Of a DNA stretch of 64,000 bases, positions 1 to 64,000 are shown in pieces (positions within the stretch are counted from its first letter, which is position 1; every line of letters starts with the position of its first letter). This DNA comes from Ceratodon purpureus (Eukaryota > Streptophyta > Bryopsida > Pseudoditrichales > Ditrichaceae). The notes below the pieces were generated by a model. It searched no databases. It saw only the letters and a list, made by a program, of their open reading frames with translations, and had not been told where the DNA came from. The stretch covers positions 47,111,611-47,175,610 of the forward strand of contig CM026426.1 in the NCBI GenBank assembly GCA_014871385.1, in the 5' to 3' direction. Made by a program: the position numbers and the translations under genes.

Positions 1-1092
1 GGATCACCTCGGACTCCCACCCCGACCAAGCGGAACCTGAACACGGAAGTCTTCAAACCCACCGGACCACCGGAGCACACCGAGGACCCGTGCCAAGACT
101 TAGTCAACCTTTCGGAGCAGGTGTCGGCGTATACCCAGTTCCTACAGTCAACGAGGCAGCTGGAGGGCCGGTTGGCGAAGGAGGTAGTTTCCCTTACGGG
201 CACTAACCGGTTGGAAGACTGCCTGGTTATCCTTCGCAAGCACCGGGACCTAGCCAGTCTACACGCCAAGCACATTGACCAGATGGGGCAGTACCGGGAG
301 AGGATCAACCAGCTCGAGCAGGAGGTGCATGATGCCTAAAAGGACTTCAATGACGCCCGTGACCGGGCAGCTCATGCCATCCAGTCAATTGTAGAGGTCA
401 AGGCCACCTTAGCCCTTCCGGTGGATGTGGCCAATCTGTGCGCCGTCTACCAAGCCTTCTTGACCCGCCAACCGGATCCAGCTCGGAAGTTGATCGTGAA
501 ATTCATGCACGACTGGACGCAGGTGATGAGGGACACTTGGTTGCAGATGAGACACTTCGTGGAGATCATCAGCGCCGGAAAGGATGGTCCCTCAAGACCA
601 CCAGAGCCACCGGCAGATTGAGAGGAGCCCAGACCATCAACACCAACCATGGAACCGGCACAGGTACTACCTTTAGCCTCTCCGGTACAATCGACCATCC
701 GGCCAGTGCAACCGGAGCTTGCACAACCGTTGGAGGATCCTCTCCCGGACACCTTGGACAGTTTGCACAATCTGCCCAACCCGGCGGGACTTGAGACTGT
801 CAACTCCGAGAACATCTCTTTGGAGGCGGCCCAAGGTCCACCACTAGAAGACTTTGTTCCGGTATAGGGCTCTCCAGAACATCTCCAGGTGGATCTCAGT
901 GCAATCCCGGTGGCTGCACGATCTCCCTCCCCGGCGGTCCAAGCAGGACGAGCCCGGAAGACCATCAACCAGCCGGCAGCTGATACCCCGGAAGAAGGCC
1001 CTTGGCTGAAGAGACTGAAGAAGGGAGCACAGAAGAAGGAACGACCGGATGGAACCCGGCACAGCCCACAGTTCGATAAGAACAAGGAGTAG
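1..1092 (+). pseudogene. Decayed ORF, coiled-coil and Pro-rich, family unknown
   Basis: One reading frame (frame 1) runs from the window edge to a TAG at 1090-1092. It is interrupted by TAA at 337-339, TGA at 619-621 and TAG at 865-867, so four open blocks lie in the same frame. The first block is helical and charged (LEGRLAKEVV, YRERINQLEQEV), consistent with a coiled coil. The later blocks are rich in Pro, Ser and Glu and end in a Lys/Arg-rich tail (KRLKKGAQKKER). Composition is rich in CCGG compared with the DNA to the right. I do not recognise the family. It could be a gag-like or accessory ORF of another retroelement whose 5' part lies outside the window. No start codon can be chosen because the frame is open at base 1. 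Confidence 0.45.
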
Positions 1093-2117
1093 GGGTTAGG
1101 ATAAGGATTGGATAAAATGGCAGCGACTAACGATTGGGCTCAAGTGCACCCGGCTGTCAATCCGGATAGATAGCGGCAGTAACTAGGAATAGAAGGCGGC
1201 CACCGGTCCAAAATTCCCAAATCCAAGATCCGGAATTTCTGGATCTCGGTTGGCCACTTGGTTGCTTTAGGACCGATAGGTTTAGTACTTAAGCTGGACG
1301 TTTTTCCAAGGCCGGGGCCTTGTTTTGTACGCCGTTTTGTTGTTGCAATTGAGAATATACTTTTGGATTTGTTGTGTCAACCGGCTGACTGACAGGTCCG
1401 TTACCGTAATGGTTTGTTGGTACTATTGTCTTCAGTAGTGTTCCGGAGGAGTGTTGAACAGTGGGATAGTTTGGAGAGCGCCTGGAGAGACTAAGAAGGT
1501 GTCAAGCGTCGAGTGTTGACGGTTTTCAGTCTCGGAAGGAGCCTGGAGGGGAGGAGAGATGTACTGTAGCAGGGCTGGTAGTCTTAAGGACACGGAGGGC
1601 CGTGTGTACACCGGGATCCGGGAACGGACCGGTCGCTTCCTGTAGATGGGATAAAAGCCGGATTTCCTACTGCGAACCAATCCGGAAGGGAGATGATATA
1701 GTTAGGATACCGTACAACCGTAAGGTGATGTCGTTGTAGTATGATTTCCGTATCCATAACCGGCACTGAGTAGCTATCCGGACCGGTACCTAGCCACACG
1801 GAAGGATTATTACTCCACTCTCCGGGTGGTAGATAGGAACAGTGGGGTGTCCAGCCACTTGAAAGGATAGACGGATCAGTGGGAACCAGCCACTAGTCTA
1901 AAAAGCCGGAAAATAGGAACAAGGCAAAAACTACCGGACCAGACCGACCGGTCAAGAGACGGAAGACGGTTGGATTCGGGTGGTAATTTCCGTTATGATC
2001 TAAAAGGAGGAAAACTATAGGTCTTCGTGGGAACGAACACGGGTGGTTTACTTCGGAGAGCAATTAGTGTCAATTAAGTGCCTTCCGGAGGAATACGGTT
2101 ATCACGTCGTGCTACAC
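1093..2117. other. Spacer without supported gene
   Basis: About 1 kb with many CCGG and ACCGGT motifs and no long reading frame. It could be the 3' non-coding part or LTR of the element represented by the decayed ORF at 1-1092, but no second LTR copy is visible to test this. It ends where homology to the Ty3/gypsy family starts, near 2118. Confidence 0.4.
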
Positions 2118-2501
2118 TTCCACCCACTTGGTTGCATAATCTGTAGCTACCAGTATGTACATGTTCCCTGTACTTAATGCTATTGGTTTAATGGGCCCGA
2201 TAAAGTCCAATCTCCATTTCATAAAGGTTTGTGCTGGCGTACTGGCTACTAAGGTAGCTAAACCAGTATTTGCCATGCCTCTCACTCTCTGGCATTCGTC
2301 ACACGCCTTGGAGTATTCTGAAACATCCCGATGTATCGCAGGCCACCAGTATCCGACGTCATGTATCTTCCTCGTGGTGATATCTTGCAAAAAATGTCCA
2401 CCTGCTACCCCATTGAGCATCTCCTTCATCACGACCTCTGCCTACACTGGGTCCAGTACCCTCCTGACCACCAGATCATGTCCTCGCTTGTGCAGAATTC
2501 C
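2118..2501 (-). pseudogene. Integrase N-terminus of E1, truncated
   Basis: Contains the integrase zinc-binding region (GHF...[12 protein letters not shown]...CDECQ) and the start of the catalytic core ([13 protein letters not shown] with the first catalytic Asp, then [10 protein letters not shown]). It stops where homology to E2 ends, near 2118, so the second Asp, the Glu and the C-terminus are absent. Confidence 0.85.
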
Positions 2502-3016
2502 CTAGACCAGTGTATAGGGCAGTGACTTCAGAATCAACTTTCTCTTCTCCTCCTTGGACAAGTCCTGTCGTACAACACCAGATTTCAGGTAAGGACAAAC
2601 ATCCTCTAACCATTCTGGTTTAACATAAAACAAACTTGCATCCTTGGTCTGGTCCTCAACACCAGTTGCTGGTTCTCCATTAGGCAGTCTTGACATTGCA
2701 TCTGCCACTCCATGATTCTTTCTTGGATTAAACACCACTATAAAATCATACTCTTGAAATAACAGTAGCCATCTTGCTATCCTTCCTAACACCTGCGGCT
2801 TATTGACCAGATAAACCAGTGCCATATGGTCAACATAGAAAACAAATTTATTGCCTGGCAGATAATGCCTATACTTGTTCAGAGCATAAACCATTGCCAA
2901 AGCCTCCCTTTCAGTAGCACTATAATTCCTCTCAGCAGAATTCAGTAGTCTATTGGCATAAGAAATGGGCTGGTCACACTTCCCTGTTGGATTCGGGGCA
3001 AGCATCACCTCTACTG
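2502..3016 (-). pseudogene. RNase H domain of E1
   Basis: Open block of 168 codons containing ISYANRLLNSAERNYSATEREALAMVYALNKYRHYL (Glu in TERE), FVFYVDHMALVYL (Asp in VDH) and the typical tail NHGVADAMSRL, all hallmarks of Ty3/gypsy RNase H. The first catalytic Asp (TDAS) lies just upstream in another frame. This domain degrades the RNA strand of the hybrid during reverse transcription. Confidence 0.85.
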
Positions 3017-4409
3017 CTATATTCGAAGCATCCGTATGCAGATGGAACTCCAGGTTCCATCTTGGTGCAATGAGAATTGGCGCATTCTGGTACTGCTCCT
3101 TGATTTTCTTCCATGCTTGCTCACACTGGTCTGTCCAAATGACTCCTCTGTCTTGCTAATGAGCCCGGTGATTGGCTCCATGATATGTGCATACGACTTA
3201 ATGTAGCACCTGTTAAAATGGACAAAACCGTTAAAAACCTGCACATCACCTGGCTTTTCTGGTCTAGGCATTTTCTCTACTGCTTCAATTTTTTTAGGAT
3301 CAGAGAATTTCCCTTCCTTAGGCACAATGTGGCTCAGAATAATACTAGAGAAGACCAGTCATAAGCGTTTCTCGGGATTTAAACTTGTACCATACTCACG
3401 GCATTCCTCAAAACACTTTCTCAGCTTGACAAGGTGACTAATAATGTCATTGTACACACTAAAATCATCTAAAAACAATTTCAAGAATCACCAATGAAAT
3501 TACGAAAGGCTTTGTTTAGTGCCCTCTGGTATGTAGGAGCCTGTAAGTTTTTCAGCCCAAAGGGCATGACTATCCACACAAATGCTCCCTAGTCCGTTAC
3601 AAAAGCAGTCTTGTGGCGGTCCTCTGGTGCTATCTGAATCTCGTGGTACCGAGAGTACCCATCCAGAAAAGAATACATCTCATGTCCTGCCATAGAATTC
3701 TACACCTCCTCAGTAAATGGCAATGGATACGGGTCCTTTTTAGTGGCAGCATTCAATTTACGGAAGTCATTACAAATCCTCAACTTCCCATTCTTCTTAG
3801 GAGCAATAACAATAGGGGATAACCAGGTAGCATCTTCTACTGGTGAAATGAATCCGGTCTGAAGTAGTTTATCCACGTCTTGCTTCACAATACTGGCATA
3901 ATTTGGATTCATGCGATATCTGGCATGATGGGATGGTCCTTCTCCAACTCAATCCTGTGTTGTGCAATTGAGGGTGGGATACCCTTCAGGTCCTTATAGG
4001 TCAAGGCAAATACATCCTTGAACTCCTTAAATAGGGCCTCTGCTTCAATTGCCTGCTCGGGACTATTGGCAGCATTAATCTTCAGATATTGGGGCTCCTC
4101 CTCTGTTCCAAGGTTAATTTTTCTAAACTGCTCCGACTCTAGTAAGGTCCAGGATGCAATCTTCAGTTTCTTCACTTTCTCCTGGGCTAGTGTCTCATCC
4201 ACCTCAATGTCGCCCTCCTCAAAGTTGTAGAAATGATCTGGATAGGCTCGCTCTGATCCCCCCTCCTGTCCCTGGTCGTGGTCCAAGTTCTTTGCCTGGC
4301 TCTTCATCTCGTCCTGGTCCTTGTTGTGGTCCTGGTTCCTATTCTGCTCCATTTGAGGCAGAGTGACTGTTCCAACGGCCAGTAAGTCCTGCTCACTAGC
4401 TAACCACAA
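3017..4409 (-). pseudogene. Reverse transcriptase domain of E1
   Basis: A charged linker (4409-3913) ends with GIPPSIAQHRIELEKDHPI. The RT fingers and palm follow: SPIVIAPKKNGKLRICNDFR and LNAATKKDPYPLP (3912-3700), then FLDGYSRYH and PFGLKNL, and the catalytic box KLFLDDFSVYND near 3460-3478, equivalent to YxDD. The thumb/connection begins at 3325. There are several stops and frame changes between these blocks. All catalytic Asp residues are still readable, unlike in E2. Confidence 0.85.
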
Positions 4410-4489
4410 GGCTTCCTCCTCAACTGTCAGTCCTTCAGTAAAATTACAGCAGACTAGGACTTCAGATAACTTAGGCCTGGGTCCCTTCC

Positions 4490-4914
4490 TCTAACTGACT
4501 GAAATTGTTCTTACAATACCATTACCTCTGATGGTAACCTGATTGTTACGAAAGTCGTGATTTACCTTAGCATCAATCAACCAAGGTCAGCCTAGCAACA
4601 TACTATAGGCTCCATTAACTTCTTTATTTTTAATAATAGTCAAAATGATAAGGTAAGGAATACCATGGATGTGAATTTTCACATTACGAATCATTCCCAC
4701 CGGGTCAACGATTGTCTGGTCTGCCATTCTTAGTCTGAAAGGAGCAGGTTGTGGGTCCTTGAGGCCCAGTCTTTTACGCTCCTCCTCAGTTATCAGGTTC
4801 ACACCTGATCCTCCATCCAGTAGGACATTCTCCAAAGTCCGATTGCCTATGTGCACAGTTAACACTGGCAGTTCCCTGTCAACATCAATGGCCAGACTGC
4901 TTATTAAATCAGCC
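4490..4914 (-). pseudogene. Retropepsin-like protease domain of E1
   Basis: The segment MLTVHIGNRTLENVLLDGG SGVNLI contains the active-site turn LLDGGSG, the variant of D-T/S-G common in plant Ty3/gypsy proteases. The C-terminal half (YSMLLG.PWLIDAKVNHD, IRGNGIV) is also present. The LGR-type triplet has become LG-TGA in E1, while E2 keeps Arg there. The protease cleaves Gag-Pol. It lies between the zinc knuckle and RT, as expected. Confidence 0.8.
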
Positions 4915-7817
4915 TTACCTGGTTGTTGGCTTCTTGCTTGGTGCTGGCTCTGGCTGAGTAGGCTGGTCTGCTACCATTTTCGGGAACACGTGGGCCTTCA
5001 CAAATTCTGTCAAATTAGGGGCCATCTTCAGAAGCTGTACTAGTGAGACAGTGATGGGACTGTCTAGTATTTTTTTTCCAACCACAGTTGCATAATGCTG
5101 CTCGTGGTTGTTCTCTGTACTGGTCTCCCCTTCTGCGCCCAATTCTTGCTGTATGGTCTTGGAACTGTAGTCTAGTCCGTCCGAGTCTGGGAATCTTGCC
5201 CACTCATTATCCAATACTTTGCCACCTCCTTCCTTCTCTGCCGTTATAAAAGTCTCCTTGAGTCACTCTGCTTCTGCCTTCTCCTCCTCCTCTTGAAGCT
5301 CAATTTCCTTCAATGTTTCCAGAATAGACTTCTTGATTTTTTCTTCCTCCTGCAAGTCCTCCTTAGTTTTGGCCTTTCTTGGTTCAGGTTCCCTTGATTC
5401 ATCCTGGATAGGAAATACTCTTGCCTTCATATGCTGGGCTCTAGTCATGGTAGCTACCCCCAACTGACTCCTCAGGTTCCTCTATTAGCTCAATCTCCAC
5501 ATTGCTTACATGGTGATCTTGTTTCTTGTTGATCTTCTCCTGGTCAGCAAAAAATTGATCGCATTGTGCCTTCTTGAGGCAGTTCCAGCTTCTGTGGTCT
5601 GCTCCTCCACACATCAAGCAACACGTTGGTTGATCACCATAACTCCTCTGTTGACTACTGCCTGATCTGAAGTTCGATGGTCTCTGGTACCTGTGGCTGT
5701 AACTGTACGTTCCTGCAGGTTTAGAAGCAAATACTTCATTGACACAAACAGGTTCTTCTCCTTCCTTCTTTGCACGTGACCCCCTCTCGTTGGCTGAGTT
5801 GTACTAACAATTTTTATCGTCATGGCCCAGCTTCTAATAGATACCACAGGCTTTCCTTGGAGCCTCCTGGCTTGGTTCCTTCCTGGTCACTGTGGTTGCT
5901 TTACTGCTGGTCTCCACTTTCTTCACCTCAATTTTAGTGGGTTTACCACTAGAGTTAGTGCAGTTCTCCTCGCATCTCAAGGCTGCATCCACTAACTCTG
6001 TCAAACTCCTGACTAGTGTCACACTGGTAGTAATCTTGATATACTCCAGCAGTCGTGCTCGAAAATTAGTGATTCTGAACCCTTCTCCTGGATGAGATTG
6101 TAGATATTTAATTAATGTCATGAACCGATCATAATAATCTTGTACCTTCTCTCTGTCCCCCTGTTTGAAGGACTTCAATTCCCTGTATTCCGCCTCATCC
6201 GTGGTCTGGTCTCGGTACCTCCTCCTGAAAGCATCTTTAACATCCTCCCATGAGCAGTAGACATGATTCTCCAGGAAATTCTCATACCATGCACCAACCT
6301 TGTCCAGCAAAGTGGTACTCATCAGGTTGATTATCACCTGCTCATCCGTTTCTCTGTTGTGCCATAGGGCCCTCTCAAACTGCCGTATATGAGCATCTGG
6401 ATTTGTCCCCTCATTGTACTTGGAGTAGGTCAGCGGCTTCCTCTCTGCCACAAGGACTAGTCTTGTGACGAGTGGTACTCAGGGTTTAGCGGCTAGTGGG
6501 TAGGCTGGTGGACCATGCCTCACTGGATAACTGTTGTCCACTGTATCCCTTGGTACTCCTATTTCTGCAGCTGACTAGGTCTGTCCCCCTGGACCACTGA
6601 ATGGTCATATCCTGCCCACGGATCCGCCTTGGTTTGGCCTGGAGTTTCTAGCTTTCTTCCCACTGTATCTCTTGTCATTTGTAAAGGGTCGCTTGCCGGG
6701 TAGCTTCTTTCAAATCTTCCTACTTCTTCTTCTGGTCCTCGAGCATCTGTGCCTCTTGTAATAAACGCAGAGCCTCCTCTCTTAGCAAGTTGTGCTGCAT
6801 CGCTTCCTTTCTCTCAACTGCCTGCTTCATTTCCTCCCTCCTTTGAGCCTCCTGCTAGGTTCTAAGAGCCTCCTGTCTCTGCTTCTCCTGGTCCTGCTCT
6901 TCGAGTCTCTTTGTTTTCTACCGTAGCTTCATGGCTTCCTTCAGTTTAATCTCCTCTCGATTCCTTTCTTCCCAAGCCTCCATTGTTTCTCTGAACCTGG
7001 CTGCCTGGCCTAGCTCCTCCATCTGCCTCCTGAACAGGTCCTCCGTTGCCTGCTGGTTTCTTTGCTCTCTCTCTGCTTGTCTTTTAGCGTGCTGTCGAGC
7101 CTTTAGCTCCTCCAGCACTCTTCTGTCCTCGTTGTCTTCTTCTAGCTCCATTTCTTTGAACTGCTCTTGTGCAAAATGTACCACAGGTCCCCTAGGATTC
7201 ACCTGTGCTCGCTTAACCGTTTTGTACATCTCTGGCAATGCTGCTGCTCCTGTCTATACTCTATCCCCAGTGTGAACTTCTTCCAATTTTTTCTCTAGCG
7301 TTTCCAATGTCTCCACCAAATCACCTGGTGTCTTCTCCGCTAGTTTCGGTGTGTCTGGTCTACTGCCTCCTTTCTTTTTGTCCTCTTGATAATGGTCATA
7401 TGCTGATGCCATTCTGGTCTGGGGTTTCCAGCAATGCTGTGTGTCTCCTTCACCTGGCCTTGGGAATTCCCTCCTGCTGGTCCTGGGTGATAGTGGATGT
7501 CCCTCATACTTCCGAATTTCTTCCTCATCCTCCTGCCTATTCTTGAAGCTTGGGCCAGGTTCTCCTCCTGCTGACCCTGTCCTCCTGCTTACTCCAAGTA
7601 TTGTCTCCTGGCTCGAATTTTTTCCTACCAGGTCCATGTCAATCAGGTCCCTGGTTCTCCCTTTAGCTATACTTTCTTCAGAACTCAATTGTCCTCCCAT
7701 TGGTTTTCCTACTTGTGTTGTTGTTCTTTGCTCCCTGAGTTCGTACCTTGCCAACCATTTTGCTGCTTGTCTCTTGGCTATCTCCTCCTTGTCTCACCCT
7801 GGGTATTCTCTATCCAT
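4915..7817 (-). pseudogene. gag: Gag of E1 (capsid-like domain and zinc knuckle), broken
   Basis: The start codon at 7815-7817 is inferred from E2, where the same MDR.YPG start is open. E1 has a TGA eight codons in. Order on the minus strand: an N-terminal region with ARYELREQ and SSEESIAKGRTRDLIDMDLVG; a Glu/Arg/Lys-rich long helical region (about 7238-6700); the retrotransposon Gag domain at 6451-5834 with WYENFLENHVYCSWEDVKDAF and FRRRYRDQ; and a CCHC zinc knuckle CLMCGGADHRSWNC at about 5579-5620 with all four ligands present. A Glu/Lys-rich linker follows (5463-4915). The frame changes at least four times. Gag would package the element RNA; this copy cannot make it in one piece. Confidence 0.85.
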
Positions 7818-8838
7818 TGTAATCCAGTTAGCTGCTCTTTCCTTGGTACTCTCTGGTCAGGTGCTCTTTTGGTTTGGTTGGTGCTTCCAGTAACTGAGTC
7901 TGCTCCTTCAAAACTCCTAGGTAGGTGTTGTTGGCTCCTGTCCTCAGCCCTCCTCTGGTTTGTCGAATGCTAGTCCTCTTGTTCCCTAGTTCCTGTCCAT
8001 TCCGCTCCCTTTGCTACCTTTCCTCTTTGGTTCCTTTGGGAGCTGTCAGTCTTTACTGTCCTACTGTAGATAGTTTTTTGCCCTTAGTTTTGCAGGTTTT
8101 AGCATAGTCCAAGTTTCAATGCATTACAGTTTTGCAAGTTTCTCCCACAGGTTTTCTCCTGGTTCCTTACTGTCCATTCATTTTTGTTTTAACTTTTCTC
8201 ATTTCTCATTTTTCTTCTTAAGCCTTTTACTGTTTTCTTAGCTCATTCTCACTGTTCGCATTTTTATCCTGAATTTCCATTGTTACCCTTTACTGCTCCA
8301 CTGTATTTACTAACTAGTAACTTTTTGATTTTTATTGCTACTTTTTATTGCTCAAATGTTTTTACTAGTTAGTAACTTTTTGATTTTTAGTGCTACTTTT
8401 TACTATTTGATTTTCACGCAACCTACTGTTCCTTTCCTGACTATTTGAATTCAACAGTGGTTTGAAACATACCTGAATATTGGCGACTATCCTCCCTCTA
8501 CTTTTGAGCTGTCCTCAGCTCCTGTGCCGTTGACTGCTTGGGCATTGGCTCCTCTCCCACAAGATTCTGGAACTTGGTACCCTCAGCTTCAAAATGTGCT
8601 CCAACCGCAGCATCTGTGGTCCTCCCGTGACGTTGACTGCTCCGACATTGGCTCCTCTTCACTGGATTCTGGAACCTGATCCCCTCAGCCTCAAACTGTG
8701 CTCCTGCTGCAGTATCTGTGGTACTTCTGTGACTGTAATCCTGTGACTGTAATCCTGTGCCTCGGCCACTGTGCCTGTCCACTTGTTACAGGCCTGTCGC
8801 GGCTGTGCAGGGTCGCAGCAAGAGCCACCTGGTTCGTA
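7818..8838 (-). other. Untranslated leader of E1
   Basis: About 1 kb between the primer-binding site and the Gag start, homologous to 23534-24434 of E2. It contains three imperfect Pro/Ser/Gln-like repeats around 8540-8740 (the phrase 'cctcagcctcaaa.tgtgctcc' recurs). No conserved reading frame is shared with E2. Confidence 0.55.
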
Positions 8839-8856
8839 CTTAATCCATGGTCGCCA
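8839..8856 (-). promoter_or_regulatory. Candidate primer-binding site of E1
   Basis: Read on the minus strand, TGGCGACCATGGATTAAG starts one base after the LTR terminus. A primer-binding site should start TGG, the complement of tRNA CCA. In E2 the same place reads ACAACCATGCATTAAG, so it is decayed there. I did not match it to a particular tRNA. Confidence 0.5.
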
Positions 8857-8857
8857 A

Positions 8858-9481
8858 TGTTAAAGGGTGATTTAGCTCACCCTTTGAAAGTTAGTTTATT
8901 GTCCAAGAAAAATGAAAACCCTCAAAATTTTTAGTACCCACCTAACTATTACTACTTAGAAACCCCTTGCTCCTAGAGTGTACCATATTACTAAGCATCC
9001 TGCCCCTTTCTACTGCCATTAAAGCAACAACCCAACAACCCCACACACATTTCTTATAAACCCTAGCATTCAATGTGTACACAAATTCAATTTGCTCAAA
9101 AGAGTCTTAATTTCCACATTAATGATCCTCACGTACAATCAGACCTACCTCTATCAGTCATGGTCCTATAACAGTAGCTAATCATCTCATTCTAACTACA
9201 TTTTCCAACCTCCATAGCCACACAACTCCAAAAGGTGTGAGAGAGAGTGAGAGCCGCCACGGCCTCACTCCTCACTACCTTCCAAACCCTAGCCGTTGCC
9301 ATCCACTCCGCCCAGTTTTCATCCAAGTCATTTTTTCATCCGAATGTCAAAACTTCATCCAAAATGCAATAACTAAGAAATCCGCAATAACTAACTGTTT
9401 TAGTGATCCTGGCAGTTTACTGTTCCTGTGCCTACTTTACTGCTCCTAGTATTAATCCTAAGGAGAAAAATCCCGTTAACA
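8858..9481 (-). repeat. 5' LTR of E1
   Basis: On the plus strand this block starts TGTTAAAGGGTGATTTAG and ends CCCGTTAACA, giving TG...CA ends with 6-bp inverted termini TGTTAA/TTAACA. It is homologous to both LTR copies of E2 (14099-14475 and 24435-25072), sharing the runs around GTACCCACCTA, the GAGAGTGAGAG stretch and the TTCATCCAA motifs. A solo LTR at 38645-59154 has the same type of ends. The length is about 624 bp. Confidence 0.8.
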
Positions 9482-11521
9482 TTCCACTCAGACAAAAATA
9501 GATAAAATAAATAATATGAAATGAACAACCAACACCTCGTTGATCAACACTATGTTTGCTCAATTGCCGCAGCTTGTTTCAACAGCATCTAAACAGCCAG
9601 CAAAGCACCTTCCAGCTCTCCCATAGAATTACGTGCTCAAACCTCCACCTAAAATTGGTATTCCCCGCATTCAATGCCAAGGTTACCTTCATGATTCTAT
9701 ATTTGGAGTCAAACAGACTTGACTACTCCTCCAATTCACAAAAAGCTCCAAAAGAGGCGGAGATACCTCACAAGATTAGAGTTACACATATAGTAGAGTG
9801 TATCCCCGCTTTATAAAACAACATTCGCATTTTAATAGCAACATTGACGTCACAGCTCAAAACTGCCTTCCAAACACAACTGCCCTCGTAAAAAATTCCG
9901 GCACCTTCTCCTCAGACTCCCGTCACCGTCAAGACTCACCTTGAAACCGGCTCTAGTTTTCTTTGATGTAAAATTTGTTGCTCCAAAACTGTAGACTCCA
10001 CAATTACACCTTGCAGGTTGCTCCTCACAGCTCCAACGCCTCCTATTCAATGCAACCTTCTATCGCAGAGATCCTTGCCTAAAATCTTTTCAAACAACAA
10101 CCTCTTGCCAGGTACTTGCAACCTACCTCGACATCAATACTGCTGCTCCACAACCCTCTTTTGTTGCCCCCTTCTCTGAAGTTGTCGTCCCTTTGATCCT
10201 TAATTGCTGTTTGTAACCAAAATTATTTCGTCAACGTCATTGCAAGCCTTCGATTCGTTTCCTCCACCGCATGTACTTGTTCCAAGACCCTTGACATCAA
10301 CCACCTCAATTGGCTTCGTCGTTTTCCCCGAACTGCTGCAACTAGCACTTTACTCACTTACTCACTGTCTACAATGAAAATAAATAAAAAATTGTTGCAC
10401 CAAGTTGCTCTGCAACCAATATTATCCTACCACTCTCACGTCCCTAGCAACTTCTAGCCTTTATTCACACCATCATTTTCTGACCAACATACTCATCATC
10501 ATCTCTCTCTCAAAACTCATATACTCTTAACTTTACCTACCCATGCTTTGACCAACACATTCACCCACAACTAATTTAGTGACACTTGTCCCACTAGTCT
10601 CTATCCTCACACCTCACAGCTAGGCTCGCAGCCCCGCATACACCCGCCCCTCAACTCCATTAGCATAGCTCAAGATCCTCATCATCTAGCCTCAAAACGT
10701 CAATCCTATTCTAATTACTTGCTTAACTACTAGCTTAGCCCACTAATAGGTCTGTTTTTCTTCTCTCAATTTAAGGTGCAACATAAGGTAGAGATACTGA
10801 AAACCAAGCAAGTATCAGATGTACGTACTTACAACAGGGGTACAAAAGTTATAGAATTTTGGATGGTCTGCAAAGTTGGTGTAATTCCATCTCAAAAGAA
10901 ATACGTTTTTGGAGTAAGTCTTTAATTTCCTATGAATTTTTGAGTGTCAAGTCTTAGGTGGGCCACTAGGCAAGCATAGGGTCCTGACAACTCTATAAGA
11001 TAAGATCCTTGAAATTGTCGACTAAATGTGATTAAACCAATTTATGAAGTGGCTTTTTATGGAACAAAAAAAGCCATGAATAGTCCACGGTGGTTTTAGG
11101 TGATGACTGCAGGGAGTGGACCAACTAATCATCCAATGCTCTAAAAACCACTCATGCAGCTAGGAAAAGCAACTGAAATTTGTCGGCAGCCTGACCAAGT
11201 GGTGCCTAATTTCACCTCACATGCCATGGAACTCCAAGCAAAGGGTGCCTTAGTGTTAGCTCCAATGACTACCAGATTCTTTCCCAACGGATCTTCCCTC
11301 GCCATTCACTGAGCCTTTGGTCGCTTTTGTCCACAACCTTTCTCGCCCACCCCTGATCCTTCCCCCACATTGCATCCACCCTCTTTGACCCGCCCTCTTC
11401 CCCTAGTACTTTGACCATGTACGTTTCTTCCAACTTGTAAAAGTTATGCCACATTTTAGTAAATCCGGACTTTCAAAAGTTCAGATTGGTCAAAGTCCAA
11501 CTGAAATATGAAGGATAGGTG
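9482..11521. other. Spacer, no supported gene
   Basis: C-rich, Pro/Ser-codon-like DNA from 9482 to about 10750, then mixed sequence. A 61-codon open frame on the minus strand (11454-11269) has no recognisable homology. A 'gggtcctgaca' string at 10979-10989 resembles an LTR edge but has no partner in the window. Confidence 0.35.
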
Positions 11522-12291
11522 GATCGTAGGATCCTATGATGCAGCAAGGATGGTAACAGATATATAGAATTGAGAGAGACTACAAATTGTAGGGATAAGA
11601 AATATAGCAAATGACTATGTAAAGATTGTGGCGGTTCCGGAGAAGTAATGTGTTTGTTGCATGTAATACCATTTCAATATGAACTGTAAAGGACATTATA
11701 ACATTCCTTGCGTTTAAGTGCGAACGTATCAAGCATGTGGATATGTAATATTGGAAACTTGTAAAAGACTGTAAGATCCTACTATCCACGGTATGCAGGT
11801 ATCTATATACATATCACTTTAGAATATTACATAAACAATACAGAGGAATCCAAGAGTATTCATACATTGTTCACAACTGTTGAGAACATCAAAATATTGC
11901 AGTATAACTATAACAATATTGTAGGATCCTACCATGTTTCTACAAATTTATGTGTGAAAGTTATCAAACATGTGGGTATTGTAATATTGGCAAGTGGTAA
12001 GCAGGACCGTAAGATCCTTCTATGTTTGACAACCATAGATGTAAAAATGGATCACATTATTTGGATTTTGTGAACTATGAAGAAGCATCCAAAGCATTGT
12101 CGACAGCTTAAGGAAACGTCAAAACGAGTGCAGTATGATTATAATAGATATAACTCAATCTGAAGTAGCAAATGTTCAATAGGAATAGTAGGATCCTACA
12201 ATCATTTTGCGGGTACTACTTGGCAAAACAAAGCACTTAGAACACTAACTAATTTCAAAGCAATTAGGCAGAGGAGATCGTAGGATCTCAA
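11522..12291. repeat. Left cluster of GTAGGATCCTAC palindromes
   Basis: Six matches to the palindrome GTAGGATCCTAC with zero to three changes, near 11526, 11771, 11931, 12009, 12188 and 12280. The longest form is ATCGTAGGATCCTACGAT (18 bp, perfect at 26193-26210). The copies sit 80-250 bp apart in otherwise AT-rich DNA. A matching cluster lies at 26044-28054. Confidence 0.7.
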
Positions 12292-12360
12292 AATGTAGCG
12301 ACCAATTTTAGGGCGACTACGGATCCACTAGGTTTACAGCTTCATGGTTAGCTAATGCTT

Positions 12361-13679
12361 TTACTCGAGAGTCCTTTGGGATCCTTCGTGTCTGAAGATT
12401 TGTTCTTGTTGTGGATTTTGCATAGAGCGCTGAAATAACATGAACTTGGTTCGGACGTCGATCATCTCGTACCCAAGTTGCGTTCTAGTAAATCTCATAC
12501 CTCTTCTTTGGGTTGGTGTGTCGACTATTGGGCTCCTAGAATTCGATAGTGAACTGCCCATAGTCCGCATTTCCCTCTTCACGATTGACTGCTGAACATG
12601 CTCTCCCTAACCAAACGGGATAAATATCTAGGTCGGCGGGACGAAGTAGGATCCATGCTCCTGGTAGGACATCTCGCCATGGATTCAAGGCGGGCTTCGG
12701 TTGACCAGACTTGGAGCCACGATAGGGCTCGGGTTCTTCATCTTCAGGTGTGACATCCGCCTCGTGGAGAAGGCAGAAAGGCGCACTCTCCATACCTGAC
12801 CAGTCATGATTAGGCCAGAATCCCTCTACCAAGGTCAAAAGGAATAGGAGGAAGAGGTTTCTCCAGATTCGCAAGAATGCCGTTCTAGTAATCAATATAT
12901 GGAGGAAAATCCTTTCAAAATCCCAAACATTCAAGCATCCCGCATTCCCAAAGTTCTATGCAACCTTGAATTCCACCCTTGAAAAATGACTTCTCAACGA
13001 GTTTTTTGGAAACCTGTTCTCTTGCCTTGTCTTCGTTGCCAGTAGACGCAACAGTCTCATCGCCCCAAAAAATCTTGAAAAGGACCAAATTAGGGATGCC
13101 AGATGGTATCTTCAGATTTCCGTGAGCATCCTCGTTGAACAAACTAATAGCCGGCTTGTCTTCGGGTAGCCAGTCTTGGTCAACTGCAAATTCCTTGAGT
13201 AGCATGACGGGCCACCCGCTTTTGTCTACATAGAATTTGAAGAGGTGCATATTTCCCAAGCCCACAAGAACATCCGCTTCGTCAATGAGATAACCTTCAA
13301 AGAATGATTTGAAATCGGCAACCTCCTGAACAAACTTAGGCATAAAACTCAATTCTTGCTATTTCATGAAAGCCAACATCAAGTTTGCAACAATGTAAGT
13401 ATTTTGACTCTTCAAGGTCTTAAGCATATGGCTAAAGTTGGCATCAATATCTTCATATGTGTGCACCACCAATTAGACACCAACCTACATTTCTTTGAAT
13501 ACCCGCCGATATGTCAGCATCGGCAAGAATCCCATAAGAAATTGTTTCTTTATGTCCTTTGCGGAGTTATCCAGCTGAAGATATAACTTCTCTCGGAGCG
13601 GAACATGTTCACTGCATTTATTGGTCACCGGGGGTAGTACGTCAATACATCTAGACTTTCCCCTCAGCATGGCTCAAAA
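12361..13679 (-). pseudogene. DUF7869-type transposon-associated gene, C-terminal part
   Basis: Read on the minus strand from 13679, one frame gives LYLQLDNSAKDIKKQFLMGF, then VFKEM-stop-VGV-stop-LVVHTYEDIDANFSH, then a long block with QELSFMPKFVQEVADFK. LQLDN followed by the HTHEDID-like motif (here HTYEDID) is the signature of DUF7869 proteins, widespread in mobile elements of plants, algae, fungi and animals. In a shifted frame a PWWP/BAH-like tail follows (WPNHDWSGMESAPFCLL, GAWILLRP, YPVWLGRA; 12934-12536). At least three in-frame stops and one frame change show that it is dead. The biochemical role of DUF7869 is not settled; a transposase-like role is inference. Confidence 0.7.
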
Positions 13680-14098
13680 GAAGGAGTTAGCAGGCTCATG
13701 AGGAAAAAGTCTACTAGATTGAGGAATGGGTGGTTCTTCAAGACGCCGAAGCACTCTTGCAAGCGTAGTTAGAGTTGCCTGGTCACAAGTCTGTGGAGAA
13801 GTGAGCGTAGCGACCATAGCTGTGCCCATGTGTGACCATGCTCGTGACGGTCATAGGGAATTGTCTCAATGGTGAGGTATGTTTGGTGGAGACCTGCATT
13901 CATGGGATAGTTCTCTTTCCAATATCTATTTTGTCATGGATAATTCAAAGTATTTCGCCCTTAGCCTCTTGGACTCCTACCTCTCGGTGTGGTATAGAGG
14001 CCTACACGACGACTAAAGATTGCACTGGTCTTGTTTTTGATTTACAAACTTGAGGTACTCTAGCGAGCCCTTCACTAATCAATCAATGGAGGAGAGCA
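13680..14098. other. Flank left of E2
   Basis: No reading frame or repeat recognised. The last five bases (14094-14098, GAGCA) are a possible target duplication of E2. Confidence 0.35.
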
Positions 14099-14475
14099 TG
14101 TTAAAAGGTGATTTAGCTTCACCCTAAAAATCTAGTCTACCGGTTCTAAGTCAAATGAAAACCCACGAAAATTTAGTACCCACCTAGCTTTTACTACTTC
14201 CCACTATCGTGCTCCTGGACTGTACCAGGAAAACACGCTTCATGCCCCTCTAACTGTCATCAATGCAAGCTTCTTCCACCCACTTTGTCCCTCAAATCCT
14301 AGCTTTTAATGCATACAATGTTCACTTAGTTAAAAAGGATCTTGGTGTCATCATTAAAAAATGCGATATACAATGAGTTCTACTCTATACAGTCTTGTCC
14401 TACAATCATAACTCCTACAATCATCTCAATCGCCAAAAACACCTCTGAGAGTGAGAGAGAGTGAGAGCCACCAGT
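14099..14475 (-). repeat. 3' LTR of E2, truncated
   Basis: Starts TGTTAAAAGGTGATTTAGC on the plus strand and follows the right LTR to GAGAGCCACCA at 14475, then diverges abruptly. The inner part of the LTR (U3 in the sense orientation, about 240 bp), the polypurine tract and the junction are missing. Confidence 0.8.
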
Positions 14476-16985
14476 ACTCTATATATGCACTTCCTAGCCA
14501 CTAATCGGTGTCACCCTGGTTCTTTCGTCGACCGATTTTGCTAAAGTCGTGGCTGGTCTAATTGGTGTTGCTGTTGCCTGAGTCGTTACTGGTGGTGTTC
14601 CTTCGACTAGTCCTAATACTGCTAGTGCTGGCAGTGGTGCCTGAATCAAAACTAGTCCCATGGAGTCCAGTTCGGGTCCTACCACCATCCCCTAGTGCCC
14701 GGCTATCTCCTTGCTAGCTCTATTACCTATGGGATCCATCGTCTCGGCTTCCATATTGTCGGCCACCTCCTACTCTTCATCTGACCAGTAGACGAAGGCA
14801 GGACAGGCCAGCATCTCGGTGAAAGGCTCTTTGGCTAGGATCTAACCACCTGCTCCTCCAGCCCCTTCCCCACTAATCACAACCGATGCCACATCATCCC
14901 TTGGACTTACTCGGATTAGATCTCGTTGGCATTTGCTGCCATCCTCTACTTCTTCTTCGCTTTCCTGGGCTGGACCAGGTTCCATGTATTCCTCCTCATC
15001 TGGGAACCAATACTTCAAAAGGGCATCAATCAGTTCTGCTCCTTTGATCTCCCTTGTCTGATTGGTGTGCAATCTAATTAGCATCATTCTGAGGCTGGAC
15101 AGTATTAGTGGCGCCCAATTGTGATCTCCTCGCTTCACCGCCTGGTACATGTTCTCCAATAGCTCGTTGCTGGCGTACAGCGACTTCTGATGTCAGTTGA
15201 GGGGGTAGAGGCGGTGCCTCTCCACCAGCCGGCTGAATCTCTTGCTCTAGCTCCCCTCTTACCTTAGCCCTCGCCATGTAACTGTAGAGCGTCCCCATTA
15301 CTCCTGGTTGGGTTGGCTGTGCTTTTTCCTTTCCGCCCGTACCTCCACTCGTCGCCATTCTGCTATCCTTCTCTTCTCTGTCTGGTCGTCTCGGCTTATC
15401 AATCCCCTCTTCTGCTGGTTCTTCTCTTCTCCAATCTGTGAAGGTTAGGATTGGTCCTCTTACCCTATTGAGCCAACTGTCTCTCACCCCCTGTAATTCG
15501 GCACTCTAGCCTGCCCGCCCCTCTAATTCTGTTCTTTCCCTCTTGACCAAAACTATCCATTTTCCCTCTTCCTCCTTTTTTTTTATTTCTCTTTTTTTTT
15601 CTCTCTAAATCCCTAACTCTTCTCCACTGGTCTATCTTCTCCCTCACTGGACTACTGCACCCCGGGAAGCTGTCTATCTCTAATTGAAAACTTCCTCGTA
15701 ACTCTGGAGTTGTTAATGTGACCTGGCTATGGCGATTTTGTCGATCTTGGGTATGGTGCCACGACCATCTTCCTCCATGCAGGTGCTCGTTGTCGTCGGC
15801 TTAGTAACCTTCTTCCTCTCCCGGCAACTGCTCCACTTGTTCTCCTCCACTCATTCGGTTGAATATATCTCCTTGCTCCTTCTGGTTTTGCTTCAAGTCA
15901 ATACTCTCCTCTTCTCCTCTACTGATTTGCAATCGTCCTCCTCCTAGAATTCCGCCGTCTTCCCAGTCGTAATGTCCCCTCTCCCACTGTTGTCGTTGTC
16001 GTTTATCTTATCTCCTCTATTTGTCCTCCTCAATCCGCTGTCGGTGCTCTTCTTCTATCTGCTGCCGGTGCTCTTCTTCTAGTCGCTACTGGTGCTCTTT
16101 CTCTAGCCGCTGCCGATGCTCTTTCCACACTTGCTGCCACTGTTGCTATAGTTGGTGCTTGCCTAGTTGCTCTGCTCTCCCGTGCTGACAATGTTGTTCT
16201 TCTTCTTTTGTTTGCCGCCGCTGTTTGGTAGACTACTGCGCCTCCTCCTCTCTTAGCACATTTTTCTCCCCCTTCCTTGTGGTTGCTGCGCCGCCACCCT
16301 GTCCTTCCTCCACCTGTTCTAATACACTTCCTTGATTCTGGATTTCCTTGCCTCGGCGAGTGCTGCCGCCTGGTGTGTGCTCGCTCCTTCGCTCCGCCTC
16401 TCTCCAAGCCTCGCTGCTCTCTCTATCCATTTGACAAGTCCATAAAAAAGGGTTGGCTTCTCTCCTTACCTCCCTTATGTGTTTGCCGGTTTCTACCCTT
16501 GGTGCTCGGGTTTCATCCGTCCCAGATGAAAATCGTCAATCTGTTTCCATCGTGCGGTTCTGGATGGATGTATCCTCCAAGCTGGATGACTGTTGATGCT
16601 TTTCTTCTTCTATACTCTGCTACTCTATCTGCTCTATTTCTTGTTTTACTACGGGCATCACTTCTTGTACGCTGCATCCTATCATTTTTAAACTGCTCCT
16701 TGTCTCAGCTCTTTGCTCTCTACTTTCCTCTTCTTCTATTTTTCCCTTTTGTTTTCTTTTTTTGATTTCCTCTTTTTTATTTTTTTCATTCCTTTCATTT
16801 TTTTCAATCACCTCTTTGATGTCTCCTTCCCCTATGTGTTGTCTCTTCTCTTGGTTGACTTGTTGTTCCCGGTTGTCTTTTTGATCTTGATTTTCTTCTT
16901 TTTCTTTGTCCTCTTTATATCCTCCCTCCCCGGTTTTCACTTCGCTGTCTACTTGGTCCTCTGTACTTGTTTCATTTGACCCTAC
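14476..16985 (-). pseudogene. C-terminal extension of E2 Pol, low complexity
   Basis: Downstream of the integrase tail the same frame continues past one TAG into a strongly charged block (EKEENQDQKDNREQQVNQEK; 16940-16620). Further blocks rich in Ala/Arg/Glu follow (16407-16030), then a segment containing YSYMARAKVRGELEQEI (15487-15074). After a frame change comes LENMYQAVKRGDHNWAPLIL with LLKYWFPDEEEYMEPGP (15175-14842). The last block looks like a folded domain, but I do not recognise it. It could be an additional ORF of the element or a Pol extension. It cannot be compared with E1, which is truncated before this point. Confidence 0.5.
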
Positions 16986-18110
16986 CTAGCCACTATTCCC
17001 CTTTTGATCTTTGACCAATCCTCTGGTCAACTGCCCTGGTGCTCTAGTTCCTACCACTGCTTTGTCGTAAAATGTGGAAGGTTTTAACTTGTTTATGTTG
17101 ACCAACACAGGGTTTGGTTCAAAGTTTTTTACCAGGACTAGTAGAGCTGTTCTATTGGAGAGTCTGTACTGGACCCTATAAGGTCCAAACCATCGCCTTT
17201 TGAATTTCTTCTTGTGCTCGTTGTGGCCCTTGAAATACCAGAGTACATTATCCCCCACTTGGAAATCCTTTCTCCTGTAGTGCTACTATCTCCAAAGTGC
17301 TCTGTTCCATTGTCTAGCCCCTATTGCTTCTTGGGCCTCCTGTCTTGAAGTATCCATTTGCTCCAAGTCTGCAATCCTGGCTGCCAACACTCGCGTTGGT
17401 GTACACTCAATTTCGGAGTTGGTCTTCTTGGTTGGAACGATGTGCTCTGTTGGCATTAAGGGATGTAAACCATAGACCAGTTAGAATGGTGTGTAACTTG
17501 TGGTAACTTTGTAGGCAGTCTTGTAGGATTGCAGAACAGTATGAAGATGCTCATCCCAACTTGTTCGCCTATCATTGACCAGCTTGCTTAGTACATGTGC
17601 AATCACCTTGTTAGTAATTATTGCCAGGCCATTACCTTGTGGGTAATATGTGGTTGACGTATGAAGCTGGAGTAGAAAATGCTCCACCATGTGTTCTATA
17701 GCCTCATTAATAAAATGAGAACCCTGGTCACTCACAAGTGTCAAAGGACACCCGTATCTAGTGAGGATCTGCTCATATAGAAACTTAGTAGTGATTGCTG
17801 CTAAATTGGTTTTTAGCGCCCTTGCTTCTACCCACTTGGTTGCATAATCTGTAGCCACCAGTATGTACTTGTTTCCTATCCTTAATGCCGTGGGTTTAAT
17901 TGGCCCAATAAAAAACAACCCCCATTTCATAAATGGTTATGCTGGCCAATTGGCCACTAAGGTTCGTAAACCAGTATTGGCCATGCCTCCCACTCGCTAA
18001 CACTTGTCACAAGCCTTACAGTATTTTGAAACATCCGGATGTATAGCTGGCCACTAATAACCGACACCCAAAATTTTCCTGGTGGTGATATCTTGTGAAA
18101 ATTGACCTCC
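16986..18110 (-). pseudogene. Integrase of E2, catalytically defective
   Basis: The core reads [30 protein letters not shown] and [14 protein letters not shown] (17930-17481). The second catalytic Asp (SDQG) is present. The first Asp is Phe (LFFIGP against LDFIGP in E1), and the Glu of the usual NGQAE is Ile (NGLAI). The C-terminal domain (17258-16986) has the FGPYRV motif and NINKLKP typical of Ty3/gypsy. The zinc-binding N-terminus (18110-17990) carries stops. This integrase could not insert DNA even if translated. Confidence 0.85.
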
Positions 18111-18317
18111 TGCTACCCCATTATGCATTTCCTTCATCAGTGCCTCTGCCTAAACTAAGTCATGTACCCTCCTGACCACCAGATCATATCCTCTCTTGTG
18201 CAGAATTCCCTAGACCAGTGTATAGGGTAGTGACTTCAGAATCAGTTTCCGCTGCCCTTCCTTGGACACATCCTGTCATATGACACCAGATTTCCAGAAG
18301 TTACGAACATCCTATAA

Positions 18318-18800
18318 TCATTGAGGTTTAACATATAACAAACTGGCCTTTTTGGTGTGGTCCTCAACACCACTTGCGGGTTTTCCATTGGGCAGTCTTG
18401 ACATCGCATCTGCCACTTCGTAATTTTTCCGTGGATTATACACCACTCTAAAATCGTACTCTTGAAACAACAGTAGCCAACTTGTTATCCTCCTCAATAC
18501 CTGCGACTTATTGACCACATACACCAGTGCCATATGGTCAACATAGAATACAAATTTATTGCCCAGCACATGATGTCTATACTTGTTCAGAACATAAATC
18601 ATCGCTAAGGCCTCCCTTTCCGTAGTACTGTAATTCCTTTCAGCAGAAGTCAAAAGTCTACTGGCATAAGGAAAGGGCTGGTCATACTTCCTTGTTGGAT
18701 TCGGGGCCAGCGCCACCCCTACTTCTGTATTTGAAGCATCAGTATGCACATAGAACTCGAGGTCCCATCTTGGTGCAATTAAAATCGACCCATTCTGGTA
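18318..18800 (-). pseudogene. RNase H domain of E2
   Basis: A 143-codon open block with MHTDASNTEVGVAL (first Asp), TTEREALAMIYVLNKYRHH (Glu) and FVFYVDHMALVYVV (Asp), ending EVADAMSRLPNGKP. All catalytic acids are visible in one frame. Confidence 0.85.
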
Positions 18801-19059
18801 ATGCTCCTTGATTTTCTTCCACGCTTGTTCACACTAGTCGGTCCAGATGAACTCCTCGGATTTTCTCATCAATCTGGTGATTGGCTCTATAATATTTGCA
18901 TACGACTTAATGTAACACCTGTTAAACTGGGCAAAATTGTTTAAAAACCTGGACACCACTTGGCTTTCTTGGCCTAGGCATCTTCTCCATTGCTTCAATC
19001 TTTTTAGAATCAGGAAATTTCACTTCCTCAGACACAATATGGCCCTATGTAATACCAAA

Positions 19060-19869
19060 GAAGATGATTAATAAGCGTTTTTCAGCCCAAAGGGCATGAC
19101 TATCCACACAAATGCTCCCCAGTCCGTTACAAAAGCAATCTTATGCCGGTCCTCTGGTGCTATTTGAATCTGGTGGTACCCTGAGTACTCATCCAGAAAC
19201 AATTACATCTCATGTCTTGCCACAGAATCCAACACCTCCTCAGTAAATGGTTATGGGTACGAGTCCTTTTTAGTGGCAACATTTAATTTACGAAATCAAT
19301 CCAAATTCTCAACTTCCGATTCTTCTTAGGAACAATAACAATTGGAGATAACCATGTAGCATGCTCTACTGGTGTAATGAATCCGACCTGGAGCAATTTA
19401 TATTAGTCCTGCTTCACGATAATAGCGTAATATGGATTCATTTGATATATGGCCTGATGCAATGGTGGTATATCCAGCTCAATCTTGTGTTGCGCAATTG
19501 AAGGTGGAATACCCTTCAAATCCTTATAGGTCCAGGCAAATACATCCTTGAACTCCCTGAACAGGGCCTTGCATGGCTGGCCTCTCTCGAACCAATGGCT
19601 GTATCAATTTCAAGTGCTGGGGTTACTCCTCGGTTCCGAAATTATTTTTTTGTAACTGCTCTGACTCTGGTAATGTCCCGGCTGCAGTCTTCAGTTTCAT
19701 CACCTTCTCTCGGGCTAGTGTCTCATCCACTTCAATATCGCCTTCTTCAAAGTTGTAGTCATGGTCAGGGTAGGCTCGCTCTTGTCTCCTCTCTTGTTTC
19801 TATTCCTGGTCCTTAATTTTGGTCCTTATTCTACTCCATATGGGGCAGAGTGACGGTTCCAACGGCTAG
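19060..19869 (-). pseudogene. Reverse transcriptase of E2, core deleted
   Basis: Aligned with E1, the sequence jumps at about 19076 from 'aataagcgttt' to 'ttcagcccaaagggc'. This removes about 175 bp that in E1 (about 3373-3549) encode the FLDDFSVYND catalytic box. The remaining fingers region has several stops. Deletion ends share a short GTTT-like run, suggesting slippage or microhomology repair. Confidence 0.8.
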
Positions 19870-20400
19870 TTAGTGCTGCTCAGTAGCTAACCACATGGCT
19901 TCCTCCTCATCTGCCAGTCCTTCAGTAAAATTACAGCAGACTAGGACTTCACGTAACTTAGGCCTGGGCCCTTTCTGTTGACTGACTGAGATTGTTTTCA
20001 CAATACCATTACCTCTTATAGTGACCAGGTTCTTATCCCAATCATGATTTACCTTAGCGTCAATCAACCAAGATCTGCCTAGCAACATACTGTAGGCCTC
20101 ATTAACTTCTTTATTTATGATAACAGTCAAAGTGATAAGGTAAGGAATACCATGGATGTGAATATTCACATTACAAATCATTCCTACCGGATCGACGACT
20201 GTTTAATCCGCCATTCTTAATCTGAAAGGAGTAGGTTGTGGGTCCCTAAGGCAGTAGTCTTTTAAGCTCTTCTTCAATTATCACGTTAACACTTGATCCT
20301 CCATCCAATAGGACATTCTCCAAAGTCCCATTGCCTACCTGCACAGTTCACATCGACGATTCCCTGTCAACATCAATGGCCAGACTGCCTATCAAATCAG
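19870..20400 (-). pseudogene. Protease domain of E2
   Basis: Shows the active-site turn LLDGGSSVNVI near 20300 and, after a frame change, the C-terminal half INKEVNEAYSMLLGRSWLID with KVNHDWDKN and IRGNGIV (20181-19870). The Arg lost in E1 is retained here. Confidence 0.8.
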
Positions 20401-23400
20401 TCTTTCCTAGTTGACTGGTCGTTGGTTTCTTGCTTGGTGTTGGTTCTGGCGGTGTGTCCTGGTCTGCTCCATTTCTGGAAAGACATGGATCTTCACAAAC
20501 TCAGTCAGGTTGGAAGCCATCTTCAGGAGCTGTCCCATTGATATTATCATGGGATTTTCCAAGATCTTCCTTCCAACTAGAGTTGCATAATGCTGCTCCT
20601 AGTTGTCCTCTGTACTGGTCTACCCTTGTGCGTCTAATTCCTGTTGTATGGTCCTGGAATAGTAGTCTACATTGTCCAAGTCTGAAAATCCTGATTATCA
20701 AGTACATTGCCATCTCCTTCCTTCTTTGTTGTTCTTAAAGTCTCCTTGAGTTTCTCTGCTTCTGCCTTCTCTTGCTCCTCCCGAAGTTGAATTTCCTTCA
20801 AGGCTTCTAGCAAAGACTTCCGGATTCTTTCTTCTTCTTGCCAATCCTCAGTCGTTCTGGCCTTTCTTTGTTCAAGTTCCCTCGATTCATCTTGGATAGG
20901 TAACAGTCCTACCTATAAGTGCTGGGCTCTGGTCATAGTAGCTACCCCCACTGGCTCTTGAGGTTCCTCTATTAACTCAATCTCCACATTGCTCACGTAG
21001 TGGTCCTGTTTTTTGTTGGTCTCCTCCTGCTCTGCCAAATATTGATCCCATTGTGCCATCTTGGGGCGGTTCCAACTCCTGTGATTCGTTCCTCCACACA
21101 AAAAGCAACACACTAATTGATCACCATAATTCCTCTGTTGACTACTGCCTGCCCTAGGGTTTGGTGGACTCTGGTATCCTTGACTGTAACTGTAAGCTGT
21201 GGCTAGTTTTGAAGCAGATACTTCACTTATACACACCGGTTCCTCCCCTTCCTTCTTTGCACTTGAACCCCTCTCATTTGCTGGGTTGTACCAACAGTTA
21301 GCATCGTCATGCCCAAGTTTCTTGCGTATACCTCAAACTTTCCTTGGAGCCTCCTAGCTTGGTTCATTCCTAGTTACTCTGGTTGCCTTACTACTGGTCT
21401 CCACCTTCTTGACTTCAATCTTGGTGGGTTTACCACTAGAATTCGTAAACCTCATTGTTGCATCAACTAACTCGGTTAAGTTCTTTATTGGTGCTACACT
21501 AGTAGTGATCCAGATATACTCCAGCAATCCTCCTCAAACATTTGTGATTCAAAACCCTTCTACAGGATCAGATTGTAGACATTTGATTAATGTCATGAAC
21601 CGATCATAGTAATCTTGTACTGTCTCTCTCTCCTCCTATTTGAAGGACTTCAATTCCATGTATATTGCCTCATTAGTGATCTGCTCTCTGTACCTTCTCC
21701 TGAAAGCAGCTTTGACATCCTCCCATGAACAGTAGACATGCTTCTCCAAGAAATTCTCATACCATGCACCAACCTTGTTCAGTAAGGTGGTACCCATCAG
21801 GTTGATTATCACCTGCTGATTGGTTTCTCCATTGTGCCATAGGGTCCTTTCAAACAGGCGTATATAGGCATCTGGATTCGTCCCCTCCTTGTATTTGGAG
21901 TAGGTTAGCAGTTTCCTCGGTGCCTCAAGAACTGGTCCTATCAGTGGTGGTACTCTTGGTCTAGCAGCTGGTGGGTAAGCTGGTGGGCCATGCGTCATAG
22001 GGTAACTGCTATTGACTGTATCTCTTGGTACTCCTATTCCCGTAGGTGGTCGAGTATCATATAACATTCCCCTCATTATCTCCGCTCGTCTTCGATACCC
22101 TGCTCCTCTATCTGAGACTCCTACTCCCGCTTCTGCTCCTCCACTTGGCCAGTATGTAATTCTGTTGACTTCTGGCCGATACTCGTCACCTGTGACGTGA
22201 TTTACATAGGTTGGATGTACCCCTCCTCCTCTTTTTAAGCTCATCCGAGTCCTCAAAGTTGGAAAATGGTCTGTTCCTGGTCTCGCTGGTATAGCAGGTG
22301 TTGCATAAGGTACTCCCATCACTTCTGCTTCCCTTGGTTGACTTGGTCTCTATCCCTGGACCACTGAATGGTCATATCCTACCCACGGATTTGACCTTGG
22401 TTGAGCCTGGAGTTTCAGGCTTTCTTCCCTCAGTATCTCCTGCCACTTGTATAGGGTCGCTTGCCGGGTAGCTTCTTTCATCTCCTGTTTCTTCTTCTGG
22501 TCCTCCAGTCTTTGTGCTTCTTTTAATAAACGCAGAGCCTCATGTCTTAGCACATCCTGCTCCATTGATTCTTTACTTTCAGCAGCCTGCTTAATTTCCT
22601 ACCTCCTTTGAGCCTCCTGCCAGGTCCTAAGAGCCTCCTGCCTCTGTTTCTCCTGGTCCAGCTCTTCTAGTCTTTTTGTTTCTTGCCATAGCTTCATGGC
22701 CTCCTTCAATTTAATCTCCTCCCTATTCTTTTCCTCCCAAGCCTCCAATTTCTCAGAACTTGGCTGCTTGGCCTAGTTCCTCCATCTCCCTCCTGTAAAG
22801 GTCCTCTCTAGCCAACTGGTTTCTTCGCTCCGTCTCTCCTTGCCCTTTTGCTTGCTTTTGAGCCTTGTACTCCTCTAGTTGTCTTCTATCCTCTCCTTCT
22901 TCTTCAATCTCCATTCCTTGCAACTGCTCCTGTGCAAAATGCACCACTGGTCTCCTGGAATTCACCTGTGTTGGCTTACCCGTTTTGTACATTGTTTATA
23001 GTATTGCTGCTCCTTCCGCGACTCTATCCTCAGTTCAAACTTGGTCCAATTTCTTCTTCAGCATCTCGAATGTTTCCACCAAATCACGTGGTGTTTTCTC
23101 CCCCGGTTTTGGTGTGTCTAGTCTGCTGCCTCCTTTCTATTCCTCCTCTTGGTAATGGTCATACACTGATGCCATTCCCATCAGGGGGTTCTAGCAATGC
23201 TCTGTGCCTCCCTCCTCTTGCAATCTTGGGAATTCCTTCCTCATCTTTTTGCCAATTCTTGAAGCTTGGGCCAGATTCTCCTCTTACTGACTCTGTCCTC
23301 CAGCTTACTCCAAGTAATGTGTCTTTGCTCGAATTTTCTCCTACCAAGTCCATATCAATTAGGTCCCTGGTTCTGCCTTTAGCTATGCTTTCTTCTGAAC

Positions 23401-23533
23401 TTATTTGTCCTCCCATGTTTTTACCTACTTCTACTGCTGCTCTTTGCTCCCTGAGTTCGTACCTTGCCAACGTTTTTGCTGCTTGTCTCCTGACTATCTC
23501 CTCCTTGTTCGACCCTGGGTATTTCCTATCCAT
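20401..23533 (-). pseudogene. gag: Gag of E2, broken
   Basis: Start codon at 23531-23533 (MDRKYPGSNKEEIVRRQAAK). A helical charged region follows (22992-22350), then a Gly/Arg/Pro-rich stretch absent from E1 and the Gag domain (WYENFLEKHVYCSWEDVKAAF) in one open block at 22322-21636. The zinc knuckle near 21069-21110 reads CFLCGGTNHRSWNR: the last Cys is Arg (CGC instead of TGC), so zinc binding is lost. A Glu-rich linker continues to about 20401. Confidence 0.85.
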
Positions 23534-24434
23534 TATAGTGCAGTTTGCTCCTCTTCCCTTGGTACTCTCTGGTCACGTGCCCTTCTAGTATGGCTAATGT
23601 TTCAAGTAAATGAGTCTGCTCCTTCAAAACTTCTGGGTAGGTGCTGTTGGCTCCTATCCTCAACCCTCCTCTGGTTTGTCAAATGCTAGTCCTCTTGTTT
23701 CCTGGTCTCTGTCGAGTCCATTCCATTGTCGCCCTTCCCCTTTGGTCCCTTTGGGGCCTGTCAGTCTTCACCTCTCTATTCTAGCTAGTATTCAGCCTTT
23801 AGTTTCGCAAGTTTTAGCATAGTCTTAGTTTTCCAAGTTTTTAATGCATTACAGTTTTGCGAGTTTTTCCCCACAAGTTCTCTGCTAGTTCCTTAATGTC
23901 CACTCATTTTTGTTTTAACTTTTTAATTTTTTCCATTCTCCATTTTTCTTCTTAAGCCCCTTACGGATTTCCTAACTCCTTACTGATGTTTTCATTTTTA
24001 TCCTCAATTTCTACTATCACCTTTTACTGCTCAACTGTTTCTAATGACCTTCCTGTTGTTAGTAACTTTCCAATTTTTCCAGCTACTTTTTACTAATGAT
24101 TTTTCACACAACCTACCGTTCCTTTCCTTGATGCCTCAATCCAACAGTGGTATGAGACATACCTGAATACCGGCGACTATCCTCCCTCTGCTTTGGAGCT
24201 GTCCTCAGCTCCTGTTGCCGTTGACTGCTTGGACATTGGCTCCCCTCCCACAAAATTATGGAGCTTGATCCCCTCAGCCTCAAATTGTGCTCCTACTGCA
24301 GCATTTGTGGTCTTCCTGTGGCTGTAATCCTCTTCTTCGGCCACTGTGCCTGTCCATAAGTTACAGAACTGTCTTAGTATTGTGCAAGGTCGCACCTAGA
24401 GCCACCTAGTTCATACTTAATGCATGGTTGTTAA
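23534..24434 (-). other. Untranslated leader of E2
   Basis: Homologous to the E1 leader at 7818-8857. The primer-binding site next to the LTR is decayed (ACAACCATG against GCGACCATG in E1). Confidence 0.55.
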
Positions 24435-25072
24435 TGTTAAAGGTTGATTTAGCTTCACCTTGAAAATCTAGTCTACCCGTTCTAAGTCAAATGAAAACCC
24501 ACGAAAACTTAGTGCCCACCTAGCTTTTACTACTTCCCAATATCCTGCTCCTGAATTGTACCACGAAAACACACTTCCTGCCCCTCTAACTGTCATCAAT
24601 GCAAGCTTCTACCACCCACTTTGTTCCACAAACCCTTAGATTTCAATGCATACAATGCTCACTTAGTCAAAAAGGATCTTGGTGTCATCATTAAAATCTG
24701 CGATATACAATCAATCATGCTCTATACAGTCCCGCCCTACAATCATAACACCTAACCTTCCAACCCCTCCTTCCTAACCTGCATAGCTCTGAAACTATTC
24801 CACAAGAGTGAGAGAGAGTTAGAGCCACCACGGCCTCACTCCTCACTACCCCCTCCAAACCCTAGCCACCTTCATCCATCTGTCCATTTTTCATCCAAGT
24901 CAACAGTTCATCCAAGTCAAAAGTTCATCCAATTGTAAAAACTTCATCCAAAAATACAATCACTGTAAACTAAACAGTAATCTCACTGTTTTACTTCTAC
25001 CTCTAGTTTACTGTCCTGCTCCTGATTTACTGTTCCTGCCCCTAGTCTAACAGGTGAAAAATCCAGTTGCTT
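24435..25072 (-). repeat. 5' LTR of E2
   Basis: Starts TGTTAAAGGTTGATTTAGC and is homologous over its length to the E1 LTR, down to AAAAATCCAGTT, which corresponds to AAAAATCCCGTTAACA in E1. The last few bases differ, so the exact outer edge is uncertain by about 10 bp. Confidence 0.78.
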
Positions 25073-25073
25073 G

Positions 25074-25796
25074 AGCACAATAAAGTGGACCACAAAGTGA
25101 CACATGTGATCATTTGGAAATGATTATGAAGTGTTGTGTTTTTCAAAGCTCAAATCTGTTTTTGAGCATTTTGGTGTAGTTTTTGAGCATTTTAGTCACT
25201 TTCTAGGGTGTCATATGGTATCTTACATGCATCATTATAAATAAAACATCCTTATTTGAAACTCAATTTGATCACTAGTTCTAAATCATGAAAATGAACT
25301 TTTCCAAAATCTCAATTTCTTCATTTGGTGCCCTCTATTGTCTTTAGAGGATTTTTTTTCAAATTAAAAAACCATATTCGATGAAAAAAACGCACAACAA
25401 GTACCGCAGAAGTGATCCATCTAAAGAACATCCTTGCGATACTTTTGGAATCCTAAACCAATTAATAATATATGAATTGACTATATTAGAATACCTCTTA
25501 TATATACAGAGGGCACCACTTCATCTAAATTGATTTTTTGATAATTTGTTATTCTTTTTTAGTCACTTTTTCAAATGACTGCATTCACTTTGCTTGGATT
25601 TAAAGCCTTCATACAATAACTTAAAAGTGTCTACTTTGCAAGAAACTTTTCGAAGTTGTAAAAAAACAAGTTGAGAATCCAAATAAGCAAAACAATATGA
25701 CTTCAATTACATCTTTCCATCACTTTTGTGCAATTTTTGCAAAAGGGCTGAAACTTGCAAATAGCTAAGCATTTTATTGGTCCACTTTATTGTGCT
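25074..25796. mobile_element. Small inverted-repeat element (MITE-like)
   Basis: AGCACAATAAAGTGGACCA at 25074-25092 is repeated exactly in inverted orientation at 25778-25796, with weaker similarity for a few more bases. The 723-bp interval is AT-rich, contains no open frame over 60 codons, and lies directly against the outer edge of the E2 LTR. No flanking duplication is clear, partly because the left terminus coincides with the possible E2 target site. Confidence 0.6.
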
Positions 25797-26311
25797 TATC
25801 CCCCAATGTACCGAAGAAGAGTGTTGCACTCTGTGCACGTCGACATTTTCAAAGTGCTACTTCTTCATCCTACTAACAGATGATTGAGAAACCACGGGTA
25901 ACCCAAAGTCTAAGTTGGTCTGCACATTAGTCTGAACAATATGCTTATCATGAGTGTCTCCTACGGGTACTCTTCATAAGCGTTAGCAATGTGTAAATCA
26001 TGGAGGCACACAATATTCAAGCCATACTAAGTCTTTTTAAATTGTATGATCCTACAATCCCAGAGTTGATGGCAATGTGGCGGTAAATCTTCCTCTCAAC
26101 TAAGACCTTCATGTAGATTGTAGGATCCGACGATCCCAAATAAGAGGTCAATTTTGCGGTGCTCTGGGCTTGCAAATAAGACCTCTATGTAGATCGTAGG
26201 ATCCTACGATAAGGAAGGAGAGTAATTGGTAGCCGGTCATATTTCTCTTAACTTTAACCTCCCTATAGATCGGATGAAGCGATGATGCGAAGTAAGATTG
26301 TAGGATCCTAC
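25797..26311. repeat. Palindrome cluster, middle part
   Basis: After about 250 bp without features, four copies of the GTAGGATCCTAC palindrome occur near 26044, 26120, 26193 and 26300. The copy at 26193-26210 is the perfect 18-bp palindrome ATCGTAGGATCCTACGAT. Copies are 75-105 bp apart. Confidence 0.7.
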
Positions 26312-26774
26312 AACGTAAGGTAGATTGTGGATGTCCCACGATCGTGAAACAACATTGACAGGAGGGTGTGTTGTGCGTAGTTAGTACCAGGGTGGCGTTG
26401 TGTTGGATCATTTTCCAACTATGAACAGAGGGTAGAAACTTCAGAGTGTCTATCTTGTCAGGTACAATCATTTCTCATTTCATTAGGCATAAGATTAATT
26501 GTCTCATTGATAATGGCTGTGATTGTCCCAAGTGCTTGGACTGTTCCAAGGTGGGGCCGTTTGACATCCTTGTTTGCGTACGTCAAAGATACGACACCTC
26601 CCTTATACTCGTCCATGTATTCGTGAAACGTTGATTCTGGTATACCATGAATCTTGTACCATGTCGTAGCGCATACATCCATTCTGTGCAACGTGACATA
26701 CTTCTACTTCTTATTAATCCCCACATAGCGGAACTAACCACGGACAGACCTTGTATAATCCAAGCGTTCGTCAA
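26312..26774 (-). pseudogene. DUF7869-type gene, N-terminal fragment
   Basis: Minus-strand block MHRMDVCATTWYKIHGIPES followed by EYMDEYKGGVVS, KRPHLGTVQALGTITAI and MPNEMRN. After a frame change comes DTLKFLPSVHSWKMI. This resembles the region that precedes the DUF7869 domain in full-length proteins (a C-x-x-W...G...S-T-helix, a basic GNK-like loop, then a LP motif). It is broken and its downstream continuation is unclear. The C-terminal half of a gene of this type lies in the correct order on the far side of E2 at 12361-13679. Family assignment is from memory of the pattern, not a search. Confidence 0.45.
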
Positions 26775-27740
26775 AATCCTTTAACCAATACTTCTGTCAA
26801 ATGACAAGTGTATCCTAGGGCCTGAATAAGTGCATGCACTCCCTGGAACAACACCGCTGAGAACATAGAGCCTGAATTGCTACGGGAAGATTCTTCCTAG
26901 CATGGAGATTGAGCTTCTTGTCAAATAAATTGGTAGGGGGCCTTTGGGCGGCCTGTGAAATGGGCCTAGGTGTCCGAACCGTCAAGATGAAAGTTGTAAT
27001 AGTCAACTACTTAGCTAAACCTGCGCCTCTCCTTGAATACACACTTCGTTATGGGTCACCTACGATGGCTCATAATTTCAGCTGGATCTTCAAGGTTGAC
27101 AACCAGCACTGTGACCCTGATTTATATTACTACCAAGGTGTGGTCCTCGAATGGATCCTCTAGACGCACGCAATTAATTCGTCTAGATGCTAAGATATTT
27201 GCATTATCGTTGAATCGCTTCACGACCTTCCCAACGCATTCTGCCTGGGGCACATATTGGAAAGAACTTGTGGAGTTCGAGCTTTCTCCATTGCGCATAT
27301 TCCGCATCATGTTCCTCGTCTCCTATAGTACCGTTGTACCAAGCGCAACGGCTAAGATTGAGATGTCCGTCTCTCGAGGTTGCATAGGCACGTAGAGCGC
27401 CATTGGAGCTATCTCAATGAGACAAAGGAGGGTCATCTTAGGAGTGGTGTTCTCAATGTCAACTTCAAGCCAATACCCAATGGAGTTCATTTCAATGACA
27501 ACGGCATGACCAACAATGCCATGGCCAGGATAGCAGACAAATACACTCAGCCTAGATATGAATGGGTCTTTCTACTCGTTTGTATCAAAGTTGTAGTCAT
27601 TACGCGTTGGATCCATGAAGTCATTGTCTTCTCCAACACTTGTTGACATATTTGATTACTTGCAAGTGTGAAAGAAATCAATCTTGTTAGAAAACATGAT
27701 GCAGTAACTGCAATTCTTAGAGTGGAGAAGTAGTGATGAG
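26775..27740. other. Unassigned DNA
   Basis: Short open frames on both strands, none recognised. A 62-codon minus-strand frame at 27310-27122 might belong to the DUF7869-type gene upstream region, but no motif supports this. Confidence 0.3.
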
Positions 27741-28054
27741 ATCATAGGATCCTAGAAGTTTGAGCGGACAGGAAAAACATTGGATATTACGATTATCAAC
27801 TTGGACACTCTTTAAAATAGCAACGTAAGGCTGGAGTGATACCCCCAAGTTTTTGTAATGGATGTCCTCAATGGATTGTAGAATCCTACGATCTATATTG
27901 AGAAACCTTGGACGGCACAACAACGCACAAGATCATATGATCCAACGACCTTGTAAAGCCCTTGGTGGATGGCGAAGCCACCAATGGGATGGTAAGATCC
28001 TAGGATCTTTTGAAGGCCACTCAAAAATTATTGACAATCGTAGGATCCTACGGT
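27741..28054. repeat. Right cluster of GTAGGATCCTAC palindromes
   Basis: Five copies near 27741, 27874, 27931, 27990 and 28037, including ATCGTAGGATCCTACGGT at 28037-28054. Spacing is 45-135 bp. Confidence 0.7.
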
Positions 28055-31000
28055 CGGACGAGTGAACCGCCATACTTTAGCATGAATAACAATTTGTACA
28101 AGGAGTAATTATTAGACTCTATGTGATTCTATGTTAACTGCCATATTTGTTTAGCAGCAGCTGAAAATGTCACGTGTAGAAACCACTTCTAATATGCATT
28201 ATAAATTGCCATTGAAATGATTTTGATTTTAACGTGCGATTGTGCATTCTCTACATTTGCTAATACAGCAATGCTTGTCTGAGGCAAGGTGGAAGAGGTT
28301 TGAGCGTCATATTTGCTGGAAAACAATAATTGTGCAAGAACCTTAATTCTATAGGAAAACAGGAAGTAATTGAGTGAGCAAGCAAAACTTCTGTCCATGC
28401 AAGATTTGTTGGAATTGTCGAAATTGTCAGAGACAACCTATGTTTAATGCAAATCTTTCAACTTTGTATCTTTCCTTCATTCCAAAGCCAAGCCTGAGTT
28501 TGTATCTGCACTCAATCTATTCGACAGGCAGGCTGTTGGAAATGAAGTCGAACCAAAGAAGGGAGATACCACGGCTATTACTTCTTCATGCAACGATGGT
28601 AGGATCAAAATCAAGAACTAGTTTGGATCCTGGGCTTGTATAGGGAAACAATCATTCTTAAGAAGCTGAAGAAATGAACAATGTCTTTGATTGGAAAAGC
28701 AATCATTTGGAGGAGCATAGTAGCAATAGTTTAGTCAAAATTGTTACTAAGCCATGAGACCATTCAATGAACATGATGAACATAGGGTAATTCGATACAA
28801 ATCATGAAGTCGCAGCCACCCGTCCGTCTTGTAAACTATCATGATAATTAACTATGCTCTATTTTGTCTAATCTTGTAGACACACGGACTTCAATAAAAG
28901 AGTAATTAACAACCCTAAACCTTAAACCCAGAAAACCCTAAATCGTAAATCCTATAACCTTTCATTAGAGTCGTATATTAGAGACCTTCGGTATATGGTA
29001 TAATTTTAAATTCAAATTGAAAAAAAATAAAATATCAATATAAACAATAAAAATAAAATTGTTAACAATTAAAAACTTATAAAAATTAAAAATTCCAATT
29101 AGAGAACATAAAAATCCCCTGCTTATCTATTTAATAAAAATGGCCACAAAGATGCGCATATTTCTCCTTTACTGTTCCCTACGATTTATTATTCATTTAT
29201 TTATCTTCGTAGTATATTCTTTTATCCTATATATTTACTAGATATGTATTTATTTTATCTAGATATTTACATCCTGTAGTTTGTAGAAGTTGTAGTATAT
29301 TTGGTATGCATATGCAAAAAAAAAGGAAACCAAATTGTATAATTAAAAGTTTCAACCATTGAACATAAATCTCCTTTTTATGCATATAATTAAAATGATT
29401 GTGTGTCCATGTCCACGAGCATTATTGGAAATTTGTCTTTGATGTTTTGAGCTTTTTAAATCATTTCTGGAATATCTTTTTAGATAAAAGGTCCTTCTTT
29501 TTTATTTACTTCTTTATCTTCCTTCTTTCGTTATTATTTTGCTTAATCTAGGTCTTACTTGTTTTTTGTTTATATTCATACTAAACTTCTTAATATTTAC
29601 CTCCTTTAATTTCTGGAAGCTGCCTTAAGTAGTAATTAGTATTTACCTTCATTTATTTTTTAAATAGGTTTCAGGCATCTTTATTTGGACTCTGCCACCC
29701 ATTGCAAAGTGAATGAAGATATTTAACTTCGTTTTGAAAAAACGCCTTTGAAAAGGTTGTCAATATTACATAATTATATGCTAATAATATTTCAATTATA
29801 TATTCTATTTCAGTATTTTGTATTATGGTGGTTTCACAATTATAAACAAAGTTCAATGTCCGTCAATATTGTATTATGATGTCTAGCTATTTTTCTTGTT
29901 TTCATCTAAAGTAGATTATTTTTCTTTATTTTTTAAATTTAAAAGCATCATCCATTTTATTTACCACATTCAATGGACTACTTGTGGCTGAACATATGTA
30001 ATTGTCCACACATTTCCTTTCTTTATTTTATTTGTAAAGTCATTTTATCATTAACTGATCCAGTTGTTATTTTCCTTCATTTTCTTCTGTTTGGTTTTGT
30101 CTTTTTTTGTTCGCGTCACGTTCTATTAATGATGTTTTTGTTTTCCAAAGTACAACTCTCTTTGTTGTTCCCACATGTGTTTTGTTTTGATTTCATTCTT
30201 TTAAATTAATATATTTTTCTTTACCATTTTCATTCCCTTTCATTCTCTCTTGTTTATGTGATGAACTTGTACTCTCTTTCTCTTCTGATATGTTTTTCTC
30301 ATTTGGTATCATTAATTCTTAGTTTAGTACCACTTTAAACTTAATATGATAAAGTCCAAAACTAGAAGAATTGAGCCTTCTAATACTAGTTATTTTATTT
30401 TTAATAAGTTCGTACTACCTTCCCTAAGTAGAAACTCCAGACAGGAACAATGCACGCCTTGGAGAGTCTTCATATACGGCGTTGTACTTGCCTAAGTAGA
30501 AATCATGTTTTCCTTGCTTCGAGACAAGTGTCTCAGACACGTAGCAAGAGTCACTAGTTTCACTATATTTAGTGTAATAAATCGATTCCACCTCAGTACT
30601 AAAAGAGAGCAGTGAAGGTTGTGAGATACAAGTGGGGAAGTAGGAAGTAATCAACTTCTGCACTAAAAGAGGGTGGTGAACGGACCTAGACATTACGCAC
30701 AAAAACCACAAAGATTGACGAACTACAACCAACCATGAAAGATTCACTATGCAACAAAGCCACCCGTTGAACACCCAAAACTCATTGACGTCAACAACTT
30801 AGCTCAACAAAAGCAGAGTGGACAGCCGCCATTAGAAATGGAAAAAACTGCATGAAGGAGACGATGAGGATGTCAAACTCGGGAGTGCAAAATGTGGCAA
30901 CGGCATATTTGCCTAGCTATTAAAGAGGTACAATGTATGGGCCACGCATGGACTCTTGAAAATGCTCGGCGCCCTCAAATATTGGATCTACATTGCCAAA

Positions 31001-32289
31001 ATGAACGGCCCAGATGATGAAGTTGTCGACGTGGACGGTCAAGATGGGATTGAGGTTTGTACATTGCGTACTAATAGTACTCTATGTACACTTTAAATGC
31101 AGTGATGACACTCCAAGAACTTTTGTGACCTAATTGACGACGGTATGACAAAATTTTGTTAACTGCTCTATCAATAAAGAGACCCTGATTTGGTCACCCT
31201 ATTGACAGAATTTTGTCAATTCTTCTGTCAATTTGAACATAGTTACATGTCTACAGCACATGTGGTAGAACCCCATCGCCACAATGGATTTGTGAATCGA
31301 GGGAATTTTGTAGAATTTGCAAAGCTTTGATCCTCTCAAGTACAAGTGGTCCTATTAAGAGTGATCATGTGTCCTCATTACAAATCTGATTATTATGCTT
31401 TTATATATGTGGAAATCATCTAGAATATTTATGCATGAAATTACTATATTCAACATGGAAAATCAATTTCATAACACATGCATGCACATTAGCTGAAAGG
31501 ATTTCAATTTATCCGAATGTTGAAGCATGATATGAAGAACAATGTTCTGTCAACAGGGTCTTCCATGAGAAGCCTGTTGCAATTTTAAAAACTGAAATTC
31601 AATAATATACAGTACACACACACCCTGAAATGTTTCAAGTCTAAGTCTGAAATATGATCACTTGTCTCGTCCAGGTAGCAGCAGGGGACTACCGCTCAAT
31701 TTATTCAACAGCCAACCATAAAATCTCCCCGACCCTTCACTAGCAGTGCTTTTGACAACAACGGCACTGAGCAATCAAAAGCATTGTGTCACTGCTAGTA
31801 AATTAAAAATTAAGTAACAGCAAAAAGGACTACATCTGTCCATAGACTAAAAAAACTTGCAAAAACATACTACTGCACAAGAAGAACAAAAAGATTATGC
31901 CCAAAAAGGATGCCAAATTCTTCAAAGAAATGAAGTAGCATCATTTGAAAACACATTACTAAGAACAAAAAATGTATTGTCAGATAAACAAACCTAAAAT
32001 GACCCCATGGAAGAGATGTGAGCCAATCAAGGTAATTGCGAGTGACATTAAATTAACTAGAACTAGACTCCAGTCCTTGCAGCTTGTTCATATCCTCATC
32101 AATAACTTGCAGGATATGAAGAGGACAATCGTTTGACGGCGCTTCAAACTCTCCCGACACTAAGCTGAGACATGGCACAACCACCTTCATTTTGAAGCAA
32201 AAATGTTGATGAAATTTTATGAGAAAACTATGGTCCTTTTGTTGGTGGTGGCAACCGGTTAGAAAAGATTGTTTACCTCATTAAAACAT
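28055..32289. other. AT-rich DNA without supported genes
   Basis: Over 4 kb with only short, unrecognised open frames. A few degenerate plant-telomere-like units (CCCTAAA variants) lie at about 28908-28960. An imperfect hairpin TTGACAGAA...TTCTGTCAA lies at 31202-31231. No conserved protein motif, intron pattern or long repeat was seen. Confidence 0.5.
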
Positions 32290-34493
32290 TTCAACAAGAC
32301 CTAAGGAGATAACACAATGCTCAGAGGCAGTGCCTCCGGCCGCCAGCTTTCTAAGCATAATAGGCCGGACATATGCAAGCAATAGTATTTAGTGAGCTCA
32401 ACATTATGCATCCTGCTTGACTTATGAGCCCGTGAGGGGTACTGTCTGCTCCGACAGTAGACCCGAGGCACCAAACATTGAACCCAAAATCAAAAAAATA
32501 AACATACCATCATTGGCACAGCTCAGAGGTAGTGCCTCCTGCCGCGAGCTTTCTAAGCATGATAGGCCCGACATACACAAGCAGTAGTATTAAGTGAGCT
32601 CAACATTATGCATGCCGCTTGACTTGTGTGCCCGTGAGGGGTACTGTCTGCTCCGACAGTAGCCCCGAGGCACCAAATATTGAACGGAAAATTAAATAAA
32701 AAAACCACACCATCATTGGCATTGCTCAGAGGCACTGCCTCCGGCATTGAGCTTTGTAAGCATGATAAGCCCAAACATACGCAAGCAATAGTATTTAGTG
32801 AGCTCATCATTATGCATGCCGCTTGACTTGTGAGCCCGTGACGGGTACTGTGTGCTCTGACAATAGCCTCAAGGCACCTAACATTGAACCGTAAATAAAA
32901 AAAAACACCATAAGTGGCAATGCTCAGAGGCACTGCCATTGGGCGCGAGCTTTCTTAGCAAAATGAGCCCAAACATAAGCAAGTTGTAGTTTTTAGTGAG
33001 CTCTACATTATGCATGCTGCTTGACTTGTGAGCCCGTGACGGGTATTGACTGCTTCGACAGTAGCCCGGAGGCACCAAATAGTGAACCAAAAAAAAAAAA
33101 AAAAAAACAAACCATCACTGGCAATGCTCAGAGGCAGTGCCTCCTGCACGTCTTTCGAAGCATAAAAAGCCCAAACATACGCAAGCAGTTGTATTTAGTG
33201 AGCTCAACATTATGCATGCCGCTTGACTTGGGAGCCCGTAACACTTACTGGCAGCTCTAACAGTAGCCTTGAGGCACAAAAAAGTAAACCGAAAATTAAA
33301 AAAACAAACACACCATCATTCGCAGTGCTCTGAGGCAGTGCCTCCGGCCGCGAGCTTTCTAAGCATGATAAGCCCAAACATGCGCAAGCAGTGGTATATT
33401 GTGAGCTCATCATTATGCATGGCGCTTGACTGGTTAGCTCGTGAGGGGTATTGTCTGCTCCGGCAGTAGCCCCAAGGCACAAAGCATTGAACCGAAACTG
33501 AAAAAACACAATTATTGGCAATTTTTAGAGAAACTGCCTTTGGCCGTGAGCTTTCTAAGCATAATAAGCCTAAACATACGCAAGCACTAGTATTTAGTGA
33601 GCTCATCAATATGCATGCCGTTTGACTTGTGAGCCCGTGACGGGTACTATCTGCTCCGACAATAGCCCGAGGCACCAAATACAGAACCGAAAATTAAATA
33701 TAAAAAAAAACCATCATTCGCACTGCTCAGCGGCAGTGCCTCAGGCCGCCAGCTTTCTAAGCATAATAAGCCCAAACATAGGCAAGCACTAGTATTCAGT
33801 GAGCTCAATATTATGCATGCCGCTTGACTTCTGAGCCCGTGACGGGTACTGTCTGCAGTGAGAGTAGCAACGATGCACCAAATAGTGAACTAGGAAACAA
33901 ATTAAAAAACAAACCAACATTGGTATTGCTCAGAGGCAGTGCCTCGGGCCGCGAGCTTTCTAAGCTTAAAAAGCCCAAATTAACTTAAGCTCTGGTATTT
34001 AGTGAGCTAACATTATCCATGCTGCTTGACTTGTGAGTTCGTGACGGGTACTGCCTGCTTGGACAGTAGACCGGAGGCATCTCTCATTGCACCGTAAAAT
34101 CTACAGTCAAGCATTAAATTGAGACTATGAGAAGTCACAATTTAACAAATATGGTGTTCTTACATTGAACTGTAGATAGAGAAACACACCATCATTGGCA
34201 CTGCTTAGAGGCAGTGCCTCCGACCGCTGGCTTTCTAAGCACAATAAGCCCAAACATACGCAAGCGATAGTATTTAGTGAGCTCAACATTATGCATGCCG
34301 CTTGACTTGTGAGCCCCTGACGGGTACTGTCTGCTCAGACAGTAGCCCCGAGGCACTAAATATTGAATCAAAATTTTAATTTAAAAAACAAATCATCATT
34401 GGCACTACTCTGAGGCAGTGCCTCTAGCCGCGAGCTTTCTAAGCATCACAAGCGCAAACATACGCAAGTAGTAGTATTTAGTGAGCTCAACAT
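32290..34493. repeat. Tandem satellite, about 200-bp unit
   Basis: Eleven copies of a unit of about 200 bp, recognisable by GAGGCAGTGCCTC-like cores near 32325, 32527, 32729, 32927, 33132, 33332, 33530, 33732, 33943, 34210 and 34412. Each unit also carries GAGCTTTCTAAGCAT, AGTGAGCTCA.CATTATGCAT, CCGCTTGACTTGTGAGCCCG and the hairpin TACTGTCTGCTCCGACAGTA. The copy starting at 33943 is longer by about 65 bp. Units are divergent (visible substitutions throughout). The array stops mid-unit at about 34493, against MULE copy A. Confidence 0.88.
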
Positions 34494-35401
34494 TTTCCAC
34501 GAGTGCAGGAGAGCAGAGCAAGCGAGCAGGCAAGTAGAGTTGCCCCATGCAGCAACAGCGGAGAAGGAATCCTCAACACCAATAAGTCGCGCATACTTCA
34601 TTGTCCTCCAATCCCAAAACTTAACATGCGAAATTAAATTCAAATCAAATTCAGAATCCCAATCTTCAGAATTGCGAACTTCACAAACCCTCAATTCCCG
34701 AAACCCAACTATCCAAATTGTCCCAATCCCGATCTCCACAACTATTTGATTTCTATTCACATCAACATTTAGTTCAAAAAAGTCAAATACAATCATTTAG
34801 TAAAATCCACGACCTTACTCAGATCTGTACGACCTCAAATCCCGTACAGTATCATTCAAACAACATTGAAGAACCGCAACTAACGTGCTGAACTCCTCTC
34901 CTCCAAACCTCTCCACCTCCTCGCTCTCGCCTCCACTTATCTGCACGAGCTCATTTCCACTCGCGGGTTCCTCCAACCAAAGCCCGTCGTCCACCATGTC
35001 TGGCGCTCCCCCTCCGACTGCCTGGTCGCCATCCAACTCGCTTCGCCCGTGCTCGCTCGCCTCGCGTGCCGCCACCGCCAACCCTACTTCACGAGCTTGC
35101 AAAATCTCTTCCCTCGCCCGCCTCACCACAAGTCGCAGGTGCTCACTTTCGCTATTCTTCCCAGGTTGTAAGTGTGCTGTCGAAATGCCCACCTCCCTTA
35201 TCCACTGGTTGCTCTTTGCAAAAATAGACGAATATTACAACTATGTTTTAGAAGAAGATTACAGACTTAAACCATCTTCTTCTAACTTACACTCACTAGA
35301 TTTACAATAATTAAATTAGAGATTCAACTTCAAATTAGAATTCCACACAAAAATATAGAACTCCCACAATCCAAATTCCACTTGGTTTCGAGATACTTAC
35401 T
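34494..35401. other. Intron 1 region of long gene, copy A, with antisense ORF remnant
   Basis: Homologous in inverted orientation to about 49640-50460 of copy B. On the plus strand a frame from 34884 contains VVHHVWRSPS, LARLACRHRQPYFTSLQNLF, which corresponds to the antisense frame in copy B (ELTRLPCRHR...FTSLENPF). Both copies keep this similarity on the strand opposite to the long gene. Family unknown. Confidence 0.5.
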
Positions 35402-35841
35402 TTAGCTGAATTAAAATATAAATCTGATTGAGAATCCAGCTCGCTGGTCGTAGAGTCATCAAATCTGATTGAAGGCTGCGGTGACTATGCTCTTTGAGTA
35501 CAATCAAACTCCAAATCCTCCGTCATTTCCACAATTGCTTCTCCGCTTTGGAGTACCCTCTACTCCTGATTCTCTATGATGGTGTCTTCGATCAACTGTT
35601 CTTTTACCTACACAATACTGTCTAGTATAAGTTTACGTATGCTAGAAAATTTTAAAGCTAAAGGCAATCCAGCTCCCTGAGCCTTCAAGGGTACTCTCGA
35701 CTGCGCTGCTTTTCAATCTACCTTCCTACGTAATGCTCTCCTCTTTCTCGCTCTCCTATTCATAAAGTCTATGGAATGTAATTTCCTCCTTCGTTTAGGA
35801 GTGAGATAAGTGGAGGGAGTAGACCCTTCACTATCCTTCAT
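35402..35841 (-). pseudogene. Exon 1 of the long MULE gene, copy A, dead
   Basis: The ATG at 35839-35841 lines up with the ATG at 49190 of copy B: MKDSEGSTPSTYLTPKRRRK against MKRSGGPSPSTYVTPKRRRK. RRARK, GLPLALKFSSIRKLILDSIV and the exon end before a GTAAGT donor near 35402 are also shared. Three in-frame stops and a frame change are present. This shows that the long gene belongs to the transposon family and was not picked up by copy B alone. Confidence 0.8.
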
Positions 35842-36666
35842 GTGTCTAAGTAACCTAATGACCCTCCTCATAATAAAGGACTCTCTAGAACTTCAACTCT
35901 GCTTATATACTCCAAAATCAAACCATTCCTCAACAACTCCTCATAATTAATGGGTATACTCTGAGAAACTATAAACAAAATAATTTTGAAATAAAGTTGA
36001 TGTAAAGATAAATATGATTAAATTTAAATGATACATCAATAAAATCATGACTATAATTGAAATGAAGACAAATGTCAACCCATCACAGAAAGCCTAGCCA
36101 AAATTCCAGAATGAAAGGCGGCTAAAACTAATCTTGGACATGCTCCTCTGTACAATATATCAAACCACTATCTACTCTACTACTGACATGAGTTAATATA
36201 AGAAGACTTAAATTCTCATTTTGGCGCAAGGGATAACTACCTCTCTTACTTCAGTTATACAAAACTTCCATCATTCCTAATTCATTTTCATATTCTGTAA
36301 TGTATCTAGAAGCAGCATTTAAAATAAAGAAGCATATGAATGCTCATTCTAATATTATAACACATCAAAACAAATAGAATCTACAACGCAATTTAAATCA
36401 CTAAAGTACAATCCCTAAATCATACCTTGTTGCCGAGGCCTGCAAGAACTTGCATTCTAATTAGTCAGCGTCGTCTCTCTTTAATCATTCATTCGTTACC
36501 TTACAGAATGAATTATTATGTAGACGTCTACATGGACATTCCAACTTGAATAAAATTATCAACAGCGATGCATCATTCCTCTCACTTTGCTCTCGCGATA
36601 TCGCTTTGCAAGTACACTCACTCTCTTCTTCTTTCCACTACGGTTGGGTTTCCTCGGAACAAGGGG
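35842..36666. other. Divergent promoter region, copy A
   Basis: Region between the divergent long-gene remnant and the transposase. It is homologous to 48523-49189 of copy B in inverted orientation (shared runs such as 'aataattcattctgt' and 'agattctatttgt'). No specific promoter element identified. Confidence 0.5.
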
Positions 36667-38644
36667 ATGGACTGTCTGTATGCCCAAGGCATGGGAATCC
36701 CTTTAAGGTTTCGCATAGATGACGATGGTCTAACTGTGGTATCCTCTCTTTGTTTGAGTCTGAGATTCCATTTCCAAGAGGATACCATCAGTATAGGGGA
36801 GGAGATCTTTGATGAGGTTACTGTCGAGGTTACTCACACCCTCGGGCAACCTTCACTGAGAGATGAGAACAATATGTTGCAGTAGAGACTTTTCCCTGGA
36901 TCCTACAGAGTCTATGGTCTCACTGATTCTCTGATGGCTGCATCCACTGAGATCCTCACTCCCCGTCGCACTTCTACTTGCACAATTCAGACTCCCTTAC
37001 CTCGTGATGTCAAGGTCAAAGTCGAGCCTGGAACCGAGACTTCAGATGTAAAGAAACCTCCTCCTCCGTCCGTCATATCTGTCTCTTTTGATGACAAAGT
37101 CAGTCCCGTCAAGTTGGTGCCTATGGTCCAGGCTAATGCTCCTCCTTCCAATGTGTCTCCTCCATTGTCCCAAGTCATAGTTAGCATAGTTCCGCTCCTT
37201 TAGCAGCTTGCAAAGGCGCGTGGGTGAAAAAACATTTTGAAGAAGATAGACTATTCCACGATTAGACACGAGAGAGTAGAGTACTTGCCTGCAAAGTTTG
37301 ATGGTCCCGTTCTTTTTGAGTTGCCCCCAGCTGCTGCAGGATCCTCTAAGCTCGCCGCCAAGTCAATACAGGGAATGGACAAACGATACGACAGACACTT
37401 GTGGACCAAGACCATCACAACAAACATCAAAAACGACTTGGGACTCTCTTTCCAACGTTTGAGCTGCGTCAGATGGTTGCGCTGCAGCAACAAGGAGTAG
37501 GACTTCCTGAAGCGTGTACCCAAGATCTTCAAGGTTAACAAGACCAAGTTTGAAGGATGTACTCTCCAACCTTTTTGTTTGTTCAAGGCTCCTCCATCCA
37601 ACTCTATGCTAGTTTGCAAGGTATGTAAAGTACCTCCATCATGTGTGGCTACATGCGAGGCTAAGATTTATTACGTAATCGGAGTAGATCATGTATTCAC
37701 ATAGGAACACATGATCACCTAGTGAAAGTTGGAGACTACAGAGACTCTAAAGCAAAGATTAGTAGCTTAATAGAAGAGCAGGTAGAGATGAACAACAAAG
37801 CAACGAAGAGCGCTGTTGTCCTTGAGGCGAGCAAACTCCTCATCGGGAGCTACCTGCTACAGCCTGAGGATGCACCTCCGAGGAAGTTGACGATGGAGGA
37901 GCTGGTTCCTGTCCTGGATCGATGCAAAGACATGGCGTCACCAAACATCCGCAACAAAGTCACGACCTTCAAAATCATTAGAAGGTTTGGTGTCATGGAA
38001 AGTATCACCAAGCTGCGTGGAAACATTCTGTGGGCATTTGTCCAAGAGAATAAGTTCCCTCATCAAGGAGCCATGCGTGACAAAGTCTTCGTCTTTAAGA
38101 TGTCGGAGGTCGGGTCGGGTAGTGGAGTCGATTTGGTCAGTCAAATGCAACTTGGCGGAGATCTGGAGAACTCCTGGATCATGTTCGACCATGTGCGACT
38201 GGTGAAAGAGTGGTCGACGATGGCGTGCCATGTGGACGACGCCACCTCCAGCCGCGTCATGACAATCGCCACTTGCGACATGTAGTTCGAGGATATGGAG
38301 GCCCAACTCGTCTTCTGGTAAAACCTCAACCTTGTTATGGAGAATAATGGCGTTGCAGCGCTAAACTTCAAGGGGTTCATGGCGGACAACGCACAAGTGA
38401 ATTGGAATGCAATGCAATCCTATACAGCAATGGCAACAAAGAGGACTGGGAGAGGTCGTGCTTGCTCTAATGGACACAGAACATGGTCCTGTATACGCAG
38501 AAACACTTCCCCGAAGAACGCTAGAAAGAGCACAAGAAGATGTGCAATCAGTACAAGATTCCGACCAGCATGGCAGAGGCGGACACTCTATATCACGCGT
38601 TGCGAGCATGGTGGGCATACACCGGGGTCGTTGGCGAGAGCGGA
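36667..38644 (+). pseudogene. MULE transposase copy A, N-terminal two thirds
   Basis: Starts at MDCLYAQGMGIPLRFRIDDD, the ATG at 36667 being in a region shared with copy B. Stops are at 36883 (TAG where B has TGG), 37201, 37225, 37498 and 38283. An 11-bp deletion near 37683 shifts the frame. Recognisable blocks: zinc-binding region VCKVCKVPPSCVATCEAKIYY; KSAVVLEASKLLIGSYLLQP; and the DDE region with FKGFMADNAQ. Copy A has ACHVDDATSS where B has ACHVYDATYC. The gene breaks at 38644, exactly at the target site of the inserted LTR, and continues at 59155. Confidence 0.85.
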
Positions 38645-38718
38645 TGTTAACCGGAGACCCAACTAGTCTCTCGCTTTAACCCCATCCAGTCCCCTCTCAA
38701 TTTCGTGCAGGAAGTGTC

Positions 38719-39330
38719 TGGACGTAGCTTGTACGTGAGCGGAGAGCGCAGAGCGGAGAGCGGTGAGCGCAGATTTGGAGAGCGGAGAGCACAGAATGGG
38801 AGACAGAACCTTAAAATAGCACTTTTTTTACTAAAAATAAAATATAAAATTAGAAGATTTGAATATTCTCAGTATATTTTTGGAAAGTTACTAATTTTAG
38901 TAATTTTATTGACCCTATAACCGTGGACTAATTACAATATTTTCATCGAATTTGTAGTTCGTTTTGTCTTTTCTTGGTGATTAATTTTTTGACGTGCACC
39001 AATTACTATGCTTCAGCTCCTTCTAACTACTTCAGGCATACATTAATTCCCCTTATCTCCTCACATTTATATGCAAATTACTACTTAAAATGTATTGGTA
39101 TTGAACCTCTTAAGAGGGACCAAGTAACATTTAATTTCGTAACATTTAATTAACATTGCTAGAATTCATCTGCCATAGTCTACATGCCTGTCAACTTTTT
39201 TTACTTATTTTTTAAAAAAAAAAATTTATATTAACTTCCATTATTCTATCTATCTTGTTAAAGGGTCAAAAGAGTCCTTTCCTATTATTCTCTTTCATTT
39301 TATTTTCTCTTTCATTTTCTCAATCGCCTT
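38719..39330. repeat. Left terminal inverted repeat of MULE B
   Basis: Begins TGGACGTAGCTTGTACGTGA and continues with several GAGCGGAGAGC-like tandem copies to about 38790, then AT-rich sequence. It is inverted relative to 61900-62496 of copy A over about 600 bp, including GTTACT.GGTCCCTCTTAAGA and TGCATATAAATGTGAGG motifs. It matches the right end of B over a shorter length. Confidence 0.8.
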
Positions 39331-39404
39331 CATATTATTTTCAACCTTAATAATTTTTTTTGCTTTTGTTTACTTTTATTTTTTTAATTTCATTTTTTAT
39401 AAAT

Positions 39405-39438
<34 letters not shown>

Positions 39439-39566
39439 TTTATAATTTCATTTTAATTTTTTTATTTTTTTTAATTTTATATGCTAAATGACTTCTGCTC
39501 AACCCTCATCCTTTTCCATTCAGTTTTGGACGATGACCACTTTCAAATGAATGAAAAGCCGATATT
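39331..39566. other. AT-rich interior of MULE B next to hAT insertion
   Basis: Contains a T homopolymer run of about 29 at 39407-39435 and ends with the target sequence CCGATATT (39559-39566). Confidence 0.6.
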
Positions 39567-42500
39567 CAGGGTTGTCACGGTCGTCCGGGACGCTCGGGAC
39601 GTGGGGACGTCCGCGGACGTCCGCCAGCGCCAGGGGACGTCCTCTGACTTAGAAACAAAAAATCACCCGCATAGGTTTCACCCCGGGGTGAAACCACATC
39701 TTCTACGCGGCGGAGGGGTTGCGAAGGAGGGTGCGGCCGTCGCCGCGGAGCGGGGGGGGCCGTCGGACGCGTCGGGAAGGGGCCGTCCACGGCGACGGCC
39801 CCTTGCCGTCGCTGCGGGGGGGGGGGGGGGGGGGGGGGGGGGGCCGTCCCCGGCGACGGCCCCTTGCCGTCGCCGCGGTGGGGGGGGGCGTCCCCGGCGA
39901 CGGCCCCTTGCCGTCGCCGCGGTGGTGGGGGCCGTCGGCTCGGGGGCCACGGTGACGGCCGCGGAGGCCCGTGCCTCCGCGGCCGTCCGATCGGGCCCTC
40001 TCCTCGGCGACGGCCGTCCGATGAAGGCCGTCGCCGAGGGGACGGCCTTGGAGACGGCCCCCGAGGGGGCGGTTTGCGGCCCTCCGATCGCGGCCGTCCC
40101 CGCGGCCGTCGCCGTCCGATGGCGGCCGACCGCGCGGGGACGGCCGCGTAGACGGCCTTGGAGACGGCCGCGGGGACGGCACCGTCGGCGACAGCCCGCG
40201 GCCGTCCGATCGGGGCCGTCTCCAAGGCGACGGCCGTTCGATCACGGCCGCGGTCGAATGGCCGTCCCCGCGGACGGCCCCTCGCGGAGACGGCCCACGG
40301 CCGTGGAGACGGCCCCCGACCGTGGGGACGAGGCCGTCGCGACCGCGGGAAATTTCCCTCCCCCCCTTTTTTTAAATACAAAAGAAAAAAACATATAATG
40401 CTACATCTTCCAACCACATATTACACTAAACCTGTTAATTTCTTTCACCAATTAAAATGAGAACATCACTTAATGTAAACATGAATTAAAATACTTCATG
40501 GTATGCAAAGCATCTAAACTCTTCAACGAGTCATTATTCCGTACGCTCCACCGAAGTTAATGTATGTGTCATTTATTCGAATCATTATTACTGTTGTTTC
40601 TATCGTACGCATTTCAGGTTGTCTATCATCGCACTCCAGAAGTTCCTCGCAGAAATCGAACTCATCTAAACTTGTTTCAGAAATTGTAATCTAAATAGTT
40701 CTCCATCTTCTTATTCTCCGCTTTGAATTTTTGTTTTTTTAAATACATAAGTACTTCTATTATACTTTCATTAAACGGCTTCATATTCTCAATTTAATTC
40801 GAGATACCATCTCTTTATGTACTTTTAACGTTCCTCCCTCTATACAATTTCCACTTTCGAATATTGTTTTCATTTACTTCTTCTTTATTTTCCTCTATGT
40901 TTATTCCCCCCTAGTTTATGCCCTTTTTTTAACGTCTAATTTGTCTAATTTACAACTCCAACCCTCGAAGCTCCATAAATGTCATTTCGTGAATTTCTTC
41001 CTTTCATATCGTTTCAAACGTTCCTATTTCGATTTATTTCCTCCATGACCCATGTTAAAGTATATTTTACTAATTTGACCACTATTCCACCATTTTACTA
41101 ATTCTACCCTACTGCTTTAGTTTTGATTTATATTCTACTAGATGTACCCTACTGCTTTAGTTTTTATTGAGTACTGTACCCCTCTTTCATATATACGTTT
41201 TCAACTCTCCATGTATCACTACATCATGGCCGACTTCTATTTCTTGTAATAATTATAATTTCGATACTTTCCCTCTCAAACTATTCTTTTTTCGTCTATT
41301 ATTTTGATGGTTCACTCATTTGTTTACTTATGAATATACTTCTACTTCACAGCTTTCCCCAAGTGTATCGATACGTTATTTCTTAATATTACACCCGTCG
41401 TCGTTATAGTTCTAATATTCATATCCGTCCTCAAACCTCTTGTTCTTTGTGTTGTTCATTAATTTAATTAATTACTATTCCGAAACAATACCACCCTACC
41501 AAACATCGTTCATCAGCATTTTTAGTATTCCAATAATATATTTATTTCTAAAATTATGTCCCGTCAATATACGTTTTCGTGTAATAATTTTATTTCCGTA
41601 CTTGTAGCTCCAAGTATTTCACGTCGTGACTTTTTAATTTTTCCTTGGTACAGTATAGTCTATGTGTCTCTATGAATTATCGTGCTTGTTAAATTCTCTC
41701 ATTGTGTCATTAGTAAGTGATTACTTTTGTACGTATGTACTATACAAGTTGGAATCCAATTCCATATTTATATTTACGTTAAAGTGTATATGAATAAACA
41801 TATATTCCTATAGTATATAATGTAAATGTCTTACCTAATTTATTTATTTTATTTCATATAAGTTACAACTCAATTTTGGGCGTGGAAAACTAGAATTGTT
41901 TATAAAAACAATGATTTCAATTTTAGTCGTTCACAAATTGGCATTATTCAGTGACGGTTGAATGTTTTCTGTTTTTGTTTTGTTTTTTACTATTATCCCT
42001 TTCTCATCTCATAATGTGAGCTAGTAATTTTATTTTATTTTTAATGTTAATAGAGTACTAGGGTATAGGAGTGTGTAAAATAAAAGACATAAAAGTGCAA
42101 GGAGAGTTTTTATATTTCATATAACTCTAAACTAGGCGTGAGAAATTAGAATTGGACCATTGGTTATGAAAACAATGATTTGAGTTTTATTCCTCCCATG
42201 AATTGCATAATCCCAAGAGAATTGATTCAATTGAATGTTTGTTTTGGTTTTTTTCAATTTATTATTATCTCCAGTTTCTCTCATAATCTAAACTACTATT
42301 TATGTTTTTATTTTTGATTCTACCATAATACTAAAGAACGAGAGTATGTAAAATTAAAGAAATAAAACTGAGAGTGAAAGAATCTATATAAATATTTTCA
42401 TTGTATACCACTATTCGAGAAGAAATTGGATCTATATTTCTAAGAGATTTATGAAACCGTAAACCGGTGAAATATTACTGCAAATCTCTTAACCATTTAA

Positions 42501-44060
42501 ACGTAAGGTGCACCGCATGAAAAACCAAGTGTGAACATCAATTTATGCGTTGAATTACTTCTAGTGCATTCTCTCCGCGATGTTCCTCTTATCATATCGT
42601 TGTTGACATTAACTCTTTTGATTCGTTATTATAAAATGTTAATTCATTACCGTATGCTAAAACATGAGTAACTTCGTTTCTTTAAATGACAATTGGTAAA
42701 AACTGTTTTAGTGTACCCACAATGTTTACGGTTCTTTCCATTTAATAGGATATATATTCTTCTTCATAAACGTGTTCACATTATTTGTAGATCCTAGGGG
42801 ATTATCCACCCCCAAAGAACCAAAATATCACATAGGTTCATTGGATCCCAATTTCAAACGTCGACCCCACCTCCCCGATCACAGGATCTTCAGGACATTC
42901 TCCACAATATCCGGGATATGTCTGAATTTTCCATTTCTAGGAGATATGATGTCCAAACAATCCCAAGTGGGATTGTTTGGGACAAGAAGGAGGGGGGAGA
43001 GTAGGGGAGGAGAGGGGGAAAGGAGAGGAGAGAAAACACAAGGGGAGGGGAGTTCCTTCGACCCTCCCCCCCCCCGGCCGTCCCCGGGGACGGCCACGGC
43101 CGACCCCGCGTGGACGACCGTCGCCCACGGCCGTCGGATCTTCTCCGACGAGAAGCTCCTACGGCTGCGGACGACGGCCGTCCCTGGGGACGGCCGTGGC
43201 CGACCCCGCGTGGACGGCCTTGGCCGACACCGCGGTCGCAGCCCCCCGACCCCAGGGTCGGCCATGGCCGACCCCGCGGTCGGATGGTCCGTCCACGTGG
43301 ACGGCCGTGGCCGACCCCGCGGTCGGAAGGGCCGTCCGCGTGGACGGCCGTGGCCGACCGCGGGGTGGAGCACAGCCGTCCCCGCGGGGTCGGACAAGGC
43401 CGTCCCCCGCGGGGTGGACAAGGCCGTCCCCCGGGGGGTCGGGTGGCCGTCTCCGCGGTCGGCCCCGTCAACACGCGGTCGCCCACGCGGACGGCCCACC
43501 CAGGCCGACCATGGCTGCCGCGGGCCGTCCGATCCCGAGGCCGTCGCCGTTGCCGACCGCGGGGACGGCCACGGGGACGGCCGCGGGATCAGACGGCCCG
43601 CGGTCGGCCGCGCCGATCGAGCAGTCCCCGATGGCCTGCGCCGGGGTCGATCCGGGCCGTCGGATCCCGTGGCCGTCCCTGAGGCCGTCCCCGCGGTCGG
43701 CCGCGGGGACGGCCGTGGGATGCGACGGCCGAGGAGGGCCGCCCACATCCGACGGCCCGCGATGTGCCAGCACGGCCGCATCTTGGCCGTCGGATCGACG
43801 TGCGGCCGTCCGCAACGACCCCGCGGCCGTCTCCGCGGCCGTCCCCGCGGCCGTCCCCGCGAACGGACGGCCGAGATGAGGCGTGGTGGCGGGATCGGCC
43901 GATCGGACGGCTGGGGAATGTTTTTACCCCTCCGGGGTCGCAAAATCATTACCGCGACGTAATTCTCGAGCGTCGGGGACGCCACGTCCGGGACGGGGGA
44001 CGTCCGGGTCGGACGTCTTGACGTCCGGAGCCTGGTCGGACGTCTATTTGAACAACCCTG
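39567..44060. mobile_element. Non-autonomous hAT-like element
   Basis: Starts CAGGGTTGTCACGG and ends (inverted) CAGGGTTGTTCAAAT, a typical hAT terminus beginning CAGGG. The 8-bp direct repeat CCGATATT lies at 39559-39566 and 44061-44068. In MULE copy A the equivalent site near 61710 reads AATGCCGATTTTCAAACGCG with no insert, i.e. an empty site. Both ends are very GC-rich (39570-40350 and about 42990-44055) with GGACGTCC near the termini and dozens of GACGGCC/GGCCGTC repeats. The centre (40360-42770) is AT-rich. No transposase is visible, so the element is non-autonomous. Confidence 0.88.
39816..39843 (+). repeat. Run of 28 G
   Basis: Uninterrupted G tract inside the GC-rich left end of the hAT-like element, with further G runs nearby (39885-39890, 39927-39930). 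Four or more GGG blocks permit a G-quadruplex. Length is likely unreliable in sequencing. Confidence 0.85.
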
Positions 44061-44170
44061 CCGATATTCAAGGGCGCCAAGCATCTTCTTTAGGGATATT
44101 TATGGAATGTCTCTTCGTCTTTTCTGTTGGTGTTTTCTGAAGCTCTTTTCCGTAGTGCGGGACAGCAGTC

Positions 44171-44623
44171 ATGGAAGACGTCAAATATATTGTTGTTTCA
44201 CTTGCTCACGATGTTTGTGCATTTCAACCATATCTTGAGGTGGAGGACGAAGAAGAGGTGATGGCCAACAGCCAAGGGCGTCCTCTGACAACGGATGTTG
44301 ACGTGCAACCGGATGTAGGAGCTGACCCTCCACGTTCAGAAAATTCGGATGATACCAGAGTGCTGGAGGAGGACGCAGATGTGCCTTTGCAACCTCATGC
44401 ATACTCCAAGGTTGGGAAGATCCCAAGGGAAACCTATTCCAGGGAATCAGTGAATCGGAGGCGGGGAGGTGGGCCATTGCTGAAACGTTCATACCAAGGA
44501 CACTTGCCAAGTGTGGGAACGAAGGTGAACGCAAATGTAGTTCGTCTTGCAGTACAGTCAGCGGCTGGCAGTCCTGCTGATAGTGTAGTGGGCAATCCTA
44601 AACGTATTAGGTTCGAAGATTAG
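44171..44623 (+). CDS. MULE ORF2 (mudrB-position protein), copy B
   Basis: 150-codon intact frame: MEDVKYIVVS, an acidic N-terminal half, then HAYSKVGKIP, RRRGGGPLLKRSYQGHLP and a basic end NPKRIRFED. Copy A has a homologue at 61596-61075 in the same relation to its transposase. The gene runs convergently with the transposase, stop to stop distance 252 bp, which is also about the distance in copy A. In maize MuDR the second gene (mudrB) is likewise convergent with the transposase gene. No sequence similarity to mudrB is claimed. Function unknown; the conserved basic motif suggests nucleic-acid or transposase binding (inference). Confidence 0.65.
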   Translation: MEDVKYIVVSLAHDVCAFQPYLEVEDEEEVMANSQGRPLTTDVDVQPDVGADPPRSENSDDTRVLEEDADVPLQPHAYSKVGKIPRETYSRESVNRRRGGGPLLKRSYQGHLPSVGTKVNANVVRLAVQSAAGSPADSVVGNPKRIRFED

Positions 44624-44874
44624 GACATCTAATAACAAGTATATGTTTGCTGTAATAAAGGGTACATGTCAGAGAATACGAGGTATATAGTGCACTTGTT
44701 CAAGATAGAATGTATTGAAATAGAATGCAATCAATGTGAACGACAAAGCCTTTATAATGAAAATGTCAATACAGCTTCTGTATTGCTGACTTAGTACATG
44801 GGATATTACTAAAATCATTCACTACATGATCAATGGCCAATGTGGAAATGGCAGTTCTAAAGAAGGAGGGCTAG

Positions 44875-47800
44875 CTACTTCTTCGCCAAGGGGTGACGCA
44901 AGATTCCACTCTCTAGGAGTAGCTTGACCTCGTTAAAGCTGAAGGTAGGTGCATGGATGAAAAGTTCGGCTTCGGGATCACGGTTGCAGACCTTCAAAAG
45001 TATGTAGTAAAGGTGCTTACAATACGTGAACTGAGTCCTGCCTCGGAACGTAGTCAACGTGTTCTGGAATGCAGGACAAGTGCAACCAGGGTAAGAACTG
45101 ATGGTAATCTGGTACCGTGTGATGTGTGGAGCGACGCCCGAATCTAGCCCAATGATGCAACCATAGCCCGGCTCAAGTATGATGGTGACGGAACGGAGGC
45201 GCGCTTTGAGAGACTCGGAGGAGCCCATGGACAGTTGCTGCGCCGGATTGGGACGAGTGGCAGTGCGCTTCACCATCTTGCCGTCTCTCTTGCCTGGGTA
45301 GCGGTCTGCGTCTGCAGGGACTGGCACCGAGCTGAGATTTGCATGGGGCAGGGCAGAGGAGAAGAGGCGTCTTGGGGAGACCGGCTTCTACAGCGAAAGT
45401 TGAAAGCCTGCTGCTTCGAGGGCAAGAATCTCAATGAGTTTCAGGTTAGTACCTAGTTTCACTGGCCAGACCTCTGGAATGGAGGGCAATTCCTGGTCCT
45501 TTGAGTAGTGTGCTACCCACTTGCGCTTAGAGCCTTTCACGCAGCGCTCAATATCGTCGGAGCAGAAGAAGAACTCTGTCTTCACGACTATGTTCTTGCG
45601 ATAGTTAGTCCAAAGCCCAGTGTAGGTCGGTCCAGCTGTGCCATGGGGCCCCCTGACGATTCTCCGAGTGCACTTCTTCTTCGTTTTTGCTCTTTGGGCC
45701 CAGCAGCACTTTGCAGAAAGTTTGTGAAGTCTGGAAATGTGCCACTCCTTCACGTCGATCTTCGTTTCTTCAACCGCGTTGACATGGCGTATGCCGCCCT
45801 TGTTCACAGGTGAAGGTAAAGGGGAATCAACTTCCTGGGCAGGAGATTGGGTACCTTGTATCTCGGTGTCGTGTTCAAAAGTCGTCTTCCACAATGACGG
45901 GCATCTGCATAGGGCAAGCCCTGACGGCCCGTCTTGGGCCTCTTGGGCGCGAGAAGTTTGTCTTGTCCGGGCGATGAGATTCCTCGTCAGCTCCGATGGA
46001 GACATCGGCTTTTCGCTTCTGTGAACCGAAGACTTCCGCTCCAGGCATGATAGGCTGACGGGTGCAGAACTCATCCGCGCCAGGCATATCCAGCATGGGC
46101 TTATCGAGCATTGTAGGATTTCCCCATTTCTTCGCGTTGCGTTCAGCCATCCGGAGCCTGAGTTCCTTCTTGGACGGTCCTATTCCGCCGACGTCACCTT
46201 TGAGGAACAGGTAGTAGTTAACAACCTGAAGAAAAGCCCGAACGAAATCGTCCACGGTAGCAACGTAGAGGTCGTTCCCGTTGTTTCCAGAAGCTTGGAG
46301 CCACTTGTTGTGAACTGTTTCGGCGAGGTAACAAGTGGGCATCTTTGTGAGTTCTTCCTCCGTGAATTTCTGCAGTTTAAACAGTAGGTGCCGTTAGATT
46401 CGCCGATTAGAGGTTCGTAGGTTAGGGCTAGGAAACGATTATGAAAAACATCAAAACAAAGTGCAGAGATCATACCTCGGTCATGAATCCCCCCCACTGG
46501 CGGAAGCGGTGGTGCCAGAATGACAGCCACTGATAGAGTTTGATGAGTCCGCTTTCGCCAACGACCCCGGTGGATGCCCACCAGGCTCGCAACGCGTGGT
46601 ACAGAGTTTCCGCTTCTGCCATGCTGGTCGCATTCTTGTACTGAGTGCACATCTTCTTGTGTTGTTCCCAGAGTTCTTCGGGGAAGTGCTTCTGCGTATA
46701 CGCCACCATGATCTGAGTCCAGTGGAACAAGCACGACCTCTCCCGGTCCTCCATTGGCTCCTCTTTGTTGCCATTGCCGTAAAGGATTCGCACTGCATTC
46801 CAATTCTCTTGTGCGTTATCCGCCATGAACCCCTTGAAGTTCGGCGCTGCAACGCCATTGATCTCCATGACCAGGTTCAGGTTTTTCCAGAAGACGAGCT
46901 GGGCCTCCGTGTCCTTGGACTGCATGTCGCAAGTGGCGATTGTCATCACGCGGCAGTAGGTGGCATCGTACACATGGCACGCCATCGTCGACCAGTCTTT
47001 GACACGTTTTACATGGTCGAACATGATCCATGCGTTCTCCAAGTCGCCACCAGCTAGCATTCGGCTGACCAAGTCGACACCACTTCCCGGCCCGACCTCC
47101 GACATCTTGAAGACGAAGACTTTGTCACGCATAGCTCCCTAACCAGGAAACATATTCTCTTGGACATACGCCCAGAGACTGTTTCCACGGAGCTTGGTGA
47201 TACCGTCCATGACTCCGTACCTTCTGTATATTTTGAAGGTCGCGACTTTGTTGTGGATGTTTGGTGACGCCATGTCTTTGCATCGATCCAGGACAGGAAC
47301 CAGCTCCTCCATCGTCAACTTCCTCGGAGGTGCATCCTCAGGCTGTAGCAGGTAGCTCCCGATGAGGAGTTTGCTCGCCTCAAGGACAACGGCGCTCTTC
47401 GTTGCTTTGTTGTTCATCTCTACCTGCTCTTCTATTAAGCTACTAATCTCTGCTTTAGAGTCTCTGTAGTCTCCAACTTTCACTGGATGATCATGTGTTC
47501 CTATGTGAATACAAGCTCTATTCTGATTCGGTTTGCCCACAACGTAATAAATCTTAGCCTCGCATGTAGCTACACATGATGGAGGTTCTTTACATACCTT
47601 ACACACTAGCGTGGAGTCAGATGGAGGAGGCTGATCCATGAGAAAAGCCTGCAGGGTACAGTCTTCGAACTCAGTCTCGATAACCTCGAAGATCTTAGGA
47701 ACACGCTTGAGGAACTCCTCGTTGGTGCAGCGCAGCCATCCGACGCAGGTGGAACTTCGAAAAGAGAGTCCGAAGTCGTTTTTGATGTTTGTTGTGATGG

Positions 47801-48522
47801 TCTTGGTCCACAAGTGTCTGTCGTATCGTTTGTCCATTCCCTGTATTGACTTGGCGGCGAGCTTAGAGGATCCTGCAGCAGCTGGGGGCAACTCAAAAAG
47901 AACGGGACCATCAAACTTTGCAGGCAAGTACTCTACTCTCTCGTGTCTAATCGTGGAATAGTCTATCTTCTTCAAAATGTTTTTTCACCCACGCGCCTTT
48001 GCAAGCTGTTAAAGGAGCGGAACTATGCTAACTATGACTTGGGACAATGGAGGAGACACATTGGAAGGAGGAGCATTAGCCTGGACCATAGGCACCAACT
48101 TGACGGGACTGACTTTGTCATCAAAAGAGACAGATATGACGGACGGAGGAGGAGGTTTCTTTACATCTGAAGTCTCGGTTCCAGGCTCGACTTTGACCTT
48201 GACATCACGAGGTAAGGGAGTCTGAATTGTGCAAGTAGAAGAGCGACGAGGGGTGAGGATCTCAGTGGATGCAGCCATCAGAGAATCAGTAAGACCATAG
48301 ACTCTATAGGATCTATGGAGGAGTCTCCACTGCAACATATTGTTTTCATCTCTCACTGAAGGTTGCCCAAGGGTGTGGGTAACCTCCGCAGTAACGTCAT
48401 CAAAGATCTTCTCCTCTATACTAATGGAATCCTCACGGAAATGGAAATCTGAGACTAAGGCGAAGAGAGGAAACTGTAGCTAGACCATCGTCATCTACGC
48501 GAAACCTAAGAGGGATGCCCAT
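44875..48522 (-). pseudogene. MULE transposase, copy B, nearly complete
   Basis: Order: N-terminal GMGIPLRFRVDDDGL; zinc-binding region CKVCKEPPSC...RACIHIGTHDHPV (about 47620-47470), of the FLYWCH/GCM type seen in many MULE transposases; DDE core with VYDATY (Asp near 46966), FMADNAQENWNAV (Asp near 46819) and CLFHWTQ; and a SWIM zinc finger CTCPAF...YCKHLYY (about 45095-44990). An intron lies at about 46373-46487 (GTATGA...CTGCAG) and is also visible in copy A/C. Defects: stops at 48009 and 47985 (also in copy A), TAG at about 47139 where copy A has CAA, a one-base insertion near 45880, and TAG near 45388. Cuts and moves the element; not intact here. Confidence 0.85.
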
Positions 48523-49189
48523 GCCTTGGGCATACAGACAGACCATCCCCATGATCGGAGGCTACTCAGTGAAACTAGTGGAAGAAGGGAGAAGAGCGAC
48601 TATATTGGCAAAGCGATATTGCGAGAGCAAAGTGAGAGGAATGATGCATCGTTGTTGATCTTTTTATTGAAGTTGGAATGTGCATGTGGACGACTAGATA
48701 ATAATTCATTCTGTTAGATAACGAATGTATGATTTATGAGAGACGGCGCTAAGTAATCTGAATGCCAGTTTGTGCCTGTCTTAGTATAGCAGGTATGATT
48801 TTTATAACTCTACTTTAATAATTTGAATCGTGGAGCAGATTCTATTTGTCATGATGTATTATAAGATTAGAATGAGCCGTCTTTTAAATTCTACGTTTAA
48901 AACAATGAATATTATAAAGGCATGCATTAAAGTGCTTGATTCAAATCTTTTAATATATAGTATGCTTGGATTTTTTCTTTATATTTAAAGGTTGATAATT
49001 TTAACTTTACTTCAAAGTAGAATTGTCATGGGTACTCCTAAAATAAAGAAGGTAGAAAAGGTGTCAGTTGTTAAGATGCTATATCAACTTAGGGTTGTAT
49101 TGAAATAGTTGTTCGTTATAGGTATTTAAGCTGGGAGGAAGTTTTGCTGAGAGATTTTATTTGAGAGAGTCCTTCCTGTGGTTAGACAC
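48523..49189. other. Divergent intergenic region between transposase and long gene, MULE B
   Basis: About 670 bp, AT-rich, homologous to 35842-36666 in copy A. It should carry the promoters of both divergent genes; no element could be assigned. Confidence 0.5.
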
Positions 49190-52100
49190 ATGAAGCGGAG
49201 TGGAGGGCCATCTCCCTCTACTTATGTTACTCCGAAACGTAGAAGAAAACCAGGTCGTACAGATTTTACGGATAGAAGAGCTAGGAAGATGAGAGAGTCA
49301 CGTAAGAAGGTAGTATTTAAAAGTGACCACTTGAGTGCTCCCGTGAAAAGGAGAGGTTCAGGTCTGCCTGTTGCTTTGAAGTTTTGTAGCATTCGTAAAC
49401 TCATTCTGGACTCCATAGTGGAGGAGGAGGTAGAGTTTTTAGAGACCACCGTAGTTGGGGATCACGAGCAGGAACAGGAGGTACTCTTAAGTGGAGTTGC
49501 ACGTAAGGCCATGACGGAAGAATTAGTTTTTAATTGTAGTCAACGAGTGGAGTCACCGCAGGCGTCTATCACATTCAATGAATTTTCGACAGGAGAGCCG
49601 GATTCTCAATCAAATCTAGATTTTAACACTCATGAGGTAAGTACTTATAAACCATCTTTATTACTGTGGATTATTTAATTTAATTCAGTATTGTGAAGAG
49701 AAGAAGCGATACTATGTACCGAAGTGAAATAGTTTTAGGAAAATTTGCGAAGGATCAAATTCAACTCACAGAATTGCCTCACAGTTGAAAATTGTTGTAA
49801 ATATGAGCATAGAGTAACAATAGGATAAGGGTAGTCGGAGAGTCAAGTGAGCATCTCATTCTCGTGGCGAGAAGGGCGAGGGAAGGGATTCTCAAGGCTG
49901 GTGAAGGGGGCTTAGCGATGGCGGCACGGGAGGCGGGTGAGCTCGGGCGAGGCGTGGAGGAGGGAGATCTGCCTGGGGGAGGAGGCGCGGCCAACATGGC
50001 TGTGGAGCAGCTCGGGATTGCAGAACTTGCGGGAGTTGGAGAGATCGGGCAGGGTGCTGGAGATGAGAGTGAGCAACCAGAGGGCTCCGAAGGTAGAGAG
50101 GAGGAACCAGTTGAGGAAGACGAGGACGATGACCAGGTTTCTCCATGAACCTGCAGCTAGTGTGTGAAGTTCTTGATGTGACATTGGGTTCTCTTTCAAA
50201 TGTTGGGTTGATTCGATCGTACGGCAATGATTGGGGTGATGGGTGGTACAAATGTACCTGAATTCGGGTTTCGAGATTTGCTGGGATTTCGAGAATGTGT
50301 TTGGTTCATGGGTTAGGTTTGGTGATTAGAGGTTGCGGAATGTAGATTCGAGGTGTGGGAAGTGGGGATTGCGTAAATTGTTGGAGTGGGGGTTTTCTCT
50401 CTGTTGTTGCTGATTGGGCTGCTATGCTTGCATTCTCGCTTGCTCTTTTGTGTTGAGTGTCTTCGGTTTGTGGGATTTCGGTCTGTGCGGATTTGGGTTG
50501 CTTGTGGTAGACATTGCTTTGGATTGGTTTGCTGGTGCTCTGCTTGTCTGCTGGGTGGGAGCTCGAGACAAGCCAGGCCTTATCGGGTCACTCAAAGTAG
50601 TAATCAACTTTGCAGGAGGCAGCGCATTTTTCTATGACCATAATTTCTCGTAGTTCTATTCAGAAATGTAAAGAATCGTTTGTGATTTCTTAACAAGGGT
50701 TTGTTTGACAACCAGTCGCTGTGTGTGCCAAGCTCCGCCTGGTCGGATGTCGAAGTTGTTTATGAGATATTATGTCCAAGCTTTGCTTGATAGCGCTTTC
50801 TCTCATCGCATCAACAGTCAGTTCCTGCTTCGGAAAGCATTGCTTTAGCTTTGAGCTTGTGAGCAGCTACATAAATATCAACTGAAATGTGAATATTATT
50901 GAGATTTTCTTGGTATTTTTTGTTTTTTTTGAAAATTAAAAAACCGGCTACCCTACGTTCTTCACCGAATGTAGGTCCAAGGGGGGGTGAAGGATTCGGG
51001 GATTTGGCTTTTGTTTTTTTTTTTTTTAATTTTTTTGGTTCCAGTTTTTGTGAAGTGAATGCATGGTTGATGAAAGAAATGAATTAAATTGTCATAACTT
51101 TGTGGATTTCAGAGGATTTTCTTGGTATTTGTTGTTTTTTTTGAAAATTAAAAAACCGGCTACCCTACGTTCTTCACCGAATGTAGGTCCGAGGGGGGGT
51201 CTTGGATTTGGGGATTTTGCTTTTGTTTTTTTTTTTTAATTTTTTTGGTTCCAGTTTTTGTGAAGTGAATGCATGGTTGATGAAAGAAATGAATTAAATT
51301 GTCATAACTTTGTGGATTTCAGAGGATTTTCTTGGTATTTGTTGTTTTTTTTGAAAATTAAAAAACCGGCTACCCTACGTTCTTCACCGAATGTAGGTCC
51401 GAGGGGGGGTCTTGGATTTGGGGATTTTGCTTTTGTTTTTTATTTTTATTTTTTTTGGTTCCAGTTTTTCTAAAGTGAATGCATGGTTGATAAAAGAATT
51501 TAATTAAATTGTGAAAACTTTGTGGATTTCAGAATATTTTCTTCGTAGAAGTCTTGATGAGTTTTTATGAGTTTTTAAGGTTTTTTTGGGAGCCTTGTCG
51601 AGGTTGTGGTTTGTTTCTTTATAGTTGTTGTCTTTTCTAATAATTATAACATTGTTTATGATTAAGGACTCTGATGGAGATCATCTGGGGAGCGAACCTC
51701 AAGACCCGACGCCAGCAGAAACTGAGGTATTTCATTCAATTTTCAATTTATATTAATTTCTTCAGTTCATGAATTTCAGTTCTATTCGCCTTGTACCCTT
51801 CATTGTTTCCTACTCTTTTAAATATGGAAGTTAATCCTCACTTCATTTCTTCTACTCTAGGTATCATCCGATGCTCCTGAGATGTCCGCTACTTCCCCCA
51901 TTTCTGTGATCAGTGTTTCCGATCTTTCAGATTCATTTGATCAATACTACTGTACCTGTGATGTAGCCATGCCTATAGGTGTGCAAAGTGGACCTCTCGA
52001 GGTCCACTCTCTACAGTATATGCCTACCTCGCCAGTGTACATGCCTACCTCTCCAGTGTACATGCCTACCTCTCCAGTGTACATGCCTACATCCACGGTG

Positions 52101-55100
52101 TATGAGCCTACCTCCCCGGGCTACATGCCCACGTCTCCTCCACAGGGATCCCCGCCGATGTCTCCACCCTCTCCTTCCTCGCCGATTAGAGTCAGGAGGC
52201 CAGCCCATGTGGTCTTTGCTCTTTCGGCAATTCTGCCGTGCCCTGTCCAACAAACCAGACGATTTTAGAGGAGGCGCCATCACTGGAACTGTAGACAGTC
52301 TAAGGAGTACTATAGTGGATCCTCACGTAGATAGTTTTATCAATCACAGATGATGATTGAGTTGTTAAAAGAGAGATGACAGTATGAAGATATATTGTTA
52401 CTTTCTTTTACATACTTGTCTACTTTGTAAGACTTTCTTTGATTGTGCTTGTTCTCCTAATTTGCGCACCTTCTTGCAGGTTACGCAAACACAAGATGTG
52501 TTGGTGAAACCATCTTGTCCAATAAACTTGAAGACTGCTAGGGAAGGGGAATTGGAACATCGAACCCAACACAAGGTAGACTCCAACGCCGTCATCAACA
52601 AGCTCAGGATCAAGCCATTGCAGAAGTCTCGAATGTCGGTGCCCCTGTGCAGGATGATTCCAATGGCAAAGGTTAGACCACTGGGCGAAGTGGGGGTACA
52701 GCATTTGGAGCGGGAGTTCGTTAAGGGATATAGAGATGGCGACCGCGTCATGTACATTTCTATGTACAACAACGAGGAGCAGACAAGAGATGTTACGGAT
52801 GAGGTCATGGCTAGATGGAGCCCATTATGGAGGGACGCGAATGATGCTTTTGAAATTGAGCTTCAAAGTGACGAGGAGTGGTCGCAGTTCTCTCGGAAGA
52901 TGTTTTTTGTCTGGGAAGGTAACCATCGCCTCTCAGCATGGCTTCGTCATATCAACAAGCACCACGCAGAGGACCCGTTATGGCACATATCTGTGCATTG
53001 CATAGTCCTCGACCCCCGTGGCCATGTTGGCAATCTTCTTCACGCAATGCATGACATCAACTGGTAAGTACTTGTTTCTTTTTTCCTGTTTTTCCATTTG
53101 TTACTTTATCTCATCTCTTTTATTCATCATACGTATTTTGGTTTATTTTCAGGTCGAATGAGAATGACCACGTAAAGAGTAATCTCCCCGCAAAACTATT
53201 TCGAATCCGCTCATTCGGAATGATGAAGCTGGAGGAATTTAAAGACCTCCTCAGTCCTAACGAGTATGACGTTTGTTTGAAGAACAAGCCACCTAATCCC
53301 TCCTGGTTTCCCTTGACAACTAAAGTTTTCATCGCATTTTTGTATCGAGTAAGTCCTACCTCCTCTCTCTATTTGCTTCTTATGACTCAATACTCATGGA
53401 ATTTCCTAACGCTTAATTATCTTCCTACAGCGGGAACTCGCTACGGCCTCCAATGAAGCAGCCAATGCTTACCGCAAGAAGACACCCGAGGATGAGCAGT
53501 CTGCTAGTGCAGTTTGGGATGTCATGAATGAGGCATCAGATAGAATGGTCGAAGCCATCAAGAAGGACTTTGTCAAGTACTTGGTTGTCGCAAATCCCAA
53601 GAATGGTGACGACTTCCTCAATGAGGTGACTTACTGATCATTGTTCAATTCACTATCTCGTATGACTTTAATAATTTCTGTATTGATCCTTTTAAAAACT
53701 TCGGTGCTTCTTGCAGATCAATCGCCATTACAGTCTCAATAATAAGCCTGAGATCTCGCTTGAAAAGCTTCAGAGGATTGTTCCAGCGGCCGTTGAGGCC
53801 AAATACAAGGCTCGTTGGTTGAAGTGGTGGAACTCATCCCCGAGTGCTCGAATGTCTTACAGATTTCTGCCATCTGAATTCAAAGACAACAACCTCGACT
53901 CAGGGTTGAACAAAGCTTCATTCTGGGCTGGGGTAATTTCCATACAAAATCCTTTCCAATTCCTTATTCCTTTATTCTTTTACCGTTAACCTTCTCTGTA
54001 TTTTTTATATATGAGTTTTGTATCACGGTTGGAGGAAGCCGTCATCCATGAAGTCGAAGACATATTCAAAATGGAGAACCTCAACATCAATTGGATGGCA
54101 TTTCCTAATGTCCAACAGCCGAACGATTTTGTCGAGAGTTCACGTATTCTGTTGTGGGACAAGGCCTTTCCTACATTCATTGGAAAAAAGGCTGATAAGC
54201 ACTTTGACAAGAAGTCCAACTTCGCAAAATTCCTTGGAACCACTCAAGTTGTCAAGCGGGTTACTTACCGGTAAGTGAAGTAACTTAATCGCATTTCCAT
54301 TTCATAATTTTCATTGCAATTGTTTCTTATACTTACCTTCTAGATGTCTTCCCAAAGGTACTTCAAGCGAGAGCTTCTTTTAAAGGGGGCCATCAGCGTT
54401 CAGCACCTCCCCAAGTACTTCAAGCTTTGGACGCAGACAACCTCGGACCAGTGTATGTACTCTCCCCAGCAGATAAAAAGGTACAAAGCTGCTCATCTGG
54501 ATGCTGGATGCTGGTATCTTGATTGTATTGGTGGTTTCACTATTGACTCGGAGGCGGACGTCAAGATGCTACACGATGGGGGTGAGGTGGTGGTCGAAGC
54601 TTCCTTGGATGGTGCAGACGAAGACGAAGGACAGGAGGATCAATCTTCTGCTCCTCCACCGAAGAAAGGGAGAGGAAGGCGACTGAAATCTCTCCGTTCT
54701 CAGTCAGAGGCATCACAGCAAACCGGTGCGGCGTCTTCCCAGCCAAAACAGAAAGAACCAGAGCCCTGTCTAGGTAATGTTGTTACGAAGCCTCTTCCAC
54801 TTCTTCGCCGGCTCCTTCCTCGATCAGTGCTTCGGAGATCACCAGAGGTCTCCTTGAGCAGAGGAGGGCCAAGCTATATCCTCAAACAACTTCTTCCGCT
54901 GGAGCTTCGATTTCCACAAATGTTTCCGTCTTCAACTCATCTGTGGATTCCATGTTGCGGCGAAATAAGAGACAGGAGAGAAAAGGTGGCGGCGACCCAG
55001 ATTGGATCAAGACTCAAGACTTCATTCGCAAGGTATGTTCCGATATTTTGACATTTCATGGATTCAGCCACCTCTACTCGCTTTGTAGTTTCTAACTCTG

Positions 55101-56450
55101 CTTTCTTGTTTCCTCCAGTTTGGAGCAGGCCGCGATTACAGAGTTGGGGACTATTGCAAACAAGAGGACCATCTGGGAGTCGACTTGATCATTGCCGACA
55201 TCCCTGAGAATCTTCCTGTCCCATCCGTTTCCGTTCCCCCCACGAGTATTCGGCCTTGGAACTCTCGGCCCAAGGATTATGTGTACGACATCTTCCGTTT
55301 TGCAGATTCATACCTGCAGAGAGATGGTGCCCTCTGCCTCATCTACAACACTTATCAGAACGTGGCTAAGGATATCGAGGAAGAAGCTCAGGGTGGTGAC
55401 TTCGTGCTTTTCAAGGACTGGTGGGGCGTCAATGTACTCGGCCTGACTTCTCCTACGAACCCCGAGAACTTGGTAATTTCCCTAAACATACCCTTCTCTT
55501 TACTCACTGATAACCCTTCCGCTTAATTATACTCACTAGTTTTGCTTGACTGCAGACTATGCGGTTCTAGATTCGCGTGTACGAGCGTAGTGACAGTACT
55601 TTCTCCTTCCAGACGAAGAAATCCCAGTTGATACATGGGGTCCTCAACATTACCGAGAGTGATGCCATTTTCAACTTCACCGATGTGGAATCGCAGCTCA
55701 TGAATGGGGAGGTGCCGTGGAGAGGCCCTAGGGAGAAAGCCCCTGAAATAATGCAGGGCATAATTGAGGAGCTGACGAAGCCCGGCGACATAGTCCTCGA
55801 TTGGAATGCTGGGACATGTAACTATTCATACATATCTCTGCTTAATTATTCCTCTCATTTTTTCCACAGTTTCTCATTTCTTTGTTTCTCTCCGCGTTTC
55901 AGGGGCCTCCATCAAGGCTTGCCAGGCTATTGGTCGTGACATTCTAGCTTTTGAGGAGGACGAAGCCATATTCAACGCCCTTCTCAAACCGTGCATGGCT
56001 AGACCATCAGCCATGGGCCCTCCTAAACATCCAAGGCCGGCAGCAGCAGGCGAAGCGCCTCCAAAGAGAGCAAGACCTGACAAGTGGTGTAAGTCTTCTA
56101 TTCTACGTTCAAATTATCCAAGCATTACTTCTCTTTGCAGCTCTACGTACTCGATCTAACCACAATCGGTTCTCTATTGCAGAGTAGTTTCAGCAACACC
56201 GCCACGTGGGCCAGCAGCAGTGTCCACTCCATCATGGCGTCTTCATTCCAGCCCGATTCAGCCTTTCATACTTCCGGACTACGCAGAGGGCTTAGCACAG
56301 GCGTTTCAATCTGGAGCCCTTACATATGTTCGTAGTCGGGAAACTACTTTTGATCCCAGGGCCCATCTATTCGTCGATGACGAGGCTTTAGAAGGAGATT
56401 CGGAGTCATCGGGTTCTAAGAGTGAAAGTAGCGATTCTAGCATGTTGTGA
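49190..56450 (+). CDS. Long MULE-borne gene: CTD-like heptads, ParB-like box, DNA methyltransferase-like C-terminus
   Basis: About 13 exons can be followed by GT-AG junctions that keep the frame: 49190-49636, 51667-51726, 51861-about 52280, 52480-53063, 53153-53348, 53431-53625, 53717-53932, about 54035-54270, 54358-55032, 55119-55472, 55571-55817, 55903-56088, 56185-56450. Features in order: basic PKRRRK segment; Ser-rich region with six YMPTSPV-like heptads; ParB-like part with MIPMAKVRPLGEV and FFVWEGNHRLSAWLRHI (G-x-x-R box); a helical part; and an N6/N4-methyltransferase-like domain with DLIIADIPEN (position of DPPY), FADSYLQRDGALCLIYNTY, and motif I GDIVLDWNAGTWASIKACQA then GRDILAFEED. 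Frame breaks are likely near 52200 and 54780, so it may be a young pseudogene. AdoMet-dependent DNA methylation is inferred; the DPPY motif is not canonical. Confidence 0.7.
49912..50199 (-). other. Antisense ORF inside intron 1 of long gene
   Basis: 95-codon frame with a hydrophobic segment (LVIVLVFLNWFLLSTFGALW) and ELTRLPCRHR. A homologous frame lies at 34884-35160 in MULE A, also antisense to the long gene. It could be a captured host-gene fragment or a fourth gene of the element. Not recognised. Confidence 0.4.
50903..51534 (+). repeat. Three tandem 210-bp units in intron 1
   Basis: Units start at 50903, 51115 and 51325 (GATTTTCTTGGTATTT) with a period of 210-212 bp; a fourth start decays after 51535. 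Units two and three are nearly identical. Each contains CCGGCTACCCTACGTTCTTC, GAATGTAGGTCC, a G run and a T run, and ends TTTGTGGATTTCAG, which looks like a splice acceptor. Confidence 0.85.
52017..52142 (+). repeat. Six heptads similar to RNA polymerase II CTD
   Basis: In-frame 21-bp repeats encode YMPTSPV three times, then YMPTSTV, YEPTSPG and YMPTSPP, followed by PPMSPPSPSSP. The RNA polymerase II CTD consensus is YSPTSPS. Tyr1, Pro3, Thr4, Ser5 and Pro6 match; position 2 is Met instead of Ser. Confidence 0.85.
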
Positions 56451-57003
56451 GTTTGAAGGAGGCTTCGGTCTATTGTTGTTTTCATTTGATTTAATTGGAG
56501 TTTTATTGCATATTACTTCATCTCCTCTACTGCAAACAACCTAAACTTGTTATGATTCTCATTTCCTGTTTGTATCTGTGCATGTAAAGAATGAAATGTC
56601 ACATCTGTAATGCTCAACATGTACCATGAACAATGAAATGTTTAAACTGAAATGCTCGAAGCTATATTTATTGCTGTAATTACTTTCTTAATCATTCAAA
56701 ATCTCACCCTAAACCGTAGCCATGTTACCTATTCTTGGGAGAGATCCAGATACCATCTCTTGGAGAAATTTTCTCTCCTTCCGGCACATCCAAGACCTCA
56801 TTCCCATTGGCAGATAGCAATGACGTCAATTGATCTAACTCAACGCAACTAAGTTCTCCAAGGGACGCTGTCTCCAACCTCTCGTTGTAAATTGGATTTG
56901 CAAGTTTCCATGAACTCCTAAATACACTCCAGTTGATGTTGAATTGATTAACTTCATATTCGTCTTTCGGACTCCAATGGCGACCCTCGTACGAAAAGTA
57001 ATC
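56451..57003. other. 3' flank of long gene
   Basis: Likely 3' untranslated region and spacer. Contains AATGAAA-type motifs near 56590-56640 but no clear gene. On the minus strand 56850-57003 could be the intron and downstream exon of the F-box-like frame. Confidence 0.4.
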
Positions 57004-57249
57004 TTACCTCGCTAGCCGAAGGCATGCGTATTCAGGACTACTGTCAACCTCACGCTTCCAACTCTTCGACACAGCACGAGCGTTCTCGACATCTTCAAAC
57101 GTAATAACAGTCGTAGAAGTCCAACCCTGGGTTGCACTACTACCTATATGATCCCAGAGGTTAGGCCCATCCGCCATCCGCTTAAGCAAATCCTGTAAAA
57201 CCGTTTCACAGGCAACGACCTCAAATGAATCGCCCATACCTTCAAACAA
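57004..57249 (-). CDS. F-box-like fragment inside MULE B
   Basis: An open frame with VLQDLLKRMADGPNLWDHI and NARAVSKSWKREVDSSPEYA then CLRLA. The spacing of the helix and the ARAVSKSWKREV segment resembles a divergent plant F-box (L...RAVCKRWR). The frame reaches a GTAAGA donor just before its stop, so this is probably one exon. The likely first ATG is at about 57237. Captured host gene or cargo; the substrate-receptor role is inferred only from the motif. Confidence 0.35.
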   Translation of the reverse strand: MFEGMGDSFEVVACETVLQDLLKRMADGPNLWDHIGSSATQGWTSTTVITFEDVENARAVSKSWKREVDSSPEYACLRLAR

Positions 57250-57627
57250 CTCCCTAGCAAGTACACGCTTAAGTTCGACAGAAATGATTGAGCTTATACA
57301 ACTTCAAGGACGTCTGCTAAGGCTTATATAGATTCTTGCTTGACACTTAAGCTACGAATGCTCTTATCTAAAGACGGAGAATTCTTCGACGAAGACAAGC
57401 GGTCTGACTTGGTGTACATCTTGGTTCCTGCTACTCCATTATTGTACACGAACTCTGAAATATTCCACGAACTTTTAAGACCATTTCTTTTTGGTGGTTT
57501 CGAGTTCCCTTATTCCTAGAATTTTCTATATTATCTAAAAACATCATGCTGGAATACTTGTACTTAGATCCAATAAGGGACCAAATGTAAAGGAATGTAT
57601 TCAAACACTCCACTAGTCTTTACAGTA

Positions 57628-57999
57628 CTAATCCTTCGGAGGATATACAGTCCAACTCTTGTCGATATCAAACCAATAGGTTTCGCCATCCGATATGATC
57701 ACTTCGGGCAGCTGAACAACTCGATTCTCATCGATGGTGGATGGCAAGGGATACGGGATTAGGGACAACTCCATAATAAGGAGAAGTTCATTCGTACAAA
57801 GCACTGTCCAACGCCATTCACCTTCACCAACATGGAGGCTTTCGATGTGCCTAAACGGTGGCAGGTCCATGCCTCGTTCCCTGGCGCGCTCCACCTCCAG
57901 GAGCCAGGGCCGCAGCTCCTCATAACTTGCCGGTGCCTTTGGGGGCAAACCTACAGCCGATCTTGTCCTCCTCGAACTTGCATTACGCACCTTCGGCAT
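57628..57999 (-). CDS. Small ORF of unknown function
   Basis: ATG at 57997-57999 (MPKVRNASSRRTRSAVGLPP); 123 codons with LLEVERARERGMDLPPF, a central segment rich in Leu and Ile, and DGETYWFDIDKSW near the end, stop at 57628. Not recognised. Its upstream DNA (about 58275-58365) is similar to the DNA upstream of the F-box-like frame (57390-57480), so the two may be a diverged tandem duplication. Confidence 0.35.
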   Translation of the reverse strand: MPKVRNASSRRTRSAVGLPPKAPASYEELRPWLLEVERARERGMDLPPFRHIESLHVGEGEWRWTVLCTNELLLIMELSLIPYPLPSTIDENRVVQLPEVIISDGETYWFDIDKSWTVYPPKD

Positions 58000-58589
58000 C
58001 GTGCAACACACTAAATTGTTGTAGTCTTAAAACGTTCCACGCAAGCTTGCAGATTGAGCCTCCCGAACTCCTACGCTACCTTCGCATACAGCACAGAATG
58101 CCAAGGACTGTGTCACTATCCAAATACGCCACGTAGAAACAAGCTCAAGAAAACAAGAGTGGCCTCCTTCTGTGGAACCCAGCTTACCAAGTGCTCTTTC
58201 ATGATGAGAAACTCTTACTTGTATCAATCAAATGAAGAAGCTTTGCTGCCTAGGAAGAGAGAGTAATCTTCGATGAAGACAAGGACTCCAACAAGGTATA
58301 TCTTGGTTTCAGCAGTTAAGATATTATACACGAATTTTGAAATATTCCAGGAAGTTTTCAAACCTTGCCTCCTTTATGTTCTGTGAAATTTGTTTTTTTC
58401 CTTGTGCATTTACATAATCCTATGAAAGAATTATTTGTTTGATCTAAAACTCAACGCCTGATCATTGTATCTTACCTAAATCCATGACAAATCTAACAAA
58501 ATATATGCATGACGTCATCATGACATCAGCCCTAATTTGTATCTTAGAGAACAAACGTAACAAATTCTTACCAGATATAACCCAGATTT

Positions 58590-58762
58590 CCACGGTAGTA
58601 TACTCTTTTCCTAATTAAAGTGTCAAAATCAAGCCTTAATTTAGTAATTTTCCACGGTTATAGGGTCTACTTTGCTTTTGAAAATTTTGCTAAATGTCAT
58701 TTTTGTGCTCTCCATTCTGTGCTCTCCGCTCTACGCTCTCCGCTCACATACGAACTTTCCCC
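58590..58762. repeat. Right terminal inverted repeat of MULE B
   Basis: Ends (plus strand) GCTCTCCGCTCACATACGAA and TTTCCCC at 58762; the reverse complement matches the left end around GTGAGCGGAGAGC and the inner CCACGGTTATAGGGTC. Followed by GGAAGTGTC at 58763-58771. Confidence 0.8.
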
Positions 58763-59154
58763 GGAAGTGTCCTGATAGTCATCCAGTTCCTGTGGATGAA
58801 CTTTGTCAGTCGGCTTGATAAACTCTGTCGGAGCCGACTGGATGAACTCTGTCGAAGCCGACCGGATGATTCTGTCCGTTTTCAGGGGGTTTAAGAGGCA
58901 CGTATAGGGTTTTGGGAGATCATTCTACACTAAAGCAGGTAGAGTCAGAGTGGTCTGAGAGCTGTTAGGAACTGCTGTACCATGTGTTTGGAGCTATTTT
59001 GACCCATTTTATGCAGTTTTGACCTCTTTTTGCACTTATATTATACATTTCCAGCAACTTATGAGTGTTTGAAGCACTTAGCTTAGTTGGGTTTTTTTGG
59101 GTTTTGATGGGATTGTGAAGGCTAGGGTTTAGTTGGTAAATCCTCCCTTTAACA

Positions 59155-60823
59155 GCGGACTTATTAAACTCGATCAGTGCTTGTCATTCTGGCACTACCG
59201 CTTCCGCCAGTGGGGGGGATTCATGACCACAGTATGATTTCTCGACTCTCTTTTGATTTTATTTGATACTGTTTTACTATCCCTAACCTACAAAACTCCA
59301 ATCGTTGAATTCAACGGCTTTTACTGTCTAAATTGCATAAATTCACGGAAGAAGAACTCACAGAGATGCCGACCTGCAACCTCGCCAAAATAGTTTATAT
59401 CAAGTGGCTTCAAGCTTCAAGATACAACGGTAACGACCTCTACGATGCCACAGTAGACGATTTCGTTCGGGCATTTCTACAAGTTGTTAACTACTACCAG
59501 TCCCTCAAAGGTGACGTTGGAGAAACATGACCAAAGACGAAGGAACTCAAGCTTAGGATAGCGGAACGCAGAGCGAAAAGAACAGGAAATCCTACATTGC
59601 TCGGAGATCCCATGCTCGATATGCCAGGAGCGGAAGAGTTCTGCACCCGTCAGCCTATCATGCATGGAGCGGAAGTGTTTGGATCACAAAAGCAAAAAGT
59701 TGGCGTTCCCATTGGAGCTGAGGAGGAGTATCATTGCTCAGACAAGACAAAATTCTCTCGTCCGAGAGGCCCAGGACGTGCCGTCAAGACTCGCCTCGTC
59801 CAGATGCCCATCATTGTGGAAGGCAACTCCGAACATGACACTGAGGTATAAGGTATCCAATCTACTGCCTAGGAACTTGAATCCCCCTTACCTTCACGTG
59901 TGAACAAAGCTAGCATTCGCTATGTCAATGCAGTTGAAGAAACCAAGGTCGATGTGAGGGAGTGGCACATTTCGAGACTTCACAAAGCTTCTGCGAAGTG
60001 CTGTTGGGCCCAAAGAGCTGTTACGAAAAAGAAGTGCACTGAGAGAATTGTCAAGGGGCCCAATTGCAGTGCTGCATCGACCTACACCAAGGTTTGAACT
60101 AACGTTTACACAAACACAGCTGAGAGGACGGAGTTCTTCTTCTGCTCCGATAATATTGAGCGCTATGTGAAAGGCACAAGGCGCAAGTGGGTAGCACACT
60201 ACTCGAAGTTCCAGGAAGTGCCCTATATTCCAGAGGTCTGGCCAGTGAAATTAGGTACTAACCTGAAACTCACTGAGATTCTTGCACTCGAAGCAGGAGG
60301 GTTTCAACTTCCGCAGAAGAAGCCGGTCTCCTCAAGACGCCTCTTCTCCTCTGCCCGCCTCCTGCAAACCTCCGTTCGGTGTCAGTTCCTGCATAAGCTA
60401 CCCTAGTAGGAGAGATGGTAAGTTGGTCAAATGCACTGCAACTTGCCCCAACTCGGCGCAGCGACTCTCCATGGGCTCCTCGGAGTCTCTCAAAGCGCGC
60501 CTCCGTTCCGTCACTATGATACCTCACCCGGGCCATGGTTGCATCATTGGGCTAGATTCGAGTGTTGCTCTGCACATCACACTGTACCAGATTACCATCA
60601 GTTCTTACCCTGGTTGCACTTGCCCAGCATTCAAGAAAACAATGACTACTTTCCGAGGCAGGATTCAGTTCACGTACTGCAAGCACATGTACTACATACC
60701 ATTGAAGGTCTGCATCCTTGATCTGAAGCCGAGCTTTTCATCCATGCAACTACCTTTAGCTTCAACGAGGTCAAGCTACTCCTAGAGAGTGGAATCTTGC
60801 GTCACGCCTTGGCGAAGAAGTAG
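59155..60823 (+). pseudogene. MULE transposase copy A, C-terminal part
   Basis: Continues the gene broken at 38644: LIKLDQCLSFWHYRFRQWGG, then an intron (about 59230-59333), KFTEEELTEMPTCNLA, RPRGPGRAV, WHISRLHKASAKCCWAQRA, FCSDNIERYVKGTRRKWVAH and the SWIM finger CTCPAF...YCKHMYY near 60616-60690. The stop at 60821-60823 aligns with that of copy B. TGA at about 59529 and several frame changes show decay. 252 bp separate its stop from that of ORF2. Confidence 0.85.
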
Positions 60824-61074
60824 GTAGCACTCCTTCTTTAGAACTGCCATTTCCACAATGGCCATTGATCACATAGTGAATGATTTTATTAATATACCAT
60901 GTACTAGGTCAGCAATACAGAAGTTGTATTGACTTTTTCATTATAAAGGCTTTGTCGTTCACATTGATTGCATTCTATTTCAATACATTCTATCTTGAAA
61001 TTGTGCACCATATACCTCATATCTCCTGACATGTACCCTTAATTACAACCAATATATACTTGTTATTAGATATC

Positions 61075-61596
61075 CTAATCTTTGAACCTAACACGTTTAG
61101 GTTTGCCCACTACACTATCAGCAGGACCGCCTACCTCTGACTGTACTACAAGACAAAGTACATTTATATTCACTTTTGGTCCCACAGTTGGCAAGTGTCC
61201 TTGGTATGAACGTTTCAACAATGGCCCACCTCCCCGCCTCCAATTCACTGATTCCCTGGAATAGAGTCTCGTTGGGATCTTTCCAACCTTGGAGTATGCA
61301 TGAGGTTGCAAAGGCACATCTGCGTCCTCCTCCAGCACTATGATCTCATTCGAACTTACTGAAGGTGGAAGGTCAACAGTCACATCCGATTGTTCATCCA
61401 CAATCGATTGTTCATCCACAATCGATTGTTCATCCACAATCAATTTTTCATCCACAATCGATTGTTCATCCACATCCATTGTCAAAGGACGCCCTTGGCT
61501 GTTGGCCATCACCTCCTCCTCCTCGACCTCAACACATGGTTGAAATGGGCCAACATCGTCAGCGAGGGAAACAACAATATCTCTGACGTCTTCCAC
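61075..61596 (-). pseudogene. MULE ORF2, copy A
   Basis: 173-codon frame homologous to 44171-44623. The start ATG of copy B is GTG here (61594-61596), so initiation is probably lost. It carries an expansion of five near-identical hexapeptides (SIVDEQ) absent in copy B. The C-terminal half (HAYSKVGKIPT, RRGGGPLLKRSYQGHLP, KPKRVRFKD) is well conserved. Confidence 0.7.
61384..61474 (+). repeat. 18-bp minisatellite in ORF2 copy A
   Basis: Five tandem copies of about CGATTGTTCATCCACAAT. They are in frame and encode the SIVDEQ repeats on the minus strand. Confidence 0.9.
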
Positions 61597-61699
61597 AACC
61601 GCTATCCGCCACTACGGAAAAGAGCTTTACAAAACACCAACACAAAAGAGGAAGAGACATTCCATAATCTTAACTTAGATATATCTGAAGAAGATGCTT

Positions 61700-62496
61700 G
61701 GCGCGTTTGAAAATCGGCATTTCCTTCATTTAAAAGTTGTCACTCTAAACCCTAAACTTAATGAAAAGTAAGAGGGTTGTGCATAAATCATTTAGCATTT
61801 AAAAATTTTAAAAAAAAATAAATAAATAAAAAAAAATGAAAAAATGAAAAAATGAAAAAAAAATAAACGCAAAAAAAAAATATGAAGGTTGAAAATAATA
61901 TGAAAGAGATTAAGAAAATGAAAGAGAAAATTAAATGAAAGACTCTTTCGACCCCATTAACAAGATAGATAGAATAGAGGAAGTTAATAAAAAAAAATAC
62001 AAGATAATTATAATTAAAATTAAATAAAAAAAAAAAGATTAAAGGCACGTAGACTAGAATGGATGAATTCTAGTAATGATGAGAAAATGTTACGATATTA
62101 AAGGTTACTTGGTCCCTCTTAAGAGGTTCAATACCAATACATTTTAAGCAGTAATTTGCATATAAATGTGAGGGGATAAGGGGAATGAATGTATGCCTGA
62201 ACTAGTTAGAGGGAGTTTGAGCATAGTAATTAATGCGCGTCAAAAAATTAATCACCAAGAAAAGAGAAAACAAATTACAAATTCAATGAAAACAGTGTAA
62301 TTAGTCCACGGTTATAGGGTCAATTAAATTACTAAAATAAGATTATTTCTAAAAATATACGAAGAATATTCGAATCTTCTAATTTTGTATTTTATATTTA
62401 GTAAAAAATCTATTTTTAGTTTCAATCCCCCATTTTGTGCTCTCTGCTCTCCAAATCTCCGCTCACCGCTCTCTGCTCACGTACAAGCTACCCCCA
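61700..62496. repeat. Right terminal inverted repeat of MULE A
   Basis: Reverse complement of the left end of MULE B over about 600 bp; the terminal part (62400-62496) has the GCTCTCTGCTC/CCGCTCACCGCTC tandem motifs and ends GTACAAGCTACCCCC. Contains the empty hAT site near 61710. No duplication of flanking DNA can be tested because the left end of the element is gone. Confidence 0.8.
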
Positions 62497-64000
62497 TTGG
62501 ATATCTTAAGATTCAAACATGGTGATAGACATCCGATGCAGCATCTAAAGTGCAGCATTTCTCAACTTCACCTTTAGATAGGGTCTCGGCATTTTTTGAA
62601 GTCGTAGTGGTTTGGCTTCATGGAGCAAGTAAGTTCTCTTAGTTTTTGCATTCTCTATATGACTCCAATTTATTATCATTAACAACTTCTTACCTAATCT
62701 ACGTGCTCTATTGAAGCTCACAAATAAACTCTTTTCAATTGTAGTGCCTAATTGTAGATAAACATGTAGAAATCTTCTTCCATTGTTGCAGATATTGTCC
62801 AAGACAAGTGAAAGCAACAACTCAAGATTTAAAGAAAGCACCTGAATGTAGCAACTATAGACAACTTTGTTTGAACCTTCCTGCAATGTGTGGCGTACTA
62901 CAAGTACCTCAAAGGCAAGTGCCTCCACATTTGACCTTCTAAAAACAAATTGAAGCTTAGAAGTAGTCAAAGTTGGCGGAGGAAACTGGAAATCCTAAAT
63001 TCATCCATAAAGCATTTTTGAAGATGTTAGGCAACCAGAATATCTACACAAAGACTCCTCACCTTGAAGGTAAAGTAGAATTTGTGTCTCTTATAACGAA
63101 ACATGACACAATTTTAAGTTTTGAACACAAATTTCATTAACAAGATTAGCATGTCATGACCGCACATCCAAACAAGATCAACATGCACAAACAACAACCG
63201 CAATCCTTCATGAACTGCGATATTCCTTGAATCTTTGAATTAATTACATCAGGAATAGTTGCTCCTTCAAGCACACCAATTTACTGGTTAATTTTATTGC
63301 TACCAAGTCATTGCATTGGAGGATATTGCATGCGACCCCACCAGATTGCATATTGCATACCCACCAAAGACATCTGCCAAAGTGTGCTTTGATCAACATG
63401 CAATTTTCAAGATGAAGTAAGTTGCCCAGATTGTGCACAACATAAACAATACAATTGCTCCAACCTGCATTAACATGACCAAAAAATACAAGAAGAATAG
63501 GAAGCACTTTATGCAATTCTTCTACTACATTGACAACATAAAACAAGTTGTAAAGGACACTTGCAAAAGTGGTTGATGTCAAGACCGGAGGTTTCAAAGG
63601 TATGGCCTCTTGCATTAGGGACCAACTTACCTTGCAAAGAGATTTTGACCTTTAAAAATGCCCGCTTCACACTTCCACAACGGAAGAGTTCTTGCCAATC
63701 CGGCTCTTTCACGACCACCCATTATTAGTGGACTTATATGTGTACACAACTCTGACATTTCCTAATAAATTCCTTCCTTGCAGATTTAGGAAGAATATTT
63801 GTTGCAACAACAAGACCTTATAACCAAGCATGCCAACAACTATACTTTGGCTCTGTTACTTTAAGGTAGCAAGAGCAAGTCATGCATACTTCTTGCCCTA
63901 ACGCTTAAATGTATCGTATCATTGGAAGCTAGCACACCACCAAAGGTCTAGCAATATTACTTGACAATTGTTTTAGCTAGCTACTTGTACTTGTCTAAAT
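62497..64000. other. Right flank, no recognised gene
   Basis: Open frames on the minus strand (62970-62545 and 63615-63244) encode no motif I recognise. They may be chance frames or remnants of another element that continues past the window. Confidence 0.35.

Follow-up and report, generated by a model that had tools for sequence, protein, structure and literature searches.

The window analyzed here, a 64,000-bp stretch of the Ceratodon purpureus genome, contains a MULE-like DNA transposon (element A) with two divergently oriented genes, one encoding the transposase and the other a protein with a C-terminal methyltransferase fold, as well as parts of an older copy, B (Table 1). The second gene encodes, in this order, a basic N-terminus, YMPTSPV heptads resembling the C-terminal domain (CTD) repeat of RNA polymerase II, a domain with a conserved GNHR box, a middle part of about 500 amino acids, and the β-class methyltransferase fold. 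The multi-exon structure proposed in the initial, sequence-only reading holds on the + strand: the exon borders look splice-compatible in most of the 9 aligned gene copies, with several sites changed. The join of exons 9 and 10 is uncertain, probably with a frame break at this point in the window copy, and we infer that all exons, including the open frame with the heptads, belong to a single transcript.

Table 1. Features of element A and copy B (positions in the window)
Feature	Position	Strand	Remarks
Older copy B, left part	34515..38644	-	transposase, exon 1, upstream sequence
Left target-site duplication	38710..38718	.	GGAAGTGTC
Element A, whole MULE-like element	38719..58762	.	inverted ends ~GTAGCTTGTACGTGAGCGGAGAGCG and matching right end; ends common to other genomic copies
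GC-rich block	39572..44059 (approximate)	.	inserted in window copy
Transposase gene	44100..48479 (approximate)	-	frame-broken in window copy
Zinc-finger-like stretch of transposase	ORF 44878-45387		CxC...CxH
Exon 1	49190..49636	+	basic, PKRRRKPGR stretch; also in copy B
Tentative acidic exon	49845..50145	+	in part common to copy B
Non-coding tandem array	50903..51547	+	three ~210-bp units; presumed intronic
Palindrome, unit 1	50952..50975	.	degenerate in window copy
Palindrome, unit 2	51164..51187	.	
Palindrome, unit 3	51374..51397	.	
Open frame with YMPTSPV heptads	51861..52265	+	heptads in 11/11 copies
GNHR-box exon	52480..53064	+	195 aa; first read as 'ParB' exon
Middle exons 5-10	53154..55032	+	53154-53348, 53431-53625, 53718-53932, 54032-54271, 54356-54774, 54784-55032
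Exon 11	55120..55472	+	N-half of methyltransferase fold; DIPENL in DPPY position
Exon 12	55571..55817	+	PWRGxREK...LDWNAGT, AdoMet motif I region
Exon 13	55904..56088	+	end of fold, GRDILAFEED
Last exon	56184..56450	+	
Right target-site duplication	58763..58771	.	GGAAGTGTC
Copy B, right part	59154..62494	-	nested insertions separate right from left part

Borders and classification of the element

Element A is bounded by terminal inverted repeats, which are also found at other genomic copies, and is flanked on both sides by a perfect 9-bp repeat. The methylase-like gene was originally placed inside a MULE with a 9-bp target duplication, and both the location and the duplication stand, but the true borders of the element lie far beyond the span first given. 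Element A is nested into a solo-LTR-like piece with TGTTAA ends and 5-bp repeats (GCGGA); the outermost TGTTAA ends, considered as transposon borders, belong to this piece and were rejected. The GC-rich block next to the left end is an insertion because, in the copies c3, c5, c7, c8 and c10, all of which lack it, position 39571 is joined straight to 44060.

MULEs are defined by target-site duplications of 8–11 bp, usually 9. In the present case, the assignment is based on the duplication length, the ends and the transposase motifs (D...D, CxxH and SWIM-like) that were identified by eye. A Pfam search with the window transposase pieces and 8 relatives yielded no MULE match, and the element is therefore denoted ‘MULE-like'. 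P0003, an intact relative, is 92% identical to the frame-broken window transposase. A viral-contig scan with the transposase query produced no confirmed match. Among the DNA transposons of mosses, the Lanisha elements are associated with Ceratodon. Like element A, these are cut-and-paste transposons, but they are described as EnSpm-like, with 2–5 bp duplications in their clade (PMC12730594), so that the 9-bp duplication rules out Lanisha as the family of element A.

Copies of the element and selection on the second gene

The second gene is abundant in the genome. Searches with two exons returned 777 and 740 genomic candidates, and the 40 scored for each (window copy included) matched at 94–100% and 91–100%, respectively. 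A short composite query recovered 44 relatives among 61 candidates; the 958-aa protein query gave no match at E 0.01 among the 7,988 scored candidates of a collection that appears to consist of exon-wise open frames. Among the 11 element copies examined, 6 have both ends and a 9–10 bp duplication (outside the window, 9 bp in c3, c7, c8 and c9, and 9–10 bp in c4), and the other 5 lack one or both ends; the transposase sequence lies upstream of the gene in 8 of the 10 fetched copies. Together, these counts support the original view that the gene is a standard constituent of this transposon family and was not captured by chance.

The first exon was also said to recur, in the same divergent place, in the second MULE of the window, and indeed, copy B contains a homologue at 35407-35841 (54% amino acid identity, E 6e-37), divergent from the transposase of B. 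The homology of copy B extends to 34515 (60% identity) and then stops, and none of the later exons of the gene were found in this copy. A 10-mer repeat that could be taken for the target duplication of copy B is not trusted, having no adjoining inverted end.

Most of the testable exons are subject to purifying selection. The mean dN/dS is 0.41 for exon 1 (21 copy pairs), and the GNHR exon shows 0.13–0.34 within groups and 0.19 between groups 1 and 3. For the methylase exon 11, the values are 0.70 in type 1, 0.36 in type 2 and 0.47 between the types, i.e. type 1 is weakly constrained (1.01 in the first four copies); exons 12 and 13 of type 1 have dN/dS of 0.36 and 0.39, respectively.

The methyltransferase domain

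The C-terminus of the protein is an N6/N4 β-class methyltransferase fold, as anticipated. It matches the Pfam family PF01555 (E 3.1e-6), and the 241-aa C-terminal domain aligns with DpnA (E 1.2e-5, residues 17–227) and CcrM (E 3.8e-3, residues 21–221). CcrM is also the best match of the structure model (E 9.6e-4), with a TM-score of only 0.37 and a mean pLDDT of 53 (68–86 for residues 11–90). The order of the motifs is the predicted one, with the position of motif IV first, followed by X-I with motif I (LDWNAGT...). The AdoMet motif I (D-x-x-x-G-x-G) takes the form DW[HQ]CGVG in the relatives P0164 and P0166. Thus, the domain shares the fold, the motif order and the AdoMet region with the β-class enzymes that methylate adenine N6 or cytosine N4 (DpnA/M1.HpyAVI, CcrM), but differs from them in the long N-terminal part, the setting in a eukaryotic transposon and the catalytic motif. 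The DPPY assumed in the first reading did not survive: the catalytic [DNS]PP[YFW] is not present in the domain, where the window copy has ADIPEN. DxPENL replaces DPPY in 15 of the 15 relatives and in 21 of the 24 genomic copies, and given its conservation in all the relatives, this change does not reflect the decay of one copy.

Because DPPY is replaced by the conserved DxPENL, ordinary N6-adenine or N4-cytosine methylation appears doubtful, and the suggestion that an enzyme marks DNA is weakened. An active amino-methyltransferase adding N6-methyladenine or N4-methylcytosine to the element, and so protecting or licensing it, would fit the β-class fold with its motif order and the constraint on the AdoMet region, where GxG is predicted to be kept in 17 of the 24 genomic copies (the exceptions are the window copy and 6 others); the palindromes described below could serve as methylation sites. 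We consider such activity unlikely given the conserved motif change; METTL14, an inactive partner, likewise has a changed motif. If DxPENL is active, it would represent an unusual active-site class among the amino-methyltransferases; if inactive, the transposon would carry a conserved pseudoenzyme.

The GNHR box

The GNHRLSA box, compared in the first reading with the ParB/sulfiredoxin folds, is conserved as stated, with GNH invariant across 30 alignment rows. The relationship to ParB is not supported: the agreement is limited to this short box and the predicted order of structural elements, and Pfam, NCBIfam, PDB profile (a small PDB-derived ParB profile), tblastn and HH alignment searches all failed to detect ParB similarity. 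The HH alignment gave a probability of 0.1, and two control profiles did at least as well, although its best segment pairs GNHRLSA with GERRFRA. The structure model of the GNHR exon (pLDDT 44) is too poor to judge the fold. A viral-contig scan with this exon gave no confirmed match, and tblastn against phages and plasmids with a GNHR relative gave none beyond six weak plasmid matches (E 3–9).

The Wolbachia phage methyltransferase is predicted to combine an N-terminal ParB domain with a C-terminal methylase (PMC3089641), so that the domain order would be alike if the GNHR box belonged to ParB; the gene described here differs in the long middle part, the introns and the putative status of the ParB part. 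The likeness in order is what a bacterial or phage ParB-methylase fusion, taken up whole by the transposon, would leave behind, but such an origin seems improbable in view of the negative ParB searches, the ~500 amino acids between the box and the methylase, and the low similarity (22–41% identity in the 20 of 42 matches listed) to the methylases of the phage collection.

The tandem array and its palindromes

A non-coding tandem array, probably located in an intron of the gene, consists of ~211-bp units, variable in number between element copies, with one 24-bp palindrome per unit. The palindrome occurs in all 11 copies, 5 block-shuffled versions of these sequences contain none, and 36 of the 38 spacings are within 209–215 bp (median 211). 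There are two palindrome forms, with compensating changes in both arms. Between the c9 and c5 units, the flanks are 96.3% identical, yet the palindromes differ at four positions that make up two compensating pairs. With one unit per copy compared, conservation of the 24-bp core is 0.87, against 0.68 for the rest of the unit. The palindrome looks like a candidate landing site of a DNA-binding protein. The candidates for the binder are this protein, the transposase or a host factor.

If, instead, the palindromes were RNA hairpins or products of template switching, and the protein had an unrelated role, the presumed intronic location of the array would be accounted for, and so would the G.T at one palindrome position in the window copy, c1, c3 and c6. 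This account seems very improbable considering the perfect arms in the units of c2, c5, c7, c8, c9 and c10, the regular 211-bp spacing and the elevated conservation of the core. The G.T position in these four copies would also fit an RNA hairpin, and template-switch correction is able to produce matched arms without selection.

The palindromes are found only in the internal array and at none of the element ends. This location counts against a factor required for transposition itself (in integration, end binding or partnership with the transposase), as does the loose pairing of the gene with the transposase, apparent from c4 and c6, where the gene adjoins a transposase only ~70% identical to that of the window. 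A second ORF divergent from the transposase in a MULE-like element is what such a factor would look like, and mudrB of MuDR and mutB are described precedents (PMC6446971), but we give this explanation a low probability. An association between the palindrome form and the methylase cassette was considered and is unsupported (3:1 versus 1:3, Fisher p 0.49, n=8).

A possible role of the second gene

The part of the original proposal that concerned licensing or silencing is weakened in its enzymatic form but persists as a sequence-specific accessory protein with the palindromic array as a possible target. The second gene of this high-copy MULE-like transposon would encode a trans-acting accessory factor that recognizes the array of its own family and keeps the family members expressed or mobile, in an anti-silencing or regulatory capacity similar to that of VANC in the VANDAL elements of Arabidopsis. 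The methyltransferase fold would then be used for AdoMet binding, nucleic acid binding or a non-standard modification, not for ordinary N6-adenine or N4-cytosine methylation. We tentatively favor, as a real possibility, a VANC-like, family-specific protein built on a methyltransferase fold and reading its own repeats. Family membership of the gene, the selection on its exons, the fold with its conserved motif, the palindromic array and the parallel with VANC speak for this reading. The weak constraint on type 1 of exon 11, the unsupported association of palindrome form and methylase cassette, the G.T position, the possible origin of matched arms by template switching and the lack of a Pfam MULE match speak against it.

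The targets of VANC are tandem repeats in the introns of VANC21 and VANB21, with units that evolve together, and the VANC proteins contain conserved and variable regions and tandem peptide motifs (PMC5735166). The system in Ceratodon is comparable in the presence of an extra gene in a MULE-type element, in the non-coding, presumably intronic tandem repeats, which diverge in concert and whose number differs among copies, and in the combination of conserved and variable protein parts with peptide repeats (PMC5735166, PMC6446971). The likeness described is one of architecture. The methyltransferase fold, the GNHR box and the palindromic candidate target are features of the present gene, unlike VANC, and element A has terminal inverted repeats, whereas VANDALs are described as non-TIR (PMC6446971). 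The searches made did not detect the same variant of a MULE-like second gene elsewhere. If the accessory role is correct, it would be an independent answer, on a methyltransferase fold, to the problem solved by VANC, namely self-recognition of a plant transposon and its escape from silencing, and this role is directly testable thanks to the many similar copies, the candidate target site and the natural set of variants.

A more far-reaching version, which we regard as quite improbable, would be a partition-like protein system with sequence specificity, supplied by the eukaryotic transposon itself. In it, a GNHR-box protein with a DxPENL methyltransferase fold of new chemistry would read the intronic palindromic array, the cassettes and palindromes diversifying by exchange between subfamilies so that each subfamily could recognize and mark itself.

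Element-borne proteins of DNA-modifying families are also described in DNMT retrotransposons and TET/JBP transposons (PMC5890265, PMC12730594); those are C5-cytosine methyltransferases or dioxygenases, whereas the fold found here is that of an amino-methyltransferase in a MULE-like element.

The gene as a component of the transposon

The gene under study lies in copy A, the younger of two MULE-like copies in the window. Genome searches with the exon carrying its GNHRLSA box (GNHR exon, window 52480–53080) and with methylase exon 11 yielded 777 and 740 first-look candidates, respectively; 40 of each, window copy included, were scored (identity 94–100% and 91–100%). For the first ten of the GNHR-exon list after the window copy (c1–c10), the surrounding 20 kb were taken. 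Transposase sequence is present upstream in 8 of these 10 copies (89–94% identity in c1, c3, c5, c7 and c10, 69–71% in c4 and c6, the distal part only in c8); upstream, c9 keeps the left end alone and c2 has no transposase sequence within its 20 kb. Both transposon ends together with a direct repeat are found in 6 of 11 copies, the window counted (GGAAGTGTC in the window; AGACTATTG, CCCAGACGC, TGGGGGAGA and GTAGCGGAA in c3, c7, c8 and c9; GGTGTTTCT(C) in c4), the right end alone was detected in c1, c2 and c5, and neither end in c6 and c10. Near every one of the ten fetched copies there is transposase sequence or a transposon end, in some cases both, and in this sample, picked by likeness to the window's own copy, the gene was never seen apart from transposon sequence. 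The gene is part of the transposon, which bears out the sequence-only reading of a family component and not a coincidental capture.

In c4 (L017-L018) and c6 (L021-L022), the gene is ~88% identical to that of the window, with adjoining transposase just ~70% identical; from this disparity, gene and transposase seem to have been exchanged between subfamilies. In c2 (L013/L014), the gene is doubled in tandem, and each of the two has its own right transposon end; a palindrome array of 14 units precedes them.

Features of the window and of the elements nested in it
Feature	Position	Remarks
Copy B of transposon	34515-38644 + 59154-62494	split by solo-LTR-like piece
Solo-LTR-like piece	38645...59154	within copy B; TG...CA ends, 5-bp repeats GCGGA
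Copy A	38719-58762	inside solo-LTR-like piece; 9-bp duplication GGAAGTGTC
GC-rich block in copy A	39475-44059	insertion; CGGCCGTCCCCGCGG-kind repeats, several frames open
Tandem array	50903-51547	between tentative acidic and heptad exons; one palindrome per unit
YMPTSPV-heptad open frame	51861-52265	11/11 copies; 3-6 heptads by pattern expression used
Open frames in copy A	56728-58026 (-)	possible additional cargo gene
Two long copies	2117-9477, 17825-25068	~15.5 kb apart; 71-83% identity over aligned pieces; Ty3/gypsy-type coding pieces (judged by eye)
Tandem array	32315-34500	~202-bp units, some ten; adjoins broken end of copy B

The methyltransferase-like C-terminus

The last exons match Pfam PF01555 (E 3.1e-6), just above the cut-off with the domain alone and just below it with the long query. 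In phmmer searches, the 241-aa domain aligns with DpnA over residues 17–227 (1.2e-5) and with CcrM over residues 21–221 (0.0038); a PDB search with a profile of its N-terminal half alone gave no methylase match. The structure model of the relative P0164 has a mean pLDDT of 53 (68–86 over residues 11–90), and a search with this model places CcrM on top (E 9.6e-4, TM-score 0.37), followed by MTA1, METTL3 and M1.HpyAVI.

The DpnA alignment pairs ADIPENLPV with TDPPYNISV. All 15 aligned relatives (33–79% identity to P0164) have DxPENL without exception, and 21 of 24 genomic copies retain it, which indicates that the amino-methyltransferase catalytic motif is swapped for a different, conserved one. 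The AdoMet-motif GxG is predicted in 17 of the 24 copies, the window copy not among them. Of the methylase-like C-terminus initially described, the fold stands, through PF01555 and the DpnA and CcrM alignments, and the DPPY does not, its place being taken by DxPENL. An active base methylase, a main rival account of the protein, has this fold in its favor and the swapped motif against it, and is unlikely.

The GNHR exon and the heptads

The earlier ParB-like assignment has the GNHR box behind it, GNH being invariant across the exon's 29 aligned relatives, and stands as tentative: ParB was not recovered with Pfam, NCBIfam, a PDB profile or tblastn, likewise not by Foldseek on a poor model, nor in an HH alignment of the exon to four PDB ParB domains, where the best segment, non-significant, sets GNHRLSA on GERRFRA. 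The predicted helix/strand order of the exon would suit that of ParB. The YMPTSPV heptads are near the consensus of the RNA polymerase II CTD heptad.

Selection and cassettes

The dN/dS ratios were estimated by the Nei-Gojobori method between copies, with dead copies counted in and pairs non-independent. For the GNHR exon, the three groups have internal ratios of 0.13, 0.25 and 0.34, and comparing group 1 with group 3 gives 0.19; L038 and L040 (exon absent) and c6 (deletion in the exon) fall outside the groups. Methylase exon 11 comes in two types, with ratios of 0.70 for type 1 (1.01 for its first four copies alone), 0.36 for type 2 and 0.47 between types; type 1 exons 12 and 13 give 0.36 and 0.39, exons 6 and 9 0.24, and exon 1 0.41. 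Saturated dS precluded ratios for GNHR-exon groups 1-2 and 2-3 and for exons 5, 7, 8 and 14. Of 24 copies, 15 keep an open frame in the GNHR exon and 19 in exon 11. The low ratios, along with frames open in only part of the copies, argue that selection maintains the protein while many individual copies decay.

Exons 10–13 come in two cassettes, 67–70% identical at exon 11, on backgrounds 93–96% identical in exon 4, a pattern indicating that the methylase end is swapped between subfamilies.

The palindromic array

Palindromes, 1 to 14 per copy, occur in all 11 copies, grouped at the array site, and spaced 209–215 bp apart in 36 of 38 cases (median 211). None appeared in five two-base-block shuffles of the 11 copies' sequences, and the window has 3 vs 0 in dinucleotide shuffles; the strict pattern is found in 11 of 47 loci, which overlap and many of which do not span the array. 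Single units vary around two forms, CCTACTGTCGT-NN-ACGACAGTAGG in c2, c4, c5, c7, c8 and c10, and CCTAC[AG]TTCGT-NN-[AC]CGAATGTAGG in c3, c6 and c9; c1 is one base off the latter, and the window's palindrome is degenerate. Palindrome form and methylase cassette show no significant link (n=8, p 0.49). Outside the palindrome, c9 and c5 units agree at 180 of 187 positions (96.3%), yet their palindromes differ at 4 of 24 positions, which constitute two compensating pairs; with one unit per copy, conservation is 0.87 in the core vs 0.68 in the remainder of the unit. The compensating arm changes and the more conserved core point to a dyad that is recognized as such, although the arms would stay matched under template-switch correction or in an RNA hairpin as well.

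Comparison with VANDAL elements

Transposons with C5-methyltransferases (PMC5890265) or TET/JBP dioxygenases (PMC12730594) have been described, as have extra ORFs of MULEs, for example mudrB, mutB, vanB and vanC (PMC6446971). Among the matches listed in a literature search, mostly of non-subscription journals, no eukaryotic transposon is reported to carry a gene for an amino-methyltransferase or for ParB, and the words methyltransferase and ParB are absent from the main text of a review on plant gene capture (PMC13317346).

Arabidopsis VANDAL elements encode VANC, a protein with conserved and variable regions and tandem peptide motifs, which binds a short motif amassed as tandem repeats, among other sites, in VANC21 and VANB21 introns, and causes loss of DNA methylation across its family; the target repeats vary in number, their units evolving together (PMC5735166). 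Similarly, the moss element has a second gene and short-motif arrays in concerted evolution, and its protein has a conserved domain, heptads repeated in tandem and a C-terminal cassette open to exchange. Compared by architecture, the moss element follows the VANDAL plan with apparently unrelated parts. Because the element repeats this plan, a role like that of VANC, in regulating its own family or countering silencing, is proposed as the most likely, if still tentative, one: the second-gene protein would be expressed, bind DNA and affect methylation. An integration cofactor, the other main rival, is as improbable as the active methylase.

Genomic setting

The window, a region of nested mobile elements, lies at 47111611-47175610 of the 110.5-Mb contig C6, which, from its size, may be the Ceratodon purpureus sex chromosome, in a genome of 362 Mb and 151 contigs. 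C6 holds 23 of the 40 scored GNHR-exon matches vs its 30% genome share (p 0.0004), in a list skewed toward kin of a C6 copy. A piece resembling the GC-rich block of copy A occurs near the element in c1. The minus-strand frames near the right end of copy A match an F-box weakly, short of the cut-off (E 0.087); this stretch is whole in c1 and c3 and shorter in c5, c7 and c9.
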